A stretch of 53,984 bases of DNA from Pseudomonadales bacterium (lineage in GTDB: Bacteria; Pseudomonadota; Gammaproteobacteria; Pseudomonadales; Azotimanducaceae): positions 1 to 53,984 of the forward strand of contig JAJEIQ010000059.1 in NCBI GenBank assembly GCA_022827905.1, read 5' to 3'. This document shows, in pieces, positions 1 through 53,984 of this stretch. The notes below the pieces were generated by a model. It had not been told where the DNA came from and ran no database searches. It saw only the letters and a program-made list of their open reading frames with translations. Made by a program: the position numbers and the translations under genes. Every line of letters starts with the position of its first letter. Within the stretch, counting starts at the first letter, position 1.

Positions 1-179
1 CCTTGGAACCCAACCAGCTGTGACCCATGCCCCCGCCCAACGTCCGAATGGGCGAACCATAGAACCCGCCGGCTATAATGTCAAGCCGTGCGAAACACGC
101 CCTCAGGCGTCAACCAACGGCGCGGGGGTGCGAATAGTTACCCGACCGGAAGCTCGAGTCCGCCAAGCGAAACAAAGCC

Positions 180-2165
180 ATGAACGAAGAAATTGGCAAC
201 ATGCTGAACCGCAAGCCGGGCAAGGACGGCAAGCCAATCGCAAGAAGGAAGAGCTCAGCCTCGAAACCGAAGAAACCAACAAGGCAGTTGACCCTGTTCG
301 ACAACCCCGATTTCGTTGAGTTTGCTGAGGGCATCCGTGTGAACCTTCTCTCCAATTCGGGCTTGGGGGAAAGCAGCGTCGAGCGTGACGCCAACATTTT
401 GATTGGACGTGTAGAAACCGCCGCCCATTTCCTGGCGCAGGATGAACTCAAGCCGGACCTGGACGCGCACTTCGGCATTGACCGCCTCAATGAAGCCAAA
501 GGCGACAGCACGAAGGTCGCGGCCTTGATCCTCCTCAATGCAGCAATGCTCCATCAACGCATTGCATCCGGCGGGTGGCTTGAGGGCATTCGACATCTAA
601 CTGAGCTTCAGGCATCGGCCGACCCGGTCAGCGAGTTTCGGTTTGAGTGGGAGCGCATTCTGCGCCATGACTTTCAGGCAGTGCTTGGTCCCGCCGCCGA
701 TGTTGTCCAACACATTGTCCGGACAGGCAAGACCGCTGGGCTAGCCCAAGCGCTCCGATCAGTAGCTGAGTCGGCAGGGGAAATCGCCACCCTGTATGCC
801 GACATGGGAACCGACCATGCAGGAAGGGTGTACAACGCCTTTATGGCCGATCAGGCTAGCGATGGAGCCTTCTTCACCCGCCCTCCGGCAGCTGTGTTGC
901 TTGCAAAGCTGGCCTTGGATGCTTGCGGAAGCGTTGAGTGGGGAAGGGGCCACAAAATTGTTGATCCAGCCTGCGGGTCAGGCACGTTGCTGGCCGCCGC
1001 TTTGAGCGAGATCAAGGCACGGCAAGGCGATGCTCTCCCACAGCAAGGCCGTGGCCGTTTACAGAGGGAACTGGTGCAAAGCTGCCTGGTCGGGCTCGAC
1101 ATCAACGAAGTCTCGCTACAACTCGCCGCATCCCAACTCACGGCCGGCACTCAGGACGTGCGCTACGCAAAAATGGGGCTACGGCTAATGCCCTATGGCC
1201 CCCAGGGGAACGGCCAGATCCGCGGAGGGTCAATGGAATTGTTTGCTGCCGAGCAGATTGCCCCGCGGAGAAGCGACTTGGATTTTCGCGAAACCATCAG
1301 TGCCGAGGACGTATGGAGTGATCCGGGGACAGTGGTTGAGGACGCTGCCGAACTGATTGCCGGGGCCCGGCTCGTTATCATGAACCCACCCTATTCCAAC
1401 CGCTCCAAAATGGGTGAAAAGTTCGCGCCGGAAGACAAAAAAGCGCTTCGGCACCGAATGGATGCGCTATATGGTCTGCTGGGAAGCGAGGGAATGGGTG
1501 CCTTTGATGTCCGCAACTCCCTAAGACCCATGTTCGTAGCGTTGGCGGATTGCTGCCTAGTTGAAGGCGGCGTGATGGCGTTCGTGTGCCCAACCATTGC
1601 CTTGACCAGCCCATCCGGCTTGCATGAACGGGTCGAATTGGCCAAGAAGTATCACGTCCACGCCATTTTGGTTTCCAATCAAAATGGCAACAGAAACATG
1701 AGCGCCAAGACGAGCATTGATGAGTCCTTGGTCATACTGAAGAAAAAAGTCGGCGAAGCGCAGGCGCAATCCACACAGGTCATTGTCCTCGACCGTTTTC
1801 CCCGCAGCGAAGATGAGGCTGCGGCGCTTCACGAAGAGATCATCAACCTGCACGGTGACGGAATTCTGCCCAATGGCCTCGGCCAGGTATCCTCATGGCC
1901 AGCATCGCGCATCAACGTCGGTAACTGGGCGCCCACGACTCTTCACAGTCCCGAGCTTCGGGAGGCTGCTTTGCAGTACGCCGAGGGCCTCAACGGCGCT
2001 CTACAGCCCCTGTCGCCTTCCTACAGCGTGGCTGAATCTGGGGGGGGGGGGGGGGGGTACGTACAACCCCGGGAAAACAGGGCCAAGCCTCTACGACGGC
2101 ACGTACCGAAGGCTTCCGGCCAAGTCTTGAGGGCTTTGTACCAGCGACAACCAAAGAAGAACTAA
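180..2165 (+). CDS. N6-adenine DNA methyltransferase, class I, C-terminus altered by poly-G tract
   Basis: This is the catalytic part of an amino-methyltransferase that would methylate adenine in DNA using S-adenosylmethionine. After a basic N-terminus (Lys/Arg-rich, about residues 8-38) comes a helical region, then FFTRPPAAVLL near residue 230, the SAM-binding motif DPACGSGTLL near 262 and the catalytic motif NPPY at 402-405. Together these are typical of Eco57I/type I HsdM-like enzymes. The ATG at 180 is used; an ATG at 201 (MLNRKPGK) is equally possible. An 18-G run at 2040-2057 ends the family-like part, and the 35 residues after it look arbitrary. The following ORF (2191-2808) looks like the missing C-terminal portion, so the gene appears frameshifted or split, or the tract length is variable or mis-sequenced. 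No partner nuclease is adjacent. The OLD-family gene downstream suggests a former defence island. The family call is sure; the activity of the present form is doubtful. Confidence 0.85.
   Translation: MNEEIGNMLNRKPGKDGKPIARRKSSASKPKKPTRQLTLFDNPDFVEFAEGIRVNLLSNSGLGESSVERDANILIGRVETAAHFLAQDELKPDLDAHFGIDRLNEAKGDSTKVAALILLNAAMLHQRIASGGWLEGIRHLTELQASADPVSEFRFEWERILRHDFQAVLGPAADVVQHIVRTGKTAGLAQALRSVAESAGEIATLYADMGTDHAGRVYNAFMADQASDGAFFTRPPAAVLLAKLALDACGSVEWGRGHKIVDPACGSGTLLAAALSEIKARQGDALPQQGRGRLQRELVQSCLVGLDINEVSLQLAASQLTAGTQDVRYAKMGLRLMPYGPQGNGQIRGGSMELFAAEQIAPRRSDLDFRETISAEDVWSDPGTVVEDAAELIAGARLVIMNPPYSNRSKMGEKFAPEDKKALRHRMDALYGLLGSEGMGAFDVRNSLRPMFVALADCCLVEGGVMAFVCPTIALTSPSGLHERVELAKKYHVHAILVSNQNGNRNMSAKTSIDESLVILKKKVGEAQAQSTQVIVLDRFPRSEDEAAALHEEIINLHGDGILPNGLGQVSSWPASRINVGNWAPTTLHSPELREAALQYAEGLNGALQPLSPSYSVAESGGGGGGYVQPRENRAKPLRRHVPKASGQVLRALYQRQPKKN
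2040..2057. repeat. Poly-G homopolymer tract (18 G) inside methyltransferase gene
   Basis: Eighteen consecutive G lie within the coding sequence. Loss of one G would switch translation to a frame ending at 2130, and gain of one G to a frame ending at 2200. Such tracts slip during replication and often drive phase variation in methyltransferase genes. A sequencing or assembly artefact (poly-G calls) is the main alternative. Confidence 0.9.
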
Positions 2166-2190
2166 ATCGAAACCTCGCAAGGACTGCGAC

Positions 2191-2808
2191 ATGGCGATGA
2201 ACAACTCATTCCCCGTCATAGACTCCGGAGGGGCGAATGGACAGCGATTCATTGAGGCTAAGCCAGACTCCGATTGGGAGCCCAAAGGCCCGTTGCCGGA
2301 TGGGTCCACAAGGGCGCCCATCTTGGACAAGGCCGGGCACCTGCTGGTTACAGGTAGGCAGAGGCTGAACACCGCCAGGCTGACCGCTGTGGCTTCCGAC
2401 CAAAAGTACATCGGGAATGGTTGGATCCCGGTATCGGGCATGGAGCCGGACCAAGGCAAGGGGGCAGCAGTTTTCATCAATTCGACAATCGGCAGGCTCC
2501 AGCTGTTTTTGCGTCCCGCCAAAACCCTAGACTACCCTCAATACAACCCCAATGTAGTCGCGGACCTAATGCTCCCGGATCTTTCCGACCCAAGGGTGCT
2601 AAACGTCCTTTCGGATGCTTGGGAGCAGACCCGTTTCACCGAAGTGCCAGTCTTCAGGGAAGGCGAATGCGAAGTGAGGCGAATTTGGGATGACGCCGTG
2701 GCAGAAGCGATTGGGTTGGATAGTGCCGTGCTGACTAGGCAACGCCTGCTTCTTCATCAAGAGCCGTTGGTCAGCGGAAACAACTACGGGGACGTGATCG
2801 TTGACTAG
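2191..2808 (+). pseudogene. Probable detached C-terminal part of the upstream DNA methyltransferase
   Basis: This is a 205-residue ORF starting ATGGCGATG. Its middle part (LLVTGRQRLNTARLTAVA, then YIGNGWIPV and FINSTIGRLQLFL) resembles the segment after the catalytic domain of large class I DNA methyltransferases, where a conserved N-S-T-x-G stretch closes the target-recognition region. It has no SAM or NPPY motif of its own. It lies 25 bp after the upstream stop, in the frame that the upstream gene would enter after loss of one G from its poly-G tract, but an in-frame TGA at 2128-2130 still separates the two. The gene therefore seems to carry more than one lesion, or the region contains sequence errors. 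It could also be translated separately as a specificity subunit, which I consider less likely. Confidence 0.6.
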
Positions 2809-3128
2809 TGCCGTAGCACTATACTGATTTGACCCGCCCGCGAACTTTCTGGCACGGTATTGGCTTCACTGGACTTTAGGTAGGACTAGGCAGCCCACGG
2901 GTGTATCCACATTCATGAATGTTTGGGTAGCCCCGCGTGTGCGGGGATGGATCGAGGTCGTCACAACGGAGGCCGAAACGGAGATAATTGTTTGAAGTGC
3001 CGCGTTGTCATGGGCAAGTATCTGCGGGACACTTCGTGGGAGACGGAAGTCTGGTGCGCCAACGCACCGACCCATCTCATTCACTTCGACGGCAAGTGCT
3101 TTCTCGGACCATATGAGGAGAACGAACA
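2809..3128. other. Intergenic region with an orphan CRISPR-like repeat and a possible small ORF
   Basis: This 320-bp gap separates the methyltransferase remnant from the OLD-family gene. It contains one type I-E-like repeat at 2926-2954 and, after it, a short reading frame ending in a GTGA overlap with the next gene. I see no convincing terminator after 2808, and no second repeat at the 61-bp spacing expected of an array. Confidence 0.6.
2926..2954 (+). CRISPR. Orphan type I-E-like CRISPR repeat (single copy)
   Basis: A 29-bp element with core CCCCGCGTGTGCGGGGATGG has the short CCCGC/GCGGGG stem and the GATGRAYCG-like 3' end of type I-E repeats. About 21 of 29 positions match the second copy at 5247-5275. 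No adjacent copy, leader or cas gene is seen, so this is at most a remnant. Confidence 0.5.
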
Positions 3129-3132
3129 GTGA
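2947..3132 (+). CDS. Possible small Cys-containing protein translationally coupled to the OLD gene
   Basis: A 61-codon frame from an ATG at 2947; a later ATG at 3010 would give 40 residues. It ends with a GTGA overlap onto the start of the OLD-family gene. The C-terminal part looks protein-like (CLKC, then WCANAPTHLIHFDGKCFL, ending EENEQ) and contains four cysteines that could bind a metal. The first residues are encoded by the CRISPR-like repeat, so the true start is more likely TTG 2992 or ATG 3010. I do not recognise the family. The overlap suggests coupling with the nuclease gene, but chance cannot be excluded for so short a frame. Confidence 0.35.
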   Translation: MDRGRHNGGRNGDNCLKCRVVMGKYLRDTSWETEVWCANAPTHLIHFDGKCFLGPYEENEQ

Positions 3133-5087
3133 AATTGAGGGAATTCACCGTCAGGGAATTCAAGAGTATCTGGGATTCCGGCCCGATCAAGGTAGACGAT
3201 CTCGCGACCTGCCTGGTGGGCAAGACCGCGTTGCTCACAGCTCTGTACAGAACCAATCCTATCATTCCCGAGGACGGCGTTTTCGACCTGACCTACGACT
3301 ATCCGAAACGCGAAGTTGAAGACTACCGCTTCGCTGTAGAAAACGGCGAACGGTCCGAGGCGGTTGTCGTCGACTGCCTCTACGAACTTGAGGCGGAGGA
3401 CAGTGCTGCTGTGGCAGACGCATTCGGCGCAAAGGTGTTGAAGAGCAGTACATTCCGCCGAGAGACGTACTACGGTGAGAAAAATAGTAAGTTTGTTCTC
3501 TCCGTTGACGACCTCGCAGCGATCAAGCATCTCGCAAGAAACTCGGGCTTTACAAATGACCTGCAAGCATCGCTGGAATCCACAAACAATTGGGAAGACT
3601 TCGCGAAACTCCTAGACGAAGCTGAAGCGAACGAGGCAGTCAATAGAAGCAAGGCATTGGTTTCGAAAGTCACGGAAAGCGGATTGGCGCACTACGTTTT
3701 CCACTCACTGTTGCGGCCGCGTGCACCAAAGTTTCTCTACTTCGATGAATACTACCAGATGACAGGGCAGGACAATCTCAACGCGCTGGTTGAACGCGAA
3801 GACAGCAACCAGCTCAAGGAATCGGATCGTCCTTTCATCGGACTCGTGAATCTGGCCCGGCTCGATCTCCGGGAGTTGGTGAACACACAGAATACAACCG
3901 AGTTGAAGAACAAACTCGAAGGCGCTGGAAACCATCTCACGCGCCGCATTGTCAGCTACTGGTCGCAGAACAAACACATCCAGATGAAGTTCGATGTTCG
4001 GGAAGGCAAGCCGCAAGACCCCGAAGAGATGCGGTCCGGGCTCAATGTCTGGGGCGAAATATACGATTCGGTCCATTGGGCGCATACCCCGCTCGGGTCA
4101 CGTTCGCGCGGGTTCATCTGGTTCTTCTCGTTCCTGGCATGGTACGAGGACGTAAAGCGGCAGAAGCAGAACGTCATTCTCTTGCTTGACGAACCGGGGC
4201 TTTCCCTCCACGGCCGCGCGCAAGGCGATCTGCTCAACTATTTCGATAAGGAACTCGCCCAACATCAGCTCATCTACTCCACGCATTCGCCCTTTATGAT
4301 CGACCCGCGCAAGTTCGAACGCGTCCGCATCGTGCAGGATCTCGGAATCGACTCGAACAAGGAGCTTCCCAAAAACCGGGACGGCACTAAGGTCTTGGCC
4401 AATGTTTTCGATGCGACTGACGACAGCCTGTTTCCGCTGCAAGGCGCGCTTGGATACGACATCCACCAGACGCTCTTCGTCGGCCCAAACACACTTGTGG
4501 TCGAAGGCCCGTCCGACCTGCTCTATCTGCGAGCGGTCTCCGGAGAGCTCGAACGCGAGGGACGCGTCGGGTTATCCGACGAGTGGACGCTGACTCCTGT
4601 CGGTGGGAGCGGTAAGGTTCCCACTTTTGTCGCGCTCCTTGCGCCTCAGCGCGGCATGAAGGTCGCGACGCTGTTGGATATTCAGGATAGCGATGCTGGG
4701 GTTATCGCCGACTTGTACAAGAAAAAGCTATTGGCGAAGAAGAATGTGATGACCTACGCAGAGTTTGTTGGCCCGGACGAGGCGGATATAGAGGATCTCT
4801 TCGACCGAGATTTTTATGTCTCGCTTGTCAACGAGGAATTCAGGAGGGAAGTTGCGAAGCCGATCGAGGCTGGCCTATTGAACGACCAGGTTCCGCGGAC
4901 GCTGCGAGCTCTTGAGCAGTACATCGCTGACAATCCCTTCAAGTCGGGACGATTCGGGCACTATCGGCCAGCCAGATACTTTGTTGAACGTCTCGATGTT
5001 ATGTGGCCGCGTGTATCCGAGGAGACGAAAGGTAGATTCGAGGCGGTCTTTCGACGAGCTAACGCGTTGCTCAAGTCTCTTCGATGA
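3129..5087 (+). CDS. OLD-family ATPase/TOPRIM nuclease with truncated P-loop
   Basis: OLD-family proteins couple an ABC/SMC-like ATPase to a TOPRIM nuclease and commonly act in anti-phage defence. The N-terminus (MKLREFTVREFKSIWDSGPI) is the usual beta hairpin before the P-loop. The P-loop itself reads TCLVGKTALLTAL (GKT at 31-33) instead of the G-x4-GK-T form. This fits an in-frame loss of about five residues between two GK pairs. Walker B is ILLLDEP (D354, E355), followed by a THSPF H-loop. The TOPRIM domain shows LVVEGPSD (E459) and LLDIQDSD near 517. At 652 residues the length is normal. The start is GTG, overlapping a possible small ORF by GTGA. It sits between two orphan CRISPR-like repeats and after a broken methyltransferase. 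ATP hydrolysis is probably impaired unless the shortened loop still works. Confidence 0.85.
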   Translation: MKLREFTVREFKSIWDSGPIKVDDLATCLVGKTALLTALYRTNPIIPEDGVFDLTYDYPKREVEDYRFAVENGERSEAVVVDCLYELEAEDSAAVADAFGAKVLKSSTFRRETYYGEKNSKFVLSVDDLAAIKHLARNSGFTNDLQASLESTNNWEDFAKLLDEAEANEAVNRSKALVSKVTESGLAHYVFHSLLRPRAPKFLYFDEYYQMTGQDNLNALVEREDSNQLKESDRPFIGLVNLARLDLRELVNTQNTTELKNKLEGAGNHLTRRIVSYWSQNKHIQMKFDVREGKPQDPEEMRSGLNVWGEIYDSVHWAHTPLGSRSRGFIWFFSFLAWYEDVKRQKQNVILLLDEPGLSLHGRAQGDLLNYFDKELAQHQLIYSTHSPFMIDPRKFERVRIVQDLGIDSNKELPKNRDGTKVLANVFDATDDSLFPLQGALGYDIHQTLFVGPNTLVVEGPSDLLYLRAVSGELEREGRVGLSDEWTLTPVGGSGKVPTFVALLAPQRGMKVATLLDIQDSDAGVIADLYKKKLLAKKNVMTYAEFVGPDEADIEDLFDRDFYVSLVNEEFRREVAKPIEAGLLNDQVPRTLRALEQYIADNPFKSGRFGHYRPARYFVERLDVMWPRVSEETKGRFEAVFRRANALLKSLR

Positions 5088-5246
5088 CTCGTAGCTAAAC
5101 CTTAGCTTCGAGCACTGTCAGCGCGTCCCCCGCATGCGGTAGGGTTCGAGGGAACTCCGGCATCATGCGCGGCTGAACGGTCCGCCGACGGTCACTACCT
5201 CCTCGCGTCTGTTCCACAGTCCTTTCACGGGGCGAGGTACCTCCGT

Positions 5247-5275
5247 GTATTTCCCGCAGGCGCGGGGATGAACCG
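5247..5275 (+). CRISPR. Orphan type I-E-like CRISPR repeat (single copy)
   Basis: A 29-bp element with core CCCGCAGGCGCGGGGATGAA ends in AACCG, very close to type I-E repeats that end GGGGATRAACCG. No copy occurs 61 bp to either side. It lies downstream of the OLD-family gene, and a related copy (2926-2954) lies upstream in the same orientation. Confidence 0.6.
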
Positions 5276-5293
5276 TGGCGGTCATGCGCCATC

Positions 5294-5323
5294 AGAAAAA
5301 AGCAAGGGCCTCCGAAGAGGCCC
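5294..5323 (-). terminator. Rho-independent terminator, leftward, UUCG loop
   Basis: On the minus strand a perfect 7-bp stem GGGCCTC/GAGGCCC closes a TTCG tetraloop and is followed by TTGCTTTTTT. Preceding it on the same strand is another TTCG hairpin with an AGCGCA/TGCGCT stem. No minus-strand gene is visible upstream of it, so the transcript it ends is unknown; it might also block antisense transcription. Confidence 0.75.
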
Positions 5324-5549
5324 CGCGCCCTGCGCTCGAAAGCGCAAGGGCTGTCAACGACAACACGGGTTCGGCTAGCAGCTAGTTCAAGAACAGAAAC
5401 CTTGTCCCAAACGTCCCGGTGCCTCGGGTTGTCCCGTGAAGGTGGTGAAAGCGGGCGCTAGGGACATGGCCCAATTGTGCGCAATGTCGCACAGCGGGGT
5501 GAGACATCGCCCGTAGCGGTGGTCTGTGCGGGCCGCTAGGCTGGCCTGC

Positions 5550-6638
5550 ATGGTTTCCAACGATCAGCCGCCGGTCGCTTTCCCCCACGACGCCGCCTAC
5601 AAGGCCATGTACGGCCATCCCGAGGCCGTCCTCGGCCTGCAGCCCTACCTAAGTGCGCCCAACGGTCCCTTGAGCCAAAGCACCCTTGACGGCCTCGACT
5701 TCCAGCGCCTTGAGAAACTGCCTGCCGAGTGGGTCACCAGGGACTTTCGGCGGCGGCACGGCGACCAGGTGTGGCGCGTTCCCTTCCGGGGCGCGGGTGG
5801 GACGGCTAGCTGGCTGATCCTCCTGCTCGAGTTCCAGTCCGAGGCCGACGCCAGCATGACGCTACGGGTGCTCGGCTACGTTTGGGAGTTGTGGCGGGCC
5901 ATGGAGGCACAGGGCGCGTTGACGCCCGAAGCGCCGCGGCCAGCGACGCTGCCGGTAGTCATCCACAACGGCGCCGCGCCCTGGCGGGTGCCCCGTCGGC
6001 TGGCGGACTGGACCTTGGCCGGGCTGCCGGACGCCCCGCGCACGGATCTTGCACCCCTGCAGCCGTCCATCGGTCTGCACGTGGTTGACTTCGCCGCGCA
6101 CCGGGGGGACGATTTGATCGCGGGCAGCCTGACTTCGCTGCAGATCGGGATAGAGTACGCTGGGCCGTCGGACTTCGCCCGGCTGCTGCCGGCGTTGGCG
6201 GAACTGCCGGGCACCCGTTTGCGGTGGACGGTTTACGAGTGGATTCGGCGCCGAGCGCATCATCACTTCGGGATGGAGCTTGCGCCATTGCAGGAGGATG
6301 AGGACATGAGCGTTGGGGTGTTTCGGTCAAGGATTGACGAGAACATGAAGCGGGCCGCCGAGGCGTGGTTCGCCGATGGCCTCAAAGCGGGCCTTGAACG
6401 GGGCTTGGAGCAGGGCCTTGAACGGGGCCTTGAGCAGCAGCGCTCCCTGCTTGGCCGGCAGGCCGCGGCGAAGTTCGGCGCCGAAACGGCGGTGCGGCTG
6501 ACTCCGCTGCTGGCCCAGGCCGGGGACTGGGCAACCTTGGCCGAACTGGGCGAGGTTCTGCTCGCCGCCGGTGATGAGCCGCAACTGCTCGCCCAAACCA
6601 AGGCGGCAATCGCCTCCTCCCAGCAGAGCACCGACTAG
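5550..6638 (+). CDS. Rpn-family recombination-promoting nuclease (PD-(D/E)XK, YhgA-like)
   Basis: Rpn proteins are transposase-31/PD-(D/E)XK nucleases that cut DNA and promote RecA-independent recombination; several act in phage defence. The start (DQPPVAFPHDAAYKAMYGHP) has the family's N-terminal H-D followed by an F/Y-rich helix. The catalytic strand is WLILLLEFQSEAD, with the E-x-Q form of the motif near residue 93. The C-terminus contains the near-exact repeat GLERGLEQGLERGLEQ, likely expanded by slippage, and a helical tail. I chose ATG 5550; a GTG at 5526 in the same frame would add eight residues. The ribosome site is weak. It lies beside other defence-type genes. Family assignment is good; the biological role is inferred. 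Confidence 0.85.
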   Translation: MVSNDQPPVAFPHDAAYKAMYGHPEAVLGLQPYLSAPNGPLSQSTLDGLDFQRLEKLPAEWVTRDFRRRHGDQVWRVPFRGAGGTASWLILLLEFQSEADASMTLRVLGYVWELWRAMEAQGALTPEAPRPATLPVVIHNGAAPWRVPRRLADWTLAGLPDAPRTDLAPLQPSIGLHVVDFAAHRGDDLIAGSLTSLQIGIEYAGPSDFARLLPALAELPGTRLRWTVYEWIRRRAHHHFGMELAPLQEDEDMSVGVFRSRIDENMKRAAEAWFADGLKAGLERGLEQGLERGLEQQRSLLGRQAAAKFGAETAVRLTPLLAQAGDWATLAELGEVLLAAGDEPQLLAQTKAAIASSQQSTD

Positions 6639-6642
6639 CAGC

Positions 6643-6656
6643 AATCCAATTGGATT
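6643..6656. promoter_or_regulatory. Perfect 14-bp palindrome upstream of the redoxin fusion gene
   Basis: AATCCAATTGGATT is a perfect palindrome about 67 bp before the start at 6724, shortly after the rpn stop codon. It may be an operator for the downstream gene. A TATAGT box at 6674-6679 could be a -10 element. No regulator is known for it. Confidence 0.35.
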
Positions 6657-6723
6657 CACCCAACGGCCCGTTGTATAGTTCGTCGTTACTTTTCTACCCA
6701 ATTCCGATGCGGAGAATTTTCCC

Positions 6724-8703
6724 ATGCCGTACCGCCTGCACGCCCTCTCACTAGCCCTGCCGCTGGCCTTGACCCTCGTTGCCGGACAGGCGCAAGCCGC
6801 CCGCGTGGACAACTTCACGCTGCTCGACCAGGAGGGCGCTGCCCACGAGCTTTACTACTACCGGGACGCACCGGCAGTGGTCATCATGGTGCAGGGCAAT
6901 GGCTGCCCCATCGTGCGCAACGCGCTCAACGACTACAAGGCGCTGCGCGACCGGTACCGGGAGCAGGGCGTGGAGTTCTACATGCTCAACGCCAACCTGC
7001 AGGACGACCGCGCCGCCATCCAAAAGGAGGCTGCCGAATGGGACATCGACATCCCCATTCTGGACGACGAAGCGCAGTTCATAGGCGAGTCCCTTGGGTT
7101 GGTGCGCACCGCCGAGGTGCTGGTGATCGATCCCAAGACTTGGCAGGTCGCCTACCGGGGGCCGCTCAACGACCGCATCAACGACTATGAGCGCCAGCGC
7201 GCCGAGGCCAGCGAGCACTACGCCGCCGACGCCATTGAGGCGCTGATCGGCGGTGAAGGCCAAGCCATCCAGGTGGCAGAGCGCGACGCCATCGGCTGCC
7301 TCATCAACTTCCCGGCCCGCACTCAGCAGCAGGCGTCCATCAGCTACACCGCCGACGTGGCGCCCATCCTGCAGCAGAACTGCGTGGTCTGCCATCAGGA
7401 GGGCGGCATCGGGCCTTGGGCGATGACCGGCTACAACATGGTGCGCGGCTTTGCGCCGATGATTCGCGAGGTGGTGCGCACCAAGCGCATGCCCCCCTGG
7501 CATGCGGATCCGCACATCGGCACGTTCAAGAATGGCCGCGGGCTCACCGTCGAGGAGGCGCAAACGCTGGTGCATTGGGCCGAGGCCGGGGCACCGCGGG
7601 GCGAGGGAGAGGATCCCTTGGCGCTGGCCGACAACAAGGCCGCGGAGTGGCCCTTGGGCGAGCCGGATCTCATCATCGACATCCCGGCCTATGAAGTGCC
7701 GGCCAACGGCGTGGTGGACTACCAGTTCCCGGTGGTGAAGAACCCGCTCGATGAACCCAAGTGGGTCGTCGCCACAGACATCCTGCCCGGCGACCGCAAC
7801 GTGGTGCATCACGTTCTGTTCGGGTCCACCCGGTCGGAAACGGCCCCATCGGATCGCGGCCTGGACTTCGAACAGTACATCGGCGGCTACGCGCCCGGCA
7901 ACGAGGGGGCGCACATGCCGGAGGGCACGGGCATCCTGGTTGACGGGGGCGGCTACTACCAGTTCCAGATGCACTACACGCCTTACGGCAAGGCGGTGGT
8001 GGACCAAAGCAAGCTCGGCCTCTATTTCGCCGATGAGCCGCCCGCCAACTACCTGCGCCAGACCGTGGTAGTCGATCCCACCATTCGGGTGCCCGCCAAC
8101 GACCCCCGCTACCAGGAGGAGGCCTACCTGACCTTCGACCGGGACGCCGTGCTCCATTCGCTGGTGCCGCATTCCCACTACCGGGGCATCGCCTCCCATT
8201 TCGAACTGGTTCGACCCGACGGCAGCAGTGAAATGCTGTTGTCCGTGCCCAACTACGACTTCAACTGGCAGCGCACCTACGAGTTCGCCGAACCGGTGGC
8301 CGTGCCTGCCGGCAGCAAGCTGATCCACCGCACGGTGTACGACAACTCGGCCCGCAACCCCGGCAATCCAGATCCCAGCCGCGACGTGCCCTGGGGCCTG
8401 CAATCCTGGGATGAAATGCTCTACGGCGCGGTACAGTTCACTTGGGCGGAGGAATCCACGGCCAATCCCATCCACAACGAGGAGCTGCACGAGACTTTCC
8501 AGTTCGTCGGCTTCATGGACCGCAACATGGACGGCAAGCTGGTCTGGAGCGAATTGCCGGAGCGGATGAAGAAGCAGCTCGTGCAGGGCTTCGCCGCCGT
8601 GGACACCAACGGCGACGGCGGCCTCGATGCCAACGAGATCTTCAACATGGAAAACCGCCGCGATGACGTCGCCGCAGCGGGCGGAGCGCCAAGCGCGGAG
8701 TAA
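6724..8703 (+). CDS. Secreted redoxin / c-type haem / copper monooxygenase-like / EF-hand fusion
   Basis: This is a 659-residue exported multidomain protein. A signal peptide (about residues 1-25, ending GQAQA) is followed by an AhpC/redoxin fold (about 30-170) with a single likely redox cysteine in NGCPIV. A haem-binding CVVCH lies at 220-224, followed by MPPWHADP as seen in fused cytochrome segments. The central and C-terminal part has VVHHVLFG near 362-369 and QMHYTPYGK near 416, the His-rich copper-site signatures of ascorbate-dependent type II monooxygenases. Two EF-hand loops close it (DRNMDGKLVWSE and DTNGDGGLDANE). It probably performs a copper-dependent oxidation in the periplasm, with electrons supplied through the haem. 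The substrate is unknown. A GGAG ribosome site precedes the ATG. It stands alone and converges on the hydantoinase gene with a 10-bp gap. Confidence 0.8.
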   Translation: MPYRLHALSLALPLALTLVAGQAQAARVDNFTLLDQEGAAHELYYYRDAPAVVIMVQGNGCPIVRNALNDYKALRDRYREQGVEFYMLNANLQDDRAAIQKEAAEWDIDIPILDDEAQFIGESLGLVRTAEVLVIDPKTWQVAYRGPLNDRINDYERQRAEASEHYAADAIEALIGGEGQAIQVAERDAIGCLINFPARTQQQASISYTADVAPILQQNCVVCHQEGGIGPWAMTGYNMVRGFAPMIREVVRTKRMPPWHADPHIGTFKNGRGLTVEEAQTLVHWAEAGAPRGEGEDPLALADNKAAEWPLGEPDLIIDIPAYEVPANGVVDYQFPVVKNPLDEPKWVVATDILPGDRNVVHHVLFGSTRSETAPSDRGLDFEQYIGGYAPGNEGAHMPEGTGILVDGGGYYQFQMHYTPYGKAVVDQSKLGLYFADEPPANYLRQTVVVDPTIRVPANDPRYQEEAYLTFDRDAVLHSLVPHSHYRGIASHFELVRPDGSSEMLLSVPNYDFNWQRTYEFAEPVAVPAGSKLIHRTVYDNSARNPGNPDPSRDVPWGLQSWDEMLYGAVQFTWAEESTANPIHNEELHETFQFVGFMDRNMDGKLVWSELPERMKKQLVQGFAAVDTNGDGGLDANEIFNMENRRDDVAAAGGAPSAE

Positions 8704-8713
8704 GCCGCTTCGC

Positions 8714-10780
8714 CTACAGTTCAATGACCATGTTGGCGAAGCGGTCCACTTCCGCGGTTTGGCCGGGGTGGATCAAGGTTGTGGTGTCGGGCTGCTCGAC
8801 GATGGCCGGGCCAGCGAAGCGGAAGCCGACCGGCAGGGCCTCCCGTTGGTACACGGGCGTGTCCCGATAGCCCTCCGCGGCGCTAAGGCACACCGGTCTG
8901 CTGTCCGGCACCGGCGATTCACCAGAACCACCTTGGCTCGGTGCAAGCAATTGCGTCTGGGGCGCCGGGCGCTGATGCACGGCGCGCAGGGCGACGAACT
9001 CCACCGGCGCCTTCTCGTCGCTGTGGTTGTAGGTTTGTTCGTGCTGGGCGTGAAACGTGGCCCGGGCGTCGTCGATGGTGTCGGCTCCCAGCCCATCGCC
9101 GAGCGGCACTTCCAACTGGTGCGACTGGCCCACATAGCGCATTTGGGCGAAGTACTCGGCGCTGGTCTCCGCAGGATCGACTCGGTCCACTTGCATGCGT
9201 CGACGGCACTCACGATCCAACTCCGCGAAGATGCGCACAATGTCGGCGGTCTGCGCCCGGCGCACCTCCACCTCGTAGCTGGCCATCGCCTCATGCTGGG
9301 TGGGGGCCAGCATCAACCCCAGCGCCGAAAGCACGCCGGGGGTCGGCGGCACCAGGATGCGGCGCATGCCGCAGGCTTCGGCCACCATGCCGCCGTTCAG
9401 CGGCCCGGCGCCGCCGAAGGGCAGCAAGGTGAAGTCCCGGGGATCGAAGCCCCGCCGGATAGAGACCAGCCGCAGGGCGGTCGCCATGTTGGCGTTGACA
9501 ATGGCGTGCACGCCCAAGGCCGCCTCCACGAGACTCAGCCCCAAGGGCTCGGCCAACTGGTGGGTGATGGCTGCTTCGGCCCGGTCGATCTGGATGTCGA
9601 TGCCGCCCGCGAAGGTTCGTGGGTTCAGGTAGCCGAGCACGAAGCTGGCGTCCGTCACCGTGGGCCGCTCGCCGCCGCGCCCGTAGCAGGCGGGGCCCGG
9701 GTCGGCACCGGCGCTGTCCGGCCCCACCCGCAGGGCACCGCCGGCATCGACAGTGGCAATGCTGCTGCCGCCGGCGCCGATGGTACGCACATCCACCATG
9801 GGAATGTTCAGCGGGTAGTCCTCGAAGCCGCCCTCGTTGGTTACTAGGGGCCGTCCATCACGGATAAGGGCGACATCGGCGCTGGTGCCGCCCATGTCAA
9901 GGCTGATCAGGTTTCCAAATCCAGCCACAGCGCCCACGTTTGCCGCGCCGATCACACCCGCGGCGAGGCCCGACAGCACCGTGCCCACGGGGCGCTCGAT
10001 GACGTTGTCCACGCCGCTGACGCCGCCGTGGGACTGCATCACATGCAGGGGCGCATCGATCCCGGCACCGCGCAGCTGGTCCATGAGGCTGGTGAGGTAG
10101 TTGTTGACCACCGGCTTGACGTAGCCGTCGAAGCCGCTCACCACCAATCGCCGGTATTCCCGGGGACGCGGCAACACGTCGCTCGACAGCGTGACCGGGA
10201 GGTCCGGGTAGCGCTCCCCAAGCAGCTCCCGAGTGCGGCGTTCATGTTCGGGATTGGCGTAGGCGTGCAGGTAGCACACCACGAGCACCTCAGCGCCCTG
10301 CGCCTCCACCAACTGCGCCGCCACTTCGAGCAGATGGGCTTCGTCCAAGGGCGTGATGACCTCCCCCTTGGCATTGACCCGCTCGCGAACCCCAAGGCAG
10401 CGGCGGCGCGGGGCGAGGAACAGCGGCTCCACCGGGTCCATGTCCAGGTCGTACATGCGTGGCCGCCAGCCGATGCCGATCTGCAGGACATCGCGGAAAC
10501 CCTCGGTCAGCACAAAACCCAGCCGGGCACCGCTTTGGGTGAGTATGCAGTTGGTCGCCACGGTGGTGCCATGCATGACCCGGCCGACCTGCTCCGGCAG
10601 CAGCCCGGCTTGATCGAGCGCGCCGCTGACGCCATCCAGGAATCCTTCCGCAAAGGCCGGGGGCGTCGAAGGCACCTTGCGCACCACCCACTCCTGGCGC
10701 CCGGCATCGCGAATGAAGACGTCCGTGAAGGTGCCGCCGATATCCACGCCAACCAAGCAGCCGCGTGCCGCTTCATCCAT
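8714..10780 (-). CDS. hyuA: Hydantoinase A / 5-oxoprolinase-type ATP-dependent amidohydrolase subunit
   Basis: HyuA-type enzymes open hydantoin or 5-oxoproline rings with ATP and normally pair with HyuB. The N-terminus GVDIGGTFTDVFI is the first phosphate-binding loop of the ASKHA fold, and LDMGGTSADVALI in the middle is the second. The length of about 688 residues is normal for the alpha chain. The ATG at 10780 (MDEAARGCLVG) was chosen because the family motif begins right after it; an upstream in-frame start would add about 49 residues of poor character. No hyuB gene lies next to it, so it either works alone or its partner is elsewhere. It is divergent from the acyl-CoA dehydrogenases and converges on the redoxin fusion gene. 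Confidence 0.85.
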   Translation of the reverse strand: MDEAARGCLVGVDIGGTFTDVFIRDAGRQEWVVRKVPSTPPAFAEGFLDGVSGALDQAGLLPEQVGRVMHGTTVATNCILTQSGARLGFVLTEGFRDVLQIGIGWRPRMYDLDMDPVEPLFLAPRRRCLGVRERVNAKGEVITPLDEAHLLEVAAQLVEAQGAEVLVVCYLHAYANPEHERRTRELLGERYPDLPVTLSSDVLPRPREYRRLVVSGFDGYVKPVVNNYLTSLMDQLRGAGIDAPLHVMQSHGGVSGVDNVIERPVGTVLSGLAAGVIGAANVGAVAGFGNLISLDMGGTSADVALIRDGRPLVTNEGGFEDYPLNIPMVDVRTIGAGGSSIATVDAGGALRVGPDSAGADPGPACYGRGGERPTVTDASFVLGYLNPRTFAGGIDIQIDRAEAAITHQLAEPLGLSLVEAALGVHAIVNANMATALRLVSIRRGFDPRDFTLLPFGGAGPLNGGMVAEACGMRRILVPPTPGVLSALGLMLAPTQHEAMASYEVEVRRAQTADIVRIFAELDRECRRRMQVDRVDPAETSAEYFAQMRYVGQSHQLEVPLGDGLGADTIDDARATFHAQHEQTYNHSDEKAPVEFVALRAVHQRPAPQTQLLAPSQGGSGESPVPDSRPVCLSAAEGYRDTPVYQREALPVGFRFAGPAIVEQPDTTTLIHPGQTAEVDRFANMVIEL

Positions 10781-10858
10781 GACCTGCTGTTCCCTGCCCT
10801 CCGCTACGACCAACAAGCATACTGCAAGGGACGCCGCTGGGTTTCGCCCGATCCCGCA

Positions 10859-10903
10859 GGAGTTCCGCGCCAGCGGAACTCCAACGCGAACCGCAGGTTC
10901 GCG
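10859..10903 (+). repeat. Double-hairpin intergenic repeat, copy A
   Basis: Two adjacent hairpins: a 24-nt palindrome with arms GGAGTTCCGC/GCGGAACTCC around a GCCA loop, then GCGAACC/GGTTCGC around GCA. It lies in the divergent spacer between hyuA and the acyl-CoA dehydrogenase. Copy B at 22955-22999, on the opposite strand, has the same layout with compensated changes, so this looks like a REP-type mobile or structural repeat. Confidence 0.75.
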
Positions 10904-10978
10904 CAGGTTCTCGCCTTTTGCACTCAAAGAGTGGAGAATGAGCGGTTTTCAACTCAACTAAAACGATAGGGGAGGTTC

Positions 10979-12097
10979 ATGAACTTCGAGTTCTCTGACG
11001 AGCAGAATTTGTTGCGGGAGCAGGCGCACGGCTTCTTGGCCGAGCACTGCCCAATGAGCAAGGTGCGGGCGGTGCTGGACGGCGAGCAGTCCGCCGATTT
11101 GGAGCTTTGGCATAAGATCGCCGAGATGGGTTGGACCGCGACCACCATCCCCGAGGAGTTCGGGGGCTTGGGCCTCTCCCATCTGGAACTTGCGGTCATC
11201 GCCGAGGAGTTGGGCCGGGCCGTTGCGCCAACGCCGTTTTCCTCCTCGGTCTACCTCGCCACCGAAGCCCTGCTGCTGGCAGGCAGCACGGAACAGAAGG
11301 AGCGCTGGCTGCCCAAGCTCGCCAGCGGCGAGGCCATCGGCACCTTCGCCATCAGCGAGGGACCAAGCCGCACGACGCCCGCCAATCTACAAACCACCGC
11401 CAAAAGCGGGGCATTGAACGGCTCGAAGTCCGCAGTCCCTGATGGCGACATCGCCGATGTGGCCATCGTGGTGGCCAAGGCTGATGGCGGCGATGGGGCC
11501 AGCCTGCAACTCGTGGAACTCGATGGGAAAGGGGTCAACATCCGGCCCCAGCGCACCCTGGACTTCTCCCGCAGCCACGCCCGCCTGACGTTCACCGACG
11601 CGCCCTGCGAACCACTCGGCCATCCGGGCGAAGGCTGGGCGCACACCGAGAAGCTCTTCGACCGAGCGGCGGTGCTGTTCGCCTGGGAGCAGGTGGGCGG
11701 CGCCGAGGCAGCGCTGGAAATGGCCAAGGAATACGCCATGGGCCGCTACGCCTTCGGGCGCCCCATCGCCTCCTACCAAGCCATCAAGCACAAGCTGGCC
11801 GAGGCCTACGTCAAGAACACGCTGGCCCGCTCCAATGGCTATTACGGCGCTTGGGCGCTGAACACCGGGGCCGCCGACTTGCCGCTGGCAGCGGCGACGG
11901 CGCGCGTGTCGGCCACCCAAGCTTATTACTACGCCTCCAAGGAGAACATCCAAACCCACGGGGGCATGGGCTACACATGGGAATTCGACTGCCAGTTCCA
12001 CTATCGGCGGGCCAAGCTGCTGTCCGTGAACATCGGCAGCGAAGGCCTGTGGCAGGACAAGCTGGTGACCGCCCTGGAACAAAGCAACGCCGCCTAG
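10979..12097 (+). CDS. Acyl-CoA dehydrogenase family protein (first of a pair)
   Basis: An FAD-dependent alpha,beta-dehydrogenase of an acyl-CoA thioester. The N-terminal helical part (FSDEQNLLREQAHGFL, then PEEFGGLGLSHLE) and the C-terminal HGGMGYTWEFDCQFHYRR are standard. The Glu in YTWE is the likely base position. The length of 372 residues is typical of the flavoenzymes that form mixed tetramers with a second, unlike subunit. The start is ATG 10979 behind a strong AGGGGAGG. The second dehydrogenase follows 64 bp later on the same strand, and a flavin monooxygenase after that, so the three probably form one catabolic operon. The acyl substrate is unknown; paired unlike subunits are known from steroid side-chain and branched-acyl degradation. 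Confidence 0.9.
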   Translation: MNFEFSDEQNLLREQAHGFLAEHCPMSKVRAVLDGEQSADLELWHKIAEMGWTATTIPEEFGGLGLSHLELAVIAEELGRAVAPTPFSSSVYLATEALLLAGSTEQKERWLPKLASGEAIGTFAISEGPSRTTPANLQTTAKSGALNGSKSAVPDGDIADVAIVVAKADGGDGASLQLVELDGKGVNIRPQRTLDFSRSHARLTFTDAPCEPLGHPGEGWAHTEKLFDRAAVLFAWEQVGGAEAALEMAKEYAMGRYAFGRPIASYQAIKHKLAEAYVKNTLARSNGYYGAWALNTGAADLPLAAATARVSATQAYYYASKENIQTHGGMGYTWEFDCQFHYRRAKLLSVNIGSEGLWQDKLVTALEQSNAA

Positions 12098-12161
12098 GGG
12101 CTGGTTGAACAACGCCGCCTGAACGAAGCGGCAAGAGACACAAAGATCAAGGAGACCCGAA

Positions 12162-13376
12162 ATGGATTTCAACGACACCCCGGCCGAGGCCGCCTTTCGC
12201 GAGGAGGCCCGGGCTTGGCTGAAGGACAACGCGCCCACCGAGGCGGAGCTTGCGGATTTGAATTTCATGCAGCAATCCAAGCTCTGGCAAAAGCGCAAGT
12301 ACGACGCCGGTTGGGCCTGCATACGCTGGCCCAAGGAGTACGGCGGACGGGGCGCCACCGCCATCGAGCAGGTGATCTGGAACCAGGAGGAGGCCAAGTA
12401 CCCGGACCTGCCAGGGGGTGTGTTCAGCATCGGCCAAGGCATGGCCGCCCCTACCCTGATGGCCTGGGCCAAGGAGGAGCATAAGCAGCGCTACCTGCCG
12501 AAGCTGGCCAGCGGCGAGGAAATCTGGTGCCAGTTGTTCAGCGAGCCAGCCGGCGGCTCGGACTTGGCGGCCCTGCGCACCAAGGCGGAGAAGGACGGCG
12601 ATGAATGGGTGATCAACGGCCAGAAGATCTGGACCTCGGGCGCCCACTACTCCGACTACGGCATTCTGGTGGTACGCACGGACCCCAACGTGCCCAAGCA
12701 CAAGGGCCTGTCCTACTTCTTCCTGGACATGAAATCCCCCGGCGTCGAGACCAAGCCCATCAAGCAGTTGTCCGGCGACGCCAACTTCAACGAGGTCTAT
12801 TTCACCGACGTGCGCATCCCCGACAGCCAGCGCTTGGGCGAGGTCGGCCAAGGCTGGCAGGTGTCCATCACCACGCTGATGAACGAGCGCGCCTCCATCG
12901 GCGGGGGCGGCGCGGGCTCCGATTTCCGCGCCCTGCTGGACCTGGCGCAGACCGTCACCATAAACGACAAACCGGCGATCGAGGACGCCGCCGTGCGCGC
13001 CAAGCTGGCCGACTGGCACTGCAAGCGCTCCGGCCTCAAGTACACCGGCTACCGCTCCTTAAGCGCCCTGTCCAGGGGCGAAACGCCGGGGCCGGAGAAC
13101 TCCATTGGCAAGCTGGTCGGGGCTCCCATGGCCCAAGACATGGCCTCCTTCGCCATGGACCTGATGGAGATGTCCGGGGCCGTCTGGGACGAGGAGGACT
13201 CCCCGGCGGAGGGGCTTTTCCAAGCCACCTTCATGGCCATACCGGGCTTTCGCATCGCTGGCGGCACCGACGAGATCATGGCCAACATCATCGCCGAGCG
13301 GGTGTTGGGGATGCCCCAGGAGCCACGGCTGGACAAGGGCATTCCGTTCAACGAAGTGCCGACGGGCGCGGGCTAG
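12162..13376 (+). CDS. Acyl-CoA dehydrogenase family protein (second of a pair)
   Basis: A 404-residue acyl-CoA dehydrogenase distinct from its upstream neighbour. Features are the N-terminal FREEARAWLKDNAP, the flavin-region LFSEPAGGSDLAALRTKAE and VINGQKIWTSGAHY, and the C-terminal FRIAGGTDEIMANIIAERVLG. The Glu in GGTDEI sits where other family members place catalytic or structural residues. It starts at ATG 12162 after AAGGAGA. With the preceding gene it probably makes a heteromeric enzyme acting on one bulky acyl-CoA, though two independent dehydrogenases are possible. Confidence 0.92.
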   Translation: MDFNDTPAEAAFREEARAWLKDNAPTEAELADLNFMQQSKLWQKRKYDAGWACIRWPKEYGGRGATAIEQVIWNQEEAKYPDLPGGVFSIGQGMAAPTLMAWAKEEHKQRYLPKLASGEEIWCQLFSEPAGGSDLAALRTKAEKDGDEWVINGQKIWTSGAHYSDYGILVVRTDPNVPKHKGLSYFFLDMKSPGVETKPIKQLSGDANFNEVYFTDVRIPDSQRLGEVGQGWQVSITTLMNERASIGGGGAGSDFRALLDLAQTVTINDKPAIEDAAVRAKLADWHCKRSGLKYTGYRSLSALSRGETPGPENSIGKLVGAPMAQDMASFAMDLMEMSGAVWDEEDSPAEGLFQATFMAIPGFRIAGGTDEIMANIIAERVLGMPQEPRLDKGIPFNEVPTGAG

Positions 13377-13419
13377 GCGGTGGCCCGGTCGATTCGGTGA
13401 CCAGCGGAATCCCGGCGCC

Positions 13420-14544
13420 GTGAAGTTCGGGCTGTTCGTTTACTGCACGGTGGGCCGGCGCCCCGAGCTGGAGGCCGGCATGGCGGGCCGCAATCCGGCC
13501 CTCTACCAACGGATGATTCAAGAACTCGGCCGTTACGCCGCGTTCGCCGAGGAGCGCGGCTACTTCGGGTTTGGCCATCCGGAGCACCACCTGCAGATCG
13601 AGGGCTTCGAGGCCTCCAACGATCCCTGCCTGATGGCCAGTTGGCTGGCACGCCACACCCAAAGGATGAAGATCATCACCTGCGGGTTCGTCTCCACCGC
13701 CAACAATCCGCTGGCGACGGCGGAGAAGATCGCCACCTTGGACCATATGCTCGAAGGCCGCTTCGGCGTTGGCCTCGTGCGCGGCTACCAAGCCCGGTGG
13801 GTCGAGAACTTCAAGGTGCGTCCTGAGCTCAAGGCCGTGGGGCCCTGGACCAAGGACTCCGCGGACGATGCCCTGAACCGCGAGTACTTCGCTGAATTCG
13901 TCGAAGTCGTGGTCAAGGCGCTGGCCAGCGAGACCTTCTCCCACCACGGCAAGTTCTGGACGTTTCCGCCGCCGGACTTCGTCAACCCCCACGAGCATCC
14001 GGTTTACGCCCGCTTTGGGCAGGGCGTGGACGCCGACATGCGGGTGCGCGAAATCGGCATCGCCCCGCGCCCCTTCCAGGACGACATCCCGCTCTACGGC
14101 GGCTTCTCCGCCAGCCTGCGCACCGCCAAGTTCTGGGCCCGCTACCGGGGCCGGCCGATCATCATGTCGGACAACGCGGAGTTTCTTAGGCTGCTGTGGT
14201 CGGAGTGGCGCGAGGAGGCAGCAGCCCACGGCCACGAGGTCCAGCCGGGCAAGGAGGCCTGCTGGGGCGGCATCATGATCTGCGCCGAAACGGACGCCAA
14301 GGCCCAAGCCCTGTTCGAGGACATGGCGTGGTTCTGGAAGACTTGGGCGGTCCCGTTCGGCCAGGGCCTGCCGAATTTGCTGGTGGGTTCCCCGGACACC
14401 ATCAACCGCCGCATCGAGGAGATTTCCAAGGCCGTGCCCATCGACGAGACCTTCCTGCTGCTGCCGGCCGGCATCCACCCGCCGGAGCAAATCGAAGACT
14501 CGCTGGACCGCTTCGCCCGCCAGGTGATGCCCAACTGGGGCTAA
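13420..14544 (+). CDS. LLM-class (luciferase-like) flavin-dependent monooxygenase
   Basis: A bacterial-luciferase-like TIM-barrel oxidoreductase using reduced flavin and oxygen. Diagnostic stretches are FGLFVYCT at the first strand, FAEERGYFGFGHPEHH with the active-site His region, TCGFVSTANNPLATAEKIAT, LDHMLEGRFGVGLVRGY, and the C-terminal NLLVGSPDTINRRIEEI. It starts at GTG 13420, 43 bp after the dehydrogenase stop, with a weak ribosome site, so translation may rely on the upstream genes. Context suggests it oxidises an intermediate of the same acyl-CoA pathway. The substrate cannot be told from sequence. It ends 50 bp from the convergent membrane-protein gene. Confidence 0.9.
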   Translation: MKFGLFVYCTVGRRPELEAGMAGRNPALYQRMIQELGRYAAFAEERGYFGFGHPEHHLQIEGFEASNDPCLMASWLARHTQRMKIITCGFVSTANNPLATAEKIATLDHMLEGRFGVGLVRGYQARWVENFKVRPELKAVGPWTKDSADDALNREYFAEFVEVVVKALASETFSHHGKFWTFPPPDFVNPHEHPVYARFGQGVDADMRVREIGIAPRPFQDDIPLYGGFSASLRTAKFWARYRGRPIIMSDNAEFLRLLWSEWREEAAAHGHEVQPGKEACWGGIMICAETDAKAQALFEDMAWFWKTWAVPFGQGLPNLLVGSPDTINRRIEEISKAVPIDETFLLLPAGIHPPEQIEDSLDRFARQVMPNWG

Positions 14545-14594
14545 GCGGCTTTGCCGCCCTTTCCATGCATCTTCCGACCAGCTGAACCACTCGT

Positions 14595-15122
14595 CTAGGT
14601 GGCTTCGGGACCGGCGGCGTCGACAATTTCGGGGAACAGGACCAGTTCGTAAGGCTGTTGGTTGGAATCGGTGAGGATGAGGCGGTTTTCGGCCACCTCC
14701 GCGAGCACGCGGCCATCCGGCAAGGGGTCGCCCACGTGGAAGCGCTGTACGGTGCCATCCTCCAGGATGAGCAGGATGGAGGTGCGGCCCGGCACGGCGA
14801 ACAGGCCGACGAAGCCCATTTCCCGCAATTCGGGATTGAGCCGGTCGAGGCCCGCCGCTGCCGCGGCCCGGCGCTCCGCTTCCTCGAAGGAGATGCCCCA
14901 GCGGGTGCTTCGCACAAAGCCCTCCAAGTCCTCCGCCGGTACGTTGGCGACGTCTCGCGGCTTCGGGATTTCCGTTGCCGCGGACGGTGGCGGCGGTGAG
15001 GAAACGGGCCAAATGAAGGCCAGCAGAAGGGCGCCGATCCAGATGCCGAGCACGGTGAACAGGCGTTTTCTGCCTTGGGGGCTGGACCAACCCAATCGGT
15101 CGGCAAGGGCAGCAAGGCGCAT
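14595..15122 (-). CDS. Single-pass inner-membrane protein with GspC/PilP-like periplasmic domain
   Basis: A 175-residue protein with a short basic cytoplasmic N-terminus, one transmembrane helix (about residues 21-40), a Pro-rich linker (SSPPPPSAA) and a small beta domain (GFVGLFAVPGRTSILLILE, then FHVGDPLPDGRVLAEVAENR and LILTDSN). That domain resembles the homology region of the type II secretion protein GspC or of PilP. The ATG at 15122 follows GGAG. Longer in-frame starts to 15242 exist but would put unusual sequence before the membrane helix. No other secretion gene is nearby, so its partner is unknown. It is divergent from the ABC exporter genes, with a shared promoter region of about 110 bp. 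Confidence 0.6.
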   Translation of the reverse strand: MRLAALADRLGWSSPQGRKRLFTVLGIWIGALLLAFIWPVSSPPPPSAATEIPKPRDVANVPAEDLEGFVRSTRWGISFEEAERRAAAAAGLDRLNPELREMGFVGLFAVPGRTSILLILEDGTVQRFHVGDPLPDGRVLAEVAENRLILTDSNQQPYELVLFPEIVDAAGPEAT

Positions 15123-15232
15123 GGGAACTCCAAGGAAACTCTGTGCCGCGACGGCGGGTAGTGGCTCAATCATACCCTTTTTGAGAAGTGTAAAATTCCG
15201 CATACGCCGTCGAGGCGCCACAAAACGAACAC

Positions 15233-16000
15233 ATGACCCCAAGCCGCCGCACCAAGGACATCCTGCTGTACAAGACCTACGCCGAATTGAAGGCGGAGGC
15301 GCAGCGCAACTTCCTGGGCTTTCTGTGGTGGGTGATCGAGCCCATCCTGTTCATGCTGGTGTTCTACTTCGTCTTCGGCAAGCTGCTCGGACGGCGGCCT
15401 GAAGCCTTCATACCCTTTCTGCTGGTCGGCCTGGTGGTGTGGCTGTGGGGTCAGGCCACCATCGCTCAGGGCGCGGCGGCCATCACCGCCAACCGCGGGC
15501 TGTTGAACCAGGCTTTCGTGCCCAAGGCGTTGTTTCCCACCGTGGTCTTCCTCAAAAACACCTTCAAGTTCCTGTTCGCGCTGCTGATGCTGCTGATCTT
15601 TCTGGTCGCCTACGGCTTTGAAGCCTCCCCGATTTGGCTGGAGGCGATCCCGGTGCTGGCCATCGGCGGCCTGTTCATTCTGGGCTCGGCCTATCTGGCA
15701 GCGGCCCTGACGCCGTTTTTTCCCGACCTGCAAGTGCTCATCGACAACGGCTTGCGGGTGCTGTTCTTCATGTCCGGCATCTTCTACGAAATCGATACGC
15801 TCAACACCGGCTACACGGCGGTGCTCCAAGCCAACCCGGCCGCCGTGCTGATCGACAGCCTGCGCACGGTTCTGCTGGCCGGCGAACACGCCGATTGGTG
15901 GCGCCTCAGCGGCGTCCTGGCCGGCGCCCTGTGCATCGGCGGCGCTGGCTACGCCATCATGCGGGTCAATGAATCGCGGTATGCCAAGATCGCCTACTGA
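15233..16000 (+). CDS. ABC-2 type polysaccharide/O-antigen export permease (Wzm-like)
   Basis: The inner-membrane half of an exporter for surface polysaccharide. The N-terminus (LLYKTYAELKAEAQRNFLGFLWWVIEPIL) is the amphipathic entry helix typical of Wzm/TagG permeases. About six hydrophobic segments follow (FMLVFYFVFGKLL, FLLVGLVVWLW, FLFALLMLLIFLVAY and others). At 255 residues it is of normal size. The ATPase gene starts inside its last codons (overlap 15969-16000), the usual coupling for these pairs. No glycosyltransferases are nearby, so the exported glycan is unknown. Confidence 0.9.
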   Translation: MTPSRRTKDILLYKTYAELKAEAQRNFLGFLWWVIEPILFMLVFYFVFGKLLGRRPEAFIPFLLVGLVVWLWGQATIAQGAAAITANRGLLNQAFVPKALFPTVVFLKNTFKFLFALLMLLIFLVAYGFEASPIWLEAIPVLAIGGLFILGSAYLAAALTPFFPDLQVLIDNGLRVLFFMSGIFYEIDTLNTGYTAVLQANPAAVLIDSLRTVLLAGEHADWWRLSGVLAGALCIGGAGYAIMRVNESRYAKIAY

Positions 16001-16688
16001 GGGGCGCCGCCCCCTGCTCAGCTTGGCCTCGGCTGGCGTCTGCTACCGCCGCCGCCGCACCCTGCGCTCCGCCGGCGCCCTCCATTGGGCCTTGTCCGAC
16101 GTGAGCTTTGAGGTCATGAGCGGCGAGACGGTGGGGATTCTCGGCCGCAACGGCTCCGGCAAAACCACGCTGCTGAAGGTGCTCGCCGGCATCATCGAGC
16201 CGGACCGGGGAAAGATCGAGCGCAACCATTCAAGCATCTCGATGCTGTCCCTGCAGGTGGGATTCCTGCCGCAGCTCTCGGGGCGGGAGAACGCCCTGCT
16301 CAGCAGCGTGCTGCTCGGCGAAGACCGAATGGCGGCCAAGCGCAATCTCGAGGCAATCGTGCGCTTCGCCGGTCTCGAGGACTGCATCGACGACCCCTTG
16401 GCCACCTACTCCTCCGGCATGCGGGCGCGTCTTGGGTTTTCCGTGGCCTACCACACCACTCCGGAATTGCTGCTGATTGACGAGGTGCTCGGCGTCGGCG
16501 ACCAAGAGTTCCGGCAGAAATCAACCGCCGCCATCAAGGAACTGATCAAGTCGGACCGAACTGTGGTGCTGGTCTCGCACAACCTGCCAACCATCCGCGA
16601 ACTCTGCGACCGGGTGGTCTGGATCGAGGATGGTCAAAGCCGAATGGTGGGCCCGACGGAAGAGGTGATTGAAGCCTACTTGAAGTGA
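15969..16688 (+). CDS. ABC transporter ATPase for polysaccharide export (Wzt-like)
   Basis: The ATP-hydrolysing partner of the upstream permease. Walker A is GRNGSGKTT, the signature is YSSGMRARLGFSVAYH and Walker B is LLLIDEVLGVGD; the H-loop lies in VLVSHNLPTI. This form of the signature and the VGD after Walker B are typical of Wzt/TagH exporters. At 239 residues it lacks the C-terminal carbohydrate-binding domain that many Wzt proteins carry, suggesting export without chain-end recognition. The ATG at 15969 gives a 32-bp overlap with the permease. It ends 30 bp from the convergent rplI. Confidence 0.92.
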   Translation: MNRGMPRSPTEGRRPLLSLASAGVCYRRRRTLRSAGALHWALSDVSFEVMSGETVGILGRNGSGKTTLLKVLAGIIEPDRGKIERNHSSISMLSLQVGFLPQLSGRENALLSSVLLGEDRMAAKRNLEAIVRFAGLEDCIDDPLATYSSGMRARLGFSVAYHTTPELLLIDEVLGVGDQEFRQKSTAAIKELIKSDRTVVLVSHNLPTIRELCDRVVWIEDGQSRMVGPTEEVIEAYLK

Positions 16689-16718
16689 GCCGAGGACGGC
16701 AGGTTCAGCCTCAGCGGC

Positions 16719-17165
16719 CTACTCGGCCACCACGGAGATGGGCACGGAGACCGACACCTCTGAATGGATGCGCACGGTCACTTCGTAGTCGCCGACAACG
16801 CGGAACGCGCCCTCGGACAGGATGATCTCGCGCTTGTGTATTTCGATGCCCTGCTCGGCGAGGGCATTGGCAATTTCCTGGGCGCCGACCGAGCCGTACA
16901 GCTTGCCCTCTTCGCCCGCCTTGACGACGATTGTGACATTAGCCGCCGCCAACTGCTTGCCGCGGTCGCCGGCCTCGGCGAGGCGGGCTTCGGCGAGCTT
17001 CTGCAGTTCGGCCCGCCGCTGCTCGAACACCTCCCGGTTCTCGGCGGTGGCGCGCACGGCCTTGCCTTGGGGCAGCAGGTAGTTTCTGGCAAAGCCGGGC
17101 TTGACCGCCACCTCGTCGCCGAGGTCGCCAAGGCGGTTGATGGGTTCGAGAAGGATGACGTTCAA
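16719..17165 (-). CDS. rplI: 50S ribosomal protein L9
   Basis: Binds 23S rRNA at the base of the L1 stalk. The N-terminal MNVILLEPINRLGDLGDEV and KPGFARNYLLPQGKA are the classical L9 domain, followed by the long charged connecting helix (about residues 40-75) and the C-terminal domain (KLYGSVGAQEIANAL). The length of 148 residues is normal. It is the last gene of the rpsF-rpsR-rplI operon, 10 bp after rpsR. No terminator is evident in the 30-bp gap to the convergent exporter gene. Confidence 0.98.
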   Translation of the reverse strand: MNVILLEPINRLGDLGDEVAVKPGFARNYLLPQGKAVRATAENREVFEQRRAELQKLAEARLAEAGDRGKQLAAANVTIVVKAGEEGKLYGSVGAQEIANALAEQGIEIHKREIILSEGAFRVVGDYEVTVRIHSEVSVSVPISVVAE

Positions 17166-17175
17166 AGGGACGCCC

Positions 17176-17397
17176 TCACTTGTGCTGATCGGTGTAGGGC
17201 AGCAAGGCCAGGTAGCGGGCTCGCTTGATTTCGGTGGCGAGCTGGCGCTGGAACTTGGCGCTGGTGCCGGTGATGCGGCTGGGGACGATCTTGCCGGTTT
17301 CGCCGAGAAACTGCTTCAGCAGGTCGAGGTCCTTGTAGTCCAGTTGGGCCGGGTCCGCCTTGGCAGCGAACTTCTTGTGCCGGAATCGCGGGCTCAT
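17176..17397 (-). CDS. rpsR: 30S ribosomal protein S18
   Basis: A small basic protein binding 16S rRNA with S6. The 73 residues include the conserved [18 protein letters not shown] and [20 protein letters not shown] followed by [10 protein letters not shown]. The ATG overlaps the rpsF stop codon (ATGA), indicating translational coupling with its partner. Confidence 0.98.
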
Positions 17398-17912
17398 TCG
17401 GCTTCCTCCGTGGTTTCGGCCGCGCTGGCCTCTTGTGAGGGCGAAGCGGTCTCTTCGGCCTCGGCAATGTCCTCCTCGGCGCCGTCGGCCGCTTCGTCGG
17501 CAGCGTTGTCGTCCTGGGCGCCATCGTCCGCAGCACGGGCGACCGGCGCCCCGCGGCGCGCTTCCTGCTCCCGTTCCCGCTCCTGCTCGCGCAGCTCCTC
17601 CTCGTAAATCTTGGAGTTGCCGGTCACCGGCCCCCGGCGGCGGATGATGAGGTTGCGCAGCACCGCATCGTTGAACTTGAAGGCGCTTTCCAGCTCAGCC
17701 AAGGCCTCCTGGCTGACTTCCATGTTGATCAGCACGTAGTGGGCCTTGTGAATCTTGGCGATCGGATAGGCGAGCTGCCTGCGCCCCCAGTCCTCCACCC
17801 GATGCACTTTGCCGGCCCAACGCTCAATGAGTCCGAGATAGCGTTCGATCATTCCGGGCACCTGATCGCTTTGATCGGGATGAACCAGGAACACGACTTC
17901 GTAATGCCGCAC
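17394..17912 (-). CDS. rpsF: 30S ribosomal protein S6 with long acidic tail
   Basis: Binds the central domain of 16S rRNA as a heterodimer with S18. The first about 100 residues are standard ([39 protein letters not shown]). The remaining about 70 residues form an Ala/Glu/Asp-rich tail with a helical RE-repeat ([17 protein letters not shown]), so the protein is well above the usual 100-140 residues. Acidic S6 tails are modified by RimK in some bacteria. It is the first gene of rpsF-rpsR-rplI. The upstream neighbour rlmB is separated from it by a restriction-modification pair, so the operon presumably has its own promoter in the 152-bp gap. Confidence 0.97.
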
Positions 17913-18064
17913 TTGATTGCCTCCTTCCGGTGTTGTTTCGCCTCCGCCGCACCAACCGGGACGGCGTGAAGCAAGGAGTGCTGAACAGGGAGCGGCATTC
18001 TAGGCTTTGCGGCGGCCATGTCAACCGGCGAGGCGCAGGGTTCGGGCCAAGGCTCGAAGTCAGT

Positions 18065-19741
18065 TCATTTGCGCCTTTGGCGCCGCTGCCGAAGCCGATT
18101 CCATGCGTTGCGCGCCCGGAGCAAGTCGCCTTGCGAAAGGCCGCATCCGTTTTGCAGCAGAACACTGTCGCCATGGTCCATGGCCGCCTCAAGCTCGCCT
18201 GCGCGCAGCTTGCCGTCCATGTACTCCAAATCCAGCCCGTCCGCAAATTCATAGGGGATCAACAGCTTTTCCGCCTCCCTCGGCTCAAGCTCCAGCACGC
18301 CGCCTCCATAGCTCCTGCCACATACCTCGGCCCAAGCGAAAGTCAATGAGTTCACCAGCGATGCCCCTAAGCGGTCCACGTTGATGCCACGCCCCGTGCG
18401 CACACGGTGAATGGTGTCGGTGGCGGTGGCCTGCGCACGGTTGGCCACAAGCAGTGGCGCATTGTGAATCTGCCGGAACATGAAGGCATCCGGAGCGTAC
18501 ACGGAAGGCACATCGAACCATCGGTTGCGAATCCTGCACTTGTAGCCGTCATTGACGCCCGCCGCTTCGGCTTGGCAGATGTACGCCTCGAGTTCAGGGG
18601 AAAAGCGCGACCGATCCAAACCATTCAAATCAATCAGCTTCGAACGATTGGAACGGCCGAATCGGCGCATGTCCTCTTGAGTGAAGCGGAATGACTTCAA
18701 AGCGGCGGTTCTTCCTACGACGTCAACGGCACGGCCATTGAGCCCTAGCTGTTCGGCCTGATCTTCGGTAACAACGAAAAAGCTGTTACGGCCCGTCACG
18801 ATTCCCACATCCACATCGGCCAGCATCCCCAATCGATCCAGTGAATCCAGCGCAGCGGCATCCCGCAACAAGTTGAATTCGCCATCGTCAAGAAACAAAG
18901 ACGTCCACTTCATGTCCTCGTGGGTATGGCGTTCCGGCAGATGCGATACAGCGTCCGCAACCGGGGTCGATGACACTAGGGACTGTCCGTTAGCCAACTC
19001 CCGAGTATGGAGCTTGCCGTAGCTGTCCGCATCCCGGTTTCTGCCTTCGCCAAGCAGCAGCACCACTTCCTGCTGAATCTGGGGAAAAACCAGTTCGTCA
19101 AAGGCAATGACAGTGACATTGTCGAAGAGCATCGGCAGCCGATGGCGCAGTTCGGCAGCGTACTGAACCTGCAGCAGCTCCGCAGGCACCACCATGGCCA
19201 GCCGCCCACCGTCCCGGAGCATCTCCACTGCCAACTGAATGAAGGCTATCCAAGCGTTGGCCAACCCATTTGGCCGATAGCCATAGGCGTTGAGCAGGCA
19301 AAAGGCACGTTCACGGGCCGCTTTGTCAAAATACTGGAAGCGGATGAAGGGCGGATTGCCAACCACAACGTCATAGCAAGGCTGCGCTAGCAGTGCCGGT
19401 GCTACGTCAAAAAAACTGGCGCATTGCCAGTCGAGCGACGGTTGGGCGCCTTGCGTGGCACAACGCGCCTTTTCCAACTCCTCAGGAACGATTTCAACCG
19501 CAGTGACCGCACCTTCCTCGCCAAGCAGGCGCGTCGCGGCGCCAACAAAGGCACCATCCCCGCAGCTTGGCTCGATCACCCGATCACTGGGACTTCGAAT
19601 CGCCCACTGGCACAGGTATTCGGCCAACTCAGGCGGCGTGTAGTAGCCGCCACGAATCTTCCGTGCGCTGGGCGGGCTTTTTTTTGTGCTGAAATCCTTG
19701 GCAACCGCAGGCGCTTCAGCAATGGGCAGCGAGAGGTTCAC
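18065..19741 (-). CDS. Type II DNA adenine methyltransferase of a restriction-modification pair
   Basis: Methylates adenine to protect the host from the adjacent nuclease. Motif order is N-terminal GGYYTPPELAEYLCQW (31-46), SAM-binding EPSCGDGAFVGAA (57-69) and catalytic GNPPFIRF (NPPF at 129-132). The remaining 430 residues carry the target-recognition part. This is the gamma-class layout of Eco57I/TaqI-like enzymes, and 558 residues is a normal size. Its ATG overlaps the end of the nuclease gene by a few bases, so the two are co-transcribed with the nuclease first. A run of eight A in codons 19-22 is a possible slippage site. The pair sits between rlmB and rpsF. Confidence 0.9.
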   Translation of the reverse strand: MNLSLPIAEAPAVAKDFSTKKSPPSARKIRGGYYTPPELAEYLCQWAIRSPSDRVIEPSCGDGAFVGAATRLLGEEGAVTAVEIVPEELEKARCATQGAQPSLDWQCASFFDVAPALLAQPCYDVVVGNPPFIRFQYFDKAARERAFCLLNAYGYRPNGLANAWIAFIQLAVEMLRDGGRLAMVVPAELLQVQYAAELRHRLPMLFDNVTVIAFDELVFPQIQQEVVLLLGEGRNRDADSYGKLHTRELANGQSLVSSTPVADAVSHLPERHTHEDMKWTSLFLDDGEFNLLRDAAALDSLDRLGMLADVDVGIVTGRNSFFVVTEDQAEQLGLNGRAVDVVGRTAALKSFRFTQEDMRRFGRSNRSKLIDLNGLDRSRFSPELEAYICQAEAAGVNDGYKCRIRNRWFDVPSVYAPDAFMFRQIHNAPLLVANRAQATATDTIHRVRTGRGINVDRLGASLVNSLTFAWAEVCGRSYGGGVLELEPREAEKLLIPYEFADGLDLEYMDGKLRAGELEAAMDHGDSVLLQNGCGLSQGDLLRARNAWNRLRQRRQRRK

Positions 19742-20478
19742 GAGATATGCGGCGGCAGATGTTGATATCGCTCAAGATAGCACCGATGAACGCGGTGATG
19801 GAGTGCGCTTAGCTGAATTGACGAGTTCACGCTCTCTATCGTCGAATCTGACGGCGTTTGGATTCGTCCCGTGTCGGGATCCCAAACGACCAAGGCAATC
19901 GCCTCAGCTAAATGGTGCTGGTCGAGTTCGCTCTTCCGCGACCCCAACCGCTCAAGGGTACTGACTATGGACCGGCGCTGGGCGTCAGGCAAGGCTGGGG
20001 CGGGCAGCACCACAATGAACACCACGAGGCAAAACGGAAATCGAGTGTGAACGGTGGCAGCCTCTGATGCCAAGTCATTGATCATATTCTGCCAGTTCTT
20101 CCGAATGCTGTTCTGGTCGTTGAGGGTCTTGCTGTCAAAGACAACTCGCGGACCGTCGGGGCGGTAAGCCACGTCATAGTTTTGAGGCCGGATTCCGCCG
20201 ATAACTCGGGTGGGCCCCACTTCGACGCAGTCCGCTTGGGCAGGAGTGAGAGCCGTTGCAGAAGGGGTAGCCACCGGAATGTCGCCAAGCATCGTCGCCA
20301 AAGCTTGACCGAACGCCTCATCAAAAACGCGCCCAAACTCCATCCCTTGCGCCTTGTTGAATCGATCCGGTCGCTTTGACTCGGGTTCGCAGCCTCGCCA
20401 CAAAGCACCCCAATGCAAAAGCGTTTCGGGCGCAATGCGTACTTCGGGCATTTCCTTCAATTCGGCCATCGTGATCAC
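19738..20478 (-). CDS. Putative type II restriction endonuclease (PD-(D/E)XK)
   Basis: A 246-residue protein encoded immediately upstream of, and overlapping, a methyltransferase gene. The likely active site is NYDVAYRPDGPRVVFDSKT, with D102 and D115-x-K117 in the PD-(D/E)XK spacing. Then comes the helix NSIRKNWQNMINDLA, as in nucleases whose second strand is followed by a conserved Lys/Asn helix. A later strand (FPFCLVVFIVVLPAP) is hydrophobic and probably part of the core. I cannot name the family or the recognition site; an XcyI-like fold is a guess. The position and catalytic motif support a restriction enzyme paired with the downstream methyltransferase. Confidence 0.75.
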   Translation of the reverse strand: MITMAELKEMPEVRIAPETLLHWGALWRGCEPESKRPDRFNKAQGMEFGRVFDEAFGQALATMLGDIPVATPSATALTPAQADCVEVGPTRVIGGIRPQNYDVAYRPDGPRVVFDSKTLNDQNSIRKNWQNMINDLASEAATVHTRFPFCLVVFIVVLPAPALPDAQRRSIVSTLERLGSRKSELDQHHLAEAIALVVWDPDTGRIQTPSDSTIESVNSSIQLSALHHRVHRCYLERYQHLPPHIS

Positions 20479-20570
20479 CTCAGCCTGTGCGTTAGCCTAT
20501 CATTGGTCAGTGCGCACACCAATTGAACTCCACGGAGCCGTGTTGCCGAAAGAAGATCCTTCGGTTCCCG

Positions 20571-21305
20571 TCATCCCTCGGTCCGCTGCCGCACCGCCTC
20601 GAACAGCATGACGCCAGTGGCGACCGCCACGTTAAGGCTGCCCACCTGGCCTGCCATCGGGATGGCGGCCAGTTCATCGCAGGTCTTGCGGGTGAGTTGG
20701 CGCAGACCTTGGCCCTCGTTACCAACCACGATGGCGACATTGCGGGTCAGATCCGGGGCGGTCCACGGGCGCGAAGCCCCACCGTCAGCGCCGATCAGCC
20801 AAACGCCAAGGCGTTTGAGCCATTCCAAGCGGCGGGCGAGATTGGCCACCTCGACCAAGGTGGCCTGCTCGGCAGTGCCCGCCGCGGCCTTCAAGGCGGC
20901 GGCGCTTAAGGGGGCGCTGCGGCGCCGGGGCCAAAGAACGGCATGAACGCCCGCCGCTGCGGCGGTGCGCACGCAGGCGCCGAGGTTGCGCGGATCGTTG
21001 ATACCGTCGAGAACCAGGAACAGCTTGGGCGACGGCCAGCGGTCGAACTGGTCCTCGAACTCGGCTTCGGTAGTGAGCCGCAATTCGTGGCAAAGCGCGA
21101 CCGCCCCTTGGTGGGTGGTTCCGCCAAGGCGGTCGAGCCGCTGCCGGGCCGCGAACTCATGACGCACGCTGCGTTCAACGGCCAAGTCCAACAAGGCTTC
21201 GATGCGCGCATCGCGGCGATTGCGCTGCAGGAGCAACAGGCGCACCCGCTCCGGGGCTTCACGCAACAGCGCTTCGACGACGTGAAGGCCGCTGACCGCG
21301 CTCAC
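20571..21305 (-). CDS. rlmB: 23S rRNA (guanosine-2'-O-)-methyltransferase RlmB, TrmH family
   Basis: A SPOUT methyltransferase that 2'-O-methylates G2251 in the peptidyl-transferase loop. The N-terminal SGLHVVEALLREAP is the substrate-binding domain. The knot motifs are FLVLDGINDPRNLGACVRTA, VAIVVGNEGQGLRQLT and IPMAGQVGSLNVAVATGVML. I start at GTG 21305, which overlaps the rnr stop (GTGA) and has GGAGG nine bases before; longer frames upstream are shadows of rnr. That gives about 244 residues, the usual length. The following restriction gene begins 92 bp downstream. Confidence 0.95.
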   Translation of the reverse strand: MSAVSGLHVVEALLREAPERVRLLLLQRNRRDARIEALLDLAVERSVRHEFAARQRLDRLGGTTHQGAVALCHELRLTTEAEFEDQFDRWPSPKLFLVLDGINDPRNLGACVRTAAAAGVHAVLWPRRRSAPLSAAALKAAAGTAEQATLVEVANLARRLEWLKRLGVWLIGADGGASRPWTAPDLTRNVAIVVGNEGQGLRQLTRKTCDELAAIPMAGQVGSLNVAVATGVMLFEAVRQRTEG

Positions 21306-22897
21306 CGGCGCCTCCGGCGGCCACGGCCACGGCCACGTCGCCGGGGACGAATGTTGGTCAGTTCGAGGTCGAGGCGGCCCAATTCCGGCTGCGCACCCGC
21401 TAGGCGCACCTCGATGGCGTCGCCGAGCGCATAGCTTGCGCCCGTGGCTTCGCCTACCAGCCGGAAGGGAGGCGCGTGGCGAAAGTAGTCGCCGCCGAGG
21501 GCAGAGACGTGCAGCAGGCCTTGGATGAAATAGCCGTCGAGGTCCGCGAACAGGCCAAATTCGGTAACGCCGGCGACGGTAGCGGTGAAGGTCTCGCCGA
21601 TTCGCGGCGCCAGGAAGCTGCACTTGAGCCAAGCGTCCACCATGCGGGCGGCATCGTCGGCGCGACGCTCGGCCAGTGACGCTTGGGTGCCGGCCTCGGC
21701 AAGCATCCGGCGAGCATCCCGGGGCTCCGCCTGGCCATGCAGAACCGCCTTGATGGCTCGATGCACGGTCAAGTCCGGGTAGCGGCGGATCGGCGACGTG
21801 AAGTGGGCGTAACGGTCCAAGGCCAGAGCGAAGTGGCCCTTGGCCTCAGGCGTGTAGTGCGCCCTTTGCATCGACTGCAGGGTCAGCAATGCGAACAACC
21901 AACCATCGGCGCGTTGCCCGGTCGCCAGCAACGCCTTTTGCAGCGCTTTGGCGGTGACCGCCCCTCCGCTGGGCAAGGGCGCGCCAACGCTGGCGAAGGC
22001 CTGGGTCAGCGGGGCCAGCTTGGCCGGATCCGGGGGCTCATGAACGCGGTGCAGTCCCGCCCGGCCCTGGGCTTCGAGGAACTCCGCGGCGCAGATGTTG
22101 GCGGCGATCATCGCCTCCTCAATCAGCCGATGGGAATCCAGCCTAGGCACCGCCTTGATGGCAGTCACCTCGCCGCGCCGCAGTTGCGGCGCGCCCTCAT
22201 GGGCATCGAAGTCCAACGCCCCCCGCTCCTCCCGTGCTCGGCGCAACGCCTCGTAGGCACGGTATAGCGCGCCCAATGACTTGGCCACTCCGCCTGTTGG
22301 CCCTGTGCCGTCCCGGCGAAGGGCTTCAACCTCGCCGTAGGTGAGGCGCGCTTGGGAGCGGATGACGGCCTCGCGGAAGTCGTAGCGGATTACGCGCCCC
22401 GCGCGGCTCACCTGCATGTCGCAAACCAAGGCCAGCCGGTCCTCATCCGGGCGCAGCGAGCAGATGCCGTTGGATAGCGCCTCGGGCAGCATGGGAATGA
22501 CCCGTTCCGGGAAGTAAACCGAGGTGCCGCGCTCCTGGGCGGCGGCATCGAGGGCGCTGCCGGGGGCGACGTAGTGGGCCACGTCGGCGATGGCGACGAC
22601 CAGCCGCCATCCGTCTCCACCCGATTCCGCATAGACCGCGTCGTCGAAGTCGCGGGCCGAGGGGCCGTCGATGGTGACCAGCGGCAGGTGCCGCAAATCC
22701 ATGCGCCCCGCATGGTCGGCGGCCACGACTTGGCGCGGCGCGGCGTTCGCGGCGCTGTCAACGCCTGACGCCCAGCGCGCTGGAATCGCGTAGGCCACCA
22801 CGGCGGCTTCCGTGGCCGTCTCGGCGACGGTCAAGCCGTCGAGGCCAGCTTCAACTGGGCCCGTAGAGCGACTGCCGGGTTGCTCACCCTTCGACAA
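21302..22897 (-). CDS. rnr: RNase R-type 3'-5' exoribonuclease lacking N-terminal domains
   Basis: An RNB-family processive exoribonuclease that degrades structured RNA. The catalytic domain is clear: MDLRHLPLVTIDGPSARDFD with the metal-binding Asp cluster ARDFDDAV, then ISSPIRRYPDL-type sequence (FTSPIRRYPDLTVHRAIK), and a C-terminal S1 domain (GVTEFGLFADLDGYFIQGLL). It ends in an Arg/Gly-rich basic tail (RPRRRGRGRGRRRRR). At 531 residues it lacks the winged helix and cold-shock domains of typical RNase R (about 700-800 residues). A TAG stands in frame seven codons before the TTG start at 22897, so no upstream extension is possible. It leads rnr-rlmB by a GTGA overlap. Confidence 0.88.
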   Translation of the reverse strand: MSKGEQPGSRSTGPVEAGLDGLTVAETATEAAVVAYAIPARWASGVDSAANAAPRQVVAADHAGRMDLRHLPLVTIDGPSARDFDDAVYAESGGDGWRLVVAIADVAHYVAPGSALDAAAQERGTSVYFPERVIPMLPEALSNGICSLRPDEDRLALVCDMQVSRAGRVIRYDFREAVIRSQARLTYGEVEALRRDGTGPTGGVAKSLGALYRAYEALRRAREERGALDFDAHEGAPQLRRGEVTAIKAVPRLDSHRLIEEAMIAANICAAEFLEAQGRAGLHRVHEPPDPAKLAPLTQAFASVGAPLPSGGAVTAKALQKALLATGQRADGWLFALLTLQSMQRAHYTPEAKGHFALALDRYAHFTSPIRRYPDLTVHRAIKAVLHGQAEPRDARRMLAEAGTQASLAERRADDAARMVDAWLKCSFLAPRIGETFTATVAGVTEFGLFADLDGYFIQGLLHVSALGGDYFRHAPPFRLVGEATGASYALGDAIEVRLAGAQPELGRLDLELTNIRPRRRGRGRGRRRRR

Positions 22898-22954
22898 CGG
22901 CGGTTCCTGATCCGGGTGCTATAGCGTCGCGGATCAGGCGGGCAAACGCAACGG

Positions 22955-22999
22955 CGCGACCTGACGGTCGCGTATGGAGTTTCGCTGGCGCGAAACTCC
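22955..22999 (-). repeat. Double-hairpin intergenic repeat, copy B
   Basis: Read on the minus strand it has arms GGAGTTTCGC and GCGAAACTCC around GCCA, then GCGACC/GGTCGC around GTCA: the same 45-nt layout as copy A at 10859-10903. The arm changes (C to T on one side, G to A on the other) keep pairing. It lies between the TonB receptor stop and rnr. Confidence 0.75.
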
Positions 23000-23051
23000 G
23001 CTCTCGTTGAGTGGGTCAGGTTCCGATAGGTTTCTGAACCCAGACATGGCG

Positions 23052-25304
23052 TTAGAAGGCGATGCGTACGCCAAGCGATGCGGTGCGGTCCTTGTTGGGC
23101 CGGGCGCCGTAGGGTTGACGGCCGACGATCTCCTGCTCGCGGGTCAGGTTTTCCACTCGGGCAAAGAGGTCGAGGCTGTCGGTCAGATGGTAGTTGCCCG
23201 CGAAGTCGATGGTCAGCGTGCTGCCGGTACGCTCAAAGGCGCCGCAAGCCGCTCTCGTGCAGACCCCGTCGATGTAGTTGGCGGATAGGAACAACGCCCA
23301 GCGGGTCTGCTGCAAGCCGAGGGTCAGGTTGAGTTGGTGGTCCGGGATGTAGGGTATGGGGTCGCCCTTGCGGACGTCGCCGAAGAAGTCGGTGTCCGCG
23401 ATGTCAGTGTCGAATTCGCCGTTGATGTGGGTGTAGGCCAATTCCAAGGGGAGGCTCACGGCGCCGTCTGGCAGCAGGTCGGTGGCGAGGCGCAGTTCCA
23501 GGCCCATGACGGTCGCCGCGTCGCCATTGAAGGCGTCGCCGATTTCGCAGTCCGCACCCGACGAGGCGGTGCATTCGCCAAGCAGGTTGTCGTAGTCGCT
23601 GAGGAACCCAGTGGCTTCGGCGCTGAACCGTTCACCATTGAAGCGGGCACCGGCCTCGACGTTCCAGGCGGTCTCCTCGTCCACGCCGGGCGCGTTGGTG
23701 GGTGCCGTGAAGCCCTTGTGGACACCGCCGAAAAGGGTCAGGCGATCGTTGGGACTGTAGGTGGCGCCGACTCCCGGCAGCCAGACCCGAGTCTTGTTGC
23801 GGCGGCTGCTGCGCAGGTTGTCGGCAGCTCGGGACGCCGGGTCGGCGGTGCGTCCAGCCCGGGTCTCCCAACGGGTGCGGCGCTGATCGATGTCTTCGTA
23901 GCGCAGGCCCGGGGTGAACGTCCAGCGGCCCCACTGGATTTCATCGACAAGATGCAGCGACAGGGCCTCGGCTTCCTGCAGGCGGTTTCCGGCATTGCCG
24001 AGCAGGCCCTGGTCGTCGAGGTGCAGGCGTCCGCCGCTTTGATGGTAGGTGCTGTTGCGCTGCAGGCGATCCTCCTCGTCCTCATGGTAGCGGGCACCAA
24101 CATTGATCTGGTGGCTGAGTTCGCCCGTGGCTGCGGTCCAGGTGAGGCTGCCCTGCACGCCGCGGGAGAAGTAGCTCCGCGCATTGGAGCGGATCTGGAT
24201 GCTGCCCGGCGGCGTGTCGAGCCCGCCGTGCAAAATGGCCTGCAACTGGTCGGAGGCTACGCCCCCGATGGGCTGGCCAAGATTGACGGCTTGCACCACG
24301 TTTGACCAACTGGTGCGCGAGAACGACTGGGCGTCAGCGCTGCCGTCGAAGTCAATGCCCTCGGTCTTGAACCAATTTCGTTCGTGCTCGTTGTTGTAGT
24401 AAGTCACGGACGCCCCCAGCGAGTCGCTGGGCGTCCATTGGTAGCGAACGATAAGTTGCTCATGCTCCGTGGCGATGTTGTCTAGGCTTGACAACCCATA
24501 GCGGCGGAAGGGGTCGCGGGCGAAGTCGGCGTCCGTGAGCCCGAGGTAGCTCTGCTCCGAATCCTGCTCGGCAATCTGCACCTTCAGCGCCAAGGCATGG
24601 TCTGAGTCCTCCGGCGCGTAGCTCAGCTTAAGGGTGTAGTCCTCAAGGTCGAGGCCAGAGTCGCCGCCCCGGTCCACGTCCTGGAATCCATCCGAACGCC
24701 ATTGGTGGGTTTCCACCAGAAAACCGAATCCGGCCGCATTTCGAGCGCCGTAGTGGCCGTGCAGGCGCCAAGTGGCATCTTCGGCGCCCTCGAGCATGGC
24801 GTACCCGGCCGCCTCATCCGGGATGGGAGTCGAGAGCATGTTCAGCGCGCCGCCGATGGTGTAGGGGCCCTGGCTGATGGCGGCCGGTCCGGTGAGCACT
24901 TCGATGCCCGCCATGCGGCCCAAGGTGGGGAAGTAGTAGGCGCTCGGCGCGGAATAGGGTGCCGGCGCAATCAGCACGTTGTCCTCCAGGAGGGTGATGC
25001 GCCCGCTGCGCTCGGTGGCCACCCCGCGGATGCTGATGTTGGGCCGCAGCCCGTAGCCGTCCTCCACCTGCACGGACACGCCCGGCACCTGGCGAATGAC
25101 CCGCTGGATGTCCGCATGGCCGAGCCGCTGAAGCTCCTCAATGCCAATGTGATGGGCGCTGCCGGGAATGCGGTTGGCCTGCGCCCGCTGGCCAACGATC
25201 AACACCTCCTCGATGAAGGCCTCATCATCAGCCCGCGCCGGCAGTGCCGCGCCGGCAAGAAAAAGCATGCCGGCCAACGCCGAGAAACAAGCCTTGCGAA
25301 CCAT
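23052..25304 (-). CDS. TonB-dependent outer-membrane receptor (FecA-like)
   Basis: A 750-residue ligand-gated porin, probably for a ferric chelate. A signal peptide (about 1-25, ending PARA) is followed by a TonB-box-like stretch (EVLIVGQRAQA) and a plug domain (IQRVIRQVPGVSVQVEDG, LRPNISIRGVATERSGRI, IEVLTGPAAISQGPYTIGG). A 22-stranded barrel with Asp-rich loops follows. It ends in the sorting signal LGVRIAF with terminal Phe. Two cysteine pairs (CTASSGADC and CTRAAC) probably form loop disulfides. AAGGAG precedes the ATG, and a Fur box lies about 46 bp upstream, so iron repression is likely. It stands between tRNA-Leu and rnr with no transporter genes beside it. Confidence 0.93.
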   Translation of the reverse strand: MVRKACFSALAGMLFLAGAALPARADDEAFIEEVLIVGQRAQANRIPGSAHHIGIEELQRLGHADIQRVIRQVPGVSVQVEDGYGLRPNISIRGVATERSGRITLLEDNVLIAPAPYSAPSAYYFPTLGRMAGIEVLTGPAAISQGPYTIGGALNMLSTPIPDEAAGYAMLEGAEDATWRLHGHYGARNAAGFGFLVETHQWRSDGFQDVDRGGDSGLDLEDYTLKLSYAPEDSDHALALKVQIAEQDSEQSYLGLTDADFARDPFRRYGLSSLDNIATEHEQLIVRYQWTPSDSLGASVTYYNNEHERNWFKTEGIDFDGSADAQSFSRTSWSNVVQAVNLGQPIGGVASDQLQAILHGGLDTPPGSIQIRSNARSYFSRGVQGSLTWTAATGELSHQINVGARYHEDEEDRLQRNSTYHQSGGRLHLDDQGLLGNAGNRLQEAEALSLHLVDEIQWGRWTFTPGLRYEDIDQRRTRWETRAGRTADPASRAADNLRSSRRNKTRVWLPGVGATYSPNDRLTLFGGVHKGFTAPTNAPGVDEETAWNVEAGARFNGERFSAEATGFLSDYDNLLGECTASSGADCEIGDAFNGDAATVMGLELRLATDLLPDGAVSLPLELAYTHINGEFDTDIADTDFFGDVRKGDPIPYIPDHQLNLTLGLQQTRWALFLSANYIDGVCTRAACGAFERTGSTLTIDFAGNYHLTDSLDLFARVENLTREQEIVGRQPYGARPNKDRTASLGVRIAF

Positions 25305-25347
25305 CGGGAAGCTCCTTCCAAACTCAATGGCCCGGCACCGTAAACTA

Positions 25348-25366
25348 AATGATAACGATTATCAAA
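25348..25366 (-). promoter_or_regulatory. Fur box (iron-dependent operator) of the TonB receptor
   Basis: The inverted repeat TGATAACGATTATCA lies in an AT-rich patch between tRNA-Leu and the receptor start. It matches the Fur consensus closely (GATAAT-like half-sites). Its position 46 bp upstream of the receptor ATG fits repression by iron-loaded Fur. Confidence 0.85.
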
Positions 25367-25422
25367 TATATTTTTCGCAACAGGGTGCGGCTTTCAGTCA
25401 GGGAAGGCGGGCGTCAAAGGAG

Positions 25423-25509
25423 TGGTGCCGAGGAGAGGACTTGAACCTCCACGGGGTTACCCCCACTAGCACCTGAAGCTAGCGTGTCTACCAATTTCAC
25501 CACCTCGGC
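25423..25509 (-). tRNA. tRNA-Leu (anticodon CAG)
   Basis: An 87-nt type II tRNA with acceptor stem GCCGAGG/CCTCGGC, D-arm GGTGAAATTGGTAGACACG, anticodon stem CTAGC/GCTAG around TTCAGGT (anticodon CAG), variable arm TGGGGGTAACCCCGT, T-loop GTTCAAG and encoded ACCA. It lies upstream of the Fur-regulated receptor and, further on, of rnr. Confidence 0.97.
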
Positions 25510-25593
25510 ATGAAGCGGCCGCTTTGGGAAGCGGGCGCGCAATGTAATTGGACGGGACGGGTATTGTCAACGGAAGCCCCGCGTGGGTAGTGG

Positions 25594-26514
25594 CTACAAC
25601 GTTCTCCCCAAGTATTCGCGCACGGTGGCCGCGCACTCCGATGGCTGTTCGAGCTGCAAGTAGTGCGTCGCCTCAGCGAGAAAGTCGTAGTCAATGGTTT
25701 CCATATGGACGAGGTCGAGGGACGGCAAGTAGGCGAAGGGCAGCGTCGGGTCGGCGCCTAGAACTTTAACTGGACAGGGCAGATCGGAGAAGTTCACCAG
25801 GCCCGAGTAGCTTCTGGCGTATTCGACGATCTGCGCTTCGTAGTCGGGCGGACAGCGCAACTCGAAATACTCGCCGTCGGCTGATTTTCTCAAGGTGGTC
25901 CTGGCCATGAGCTCGAGGACGCCGGGCAGGACGCGCGAGAAGTTCGGCGAGTATCCCAACAAAGCGGCAAACTCATCGAGGCTGTTGAAGCGCGTGTGAC
26001 GGTTTCTGGTGCGCCGCGCCAACTGCTCGGCGAGGTCGTCGAACAGGGTCTCGCTGTCCCCCGGACGATACACGGGCGGGTCGAACAGGATCAGCGCCTC
26101 GAATCGGTTGGCGGATGCCTCGGCGCTTGACAGGACCGATGACAACGACAGCAAGCTGATTAGGGCCGATACGGAGTGAAAGACGCCAATCCTGGGCCTA
26201 GCGCCAAAGGTCTCATCAATGGCTTTGAGAATGCGGGTTTGATCGCGGATGAACGCAGGAACGTTGTGGCCGACTCGGGATCCTAGGCCATTCCAACCAT
26301 GGTTCCTGAGGTCGTAGAGAAAAACGTCGAAGTCGTCGAGGAGTTGTGACCAGAACGGTAGATAGAGATCGATGGCCAGTCCGTTTCCATGGCTCAGAAC
26401 CATTCTCGGCCCGGATTCGTTTCCGTGGCGTCTTACGATCGCGACGCTGCCGTCGTCCAAGGGGACATCGACCGTGGCGACTGGCTCAGGGACTTCCCAC
26501 GCAACTTCGGGCAT
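25594..26514 (-). CDS. Alpha/beta hydrolase with atypical nucleophile elbow (paralogue 1)
   Basis: A 306-residue alpha/beta-fold hydrolase. SHGNGLAIDLY (41-51) is the oxyanion-hole loop, followed by DVFLYDLRNHGWN. The nucleophile is probably S114 in GVFHSVSAL, so the usual G-x-S-x-G elbow is replaced by F-H-S-V-S. The acid is probably in VLGADPTLPF and the histidine in ATHYLQLE near the C-terminus. It shares most blocks with the hydrolase at 47424-48359 (WEVPEP, LDDFDVF, RNHGWN, LPGVLELMARTTLR, ELRCPPDYEA). The two bracket the transporter/polyketide synthase/surface-protein region. A release or editing thioesterase for the polyketide product is an attractive but unproven role. It is divergent from the SulP transporter. 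Confidence 0.8.
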   Translation of the reverse strand: MPEVAWEVPEPVATVDVPLDDGSVAIVRRHGNESGPRMVLSHGNGLAIDLYLPFWSQLLDDFDVFLYDLRNHGWNGLGSRVGHNVPAFIRDQTRILKAIDETFGARPRIGVFHSVSALISLLSLSSVLSSAEASANRFEALILFDPPVYRPGDSETLFDDLAEQLARRTRNRHTRFNSLDEFAALLGYSPNFSRVLPGVLELMARTTLRKSADGEYFELRCPPDYEAQIVEYARSYSGLVNFSDLPCPVKVLGADPTLPFAYLPSLDLVHMETIDYDFLAEATHYLQLEQPSECAATVREYLGRTL

Positions 26515-26780
26515 CAGTGCTCGACAGCCTTAGAATCCAGTTCCTCAGACACTTCCCGGGCCACAGGGGGTATGCTCGTTTTGCAGGGCTTTCAAGCTGC
26601 GCGAACACGGCTGCACCAGCCATGGCCACCGCCTGCACCGATGCCTCTTCGGCTGTGGTTTTCGGTAGGTTAGCATAAACGGACAGCCGCAAACGGGCAC
26701 TGGCCATTCAAGCATCCAACCTAGTCCGCGAGATTGCAGACGATCTGCGCCAGCCGGTCCCAGCCAAGAACATACCGCTC

Positions 26781-28922
26781 GTGCTGGTCGTGGGGCTGGT
26801 CGCGGCAGTGAGCGTGATGGTGGGATTGATCTCCCTGGCGAGCCTGGTGTTCTCCGGCCCCCTCGCCCCCCATGCGACCCAAGGCGTGGGCTTGATCTTG
26901 TTCGGCAGCTTCGCCATCTGCCTAGTGCTGGCCTTGGCAAGCAGCTTTCATGGCGCCGTCTCGGCGCCTCCCGGGCCCACCATGGTCATGCTGGCCATCA
27001 TCGGCGACTCCGTGGCCGCCACGGGCGACCAGCTCTTCCCGACCATGGTCGTGCTGATATTCCTGTCTTCGATGACGACCGGGGTCTTGCTGATCCTGAT
27101 CGCCAAGGCCCGCCTAGCCAGTCTGATCCGCTTCATTCCCTATCCGGTCGCCTCCGGATTCGTCGCCGGGACCGGCGGCATCATCTGCCTGATCGCGCTG
27201 TCGTTGATGGGCGTGCGGCCGGACCGGGCCGCGCTGGCAACGCTTCTCGAACCCGATGCGCTCCTGAGTTGGGGGGTGGGCGTCGCCTACGGCCTCGGCC
27301 TCTACTTTGCCACCAAACGCTGGAACAGCTTTCTGCTGTTGCCCGTCAGCTTCGTCCTCGCGACCCTGCTCTGCCACCTGTGCCTGGCCTTGCTCGGCAT
27401 CTCCGAAGATCAAGCGGAGGCGGCTGGCTTGCTGTTCGGCGGCGTGTCCGAAGGCAGTTTGTGGCCAGGCTTCAGCGTAAACGATATCTCGCGTGTCGAT
27501 TGGGGAGCCGTTGCCGGACAGATGCCCAATGTGCTCACGTTGGCGCTGGTGACGATGATCTGCGCCGTGATGTACATCGGTGGCCTCGAGCTGGCTGCGA
27601 ACCGCGAGATGGACTGGAACCGCGATCTAGGGGCGGTCGGACTCGCCAGCCTAGTGTCCGGCTTCGGCGGCGGCCCACCGGGATGCCTGATCGTTCCGTC
27701 ATCGCTGCGCAGCGTCCTGTTCGGCGTGGACATTCGTCTGACCGGCCTGGTGGCCGCGGCGTTCATCGGCGTGACCCTGTTGTTCGGCAATGCCGTGCTG
27801 AAGCTGGTGCCCGTGCCGTTGATGGGCGGGGTGCTGCTGTTCACCGGCATCGCCATGGTCGATCAATGGCTGCTGCAGGTCCGCAAACGAATTCCCGGGA
27901 CCGAATACGCCATCGTGTTGACCATCTTTTTCACCATTCTGGCGTTTGGCTTCCTGGAGGGCGTCGGCGTCGGCATGCTGATCACGGTCATCTTCTTTGT
28001 TGTCCGCCTGAGCCGAGTGGATCTGGTCGAGTCCCAGTTCACCGCGCGCGATCAATCGAGCAACAAGAGTCGCCCGATCCCGGATCGAGCCATCCTGCAG
28101 GCGCAGGGCGCGGGGGTGCAGGCCTACCGGCTCCGGGGCTACCTGTTCTTCGGCAGCAGCTACCATTTCGCGGACCGGCTGAAGCAGTCCCTAAGCGCAA
28201 CGCCGCGTCCCCTGTGCGTGCTGCTCGACTTCGAGGCCGTCTCAGGCTTCGATTTCTCAACGGTGAACGCCCTGTGCCGCTTCTTGGTCGCCGCCCGCGC
28301 TGCCCAGATTCCCGTCCTGTTCAGCGCCGCTCCCGATCGGCTCCAAAGCGAGCTGCAACGCAACCTGCCGCCGCCGGCATACGGCAACCTAACGTTCGCA
28401 CCGGATCTGGAGCATGGGCTTGAGCAAGGTGAGGATCTGGCCATCGCGGCGCACCGGCCGCACCTCAAGGGCGGCCCGGCTGACGCCACGCTGCTCGAGG
28501 CGGTGGCCGATGATCTGGAGCGTCACCTCGACAGCCAGATTCTGTTCGAGGAGCTGATCGTTGAACTCCAAGGCTGGACCCAGTCGAGCCTGTACGCCGC
28601 CGGCGAGATGTTGGCAGTGGCCGATGAACCGGATGACGGCATCAAGCTGCTTACGAGCGGTCGCGCCAGCCTTCGAGACGGCGACGGCGCTCGGCTGCAC
28701 CAGTACGGTCCCGGCGACCTGATCGAACCGCGGGGCATCCTCGGCGCATCGGGTTCCGGCGCCAAGGCCAGCGCCGATGAGCCGTGCCGAATCGAGACGC
28801 TGACCGCCGAGGCGCAACGCCTGCTGGAGGCCCGCGACCAACGGCTGGCGCTGAGGCTGTACCGGTACCTGCTCAACCGCCCTCGCCAAGCGACGCCCAA
28901 CCCGTCCAGCGAGACGGGCTGA
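26781..28922 (+). CDS. SulP-family anion transporter with STAS and cyclic-nucleotide-binding-like C-terminus
   Basis: A secondary transporter for inorganic anions such as sulfate or bicarbonate. About ten membrane segments fill residues 1-400 (VVGLVAAVSVMVGLISLASLV at the start; GGPPGCLIVPSSLRS and LMGGVLLFTGIAMVDQWLL later). A STAS domain follows (LLDFEAVSGFDFSTVNALCR, near 480). The last about 110 residues (SGRASLRDGDGARLHQYGPGDLI) resemble a cyclic-nucleotide-binding barrel, a less common fusion. The GTG at 26781 lies inside the first membrane helix. The open frame continues to a stop at 26678 with plausible residues (IQASNLVREIADDLRQPVPA), so the real start is probably further upstream at a rare codon (CTG 26700 or ATT 26706). 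The polyketide synthase follows 86 bp later on the same strand. Confidence 0.85.
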   Translation: MLVVGLVAAVSVMVGLISLASLVFSGPLAPHATQGVGLILFGSFAICLVLALASSFHGAVSAPPGPTMVMLAIIGDSVAATGDQLFPTMVVLIFLSSMTTGVLLILIAKARLASLIRFIPYPVASGFVAGTGGIICLIALSLMGVRPDRAALATLLEPDALLSWGVGVAYGLGLYFATKRWNSFLLLPVSFVLATLLCHLCLALLGISEDQAEAAGLLFGGVSEGSLWPGFSVNDISRVDWGAVAGQMPNVLTLALVTMICAVMYIGGLELAANREMDWNRDLGAVGLASLVSGFGGGPPGCLIVPSSLRSVLFGVDIRLTGLVAAAFIGVTLLFGNAVLKLVPVPLMGGVLLFTGIAMVDQWLLQVRKRIPGTEYAIVLTIFFTILAFGFLEGVGVGMLITVIFFVVRLSRVDLVESQFTARDQSSNKSRPIPDRAILQAQGAGVQAYRLRGYLFFGSSYHFADRLKQSLSATPRPLCVLLDFEAVSGFDFSTVNALCRFLVAARAAQIPVLFSAAPDRLQSELQRNLPPPAYGNLTFAPDLEHGLEQGEDLAIAAHRPHLKGGPADATLLEAVADDLERHLDSQILFEELIVELQGWTQSSLYAAGEMLAVADEPDDGIKLLTSGRASLRDGDGARLHQYGPGDLIEPRGILGASGSGAKASADEPCRIETLTAEAQRLLEARDQRLALRLYRYLLNRPRQATPNPSSETG

Positions 28923-29008
28923 GCGAGCGGCGCAAGTCAGGCGCAAGCGCTGAAAAGCCGCGCACATTACGCTAGGATCTTGTCTTTAAACCCGGCGGAC
29001 GCAGTGTT

Positions 29009-32000
29009 GTGAGACGGCCGAAATCCAATCAAGGTTCCGAGCCTATCGCCATTGTCGGCATGGCCTGTCGGTTTCCCGGCGCGGCGAACCTCTCAGAATT
29101 TTGGCGTTTGCTCGAAGCGGGCGGGAACGCCGTTACGGAGGGCGTGCCCGGATCGGGAGTTGGGCGCGTGGGCGCTCTGTTCCCCGACGACACCGGGCAG
29201 ATCGAGGCCTGCCGCTTCGGTGCCTACCTTGATGAACTCGACCGCTTCGACGCCGCCTTCTTCCGCATTTCGCCGGTCGAAGCGCAATTGCTCGACCCGC
29301 AGCAACGCCTGATTCTGGAGACGAGTTGGCGGGCGCTCGAAGACGCGGGCATCGATCCCGAGGGACTGAAGGACAGCCGCACCGGCGTCTATGCGGGCAT
29401 CAGCAACAACGACTACCGTGGACTGATCCTGGAGGCCAACGAGCAGGCGCCGCCCGCCGATGCCGCTTCCAGTCTCTATGCCGTCACCGGCACCTCCCTC
29501 AACACGGCGATCGGCCGGGTTGCCTTCGCCCTTGGCCTTGGGGGGCCGGCGATGGCGGTGGACACGGCCTGCTCGTCGTCCTTGGTCGCAACCCACCAGG
29601 CCGTCACCGGCCTGCAGCAGCGCGACGCCGACATTGCGCTGGCCGGTGGGGTCAACGTCATTCTCTCCGGTCGGCTGCTCGAGTTTCGCGCCAACGCGGG
29701 CATGCTGTCACCGGACGGCCAGTGCAAGACTTTCGATGCCTCCGCCAACGGATACGTCCGAGGCGAAGGATGCGGCATCCTGGTCCTCAAGCGCCTCGCC
29801 GACGCCGAGGCCGACGGCGATCGCATCTGGGGAGTGATCCGAGGCTCAGCGCTGAACCAGGACGGCGCGAGCCAGGGCTTGACGGTTCCCAATGGGGCGG
29901 CCCAGGAGCGGGTCATCGCGGCGGCGCTTGAGCGGGCCGGGCTCCAGCCATCGGACATCGACTATCTGGAGGCCCACGGCACCGGCACGGAGGTCGGCGA
30001 CCCAATCGAAATCAACGCGACGGCGGCCGCCTTTGGGCCGGGGCGTGGCCCGGACCGCCCCTTGCTGATCGGCTCGGTGAAAACCAACATCGGCCATCTC
30101 GAGTCCGGGGCAGGCGTCGCCGGGCTGATCAAGACCCTGCTGGCCATGAACCGAGGCCTGATCCCGGCGCATCTTCATTTCCGCAATCCGAACCCCGAGA
30201 TGGACTGGGCGCGTCTGCCCTTGCGGGTGACATCCACCCCCACCCCATGGCCCAGCCGCTCCGGCCACCCGGCCCTGGCGGGCGTCAGCGGGTTCGGATG
30301 GTCTGGGACGAACGCTCATGTCGTGCTGGAGGGATACGCTGCACCGGAACGGGCGCAATCCGGCCTTGACCTGAATCATTGGGTGGTCGGCGAACCGCAG
30401 CCAGTGGCCGCGCCGTTGCCGGCGTCCGCTGCGCCGCCGCCGAAGGACAGCCTTGCCCCGCGCACCAAGCGCCTGCTACCCCTCTCCGGAAAGTCCGGCG
30501 CAGCCCTTCGCGATTTCGCGGCGCGCTACCTCGAATGGCTCGACGACCCCGCCGGGGCGCTTCCTTCCGAATGCGCCGCGTCCGATCCCATCCTTTCCGA
30601 CATGGCTTGGTCAGCCAGCATCGGCCGCAGCCACTTCGGGCATCGGGCGGGCGTGGCATTCCACAATTCGGAGTCGCTGCGCGAAGGCTTAAGGGCAGTC
30701 GCCGAGGCGGAAGAGAAGCCCGCATCGCGCCGTGCGGCGACCGTGGCGTTCGCCTACACAGGGCAGGCCAGCCAGTGGCCCGGCATGGGCGCCGCGCTCT
30801 ATGAGAGCGAGCCGTCGGTACAGGCTGTGCTCGACCGGTGTGAAGCCGTGCTCGACGAAGAACGTGGCGCCTCGCTGCTCGACCTGATGTTCGGCCGGAC
30901 GGGTGCCGCCGGTGACCTGGACGATCCGCAGTGGAAGCAACCAGCCATCTATGCCCTGGAGTGCGCCCTCACCGCCCTGTGGGCGAGCCTCGGCATCCGG
31001 CCCGACGTGGTGGTCGGACACAGTTTGGGGGAGATCGCAGCAGCGCAGGCTGCAGGGGTGTTCAGCCTTGAGGACGGATTGCGCCTCGCCGCGGTGCGGG
31101 GCGCGCTGGTCGGCGCATTGCCGGGGGAAGGCGCGATGGCGGCGGTGTTCGCACCGGTCCACCGGGTCGAGGAGGCGCTTGACGAACACAATGCGGCCGC
31201 GCAGGGCATCGGCGTTTGCATCGCCGCCGACAACGGGGCGCACCAAGTCATCAGCGGCCCGGCGACGGAAATCACTGCGATGATCGAGCGTCTGGAAGCA
31301 GCCAAGATTCGGGTGGCGCGACTGCGCAGGAGCCCCGCCTACCACAGCGCCATGATCGAGCCGGCGATGGACAACCTCGAGGCGGCCCTCTCCCAGCTCG
31401 CCTTCGCGCCGCCGTCGCTCCCCTTCGTCAGCAATCTCAGCGGAAGGACCATCGATTCGGACGAACTGCTGGACGCGGCCTATTGGCCGCGCCAGATGCG
31501 CGCGCCAGTCGCCTTTCGTGCCTGCGTCGAGACTTTGGCGGAACTGGGCGTGGACGCGGTCGTGGAGATCGGTCCCCATGCGGTGCTCGGGCCGATGATC
31601 CCGCTGGCCTGGCCGGGAACAGGCGCAACCGCCGAGCCATCGGTTGTGTCGAGCCTCAGGCGGCCAGCTTCGGGCGAAGAGCGGCCGCTACCGGGGTCTG
31701 GAGGGGGCTTCGTGGAAGCGGTCGCGGGTGCCTACGAAGCTGGGTTGCCCTTGCGCTTCGACGGGCTCTTTGCCGGTGAGGAGCGGCGCCGCACTGCGCT
31801 GCCCGGCTATCCCTTCCAGCGTGAGCGCTACTGGATTGAGGCCCCCAAACGGCGCCGTTCCAAGGCCGGGCACCCGTTGCTGGGCGCGCGGCACGACTCG
31901 GCAAGTAGCGAGATCAGTTTCGACACCGAGTTGTTCCCCTCGGAACCGGCATGGCTCGGCGATCACCGCGTGTTCGACCGGCTGGTAGCGCCCGGCGCGC

Positions 32001-35000
32001 TCTATGGCGCCATCGCGGCGTCGGCCGCCGTCGCCGTCGCGCCCGGTTCGACGCTTGTCGAGGACTTCCAGATGCGCAGCGCGCTCATCTTTCCGCAGAA
32101 CGATGGCACGGACGGAGGCGAAGAGGAGGGCCGTCGCTTGCAGGTGCTGCTGGCTAACGACGAGGACACATCTCGCACTGTCCGGATTTTGAGCAAGGGG
32201 GGGTCCGACGACGACTGGACGCTGCACGCGGAAGGCCGGGTTTCGGCAGGTCCCGGCTCGGCTGCGCAAGCGGACGCCACGCCGCTGGATGTCCAACAAT
32301 TGAAGTCCAGTCTCAACCCGGCGGACATTTCCGCCTACTACCGCGCGAAGGCGCAGGTCGGAATCGACCTCGGTCCTTGCTTTCGCACGTTGAGACAGCT
32401 CTGGTCCGGGCCAGGGGAGGCGTTGGGCGAGGTGTCCCTGCCGGACGCTGTCGGCGAGAACGGGCTGGAGATTCATCCGCTCCTGTTGGACGGCTGCTTT
32501 CAGGTTCTGGGAGCCGCTCGCGCCGCAGGGTCCGAAGATGGGGTCACCTACCTGCCCTTCGGGTGGGAGCGGCTCGACTTGCCCAAGGGGCTTGCCGACC
32601 GGCTGCTTTGCCATGTGCGATTGCGAGGAGGACGGGACAGCGCGGACGCCGAGCCACAGGAGGTGATCAGCGCGGACATCGGCCTCTACGACCTTGGCGG
32701 ATCGCCGATCGGCACCTTGGAGGGGTACACGGTGAAGCGGGCGACGCGCAGCGCGCTGCTCGCCGCAGTGGAGGGCGTCGAGGAACTGCTCTATGAAATC
32801 ACGTGGCGCGACCGGGCGTTGCCGCCCGGCATTACGCCAGCGGACTTCCTGCCGAGCCCATCGGCAGCGGCTTCCCAGTCACGTCCCTTCTCCGAGTATC
32901 TGGTCCAAGAGGGCGTTCTGGCCTCCGACGAGGCTGAACTCCAAGAGGAAATGGAGCGGATGTCGTGGGCCTACGCACTCTCCGCCCTGGAGGCTTTGGG
33001 TTGGGAGCGTCAAACCGGCGCAGCCGTGGATGCGGACGCGCTGCGCGAGCAACTTGAGGTTCTCCCGGAGCATGGACAACTGTTCCGCCGAATGCTCGAT
33101 ATGCTGGCCCGATCCGGCGTTCTGCAAGCGGACGGACAAGGCTACGTGGTCGCAGTCGGAGCCGGCGATGCGCTGCCGGAGGAAATGCCCGTCGATCAGC
33201 AGGCCCAACTCGGCGACCTAAGCGAGCGCTACGCCCATGCCGCCAATGAAATCGGGCTGTTTCGGCGCTGCGCCGGCGCCTTGCCCGAAGTGCTCCGCGG
33301 CAATGAGGACCCGCTGTCGTTGCTGTTTGGCGATGCGGAACCCCAGGCCGGCGACCTCTACCGGCGGGCGCCGGTTTGGCGGGCGGCGAACCTCATGCTG
33401 GGCGAGGTGTTCAAGACGCTCGTGGAGGAACTGCCTGAGGGGCGGCGGCTGCGTGTGCTGGAAGTGGGCGCCGGCATCGGTTCGGCGACCGAGTGCATCC
33501 TGCCGGAGCTTCCGGCCGGTCGATTCGACTACATGTACACCGACATCTCCGCGGGATTTTTCGCTGATGCGGAGGCGCGCTTCGGCGACGCGGACGCGGC
33601 GATCGACTACCGGACGCTGGATATCGAGAAGGACCCAATCGCCCAAGGCTTTACGCCCCACGGATACGATCTGGTCATTGCGGCCAATGTGCTGCACGCC
33701 ACCTGCTACCTAGACGAAACACTTGGCCACTGCCGGGCGCTGCTGGCGCCGTCCGGGCTCCTGGTGGCGCTTGAGAACCAGCGCGGCCGGGGCTGGATGG
33801 ATCTGATATTCGGACAGCTCGACGGGTGGTGGCGCTTCGCCGATCGCTATCGGGCGCACCATGCCCTCGCCGGACCCGACGTTTGGCGTCAGGCGCTCGC
33901 CGATACGGGGTTCACGGAAGCCGAAGTCCTCGGCCCGGATCCTTCGCCGACAGCCGGCTTGCCGGATCGCGGCGTGATCGTCGCCCAGGGGCCAACGGAG
34001 ATCGCCTTGCCGAAGGGCGCCTGGCTGGTGGCTGCCGACCGCGGCGGCCTAGCCGCCACGTTGGCGGGGCAACTCGCGGCTCAGAACCAGACGGTGGTGC
34101 TGGCCAGCGATGATCCGGAGAACCTCGAGGCCTCCATAGCGAGCGGAGCTGGGGTCGTTGCGGCGCCGGTCGAGCCGGAGCGGCGCGAGTCCTGGCAAGC
34201 GCTCGTCGAGAGCCTGCCCCCGGACGTGCCCTTCGCCGGCGCGGTACACCTTGGCGCGTTGGACGGCCACGGGACGGATGCGTCAACCGAGGAGTTGGCG
34301 GCAGATGCCAAACGATCAATGGCGAGCGCGCTCGCACTGGCGCAAGGCATCGCCGATGCCGACGCCGTGCCGGAGAAGGGTCTGTGGCTCATCACCCAGG
34401 GGGCGCAGGTCCTGGAACGGGAGCGAACCGGTCAGTTGGCCGGCGCCGCGCTCTGGGGCTTCGGCCGGGTGGTGGCGCGCGAAGCGCCCCAATTGCAGCC
34501 ACGGATGGTCGACCTCGACCCCGGTTCGGCGTCCCCAGCGGCCCTCATCGATGAATTGCTGTTCCCGGACTCGGAGAGCCACATCGCGCATCGACAGGGG
34601 CGCCGCCAAGTGGCCCGGCTCGTGCGGGCGGCCGCCGGCACGGAGCGTCTCACCCTGCCGGAAGAGACGAATTGGGTGTTGGCACCTGACGAAGGCGGAG
34701 CCACTGCGGCGCTCAAGGCGCAGCCGCTGGCGGCGCGCACCTTGGGTTCGAAGGAGGTGCGGGTCGCGGTCGAAGCCTCGGGGCTCAACTTCCTGGACGT
34801 ATTCCGGGCCATGGGCTTGGTCGAGGAAGGGCTGCTCGGCGAGGAGTTTTGTGGCCAGGTTGTTGAAACGGGCTCCGAAGCAAGCGCGGTTTCGGTGGGC
34901 GACCGCGTCGTCGGCTTCGCGTTCGGCGCGTTTGGGCCGGAAGTGGTGACTCAGCAGGAGTTGATTGCGCCTGCACCCCCGAGTTTTTCCGCTTCGGCGC

Positions 35001-38000
35001 TCGCCACGATTCCCTCGGTGTTCGTGACATCCGTTCTCTCCTACGAGCTAGCCGGGCTGAAGTCCGGGGACAAAGTGCTGATTCACGCGGGCGCCGGCGG
35101 CGTGGGGCTTTCGGCCATTCAGTTGGCCCAGGCCGCAGGCGCGGAGGTGTTCGCCACCGCCAGTGCGCTCAAGCAGGACTATCTCCGCTCACTCGGCGTC
35201 AATCAAGTGTTCGACAGCCGCTCCACGGCCTTCGGCCAGGACATCCTCGACGCGACCGACGGCGCGGGGGTTGACGTGGTGCTGAACAGCCTGACCGGCG
35301 AAGGCTTCATCGAGGCGAGCCTGGCCTGCCTCGCCGAGGGTGGACGCTTCGTGGAGCTCGCCAGGCGCGACATCCTCAGCGAAGCCGAGATGGCGGCGCT
35401 GCGGCCCGATGTCGGCTATTCGATCCTCGATCTCTACATCCTCAAGGAACAGGATCCCGCGCACCCAGGCACCGCCCTGAGAGAGGTGTTCGAGCGCGTC
35501 GCGTCAGGGGAGTTGACGCCACTCCGGCACACCAAGTGGCCGATGGCTGAGACGAGCGCGGCGATGGACTACATGCGCGAGGCGCGCCACATCGGCAAGA
35601 TCGTGCTCACCACATCCCCATTCCGGACGGGGCGGCTGCGCCCGGACCGAACCTACTTGGTGACCGGCGGCCTCGGCGGCATCGGCTGCGCGCTTGCCGA
35701 ATGGCTTGCCGAGCACGGCGCGGGAACGGTCGTGCTGAATGGCCGCCGGGCGCCGGACGCGGCGGCGGAGGACGCGATCGAGGCGCTGCGCGCCCGCGGC
35801 TTCAACATCGAGGTCGAGATTGCGGACGTCACGGACTCGGCTGCGCTCGATGCCATGCTGGCGCGGATGGATGCCAAATTGCCGCCCCTGGCCGGCGTCA
35901 TCCACAGCGTGGGCGTGCTGTCGGACGCCGTTCTGGGGAACCAGGCCTGGGAGAGTTTCGAGACGGTTCTGTGGCCGAAGATGCTGGGGGCTTGGCACCT
36001 TCATCGAGCAACCGCAAACCGCGATCTGGACCTCTTCGTCCTTTTTTCGAGCGTCGCCGGCGTACTGGGCAATCCCGGCCAAGCCAACCACGCCGCGGCC
36101 AACTCCTTTCTCGATCAACTCGCCGCCCACCGGCGGGCGTTGGGGCTTCCAGGACAGGCCATTGCCTGGGGCGCCTGGTCGGAACTGGGCGAGGCGGAGG
36201 AGCAGCGGGAGCGGATCGCCACTCGGCGCGAGGCGGCGGGCACCGGCTGGTTCACGCCGGAGCGGGGCTTCAAGGCCCTGGACCGCCTGCTGCGGCAGGA
36301 CGCGGCGAACACCGTGGTCGCAGCGGTGGATTGGCCCACTTTCGGTGACGCCGTAGGAAGCCATTTGCCTCTGCTGGAGGAAATGCTCGACTTTGCCGAG
36401 GACGACGAGGATTCGTCCTCATCGGAACATCTGCTCACCCAGGTCGATGCGACCCCGGAGGCGGGGCGCGCGGCGCTGTTGGTGTCCTTCCTGCAGCGGG
36501 AAGTGCAAGCGGTGCTCAGGCTGCCTTCGACGCCGGACCCCGGAGTCGGGTTCTTCGACCTGGGGATGGATTCCCTGATGGCGGTTGAACTGCGCAACCG
36601 CCTCAACCGAGCCTTCTCCGATCGCTATGCGGCCCCGAACACACTGGTGTTCGATTTCCCTTCCATCTCGGATCTGGCCGCCCACTTGGTGGACGCGCTG
36701 GGCCACGCCGAAGCCGCTCCCGCCCCCGAAACCAGCCCACGCCCCCTCGCGGGGAGCGGAGGCGACGGCATCGCGATCATCGGCATGGCCTGTCGATTTC
36801 CCGGCGCGCCGGACATCGCCGCATTCTGGCGGCTACTAGAGGCGGGTGTCGACGCGGTGACAAACGGGCGGCAGGACGAGGGTCCTTGGTCCGGAGTTGC
36901 CGGGGACCCCGAATCCAAGGACAGGCCTTGGAAGCAAGGCGGGTTTGTTGAAGGGATCGATCGTTTCGACGCACGCTTCTTCGGGATGTTGCCCATTGCT
37001 GCCCAAACGATGGACCCGCAGCAACGGCTGTTGCTGGAGACGAGTTGGCGTGGACTTGAGGATGCAGGAATCGACCCGGAAGGGCTCAAGGGCAGCCGCA
37101 CCGGGGTTTACGCCGGCATTGCAACCAGCGAGTACCGGGACCTGATGACGGCGGAAGGCGGGAGCCCCAACTATCTCGGCACCGCGAGCGGCATGGCAGT
37201 GGGCGGCGTCGCCTTCAAGTTGGGCCTCACCGGCCCGGCGATTCCGGTGATGCTCAATTGCGCGGCGTCGCTCGTCACCGTCGAACAGGCCGTCGCTGCG
37301 TTGCGCGCGGGCCAAGTTGATTTAGCCTTGGCCGGCGGCGTTAACGCAATATTCTCGCCCGGCCTAAGCAGGGAAATGGCGGCGCTCGGAATGCTGTCGC
37401 AGCAGGGGCAATGCAGAACCTTCGACGCTGGCGCGGATGGCTTCGTGCGCAGCGAAGGTTGCGGGATGCTGGTGCTCAAGCGGCTCGACGAGGCGGAGGC
37501 CGACGGGGACCGCATCTGGGCCGTCATTCGCGGGGCAGCGGTCAACCAGAACGGGGCGAGCGCCGGACCAACGGTGCCAAACGGCCCGGCCCAAGAGCAG
37601 GTGATCGAGGAAGCGCTGGCGCAAGCGGGCGTCGATCCCTCGGATGTGGACTATCTCGAGGCGCACGGAGCCGGCTCCGAGCTGGGTGACCCGATCGAGG
37701 TGCAGGCGGCCGCGGCAGTTTACGGTCGGGGGCGCAGCGGGGATCGTACCCTGCTGATGGGGTCAGTAAAGACCAACATCGGCCACCTCGAAACGGCGGC
37801 AGGGGCCGCAGCGCTGATCAAGGTCGTCCTAGCCATGCGCCACGGCCTGATCCCAAAGCACTTGCACTTTCGCAATCCGAGCCCACATCTGGATTGGGAC
37901 GCGTTGCCGGTGCGCGTGGTGTCGCGAGCAACGGATTGGCCGCACGAACCGCACCGGCAAGCACTCGCCGGGGTCAGCGCATTCGGCATATCGGGAACCA

Positions 38001-39148
38001 ACGCCCATGTCGTCGTGGAGGCCTACGGCACGCCGGACGATGCGCAAACGGCGCCCGGTGAATCGCGCTTTCCGAAGGGTTTGCCGACCCCAGTTGCCGC
38101 ATCCCTGCCGGCTGCACTCACCGAAATGCCGCTGGTGCCGGAGGAGCTTGGCTCGCGCGCAACACGGGTTTTGCCGCTCTCCGCAAAGTCGGACACCGCC
38201 TTGCGCCACCTAGCCGGGCGGTATTTGGATTGGCTCGCGGCGCGGGGCGTGCCCGCCTCCAGCCACTCCGCACCCTCCCCGCTGCTCACCGACATGGCCT
38301 GGACCGCCGGCATCGGCCGTTGCCATTTCAGTCATCGAGCCGCCGTCGTATTCGAAGACGGTGAGCAGCTACGCGATGGCTTAAAGTCGCTTGCGGCCTC
38401 CGACCGGGAGTCGGAGCCTCGCCAGGCGGTGGCAGTCGCGTTCGCGTACGCTGACCACGATGCGCGGTGTGTCGGCACGGGCGAGGCGCTTTACCGCAAT
38501 GAGCCTGTCTTCAGGGCAGTGCTCGACCGTTGCGAAGAGCTGTTCCGCGAACATTGCGGGGAATCGCTGTTAGCAGGGTTGTTCGGCCAAAACGACGCAC
38601 CGGAGGCGCAAGATCCGCCTGCCGCGCGCGCCGCTTGCTATGCGCTCCAGTGTGCGCTCACGGCACTCATGGCAAGCGTCGGGGTCCGACCCAGCATCGT
38701 CGTCGGCCACGGCGTGGGTGAGTTGGCAGCCGCTCAGGCGACTGGAACCTTGGACTTGGAGGCTGGGCTCAGGCAAGCGGCGCTGGGCGCGGCGCCAGGG
38801 AAGGCAGCGTCAAGTTCGCCAGTCGAAACCTTGGCGGATCGCGGGGCTGAGGTGATTGTCGAGATCGGCTTCGGCGAATCGGCCAGCGCTCCGAGCGCGT
38901 CCGCATGGCCCGCCACGGCGGGTGGTGCCGCAACGCCGTTGTTCCTGTCGGTTCTTCGTCCGCCGACAGGGAAGGCGCCTACAGCCGATGAGCACCGCGA
39001 ATTCGTTGCCGCGGTGGCCCAGGCCTATGTGGCAGGACTGCCGGTTTCGTTTGCCGGATTGTTCGCAGGGGAGGAGCGGCGCAGAATCTCGCTGCCCGAG
39101 TATCCGTTCGAACGCCGACGCTTTTGGATCGGTGCGACGCCGCGGTAG
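29009..39148 (+). CDS. Type I polyketide synthase: KS-AT-DH-MT-psiKR-ER-KR-ACP then KS and degenerate AT
   Basis: A 3379-residue megasynthase. KS1 spans about 12-445 (VDTACSSSL, C188; H323 in EAHGTGT). AT1 spans 578-880 (GHSLGE, S672; AYHS suggests malonyl-CoA). DH spans 955-1250 (H986 in GDHRVF; Asp in LLLDGCFQ near 1161). MT lies near 1430-1650 (LEVGAGIGSATE), then a pseudo-KR linker. ER spans 1900-2205 (HAGAGGVGLSAIQ), KR 2216-2450 (GGLGGIG), and ACP has S2522 in LGMDSLM. KS2 spans 2588-3010 (C2751 in LNCAASLV, HGAGS instead of HGTGT). AT2 runs from about 3140 to the end, with GHGVGE (G3235 replaces the Ser), an internal loss of about 130 residues and no ACP after it. The full module would make a reduced, alpha-methylated chain, probably iteratively, like fungal reducing synthases or Sup-type synthases of sponge symbionts. 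The start is GTG 29009 with a weak ribosome site. Confidence 0.95.
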   Translation: MRRPKSNQGSEPIAIVGMACRFPGAANLSEFWRLLEAGGNAVTEGVPGSGVGRVGALFPDDTGQIEACRFGAYLDELDRFDAAFFRISPVEAQLLDPQQRLILETSWRALEDAGIDPEGLKDSRTGVYAGISNNDYRGLILEANEQAPPADAASSLYAVTGTSLNTAIGRVAFALGLGGPAMAVDTACSSSLVATHQAVTGLQQRDADIALAGGVNVILSGRLLEFRANAGMLSPDGQCKTFDASANGYVRGEGCGILVLKRLADAEADGDRIWGVIRGSALNQDGASQGLTVPNGAAQERVIAAALERAGLQPSDIDYLEAHGTGTEVGDPIEINATAAAFGPGRGPDRPLLIGSVKTNIGHLESGAGVAGLIKTLLAMNRGLIPAHLHFRNPNPEMDWARLPLRVTSTPTPWPSRSGHPALAGVSGFGWSGTNAHVVLEGYAAPERAQSGLDLNHWVVGEPQPVAAPLPASAAPPPKDSLAPRTKRLLPLSGKSGAALRDFAARYLEWLDDPAGALPSECAASDPILSDMAWSASIGRSHFGHRAGVAFHNSESLREGLRAVAEAEEKPASRRAATVAFAYTGQASQWPGMGAALYESEPSVQAVLDRCEAVLDEERGASLLDLMFGRTGAAGDLDDPQWKQPAIYALECALTALWASLGIRPDVVVGHSLGEIAAAQAAGVFSLEDGLRLAAVRGALVGALPGEGAMAAVFAPVHRVEEALDEHNAAAQGIGVCIAADNGAHQVISGPATEITAMIERLEAAKIRVARLRRSPAYHSAMIEPAMDNLEAALSQLAFAPPSLPFVSNLSGRTIDSDELLDAAYWPRQMRAPVAFRACVETLAELGVDAVVEIGPHAVLGPMIPLAWPGTGATAEPSVVSSLRRPASGEERPLPGSGGGFVEAVAGAYEAGLPLRFDGLFAGEERRRTALPGYPFQRERYWIEAPKRRRSKAGHPLLGARHDSASSEISFDTELFPSEPAWLGDHRVFDRLVAPGALYGAIAASAAVAVAPGSTLVEDFQMRSALIFPQNDGTDGGEEEGRRLQVLLANDEDTSRTVRILSKGGSDDDWTLHAEGRVSAGPGSAAQADATPLDVQQLKSSLNPADISAYYRAKAQVGIDLGPCFRTLRQLWSGPGEALGEVSLPDAVGENGLEIHPLLLDGCFQVLGAARAAGSEDGVTYLPFGWERLDLPKGLADRLLCHVRLRGGRDSADAEPQEVISADIGLYDLGGSPIGTLEGYTVKRATRSALLAAVEGVEELLYEITWRDRALPPGITPADFLPSPSAAASQSRPFSEYLVQEGVLASDEAELQEEMERMSWAYALSALEALGWERQTGAAVDADALREQLEVLPEHGQLFRRMLDMLARSGVLQADGQGYVVAVGAGDALPEEMPVDQQAQLGDLSERYAHAANEIGLFRRCAGALPEVLRGNEDPLSLLFGDAEPQAGDLYRRAPVWRAANLMLGEVFKTLVEELPEGRRLRVLEVGAGIGSATECILPELPAGRFDYMYTDISAGFFADAEARFGDADAAIDYRTLDIEKDPIAQGFTPHGYDLVIAANVLHATCYLDETLGHCRALLAPSGLLVALENQRGRGWMDLIFGQLDGWWRFADRYRAHHALAGPDVWRQALADTGFTEAEVLGPDPSPTAGLPDRGVIVAQGPTEIALPKGAWLVAADRGGLAATLAGQLAAQNQTVVLASDDPENLEASIASGAGVVAAPVEPERRESWQALVESLPPDVPFAGAVHLGALDGHGTDASTEELAADAKRSMASALALAQGIADADAVPEKGLWLITQGAQVLERERTGQLAGAALWGFGRVVAREAPQLQPRMVDLDPGSASPAALIDELLFPDSESHIAHRQGRRQVARLVRAAAGTERLTLPEETNWVLAPDEGGATAALKAQPLAARTLGSKEVRVAVEASGLNFLDVFRAMGLVEEGLLGEEFCGQVVETGSEASAVSVGDRVVGFAFGAFGPEVVTQQELIAPAPPSFSASALATIPSVFVTSVLSYELAGLKSGDKVLIHAGAGGVGLSAIQLAQAAGAEVFATASALKQDYLRSLGVNQVFDSRSTAFGQDILDATDGAGVDVVLNSLTGEGFIEASLACLAEGGRFVELARRDILSEAEMAALRPDVGYSILDLYILKEQDPAHPGTALREVFERVASGELTPLRHTKWPMAETSAAMDYMREARHIGKIVLTTSPFRTGRLRPDRTYLVTGGLGGIGCALAEWLAEHGAGTVVLNGRRAPDAAAEDAIEALRARGFNIEVEIADVTDSAALDAMLARMDAKLPPLAGVIHSVGVLSDAVLGNQAWESFETVLWPKMLGAWHLHRATANRDLDLFVLFSSVAGVLGNPGQANHAAANSFLDQLAAHRRALGLPGQAIAWGAWSELGEAEEQRERIATRREAAGTGWFTPERGFKALDRLLRQDAANTVVAAVDWPTFGDAVGSHLPLLEEMLDFAEDDEDSSSSEHLLTQVDATPEAGRAALLVSFLQREVQAVLRLPSTPDPGVGFFDLGMDSLMAVELRNRLNRAFSDRYAAPNTLVFDFPSISDLAAHLVDALGHAEAAPAPETSPRPLAGSGGDGIAIIGMACRFPGAPDIAAFWRLLEAGVDAVTNGRQDEGPWSGVAGDPESKDRPWKQGGFVEGIDRFDARFFGMLPIAAQTMDPQQRLLLETSWRGLEDAGIDPEGLKGSRTGVYAGIATSEYRDLMTAEGGSPNYLGTASGMAVGGVAFKLGLTGPAIPVMLNCAASLVTVEQAVAALRAGQVDLALAGGVNAIFSPGLSREMAALGMLSQQGQCRTFDAGADGFVRSEGCGMLVLKRLDEAEADGDRIWAVIRGAAVNQNGASAGPTVPNGPAQEQVIEEALAQAGVDPSDVDYLEAHGAGSELGDPIEVQAAAAVYGRGRSGDRTLLMGSVKTNIGHLETAAGAAALIKVVLAMRHGLIPKHLHFRNPSPHLDWDALPVRVVSRATDWPHEPHRQALAGVSAFGISGTNAHVVVEAYGTPDDAQTAPGESRFPKGLPTPVAASLPAALTEMPLVPEELGSRATRVLPLSAKSDTALRHLAGRYLDWLAARGVPASSHSAPSPLLTDMAWTAGIGRCHFSHRAAVVFEDGEQLRDGLKSLAASDRESEPRQAVAVAFAYADHDARCVGTGEALYRNEPVFRAVLDRCEELFREHCGESLLAGLFGQNDAPEAQDPPAARAACYALQCALTALMASVGVRPSIVVGHGVGELAAAQATGTLDLEAGLRQAALGAAPGKAASSSPVETLADRGAEVIVEIGFGESASAPSASAWPATAGGAATPLFLSVLRPPTGKAPTADEHREFVAAVAQAYVAGLPVSFAGLFAGEERRRISLPEYPFERRRFWIGATPR

Positions 39149-39197
39149 CTCGGCCGCGGCGACCGCCGAACTCCAGCCGTCGCGGGCCGCTTGGCGT

Positions 39198-39428
39198 TCA
39201 GCCGGCGCGATCGTCGATGTAGGCCACAAGCTGCCGCAAGGTCTTGAATTGCAGGCAATCCTCCGGCTCTAGCGAGAGGTTGAACGCGTCATTGACAGCC
39301 TTGAAAAAGGCGACCGCGTCCACTGACGACACGCCCGAATCCGCAAGTTGCGCATCGAAATCCGGGGCTCGACCAAGGTCTAGAAGCTCACTGACGATCT
39401 GCTTGAGGCGATCAACTGTTGATGACAT
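39198..39428 (-). CDS. Stand-alone acyl carrier protein
   Basis: A 76-residue carrier protein: helix 1 MSSTVDRLKQIVSELLDL, the phosphopantetheine site DSGVSSVDAVAFFKAVND (Ser in GVSSVD rather than the common DSL), helix 3 EPEDCLQFKTLRQLVAYI. It is acidic and of normal size. It is encoded convergently to the polyketide synthase, 49 bp after its stop, and may serve the terminal KS, which has no carrier domain of its own, or another pathway. TCAAGGAGAAA lies seven bases before its ATG (a good ribosome site). It lies 143 bp downstream of the giant surface-protein gene on the same strand. Confidence 0.88.
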   Translation of the reverse strand: MSSTVDRLKQIVSELLDLGRAPDFDAQLADSGVSSVDAVAFFKAVNDAFNLSLEPEDCLQFKTLRQLVAYIDDRAG

Positions 39429-39571
39429 TGGCGTTTTCTCCTTGAGTGGTTGACTGGTGGCGTCCCATGGCCCCTACGTAACTGGATTCCTTCCCTAGAG
39501 AGGCGATGGAGGTAGCGAGTATGCGGCAGACAACCCAGTCCCGCAACTCCCCCGTCAGGGCGGGGTGTACG

Positions 39572-42500
39572 TCAGGGCGGGGCGCCGGCGTCGTCGTCCA
39601 GGATGATGAAGGCGTCCATGTCCAGCGAGCCCGCCTCCACGTCGACGGGGAACGCCGGGTTGTCGAGGAGGAAGGGGAAGCCCGCCGGCGTCGCCTCGTC
39701 CCCGTTGGCCTCGTCGTCGTTGATGAGGCCCAAACGGACGTACATGCCCCACTCGTTCACCAGCAGGCCGCCGTCGCCCACCCAACTGCCGACGTTCTCG
39801 AAATCCCGGAAGCTGCGGCAAAGGTGGATGCCCGGCGCGTCCCGCCATTTCAGGGCGCGCGGCGCGAACCCCTCGAACTCCAAGCGCCCCGGCACCTCGC
39901 CTGGGTCAAGGCACACGCCCCTGTCCGCCTCCCCGTAGGGGACGTCCAGGCCGGGGTCGTGCGCCGTCACCAGGCTGATCTCCAGCATGGCGTGGAGCGC
40001 GTCGCGGATTCCCGCCTCGTCGAACCCCTCCCCGTCCCGGAAGTGGGTGCCGCCCTCGTACCAGGACTGGCGGAAGGACCAGTAGGCCCCCCCGCCCGCC
40101 GCGCCGGCCAGGGCCGCCGTCCACCCGCTGCCGTCGGCCACTTGGATCGTCTCCTCCATGGGGGGGGCTTGCGGGCTGGGCTGCTTTGCCCTCTTCGACG
40201 TTGAGCTCGGCTTGGGCGGGGCGGGGTCGTTGATGGTCCAGGCCACGTCAGCCGATTCGCCGGGCCAGGAGACCCTGTTCCCGCGGCCGTCCACGACCTT
40301 GACGTGCAGGTTCACCTTCTCCGGGCCTTCGTCGATGCCGTCGCCGTGCACCCGGAGGTAGAACCGGGTCTTGGCTCCGGCCAGCCGCGCCTTGGTCTTG
40401 GTGCACTTGGCGCCCTGGTCGTAGGGCTCCCCGCCGGTCGTCGCGCCGTGGAAGCCGTCCGCCCAGTTCATGACGCGGTAGTCCGCGTAGTAGGAGGCCG
40501 TTGAGCCGCTTGTGCACAGCTCCACGACCACGTGCTCGCCGTCGGGCAGCGCCGGCTCGACCACCAGGTCGAACGGCACGTCGACGCGGCTTGCGTACAT
40601 GCCCGTCTCCCCGTTGGACGCCGGCTCCGTGACCTGGTCGATGCCGCCTGGGTCCATCGTGACGGTGCGGGCGGCGCTGGCGGGCGGGCCGGACGGGTCG
40701 ACGTCGGCGGTGAAGCGCCCGGCGGCGCCGGCCGGGACCCTGTAGGTCACATTCCGGGTCTCGCCGTAGCTGCCCGAGCCGGCGGTCGGGGCCGGGCCTA
40801 TGCGGACCTCGTAGGCGTCCTCAAGCCCGTTCGCGCCCTTTCTCCTGTTGACGTACCGGAGGCACCCCGCCCGGTTGGGGTTGAGCATCTCCGTGCCGCA
40901 GGCGAACGTCCTGTCGTCGGACGTGAGGTTCGCGCCGGCGGTTCCTCCCACACTGACGTCCCCCGGACTGCTGAACGTGCCGGTCAGCCTGAACGCGTAG
41001 GTGCCGTCCTCAAGCTCCTTGAGCCTCACGTTGCCCTGGCCCGCCACCAACTCCAGGTCGTAGTCCCCCGCGGGAACGGCGTCCAGGCTGCCGTCCCTGA
41101 CCTCGATGGGGAACTCCACCGTCTCCCAGTCCATCAGGTTCCGGTCGGAGGTGCCCACGTAAAGGAGGTTGTCGGCGTGGTTGTCCTTGAAGCTGCCGGA
41201 CGTGGCGCTGCCCGCCCGGAACGCGAGGTCCTTCCGGTCCCCGTCCTCGATGCCGTCGCGCAGCCACATTCGGTCGCTTTCGTCTCTAGGACTACGAAAA
41301 TTGGCCCGCTTGAAGGAAAAGCTGTCATAATGCGGTATATCCTTAGCTTTCAAATAGAAGGAGCCATCAGGCCAATCCTCCGATGTTGAGTTGTGCCTAC
41401 TGATCGGAACCCGGTACGTGACTTCCATCGGGACGTTCGCCTTGAGGGAGGGAAAAGGATGGGGAAGAATGCCTTTTTCCGAAACCCTGCCCCGGTCCGT
41501 CGTGCTTATGCCGTCCGAATCCGTCTCAACGTAGCGGCCCTTGTCGTTCCTCACGTCGAAAAGCAGCGCCGTAAGGGCGTCCATGTCCCAATCCCTGGTC
41601 GCGGTGATCCTAGTCCTTATCAGCACAGCGTTGCTGGAAATGTCGCTCTCGTACACTTCCTTGGTCAGAACCTCCACCGTGATGGCCTGCCTGCACGTGC
41701 TGCTCAGGTCATCGTCCTTCTCCCAATCAGCGGAGTTGTTGCTGGGCCAGTCGTTTTCAAATGGATCGCTTCCGGCCTGCCGCCTTGCGTAGATGTCCCT
41801 GCTGCCCGGCTGCCTCACCTTTTCGTCCTTTGCGTAGTGGACTCCCCTTTTCCACTCAGGGTAGGCGCAGATCGTCTCTATAGAGCCCTCTTTTTCGCCC
41901 GGCGTATCGACCATCCTCACCCTGGCCGTGCTTCGGTTGCCGATGTGCAGGCCGTTGGCAACGCCGGTGACGGACACGCTGAAGTATTCTTCCCCCTCGT
42001 AGCCGTCGTAGCCGACGGTTTGAACGTCAAACTTGGCGGTGGTGCCCGCTTTGGAGGGAAACAGGACTTGGATGGGGTTGTTGCTTGCGTAGTCAAGTCG
42101 GAAATCATCCACGTCAGTCGCTACGTGGCTGGCATCGGTCGTTCCGTGGCTGAACGTCACCAGCGCCTCCGCTTCAAGCAATATCTTGTCCGGGTCCGCC
42201 AACGTGGACGTAGTGCCGTTCTCTCCGTCCTTGCACCTTTTCGAGGCGTCCGTTTCGGCGGCATCATATTCATGCAGCCTCAGCACAGGCTGCGCGGGGC
42301 CGTTGCTTTCCACTACTTGATAAGTGGGAATCGTGAACGACACGCACATGTCCGATCCCTGGGCCGTCACCCGCCTGTTCGCCACGTCGTCGTCATAGGC
42401 GATGAAGTTCCCCAAGCACTGCTCGTTGTAGCCAGGGTCCCCCCGGACGCAGTTTCCTCCCAGTCCCCTTCTCGGCACCTGTACGCTCAGGAAGCTGAAC

Positions 42501-45500
42501 TCCGGGTCGAACGTGATCGTCTCGTCGTCCATGTCGCCGTCCTGTCCCACCGACGCTGAGAAGGTCCACCCATTGCCCACGTACCCGGTTCCGATGAACG
42601 AATCCGGCTCGATCTTTTGCGTGGAGGGGTCCAGCGCCATGTAGCACGGGATGTCCCCGGCCGAGGACGGGCCGTTCGGGTACGGGTTGGCGTTTTGCAG
42701 GGCGCAGCCCTTCACGTTGAAGTCCAGGCCCCACTCAACCCCGTCGGGAATGGTCATGAAGTGCCCCTTGACCATGGCGATCTTGGCGATCTTGGTGAAG
42801 CCCCCCTCGTCAAGGTTGCCGAGCGTGTTCTCCGTCCACTCCCACTTCATCGGGTCGTTGTTTTCAACCTTGATGACGTGGGACTTGTGCTCATCCAGCA
42901 CTTGGTAGATGGAGTCAACCGCCTTGAAGGTGACGTCCAGCGTGTCGTCCCATTGCGGGGTGTTGCGCGGATCGAACGGAAGCCTGACGACGCGCCCCTC
43001 CCGCGGTATCTTGAAGGGCAACGAGACGCCGGAGTTGATGGCGTCCTCGCCCCGCATGTTCCGCCCCGTCCACTCCATTTGGATGCTTTGGTCCTTGCCC
43101 TCACCCAAGCCGGGAGTGGCGTAGACGTAGAAATCCAGCTCGTCCTCGTCATGGGGCGCGTTGGGATCGTGCTTGTACTCAACCAGGAACTGGTTGCCGC
43201 CCGGCCCGCACGTGGTGCCGGATGGAATGTTCTTCTCCACGCACTGCTTGGCCGTGTAGTTCCACGGCTCCGGCCCGATGTAGTTGGGGTCGTCGGGGTC
43301 GAGGGGCTCCGCAGGCACTGGGGGAGGGTAGACGTTGTACGTTATGTCGACAGCGTGCAAACTTACGGAGCAGGAGACGGGGCATTCCAAAACCGGGGTT
43401 ATACGAAGAAGGTGGGTGACACGCCCCGTCTCCTCATCGTAGTCGTAATCCTGCGCTCTGTCCAAGTCCCCTCTCGTGCTCCTTAACGGCAACCGGAACA
43501 CCACGGTGTTCTCCCAAGGCCGCAAAACCACCTTGCTGTCCACTTGCGTTTGGGTCTCCGGGTCAAGGTAGCTTTGCTTCAAGTAGAAGCTTCCGTTTTC
43601 CTCCTCCAAAAAACGTTCGTCAATGAGATCGGTCACAACGCCGTTAAAGGCGTCGAATTTTATTCTGAACGTCTCCGCCCGGTAGTGGCTGAAAGCGGTG
43701 GTTATTTGGAACTCAAGGATTTCCCCTAAGAGGTCGTCCATCTCCATTAGTGGAGATGGGGAGTATGTGATAGTGTCGTCATCGTAAACCCGGACACCTA
43801 AATACACGGAGTTCTTGTTACCGTGGAAGTCGTGCGCCTCGGCAAGCTCAATGTAGGTCTCGTCTAAACCATCCACGGTGTACGCGGGGTCGGGCAGTAT
43901 TTTCACGGTCACAACGTAAGAATCCCCTTGGTCAACCCTATGGTCCGTAAGGTTGCCAGTATGCAGCGTTACGGACACAACGCCGTCCGACTCCACGTTT
44001 ACGGCTCTAACGTGCTCCTGGAAACCTTCCTCTTTGTTTGGAACGGTGATCTCCATTTTAAGGTCAAACTCAACGCCTCCCGCAGGAACCGCCTCAACGC
44101 TGAGGTTGCAGTCAAAGGAATGAAGGTTCTCTGTGCCAGTGTCAAAAAGGGACGTGTCCCCGACGTTGGCGCACACATGCCGCTGCGGGGTTGTCAATGT
44201 TTTGAAGCCCACGATAGGGATGTTGGAGTCCCTGCTGTCAGTTATGACGAAAGTTTGCGCTGGGCCTTTCTCCCATAGATCGTTGTAAGGGTTGTCCTTC
44301 AACTTGATGATTCTTGCGTCCATGTTGAAGTTCCCGTCACGGCGATTGTTGTTTCTCGTTTCAAAAGCAAGCGTTTTGGTTGTTGTCCATGCATTCATAG
44401 TAACGGTCTGCTGTTTGTTACTAAAAATGTTGCCGGGCTCCTCTAGCGTCTTTCTTTTAAGGTCCACACGAAATTGATAGGGCAAAGGCAGCGCTCTGTC
44501 TGCGGTGATCTCCACAACCAGGTCCTCACCCTCCTCAACCTGCGCGGCTGACAAGCTGACCGTAGGCTTGATGGAATCAAGAACCTGAACGGTTGCTGCC
44601 GCTCCTTGGGTTACTCCCCTGTTGGGCAGGGTGTATCCGTAGTTGCTGTCCTCTAGGAATTGTAAGCTGAATCTCTTATGTTGGAAGTCGTCGTCGTTGG
44701 TGGTGCTTTCACGGAAGGTCTTTGATGTTTCGTAGGGAGACACGGTAACCGCTCTTCTGGACAGAGGCGTCCCTATGCCAGCGTCCAAGTGTACGTCGTA
44801 AGCTGCTTGTGAGGGTCTATCGGCGTTTATCTTGAATTCGATATCCTCGCCCTCCACTACGTAGAGTGGAGCCTCCGATACGGTCAACTCCGGCTTGGGG
44901 TCGTCGTTGGAAATGATTATTGCCACCGAACCCTTTTGTTTCACATTGACTTTGTATAGGTTGTCTCCGCATCCATTGGTATTGCCGCTCACAACATCAC
45001 AAGTGACTTTGAGCGCAAAAAGCTCGTTAGTTTCATAGCTATCATCCTCGTGAACGATGATATCCAAGGTCTTGGAGGTTGTCCCTGCGGGGATCGTTAT
45101 TTTATGGCCGTCGATGTTGCCGCAAAACCCGTAATCCCAATCCACAGCATCTACTGCGGGTGGGACACGAGTGTTCCCTAAGCAAGTAAGACTGACGCCT
45201 TTTGCCGTGCCGCTGCTTGTGCGCCGGGCAGTCAAGGTGAAATCCTGCCCCAGGGCCCTGTCCAAATGGATGCTTACCGGGAAAACCTTGTTTCCTGTTC
45301 CATCCCCTTCTAAAACAGATGCCGCTAGCCCACTCACTGAAACGTTGTAGGCATCCAACTTATCCTCTACTGTTAAAGTAACTACTCTGTTATTTGACGT
45401 TGTGTAGGGGAAGCTTGGAAGGTGGGACTTGATGAAGATTCTCGTCCCCCTATCCTCTATGTCAGCGTGCTCTATGGTAGGAACAGTAAAAGACACTTCG

Positions 45501-47290
45501 GTTTCATAAGCTGCCATGTCCAACTGCTTAGTGGCGTCATCCACGGCTTTCCTGTCCGCTTCTCCAAGGCCCGAGTTATCGTCCCGGATGATAACATTAA
45601 AGGTGTAAAGGTTTTGCGCTTTTCTGTCGGCGGTGACCGTGACCTTTATGGGGTCGCCTTCGGTTACATCGTTGGCTGCTATCGACAAGAGCGGTTTCGG
45701 GTCGTTCTCCACGATGGTGATTGGGTTGGTGACGATGTTGACCACGTAGTTGTGGCCGTCCCCGCCGCACCCGGACTCGCAGGTCACCACCACGCCCACC
45801 GTCTCGTCCCCTTCGTAAACGTCATCATTGTGGGTGACCATGCCCCCCACTCCCCCGCCGGTTGTTCCTGAGGGAAAAGTCACTGTGTAGCCGCTGTCGA
45901 AGCCGCCCTGCTGGAAGCCGTAGTCCCAATTGGGGTTGGCGCTGTTGTCGGACCAGATGGGGCCGTTCTTGAAGTTGGATGGGCGGGCGGTCCCCGCTGT
46001 TTCGGACCCTTTGACGCGAACCACAATGGGGTGCCCGGCCACTGGGGACACCGACGCCCTTAACTGTGTTACCTTCTGGGTTCCGCCATCGCCTTCGGTT
46101 ATCGGATCGGCCATTATGGTTACGGTGTGGGTTTGCTGTTGCTGCTGATCCTGGGAGCCTTGTTGGGGTTGGGGAGGGGCCTCCGGTTCCGGCTCGACTG
46201 TGGTTTGCTGCGCTTTTTCAAGGCACTGCAGCACCTTGCGCACCGGGGCCCAGCCGGACCACACCTTCTCGCCGTCCTCGGCTTCCTTGACGGTGTACGC
46301 CGTGGTCGGCTTGGCGGTCGCTCCCGTCCATGTTGGCAGCGCCCGTTCGGGGTCTTCACCCTGGTAGGCTATCAGCACCCTGTACCAATTCGCCCCGTAG
46401 TTGGGGGACTTGCTCCTGTTGGAGTTGTAGTAGCCCGCGACCGTGTCCCACTGCTCGTCGCCCACGCAGGACGACGGGGACGGCGCCGGGTCGGATGGCG
46501 GCGGGGGAGGGGGCGGGTTGTCGCGCACCAGGACGGACGCGCCCGCGTTGGCGGTTGCGCTCGTGCCGCTTCGGGCGTTCGTGCCGGAGCCCTTTACGGT
46601 AACGGATAGGCCAACAGTGACGTTGCTGTCGGAATCCACGGCCGGGCGCGTCCAGGTCGGGGTCGGCGAGGCGGCGTCGTCGAGGGCGCCCATGGACACG
46701 GTCCAGGCGTGCTCCGGCGCCCCGTCGTAGGTTCCGCCGGAGAGCGTTGCGCTGAGGGGGGCGGCGGTTCCCTCGTCCCCGTCGGCAATGGCATTGATGA
46801 GCACCGACGGTGCGGCGGCGTCGGGGAGCGTCGGCGGGTTGAGGCACTCCAGCACCTCCCGCACCGGGGTCCAGCCGGACCACACCGCCTCCCCCTTCTC
46901 CGCCTCCTTGACGGTGTACGGGGCGGTCGGCTTGGCGGTCGCTCCCGCCCAGGTTGGGAGCGCCCGTTCCGGGTCCTCGCCGCGGTAGGCGATTAGGACG
47001 CGGTACCAGTTGGCGCCGTAGTTCGGGCTGTTGGCCTTGTTGGAGTCGTAGTAGCCCGCCACCGCCTTCCACTTGGCATCGTCCACGCAGTCGGCGGCGC
47101 GGGCCTTGGGCGCGAGCGCGAAGGCCATCAGCAGCAGCGCCGACAGCAGGGCGCCGGTCACGGCTGCGCCGATGGTTGGGGGCGTTGCCGACGGCGCGGA
47201 TTTCCCCGGTCCGCAGCTTGGGGGGGGGGGCACAACGGTGGCCTCGCGCGCGCAAGGCGCGGACCGGGCTGGGCGGGGTCGCCGCGTCAA
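39572..47290 (-). CDS. Giant secreted Calx-beta-repeat protein (2572 residues), poly-C tract near 5' end
   Basis: A very large exported protein. A hydrophobic signal (GALLSALLLMAFALAPKARA, about 46-65) is followed by two copies of a module of about 80 residues (68-150 and 275-357; CVDDAKWKAVAGYYDSN, PNYGANWYRVLIAYRGEDPE, WSGWTPVREVLECL). A long series of Calx-beta-type domains comes next (repeating D-x-T-E-G-D and H-x-D-D-x-Y-E-x-x-E patterns), Asp-rich and calcium-binding in known relatives. The C-terminus is acidic (ILDDDAGAPP) without an LPXTG or an evident sorting domain. The start is uncertain: TTG 47290 reads through an 11-C tract (47220-47230) before the signal peptide, and a frame from TTG 47330 would need a tract change of one base to join it. 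GC content falls visibly in the centre (about 43.5-45.7 kb). It probably acts in adhesion or surface structure. Confidence 0.85.
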   Translation of the reverse strand: MTRRPRPARSAPCAREATVVPPPPSCGPGKSAPSATPPTIGAAVTGALLSALLLMAFALAPKARAADCVDDAKWKAVAGYYDSNKANSPNYGANWYRVLIAYRGEDPERALPTWAGATAKPTAPYTVKEAEKGEAVWSGWTPVREVLECLNPPTLPDAAAPSVLINAIADGDEGTAAPLSATLSGGTYDGAPEHAWTVSMGALDDAASPTPTWTRPAVDSDSNVTVGLSVTVKGSGTNARSGTSATANAGASVLVRDNPPPPPPPSDPAPSPSSCVGDEQWDTVAGYYNSNRSKSPNYGANWYRVLIAYQGEDPERALPTWTGATAKPTTAYTVKEAEDGEKVWSGWAPVRKVLQCLEKAQQTTVEPEPEAPPQPQQGSQDQQQQQTHTVTIMADPITEGDGGTQKVTQLRASVSPVAGHPIVVRVKGSETAGTARPSNFKNGPIWSDNSANPNWDYGFQQGGFDSGYTVTFPSGTTGGGVGGMVTHNDDVYEGDETVGVVVTCESGCGGDGHNYVVNIVTNPITIVENDPKPLLSIAANDVTEGDPIKVTVTADRKAQNLYTFNVIIRDDNSGLGEADRKAVDDATKQLDMAAYETEVSFTVPTIEHADIEDRGTRIFIKSHLPSFPYTTSNNRVVTLTVEDKLDAYNVSVSGLAASVLEGDGTGNKVFPVSIHLDRALGQDFTLTARRTSSGTAKGVSLTCLGNTRVPPAVDAVDWDYGFCGNIDGHKITIPAGTTSKTLDIIVHEDDSYETNELFALKVTCDVVSGNTNGCGDNLYKVNVKQKGSVAIIISNDDPKPELTVSEAPLYVVEGEDIEFKINADRPSQAAYDVHLDAGIGTPLSRRAVTVSPYETSKTFRESTTNDDDFQHKRFSLQFLEDSNYGYTLPNRGVTQGAAATVQVLDSIKPTVSLSAAQVEEGEDLVVEITADRALPLPYQFRVDLKRKTLEEPGNIFSNKQQTVTMNAWTTTKTLAFETRNNNRRDGNFNMDARIIKLKDNPYNDLWEKGPAQTFVITDSRDSNIPIVGFKTLTTPQRHVCANVGDTSLFDTGTENLHSFDCNLSVEAVPAGGVEFDLKMEITVPNKEEGFQEHVRAVNVESDGVVSVTLHTGNLTDHRVDQGDSYVVTVKILPDPAYTVDGLDETYIELAEAHDFHGNKNSVYLGVRVYDDDTITYSPSPLMEMDDLLGEILEFQITTAFSHYRAETFRIKFDAFNGVVTDLIDERFLEEENGSFYLKQSYLDPETQTQVDSKVVLRPWENTVVFRLPLRSTRGDLDRAQDYDYDEETGRVTHLLRITPVLECPVSCSVSLHAVDITYNVYPPPVPAEPLDPDDPNYIGPEPWNYTAKQCVEKNIPSGTTCGPGGNQFLVEYKHDPNAPHDEDELDFYVYATPGLGEGKDQSIQMEWTGRNMRGEDAINSGVSLPFKIPREGRVVRLPFDPRNTPQWDDTLDVTFKAVDSIYQVLDEHKSHVIKVENNDPMKWEWTENTLGNLDEGGFTKIAKIAMVKGHFMTIPDGVEWGLDFNVKGCALQNANPYPNGPSSAGDIPCYMALDPSTQKIEPDSFIGTGYVGNGWTFSASVGQDGDMDDETITFDPEFSFLSVQVPRRGLGGNCVRGDPGYNEQCLGNFIAYDDDVANRRVTAQGSDMCVSFTIPTYQVVESNGPAQPVLRLHEYDAAETDASKRCKDGENGTTSTLADPDKILLEAEALVTFSHGTTDASHVATDVDDFRLDYASNNPIQVLFPSKAGTTAKFDVQTVGYDGYEGEEYFSVSVTGVANGLHIGNRSTARVRMVDTPGEKEGSIETICAYPEWKRGVHYAKDEKVRQPGSRDIYARRQAGSDPFENDWPSNNSADWEKDDDLSSTCRQAITVEVLTKEVYESDISSNAVLIRTRITATRDWDMDALTALLFDVRNDKGRYVETDSDGISTTDRGRVSEKGILPHPFPSLKANVPMEVTYRVPISRHNSTSEDWPDGSFYLKAKDIPHYDSFSFKRANFRSPRDESDRMWLRDGIEDGDRKDLAFRAGSATSGSFKDNHADNLLYVGTSDRNLMDWETVEFPIEVRDGSLDAVPAGDYDLELVAGQGNVRLKELEDGTYAFRLTGTFSSPGDVSVGGTAGANLTSDDRTFACGTEMLNPNRAGCLRYVNRRKGANGLEDAYEVRIGPAPTAGSGSYGETRNVTYRVPAGAAGRFTADVDPSGPPASAARTVTMDPGGIDQVTEPASNGETGMYASRVDVPFDLVVEPALPDGEHVVVELCTSGSTASYYADYRVMNWADGFHGATTGGEPYDQGAKCTKTKARLAGAKTRFYLRVHGDGIDEGPEKVNLHVKVVDGRGNRVSWPGESADVAWTINDPAPPKPSSTSKRAKQPSPQAPPMEETIQVADGSGWTAALAGAAGGGAYWSFRQSWYEGGTHFRDGEGFDEAGIRDALHAMLEISLVTAHDPGLDVPYGEADRGVCLDPGEVPGRLEFEGFAPRALKWRDAPGIHLCRSFRDFENVGSWVGDGGLLVNEWGMYVRLGLINDDEANGDEATPAGFPFLLDNPAFPVDVEAGSLDMDAFIILDDDAGAPP
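46220..46468 (-). repeat. Module of about 80 residues, copy 2 (in the 2572-residue protein)
   Basis: Starts CVGDEQWDTVAGYYNSNRSK, continues PNYGANWYRVLIAYQGEDPE and ends WSGWAPVRKVLQCLEKAQQ. It is the second copy of the shared module, about 120 residues after the first and just before the Calx-beta series. Confidence 0.75.
46843..47089 (-). repeat. Module of about 80 residues, copy 1 (in the 2572-residue protein)
   Basis: Encodes C-x7-VAGYYDSN, PNYGANWYRVLIAYRGEDPE, AYTVKEAE-like and WSGWTPVREVLECL blocks directly after the signal peptide. Copies 2 (46220-46468) and 3 (49498-49745) keep the same order and both terminal cysteines, so a disulfide-closed domain is likely. I do not recognise a named family. 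Confidence 0.75.
47220..47230. repeat. 11-bp poly-G (poly-C on coding strand) upstream of the signal peptide of the Calx-beta protein
   Basis: Eleven consecutive G on the plus strand read as C on the coding strand, within codons 20-25 of the giant surface protein. Slippage by one base would connect or disconnect the signal peptide and body from upstream starts (TTG 47290 or TTG 47330). This is the classical arrangement of a phase-variable surface gene. Sequence error is the alternative. Confidence 0.85.
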
Positions 47291-47423
47291 CCAAACCGTT
47301 TGTGTGTGGACTTACCCCATGGGAACTCAACGCTACTCTTCGGAGAGACTAATGTCAAACTCAACTTAGAACACGGGGTGTCGTGTTGATCTTAATCTCC
47401 TTAATCCCCTGATTGTCACACTC

Positions 47424-48359
47424 TCACACCACCCCCTGCAGATAGGATCGCACAACGGCAACGCACTTCGCGGGAGCCTCAAGCTGCAGCAAATGCGTGG
47501 TACCGGGAATGAACTCGTACTCAATGTGCGCGAGCTCGGCGTCATCCAACGTCGGCACATAGGCGTACGGCAGCCCCGGGTCCGAGCCGATCACCTTGAC
47601 GGGACACCCGACTCGGCGAAAGCCCAGGCGCCGCGTCCACTGGCGAATGCCTTCGAAGACGAGCGCCTCGTACTCCGGCGGACAGCGCAGCTCGAAGCCC
47701 CGCCCGTCAACCCGTTCGCGGAGCGTGGTCCTCGCCATCAAGTTGTGTACGCCCGGCACGACGCGGCTGAACTTCGATGTGCCGGCAACGCGTGCCTCGA
47801 AGTCCGCCAGTGTCGCGAAGCGGCTTCTCCGGCGCCGTGTTTTGGCGGCCGAGAATTCGGCCAAGCCGAAAAAGATCTCATCTTCCACGCCGTGCATGTG
47901 CAACGGCGGATCGAACAGAACCAGAGCATGGTAGAGTCCCGAATCCGTCGGTTTCTTGGCGAGCGAGGCCAGCGCCACCACGGCCGCCAATGAATGGTGG
48001 ATGCCGATCTTGGGTTTCGGCCCGCAATGGCTGTCGATGGCGGCCAGAACCAGATCATGGTCGCGCGCGAACACGGGAATCCTGTGGTTGGCCAAGGCGC
48101 CAAGGGCGTTCCAGCCGTGGTTCCTGATGTCGTGAACGAACACGTCGAAGTCGTCGAGCAGAGCCGACCAAAACGGCGCATAGAGGTCTATGGCCAAGCC
48201 AGTGCCATGGCTTAAGACCACGCGGGGGCCAGACGGGTTGCCGTGCCGCCGCACGGCGATCACGCCACCATCGTCCAGTTGCACGTTAAACGTCAGCCGC
48301 GGTTCGGGAACCTCCCAAGTATCGGTCTGCGCGCCTCGTTGGCTGCCGCCATCCGCCAT
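47424..48359 (-). CDS. Alpha/beta hydrolase with atypical nucleophile elbow (paralogue 2)
   Basis: A 311-residue alpha/beta-fold hydrolase clearly paralogous to that at 25594-26514. It has the oxyanion loop SHGTGLAIDLY and DVFVHDIRNHGWN. The nucleophile region GIHHSLAAV lacks both glycines of G-x-S-x-G. The acid is probably in VIGSDPGLPY and the histidine in GTTHLLQLE. Its ATG at 48359 follows GGAGA. It lies between the two giant Calx-beta genes on the same strand, 54 bp after the larger one, so it may be co-transcribed with a surface protein. The role is unknown: thioesterase or esterase for a lipid or polyketide is possible, and the two paralogues need not share a substrate. Confidence 0.8.
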   Translation of the reverse strand: MADGGSQRGAQTDTWEVPEPRLTFNVQLDDGGVIAVRRHGNPSGPRVVLSHGTGLAIDLYAPFWSALLDDFDVFVHDIRNHGWNALGALANHRIPVFARDHDLVLAAIDSHCGPKPKIGIHHSLAAVVALASLAKKPTDSGLYHALVLFDPPLHMHGVEDEIFFGLAEFSAAKTRRRRSRFATLADFEARVAGTSKFSRVVPGVHNLMARTTLRERVDGRGFELRCPPEYEALVFEGIRQWTRRLGFRRVGCPVKVIGSDPGLPYAYVPTLDDAELAHIEYEFIPGTTHLLQLEAPAKCVAVVRSYLQGVV

Positions 48360-48413
48360 GACGTCTCCGTTGCTGAGGCGAACCTACCACGTCAATGCAG
48401 CCCGGTGGAAGCC

Positions 48414-51400
48414 TCAATCCGGGATCCCGCCAAGGCGCGCGTCAACCTCGCCCACCGGGGTCCGCACCAAGGGCAGCACCCGCAGGTCGAGGCCGCTCTC
48501 CACCTCGATGCGCCAGTCGCCCGGCGCCGGCCCGGCGCCGCCGGACAGGCCCTTGGCCGGGTTGCCCAGCTCCAGGTCCCAAGCGTCGAGGTTCGCGGCC
48601 TCGCCCGGGCCCAGCCGCAGCCGCACCGGGCCGAGCGCCCGGCCCTGGGCGTCGTGGGGCCGGATCGTGACCGTGCCGCCCGCCGCGGAGCCGTTGACGA
48701 TGAGCAGCATCCCCGGCCGGCCCGCCGGGCCGTACGCCGACGGGAAGCCCGCCACGGCATGGACGCCGGATTCCAGGCGCAGCGCCGCGGCCGGGTCGGA
48801 CAGGTTCGCCAGATGCCCGCCGGGCTCCTCCGCCAGCGCCATCACCGCCAGTTCGCCGGTGGACGCCACCCGCAGCCGCCACAGGCCATGGCCGTCGCCG
48901 AGCGCGCCGTCAAGCCCCGCACCGCCGCGCTCAAGCTCCAAGGCCGTGTAAGTGGCCGCGGCCCGCGCCGGAAGCGCCAGCGACACCGCGCCGCCGGGCG
49001 CGCCGCCGTCGTCAAGCGCCGTGATGCGCACGCCAAGCGTCCGCGATTCCCGGTTCACCAGCCGCAGCAGCCCGGTGCGCTGCGCACCGTCCGCCGGGTG
49101 CAGCACGGCCACCTGGTGCGCGCCGTCCCGCACCGGCGCCACCGCGCCCATGGCCGCCAGCCGGCCGTCCGCCGAGCGGATGCGGGGCCGCACCTCAACG
49201 GCCCCCTCGCCCGACACGTCCAGCCGCCAGTCGCCGGTGCCCGTACCCGTGCCCCCGGACAGGCCCTTGGACGGGCTGCCCCGCTCCAGGTCGGCGGAAG
49301 TGAGGTCAACGGACTGGCCGGCGCCGAGGTGGAGTTGCAGCGGCTCCGGGCGCCAGCCGGCGTCGTCGGTGGCGGCAATGCGCACCGAACCGCCCCGGGC
49401 GCCGGTGTTGGCGATGCGCACCACGCCCTCCCGCGCCGGGGTCGAAGCGGCCGGCACCAGCGGAGCGAACGACCGGCTGATCCGGCCGGCGTCGCGCAGG
49501 CACTCCAGCGCCTCCCGCACCGGCGTCCACCCGCCCCACGCCTTCTCGCCGTCCTCCGCCTCCTTGACCGTGAAGGCCGCGGTCGGCTCGGCAGTCGGCC
49601 CCGTCCAGTCCGGCAGCGCCCTGTCCGCGTGCTCGCTCCGGTAGGCGATCAGCACCCGGTACCAGTTGGCTCCGTAGTTCGGCGCCTTCCCCGCATTGGA
49701 CTTGTAGTAGCCCTCGACCGTCCTCCACTGGGTGCCGCTCACGCAGGAGGAGGCCGGCGGCGGGTCGTCGTCGTCGCGCACCGCCACCGTGGCCGCAGCG
49801 TTCGAGGACGCCACCGTGTAGCCGGTGCCGGCGTTGAGGCTGACGCTCACCGAGCCGTCCGCCTCGTCGGTGCCGTCGTTTACCGTGGCGACGGTGAGGC
49901 TCGCGGTTGTCGCGCCTGCGGCGAGCGTAATGGCACGGGTGCCCGCACCGGGCGCATCCAGGTAGTCGCCGCTCTGGGCGACGGCAACGCTCACCGTCAC
50001 GTCAGCGGCGGGCGCCGGATCGGCATGGATGGTGAACGACGCGCTGCCGCCCTCATTCACGCCGCCGCCGCCCGACAGGCTCAGTTCGGGGATGGGGTCC
50101 GGTTCCGGCTCCGTGGCTTCCCTCGACTCCAGTTCGGTCAGGGCCTCCACGATCGGATCCCAGCGGCTGGCGGTGTAGGTGTCCGCCATGTCCTGGGCCT
50201 CGGCCGCCGTCATGGGCGTGTAGCCCTCCGCCAGGGCGTCCTCGTCGCCCAGCCCGGCCAGCGCACGCTTCCAGCGGTCCACGTGGGCCTGTCCGTGCTG
50301 GGTTTCGTCCGCGTACCCCCGGACCGTGGCCTTCAGTTCGCTGTAGTCCGGCAGCTGCGGCGTCGTGTCGATCGTTGAACCGGCGGCGGTCCGCTGGTAG
50401 CCGGTGGGCGTCACCTCGTCGTAGTCCTGGGAATAGACGATGACCGCGTACTCCGTGCCGGGCTTCAGGCCGGTGATCGTGTAGGTGAGCGTGCCGGCGT
50501 CCACCTGGGCGGACTGCGCGTCGGCGTTCGCGACGTTCTCGGCCCAATAGACCAAGTAGTGGTCGACCTCGCGCTCGGGCCACGACAGGGTCATGCCGCT
50601 GGCGGTCACATTCGAGAAGCCCAGCGCTCCGGGATCGGGGAAGGGATCGCCGGGCGGATCGCCCGTCTGCCCGTCCTGCGAACCCCCGCCATCTGTCTGC
50701 GGCTGCCCGCCGGGGCAGGAGCCGTTGCCCACCTTGGTCGGCGGGTTATGGTTGTGATGCTGGTGGCTGCTCCCGTTGCCGGTGTGCGGGTGGCTGCGGT
50801 GGCCGTAATCCGGCTTGCAACTGGTCCATACAGTGATGCCGAAATCATCTTCCTCAATCTCCTCCGCCGTCCGGCACTCGGTGATGCCCATGCCCGCCGG
50901 AGCGTACACCTGCTCTCCATCGACGGTGATCAGGCGCGCCGACTGGTGCCGGTGGCCGTACCAGCACGCCGCTGCCGCCGGGTCGAAGATGGTGGTCGTC
51001 ACCTCATCCTGCCGGAGGGCGTGGGCGACGCTGTAGGCGACGTCCTGCTGGACCTCCGCCCAGTACTCGCGGCCGGTCATGTTTTCCGTGCTGCGCCAGA
51101 TCTTGGTGGGCATCGTGAAGACGGCAGACCCGCCGGATCCCACGTCCACGTGGGTGTACGCCTCGAACTGCACCTTCCTATCCCCTCTGCGCGGCGGCGG
51201 GTCGCAGTGTTTGTCGGGGTTGAAATCTGCTGAAGTCAGGCCATCCGGGAGCTGGCAGTGATCGTCCCACCAGTTGGGAATCTCGTCGATTGCGTTGATG
51301 AAGACTTCCCACGTCTTGAGGTACACGCGCCGCGTCTGGCCGGCCGGCGGCGGGGGGGTGATGTAGACTCTGAAGCGCGCGTCGTTGCCGGACATGACGC

Positions 51401-53984
51401 TGCCGTTGTCCAGGGCATCGACGCTGGCGGTGGGCACGCCCGGCCAGGCGGACGGACAGGTTCCGCCGCCCACCGGCATGCAGGCCCATTCGGCGGAGGA
51501 TTCCACAATGTAGCCGGGGCCAGGCAGCGCCCGCATGGCGATCCAGCCGTCGCCGACGTTGCCGCCGGCCTCCGCGCGGTTCTTGACGTGGACGCGCAGG
51601 TCGAAGCTCTGCTGGCCGATCAGGATGGAATTCTCCAGCCAGGGACGCACGTAGGCGCCGCGGCGATTCACCTTGGCGCTCCCGTCCGGTTTCCATTTGG
51701 GATTGATCTTGTAGCGGTCCCACGTCGCCGGGCGGTGGTCCGAGCGCGGGCTGAGCACGTCGCCCGACCACGCCAGCTGCGTCGAGATGCCGCGCAGCTC
51801 GCTCGTCTCCCGCGGCAGGGCAACCGAGAAGGTGAAGTCCAGGTTCGCGCCGGTCTGCGCCGGACCGTTGGTCCCGTCTCCCAGCGCCACGCTGACGGAG
51901 AGCGTGTTGGCGTCGTCCTCGCTGATGACGGTCGTCATGACCGTGTCGTAGGCGGCAAGGGTCCGGTAGCCCGTGCCGGCGCCAATGCTGACCGTCACCT
52001 CGCCGTCGGGCTCGCCGACGCCGTCGTCGTGCGTCTTGACGGTGAACGTGGCAACGCCGGAGGTGGGGATGGTCCTGTCCATGCTGTCTATGCCGGTGGG
52101 GTTGCTGCCGAGGTATGCGGCTTCGAGGAAGCTCTGCCCGCCGGCGGTGGTCTCGGCCACCTTGACGTTGACCGTCACGGGCGACGACGGGGCCGGGAAC
52201 GCCCGCAGCGTGTACGTGATGGCCGTGCCCTCTTCGACCTGTGACTGCCTGGCTTCGATGGTGACCAGCGGATTGGCGGCGCTCACGTCCAGCGGCAGGA
52301 AGATCCCCGATAGGCCGATGTACACGTTGCTGCTGCTGACGCCGATGTTGCCCTGGCTCAATGGGTTATGGCTCTGCTGTGTGCCGCCCCAGCGCGCCTG
52401 GCTGCTGTGACCCAGGTATTTGTTGGCGTACTTCACCCCCGCCGTGGCATGGGTCGTGCCCGTCTGCGTGCCGGTGTTGGGGCCCCGCTTGCTGGTGGTC
52501 GCGACGCCCAGGGCGTTGCGCTGGTTGGCCCCGGTTTGGGCGTTGTTGTCCCAGGTGCCGTCCCAGAAGTCGTTGTAGTCGTCGGCGATCTTGGGGCCGT
52601 TGAGCCAGTTGATTTGATGCGAGAAGGGCGTGTGGCTGGGCTCGCCATTGACCATGATGCCGGTGGCGGTGTGCCAGGCGGCGTCCACGGTGTTGGTGCT
52701 GCCCACCACCCGGAAGGTCGGCGCGTACTGGCGGATGTCCGCGTGGCCGTGCGTGCTGCTGCTGATGCGGTTGCGGACGAAGGTGTCGTAGTCGGCGATG
52801 TTGCCGGAGGTGGCGTTGCGCTCGTTCTCCGTCTTGAACAGCAGCCGGAACTGGTCGCCCGCGTTGATGGCGCCGGGCTTGAGGGTCCAGTTCTCCGGGA
52901 CGAAGTTGACGTCCACGATCTGCACCTGGGCGTACGAGCCCCGGTTCATGGCGTCATTCTGGGAGCCAATGGAGAACCCGGACGGCACACTCTGGAAGCC
53001 CATGACGAAGGACTCGTAGCCCTCGATCTCGTCGTCCAGCAGCACCGGCAGGCTGAAGGTGTGGCTGGACACGCCCGCCGGCACCGTCACCCGGTGCGTG
53101 GCTCCTCGATCTCGATTTTCGGTGTAGGCGTCCGCCTCGATGTCCTCGAGCAACTCGGCGTCGCAGGCGTGGAACACAATCTCAAAGGTGTGCTCTCTCT
53201 TGGTGGGCGAGCTGAAGTTCAGCGTCGGCCGCAGCGGCTCGCCCTCCCGCACGTTGTAGCTGTCGCGGCTGAACTTCACCGTGTCGGCGACCGCAACCGG
53301 TCCGATGGGACCGACCATGGGCGAGTACACGTCGTCCACAAACCCCTTGCCGTCGGTGTGTTGGACCCGCAGCCGAAAGAATTCGCCGGAGTTCGATTGC
53401 TGCAGGGTGTAGCTCTGGGAGGTCGCGCCAGATATATCGAGCCATCTACCGCCGGCGATGTCGGTACTCCGCTGCCACTGGTAGGCGAGCGTGCCCTCGC
53501 CGTCGGCGTCGGCGCAGACCCGGTTTCCCGTCAGAACGCCGTTCACCTGGGGCCGGCCGCTGATCCGAAACGCGGACCGGCCAGTTTGCTCATAGATGGT
53601 GATTGTCGTATTGGGGGTAGTGCCTAGATCGTAGTCGGCGCCGTCGGTGATGTTCAGTGTGATGGTCTCGGCGTTGTCTGATACCGCGTCCTCCAGGACC
53701 GTGACTGGAACTCTGACCAGATCAAATCTCGGCGTCCCCGCCGGGATGGTGAACGTCCCGGTCATGGCGCTGCAGTTGGCGCCGGGAATGGTGTAGTCCG
53801 TCCCGCAGGTCGCGGTCCCGCCAATGGTGTAGTTGACGTCCAAGCCCGGGCCGGCCGGGATATCGACGGTGGCAAAGATTAGGATATTGGCGACTTGGGG
53901 TTCAAATACCGCGAAATTATTAACGGCCCAAGTCACCCTCGGGACACTCTGCGCCTGGGCCCGCTCGGTGGGCGTCAGGGCAAT
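48414..53984 (-). CDS. Giant secreted Calx-beta/FN3 protein, 5' end outside the window
   Basis: At least 1856 residues; the gene enters from beyond the right edge. The first visible residues (ALTPTERAQAQS) look like the end of a signal peptide, so little is probably missing. Calx-beta-type domains fill the N-terminal and central parts (FSRDSYNVREGEPLRPTLNF, VEEGTAITYTLRAFP). There is one FN3-like domain (MTLSWPEREVDHYLVYWAE, ITGLKPGTEYAVIVYSQDY; nt about 50640-50370) and one more Calx-beta domain. One copy of the module of about 80 residues shared with the neighbouring giant protein lies at nt about 49745-49498 (PNYGANWYRVLIAYRSEHAD). The C-terminal about 330 residues are three repeats containing GxxLxxxDLERG..KGLSGG..GDWRLxV-like blocks. 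It is probably a secreted or surface-attached, calcium-dependent protein. The hydrolase gene follows 54 bp downstream. Confidence 0.85.
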   Translation of the reverse strand: MALTPTERAQAQSVPRVTWAVNNFAVFEPQVANILIFATVDIPAGPGLDVNYTIGGTATCGTDYTIPGANCSAMTGTFTIPAGTPRFDLVRVPVTVLEDAVSDNAETITLNITDGADYDLGTTPNTTITIYEQTGRSAFRISGRPQVNGVLTGNRVCADADGEGTLAYQWQRSTDIAGGRWLDISGATSQSYTLQQSNSGEFFRLRVQHTDGKGFVDDVYSPMVGPIGPVAVADTVKFSRDSYNVREGEPLRPTLNFSSPTKREHTFEIVFHACDAELLEDIEADAYTENRDRGATHRVTVPAGVSSHTFSLPVLLDDEIEGYESFVMGFQSVPSGFSIGSQNDAMNRGSYAQVQIVDVNFVPENWTLKPGAINAGDQFRLLFKTENERNATSGNIADYDTFVRNRISSSTHGHADIRQYAPTFRVVGSTNTVDAAWHTATGIMVNGEPSHTPFSHQINWLNGPKIADDYNDFWDGTWDNNAQTGANQRNALGVATTSKRGPNTGTQTGTTHATAGVKYANKYLGHSSQARWGGTQQSHNPLSQGNIGVSSSNVYIGLSGIFLPLDVSAANPLVTIEARQSQVEEGTAITYTLRAFPAPSSPVTVNVKVAETTAGGQSFLEAAYLGSNPTGIDSMDRTIPTSGVATFTVKTHDDGVGEPDGEVTVSIGAGTGYRTLAAYDTVMTTVISEDDANTLSVSVALGDGTNGPAQTGANLDFTFSVALPRETSELRGISTQLAWSGDVLSPRSDHRPATWDRYKINPKWKPDGSAKVNRRGAYVRPWLENSILIGQQSFDLRVHVKNRAEAGGNVGDGWIAMRALPGPGYIVESSAEWACMPVGGGTCPSAWPGVPTASVDALDNGSVMSGNDARFRVYITPPPPAGQTRRVYLKTWEVFINAIDEIPNWWDDHCQLPDGLTSADFNPDKHCDPPPRRGDRKVQFEAYTHVDVGSGGSAVFTMPTKIWRSTENMTGREYWAEVQQDVAYSVAHALRQDEVTTTIFDPAAAACWYGHRHQSARLITVDGEQVYAPAGMGITECRTAEEIEEDDFGITVWTSCKPDYGHRSHPHTGNGSSHQHHNHNPPTKVGNGSCPGGQPQTDGGGSQDGQTGDPPGDPFPDPGALGFSNVTASGMTLSWPEREVDHYLVYWAENVANADAQSAQVDAGTLTYTITGLKPGTEYAVIVYSQDYDEVTPTGYQRTAAGSTIDTTPQLPDYSELKATVRGYADETQHGQAHVDRWKRALAGLGDEDALAEGYTPMTAAEAQDMADTYTASRWDPIVEALTELESREATEPEPDPIPELSLSGGGGVNEGGSASFTIHADPAPAADVTVSVAVAQSGDYLDAPGAGTRAITLAAGATTASLTVATVNDGTDEADGSVSVSLNAGTGYTVASSNAAATVAVRDDDDPPPASSCVSGTQWRTVEGYYKSNAGKAPNYGANWYRVLIAYRSEHADRALPDWTGPTAEPTAAFTVKEAEDGEKAWGGWTPVREALECLRDAGRISRSFAPLVPAASTPAREGVVRIANTGARGGSVRIAATDDAGWRPEPLQLHLGAGQSVDLTSADLERGSPSKGLSGGTGTGTGDWRLDVSGEGAVEVRPRIRSADGRLAAMGAVAPVRDGAHQVAVLHPADGAQRTGLLRLVNRESRTLGVRITALDDGGAPGGAVSLALPARAAATYTALELERGGAGLDGALGDGHGLWRLRVASTGELAVMALAEEPGGHLANLSDPAAALRLESGVHAVAGFPSAYGPAGRPGMLLIVNGSAAGGTVTIRPHDAQGRALGPVRLRLGPGEAANLDAWDLELGNPAKGLSGGAGPAPGDWRIEVESGLDLRVLPLVRTPVGEVDARLGGIPD
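49498..49745 (-). repeat. Module of about 80 residues, copy 3 (in the partial giant protein)
   Basis: Starts CVSGTQWRTVEGYYKSNAGK, continues PNYGANWYRVLIAYRSEHAD and ends WGGWTPVREALECLRDAGR. It is the same module as in the neighbouring giant protein, here placed after a Calx-beta domain rather than at the N-terminus. Confidence 0.75.

Follow-up and report, generated by a model that had tools for sequence, protein, structure and literature searches.

The PKS studied here is best compared with the Sup group of sponge symbionts, in which the polyketide synthase (PKS) SupA has the architecture of a single reducing module, KS-AT-DH-MT-ER-KR-ACP. For its C-terminal end two other kinds of enzyme are relevant, the KS-AT didomains of CurL (4mz0) and DEBS (2hg4), whose ATs are complete, and the modules of trans-AT PKSs, in which a KS and a linker stand without a working AT and the partner domains are found on other proteins. 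In the accessible text of PMC4245539, SupA is described as small and monomodular, with mid-chain-branched fatty acids as the proposed product, and the re-examined poribacterial genomes are without supA. SUP-like clusters are reported from MAGs of sponge symbionts belonging to Chloroflexota, Spirochaetota, Proteobacteria and Acidobacteriota in the accessible text of PMC9426513, and the permease SupE is cited for a sup clone in that of PMC3908369.

By description, and not by sequence, the PKS encoded in the window (the whole stretch of DNA analysed, 53,984 nucleotides) can be set beside SupA and appears to fit the sponge Sup group. Like Sup, which is distributed among sponge symbionts of unrelated phyla (PMC9426513, accessible text), it belongs to an iterative PKS group with a wide, probably sponge-associated distribution, but the descriptions of SupA, as far as the sources are accessible, give neither a terminal KS-AT pair nor a stand-alone ACP, and here both are present. 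SwfA is likewise a sponge-specific iterative PKS, yet it is described as KS-AT-DH-ER-KR-ACP, with no MT and no terminal KS-AT (PMC3908369, accessible text). With trans-AT modules the locus shares a KS (KS2) with linker, an AT remnant and a candidate partner ACP on a separate protein; it differs from them in that KS2 groups with the KS1 of its own family, in a tree without trans-AT KS domains, and in that no dedicated trans-AT was found in its own genome by Pfam. Neither a stand-alone ACP nor a KS-AT pair at the C-terminus is mentioned in the accessible parts of the literature on Sup and related PKSs (PMC9426513, PMC4245539, PMC3908369, PMC10308959, PMC4849084, PMC4210886, PMC12795557). Literature searches on AT docking domains and on the Sup cluster likewise turned up no account of this C-terminus, and a search for the combination of a truncated AT, a C-terminal KS and a discrete ACP found no paper.

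Layout of the PKS gene

The Pfam domain order of the PKS through its integrated ACP is that of a single reducing module with a C-methyltransferase, to which a second pair, KS2-AT2, is added (Table 1). The initial annotation had described a complete reducing module ending in an ACP (S2522) and followed by an extra KS, and these positions check out. The residues that it named are also found as stated: KS2 keeps C2751 in LNCAASL (at 2749 in PKS numbering) and has HGAGS for HGTGT (EAHGAGS at 2884; NIGHLE at 2923), and AT2 has GHGVGE at 3233, with G3235 for Ser. That no carrier domain follows is confirmed by the Pfam search of the protein, which gave no ACP behind KS2-AT2 and no working AT, KR, DH or ER after KS2; the protein stops after YPFERRRFW (at 3365) of the post-AT linker.

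Table 1. Features of the PKS gene and its neighbourhood in the window
Feature	Position	Strand	Remarks
Alpha/beta hydrolase, 306 aa	25594..26514	-	candidate release enzyme
SulP-STAS-cNMP transporter	26781..28922	+	directly upstream of PKS
Iterative-type PKS, 3379 aa	29009..39148	+	KS1-AT1-DH-MT-ER-KR-ACP-KS2-AT2 (AT2 predicted dead); single open frame, Pfam domains
KS1	29042..30298	+	DTACSSSL, EAHGTGT, NIGHLE
AT1, complete	30749..31588	+	GHSLGE at aa 670, SPAYHS at aa 775; Pfam
Integrated ACP	36491..36688	+	S2522, DLGMDSL at 2517
KS2	36770..38035	+	C2751 present, as are both His and the Lys; differs from KS1 at fixed positions
KS-to-AT linker domain LD2	38171..38443	+	limits drawn from alignment; as constrained as LD1
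AT2 remnant	38444..38998	+	G3235 for Ser, catalytic-His block deleted; limits approximate
Post-AT linker LPEYPFERRRFW	38999..39145	+	strongly conserved, end of protein
Stand-alone ACP, 76 aa	39198..39428	-	GVSSVD motif
Second alpha/beta hydrolase, 311 aa	47424..48359	-	52% identical to first

The terminal KS-AT pair in relatives

A scan of one-per-species genomes with the MT region as query confirmed 296 loci, of which the best 80 were examined. Sixty-four of these had a readable C-terminus, and 16 were set aside, 11 because they run off their contig and 5 (L069, L105, L110, L111 and L126) because the PKS meets a premature stop, through either decay or assembly error. Within the 64 loci, the frame is broken farther upstream in L117 and L131, and L091 and L122 start at a contig end. 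With the window, L021 and L022 the 64 loci make up 67 C-termini, and 11 of twelve further regions bring the number to 78, all distinct in sequence; the twelfth, L152, was not counted, its KS2 start being unmatched by the search pattern though it has the same end linker.

All 78 readable C-termini (67/67 and 11/11) keep the KS2 Cys, lack the AT2 His block and have no ACP behind. Homologues with an intact second AT and ACP, which the initial annotation had set against its own reading, were searched for, and neither an intact second His block nor a following ACP occurred in any of the 78, drawn from the best 80 of 296 loci and the others. As a control, AT1 keeps Ser and His at a spacing of 172–174 residues in 62/62. 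By these comparisons the KS2-AT2 end is a fixed trait of the family and not an accident of the window's genome.

The record titles of the best 80 of 296 loci name eight phyla, Pseudomonadota, Acidobacteriota, Gemmatimonadota, Nitrospirota, Latescibacterota, Chloroflexota, Binatota and Nitrospinota; these names are the submitters' own, and binning may err. A sponge is named in one title among these 80 loci (L134), and for the others a sponge origin is presumed from the bin names. Closer to the window, a search with KS2-AT2 gave close two-KS proteins in the same-family genomes G014 and G015, and 26 of 206 genomes of the family gave matches with E values of 1e-120 or below. In 21 of these 26 genomes the match lies in a frame of ~3000 aa or more; it is fragmented in G068, G203 and G221 and is one KS of a shorter PKS in G013 and G139. 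In its own genus (nine genomes) the PKS is present only in the window's genome, and a class-wide sample of 369 genomes added one more two-KS frame (G405). The MT region was matched at 1e-40 in 7 of 398 genomes sampled across the phylum, among which only the window's own match reaches family level (6.6e-221, the next being 2.6e-74). In G976 and G979 the MT region of the PKS family occurs in a second copy within the genome, in frames of 3485 and 1789 aa.

Because the longest exact word common to both PKS modules is 17 bases and there is no N in the gene, an assembly collapse is unlikely. The initial annotation had raised such a collapse between repeated modules; it was checked from the sequence and not found. 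One gene does hold two homologous KS-AT pairs, as a collapse or chimera of two modules would, but the shared words are short and the same block is absent in 78/78 C-termini from many assemblies, records titled as chromosomes (L104, L107, L114 and L119) included, and we give this explanation practically no weight.

Extent of the deletion in AT2

From GHSxGEIAA to EIGP, AT1 of the window spans 173 residues and AT2 only 42. AT2 is thus 131 residues short, against the ~130 estimated at first, and among what it lacks is SPAYHSAMIEP, the block that carries the catalytic His. Of the 319 positions of Pfam Acyl_transf_1, AT1 covers 2-271 and AT2 13-115 only, and occupancy of the AT1 columns in the AT2 alignment drops to zero between about VRGALVGALPGEGAM and SPAYHSAMIEPAMDNL. 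From AT structures, we take the deleted block to be the small subdomain and the catalytic-His loop. The spacing varies among the 67 C-termini: it is 81-101 residues in 59, 110 in one and at most 60 in seven, which include the window and L060 (0).

A functional acyltransferase needs its Ser-His dyad, and among the 78 readable C-termini the AT2 His block is present in none and GHS in four; judged by these residues, AT2 is catalytically dead. It had been asked whether homologues keep both the deletion and the change from Ser to Gly. The deletion is indeed common to 78/78, but the loss of Ser, although frequent, is a separate matter, since GHSLGE is still found despite the deletion in L104, L106, L119 and L133, so that in these four lineages the Ser was retained after the block had gone. 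The loss of the His block apparently came before the spread of the family.

An AlphaFold model of KS2-AT2 had a mean pLDDT of 71.4, with 13 of 21 ten-residue blocks at 80 or above in residues 551 to 760 (the AT2 remnant) and a patchy KS part. In comparisons of KS2-AT2 with the PDB, the CurL and DEBS didomains rank near the top both by sequence and by fold; they differ from it in that AT2 of the window is without the catalytic-His block. Because the top Foldseek matches, all KS-AT didomains, superpose at an rmsd of ~8-11 Å, the model shows only that the AT2 remnant is predicted to fold.

Origin and conservation of KS2

In the KS tree, the KS2 domains form one clade (27 rows, support 100/99) and the KS1 domains another with weaker support (24 rows, 77/97), and KS1 and KS2 together stand apart from 19 other PKS KS domains (100/100), an outgroup taken from genomes of the window's own class, which is not a full PKS sample and holds no trans-AT KS and no SupA reference. 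KS1 of the window groups with KS1 of the 80-locus family (best 80 of 296). From this clade pattern we read KS2 as one internal duplication of KS1 that took place before the family spread; that KS2 is sister to all KS1, rather than having arisen within KS1, appears less certain.

Mean identities among 62 proteins are 75.8% for KS1, 72.2% for KS2, 57.1% for LD1, 57.4% for LD2, 67.4% for AT1, 58.6% and 38.6% for the N and C parts of AT2, and 68.8% for the end linker. Values of dN/dS (Nei-Gojobori, 26 pairs sharing no row) are 0.126 for KS1, 0.168 for KS2, 0.316 for LD1, 0.311 for LD2, 0.193 for the end linker, 0.153-0.254 for the parts of AT1, 0.311 for the N part of AT2 and 0.572 for its C part. 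These ratios indicate that KS2 is under purifying selection, and the pattern suggests that KS2 behaves like an enzyme and AT2 like a framework, with a drifting core and linkers that hold; the weakly constrained C-terminal core may be close to filler. The initial annotation had argued from the open frame that the truncated AT is kept by selection. This holds for KS2, for the KS-AT linker, which is constrained as in module 1 (0.31 against 0.32), and for the post-AT linker, but is weaker for the AT2 core. One could see in KS2-AT2 a decaying, functionless remnant of a lost second module, for the catalytic residues of AT2 are gone, dN/dS reaches 0.57 in its C part and its size varies (spacing 0-110 residues). 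We consider this very improbable in view of KS2 itself (dN/dS 0.17, 72% identity, Cys in 78/78) and of the same kind of end, with a single origin, in all examined over eight titled phyla.

The catalytic residues of KS2 are nearly invariant, with Cys in 78/78, the first His in 77/78 and the second in 78/78, which leaves the Cys-His-His set complete in 77/78; the Lys of KTNIGHLE is kept in 67/67. L130 is the only KS2 of the 78 in which the first catalytic His is replaced (EAQAVGS). Non-elongating KS0 domains are usually without one catalytic His, a loss that KS2 does not show. Chain-length factors, for their part, are without the active-site Cys. KS2 could be taken for a chain-length-factor-like partner of KS1, as a second KS in one chain without an ACP of its own recalls PUFA synthases, but its Cys is present throughout, and we regard such a role as improbable. 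HGTGT is altered to HGAGS in 37/67 KS2, which might weaken carrier binding or condensation. Moreover, 15 positions that are nearly fixed in KS1 hold another common residue in KS2, for example R227, which is M in 57/58, and KS2 therefore probably has a task of its own.

The stand-alone ACP and other neighbours

In the window, the stand-alone ACP is convergent with the PKS and does not share an operon with it. Among the best 80 of 296 loci, tblastn placed such an ACP near the PKS in 59/64, in 54 of them within 3 kb, and it was not found in L057, L077, L095, L129 and L133 (5/64) by tblastn and then HMM. An HMM search of six further regions gave an ACP in L156 and L157 and none in L155, L158, L159 and L163, which have short flanks. 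The ACP Ser is conserved in 66/66 aligned sequences, after four decayed or partial rows were dropped. Gene order varies: the ACP lies directly downstream of the PKS on the same strand in 18 of 64 loci, an ACP-PPTase-hydrolase operon follows the PKS on one strand in 13, and hydrolase and ACP are convergent behind the PKS in 28; in many loci the ACP sits beyond the hydrolase, on the other strand. The ACP beside the hydrolase has decayed in L094, L096 and L097, where an intact second copy is found a few hundred bases further along, which looks like the replacement of one ACP by the other.

An alpha/beta hydrolase is found in 59/64 loci and a PPTase in 29/64 (best 80 of 296); the window's own genome has one PPTase-family match. 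The two hydrolases of the window flank the cluster, one on each side. A very long minus-strand protein (39572-47290) separates the stand-alone ACP from one hydrolase, genes that are neighbours in many relatives. This protein shares a cassette of ~80 residues (GYYxSN...PNYGANWYRVLIAYRxE...RALPxW) with another very long minus-strand protein at 48414-53936; Pfam gives no domain in the former and only fn3 in the latter. Plus-strand open reading frames at 39506-43486 were considered as cluster genes and rejected: Pfam gave nothing for them, and we interpret them as shadow frames of the repeat-type protein on the minus strand. The SulP-STAS-cNMP transporter, a possible counterpart of the permease SupE, also adjoins the PKS in G014 and G015, was not found by tblastn in the 80 loci (best 80 of 296), and is of uncertain membership in the PKS system. 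Further upstream, two acyl-CoA dehydrogenases, a luciferase-like monooxygenase and ABC transporter genes stand in a row at 10979-16688 (+).

A Pfam search of the window's genome gave three AT matches, of which two are AT1 and AT2 and the third lies in a 316-aa frame, and a dedicated trans-AT was found neither there nor in 5 of 6 other genomes; these five have AT1, AT2 and one FabD-size AT, and the sixth has one more AT in a 2367-aa frame.

A proposed split-module model

We think it rather probable that KS2-AT2 is a split module, in which KS2 works in trans with the stand-alone ACP and the dead AT2 serves as framework. Most simply, the missing carrier of the last module would be supplied by the neighbouring ACP, a partnership that we infer from gene neighbourhood (59/64 loci); the ACP could instead serve the hydrolase or another enzyme. 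In the split-module model, KS1-AT1-DH-MT-ER-KR-ACP would make a reduced, C-methylated chain, as its domains suggest, and KS2 would take this chain from the integrated ACP onto C2751. KS2 and the stand-alone ACP would then either carry out a condensation with ACP-borne malonyl or hand the chain over to the ACP, after which the co-encoded alpha/beta hydrolase or the lipid machinery of the cell would take it. Malonyl for the stand-alone ACP, if used, would come from AT1 or from the sole FabD-size AT seen in the Pfam search of the genome. The AT2 remnant would keep the KS-LD-AT framework and, with the post-AT linker, probably holds KS2 and its ACP docking surface in shape. The initial annotation had expected an external carrier for the terminal KS, and a candidate is now at hand near the PKS; the choice between condensation and transfer is still a matter of inference.

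Both are branches of the split-module reading, and from the sequences we give them about equal weight. It is possible, though somewhat doubtful, that KS2 is a transfer gate, which would move the completed chain from the integrated onto the stand-alone ACP without condensation and feed it into lipid synthesis or fatty-acid elongation. This would be consistent with the want of a working AT and of KR, DH and ER after KS2, with the altered HGTGT in most KS2 and with the fixed differences between KS2 and KS1; it could also explain mid-chain branches, since elongation by the fatty-acid system would come after the methylated segment. Such a gate is harder to reconcile with the near-complete retention of Cys, both His and Lys. 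That retention would allow a further condensation, in which KS2 extends the chain by one more step, using malonyl borne by the stand-alone ACP, and the resulting beta-keto thioester is released by the hydrolase as a beta-keto acid or methyl ketone; the presence of ACP and hydrolase each in 59/64 loci fits as well. This alternative, equally tentative, has against it that the extender could be loaded only by AT1 or the FabD-size AT, there being no dedicated trans-AT in the own genome or 5 of 6 others.

Meaning for the family

We propose, as a tentative but real possibility, that a terminal KS on a dead-AT scaffold acts as the exit port of a type I iterative synthase, linking it to a dedicated type II ACP from a neighbouring gene; in the literature searched, no description was found of a release or hand-off of this kind, by a KS2 and a type II ACP, for an iterative PKS. 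If the chain does leave via KS2 onto a separate ACP, the PKS expressed alone would miss its partner, and the pair of KS2 and ACP would be a concrete experimental target. Because the dead AT2 lacks one and the same block across eight titled phyla, it also offers a clean natural experiment on the role of the AT framework for a KS. If the proposal is true, this mode of exit would have been kept over eight titled phyla in a widespread PKS family of sponge symbionts.
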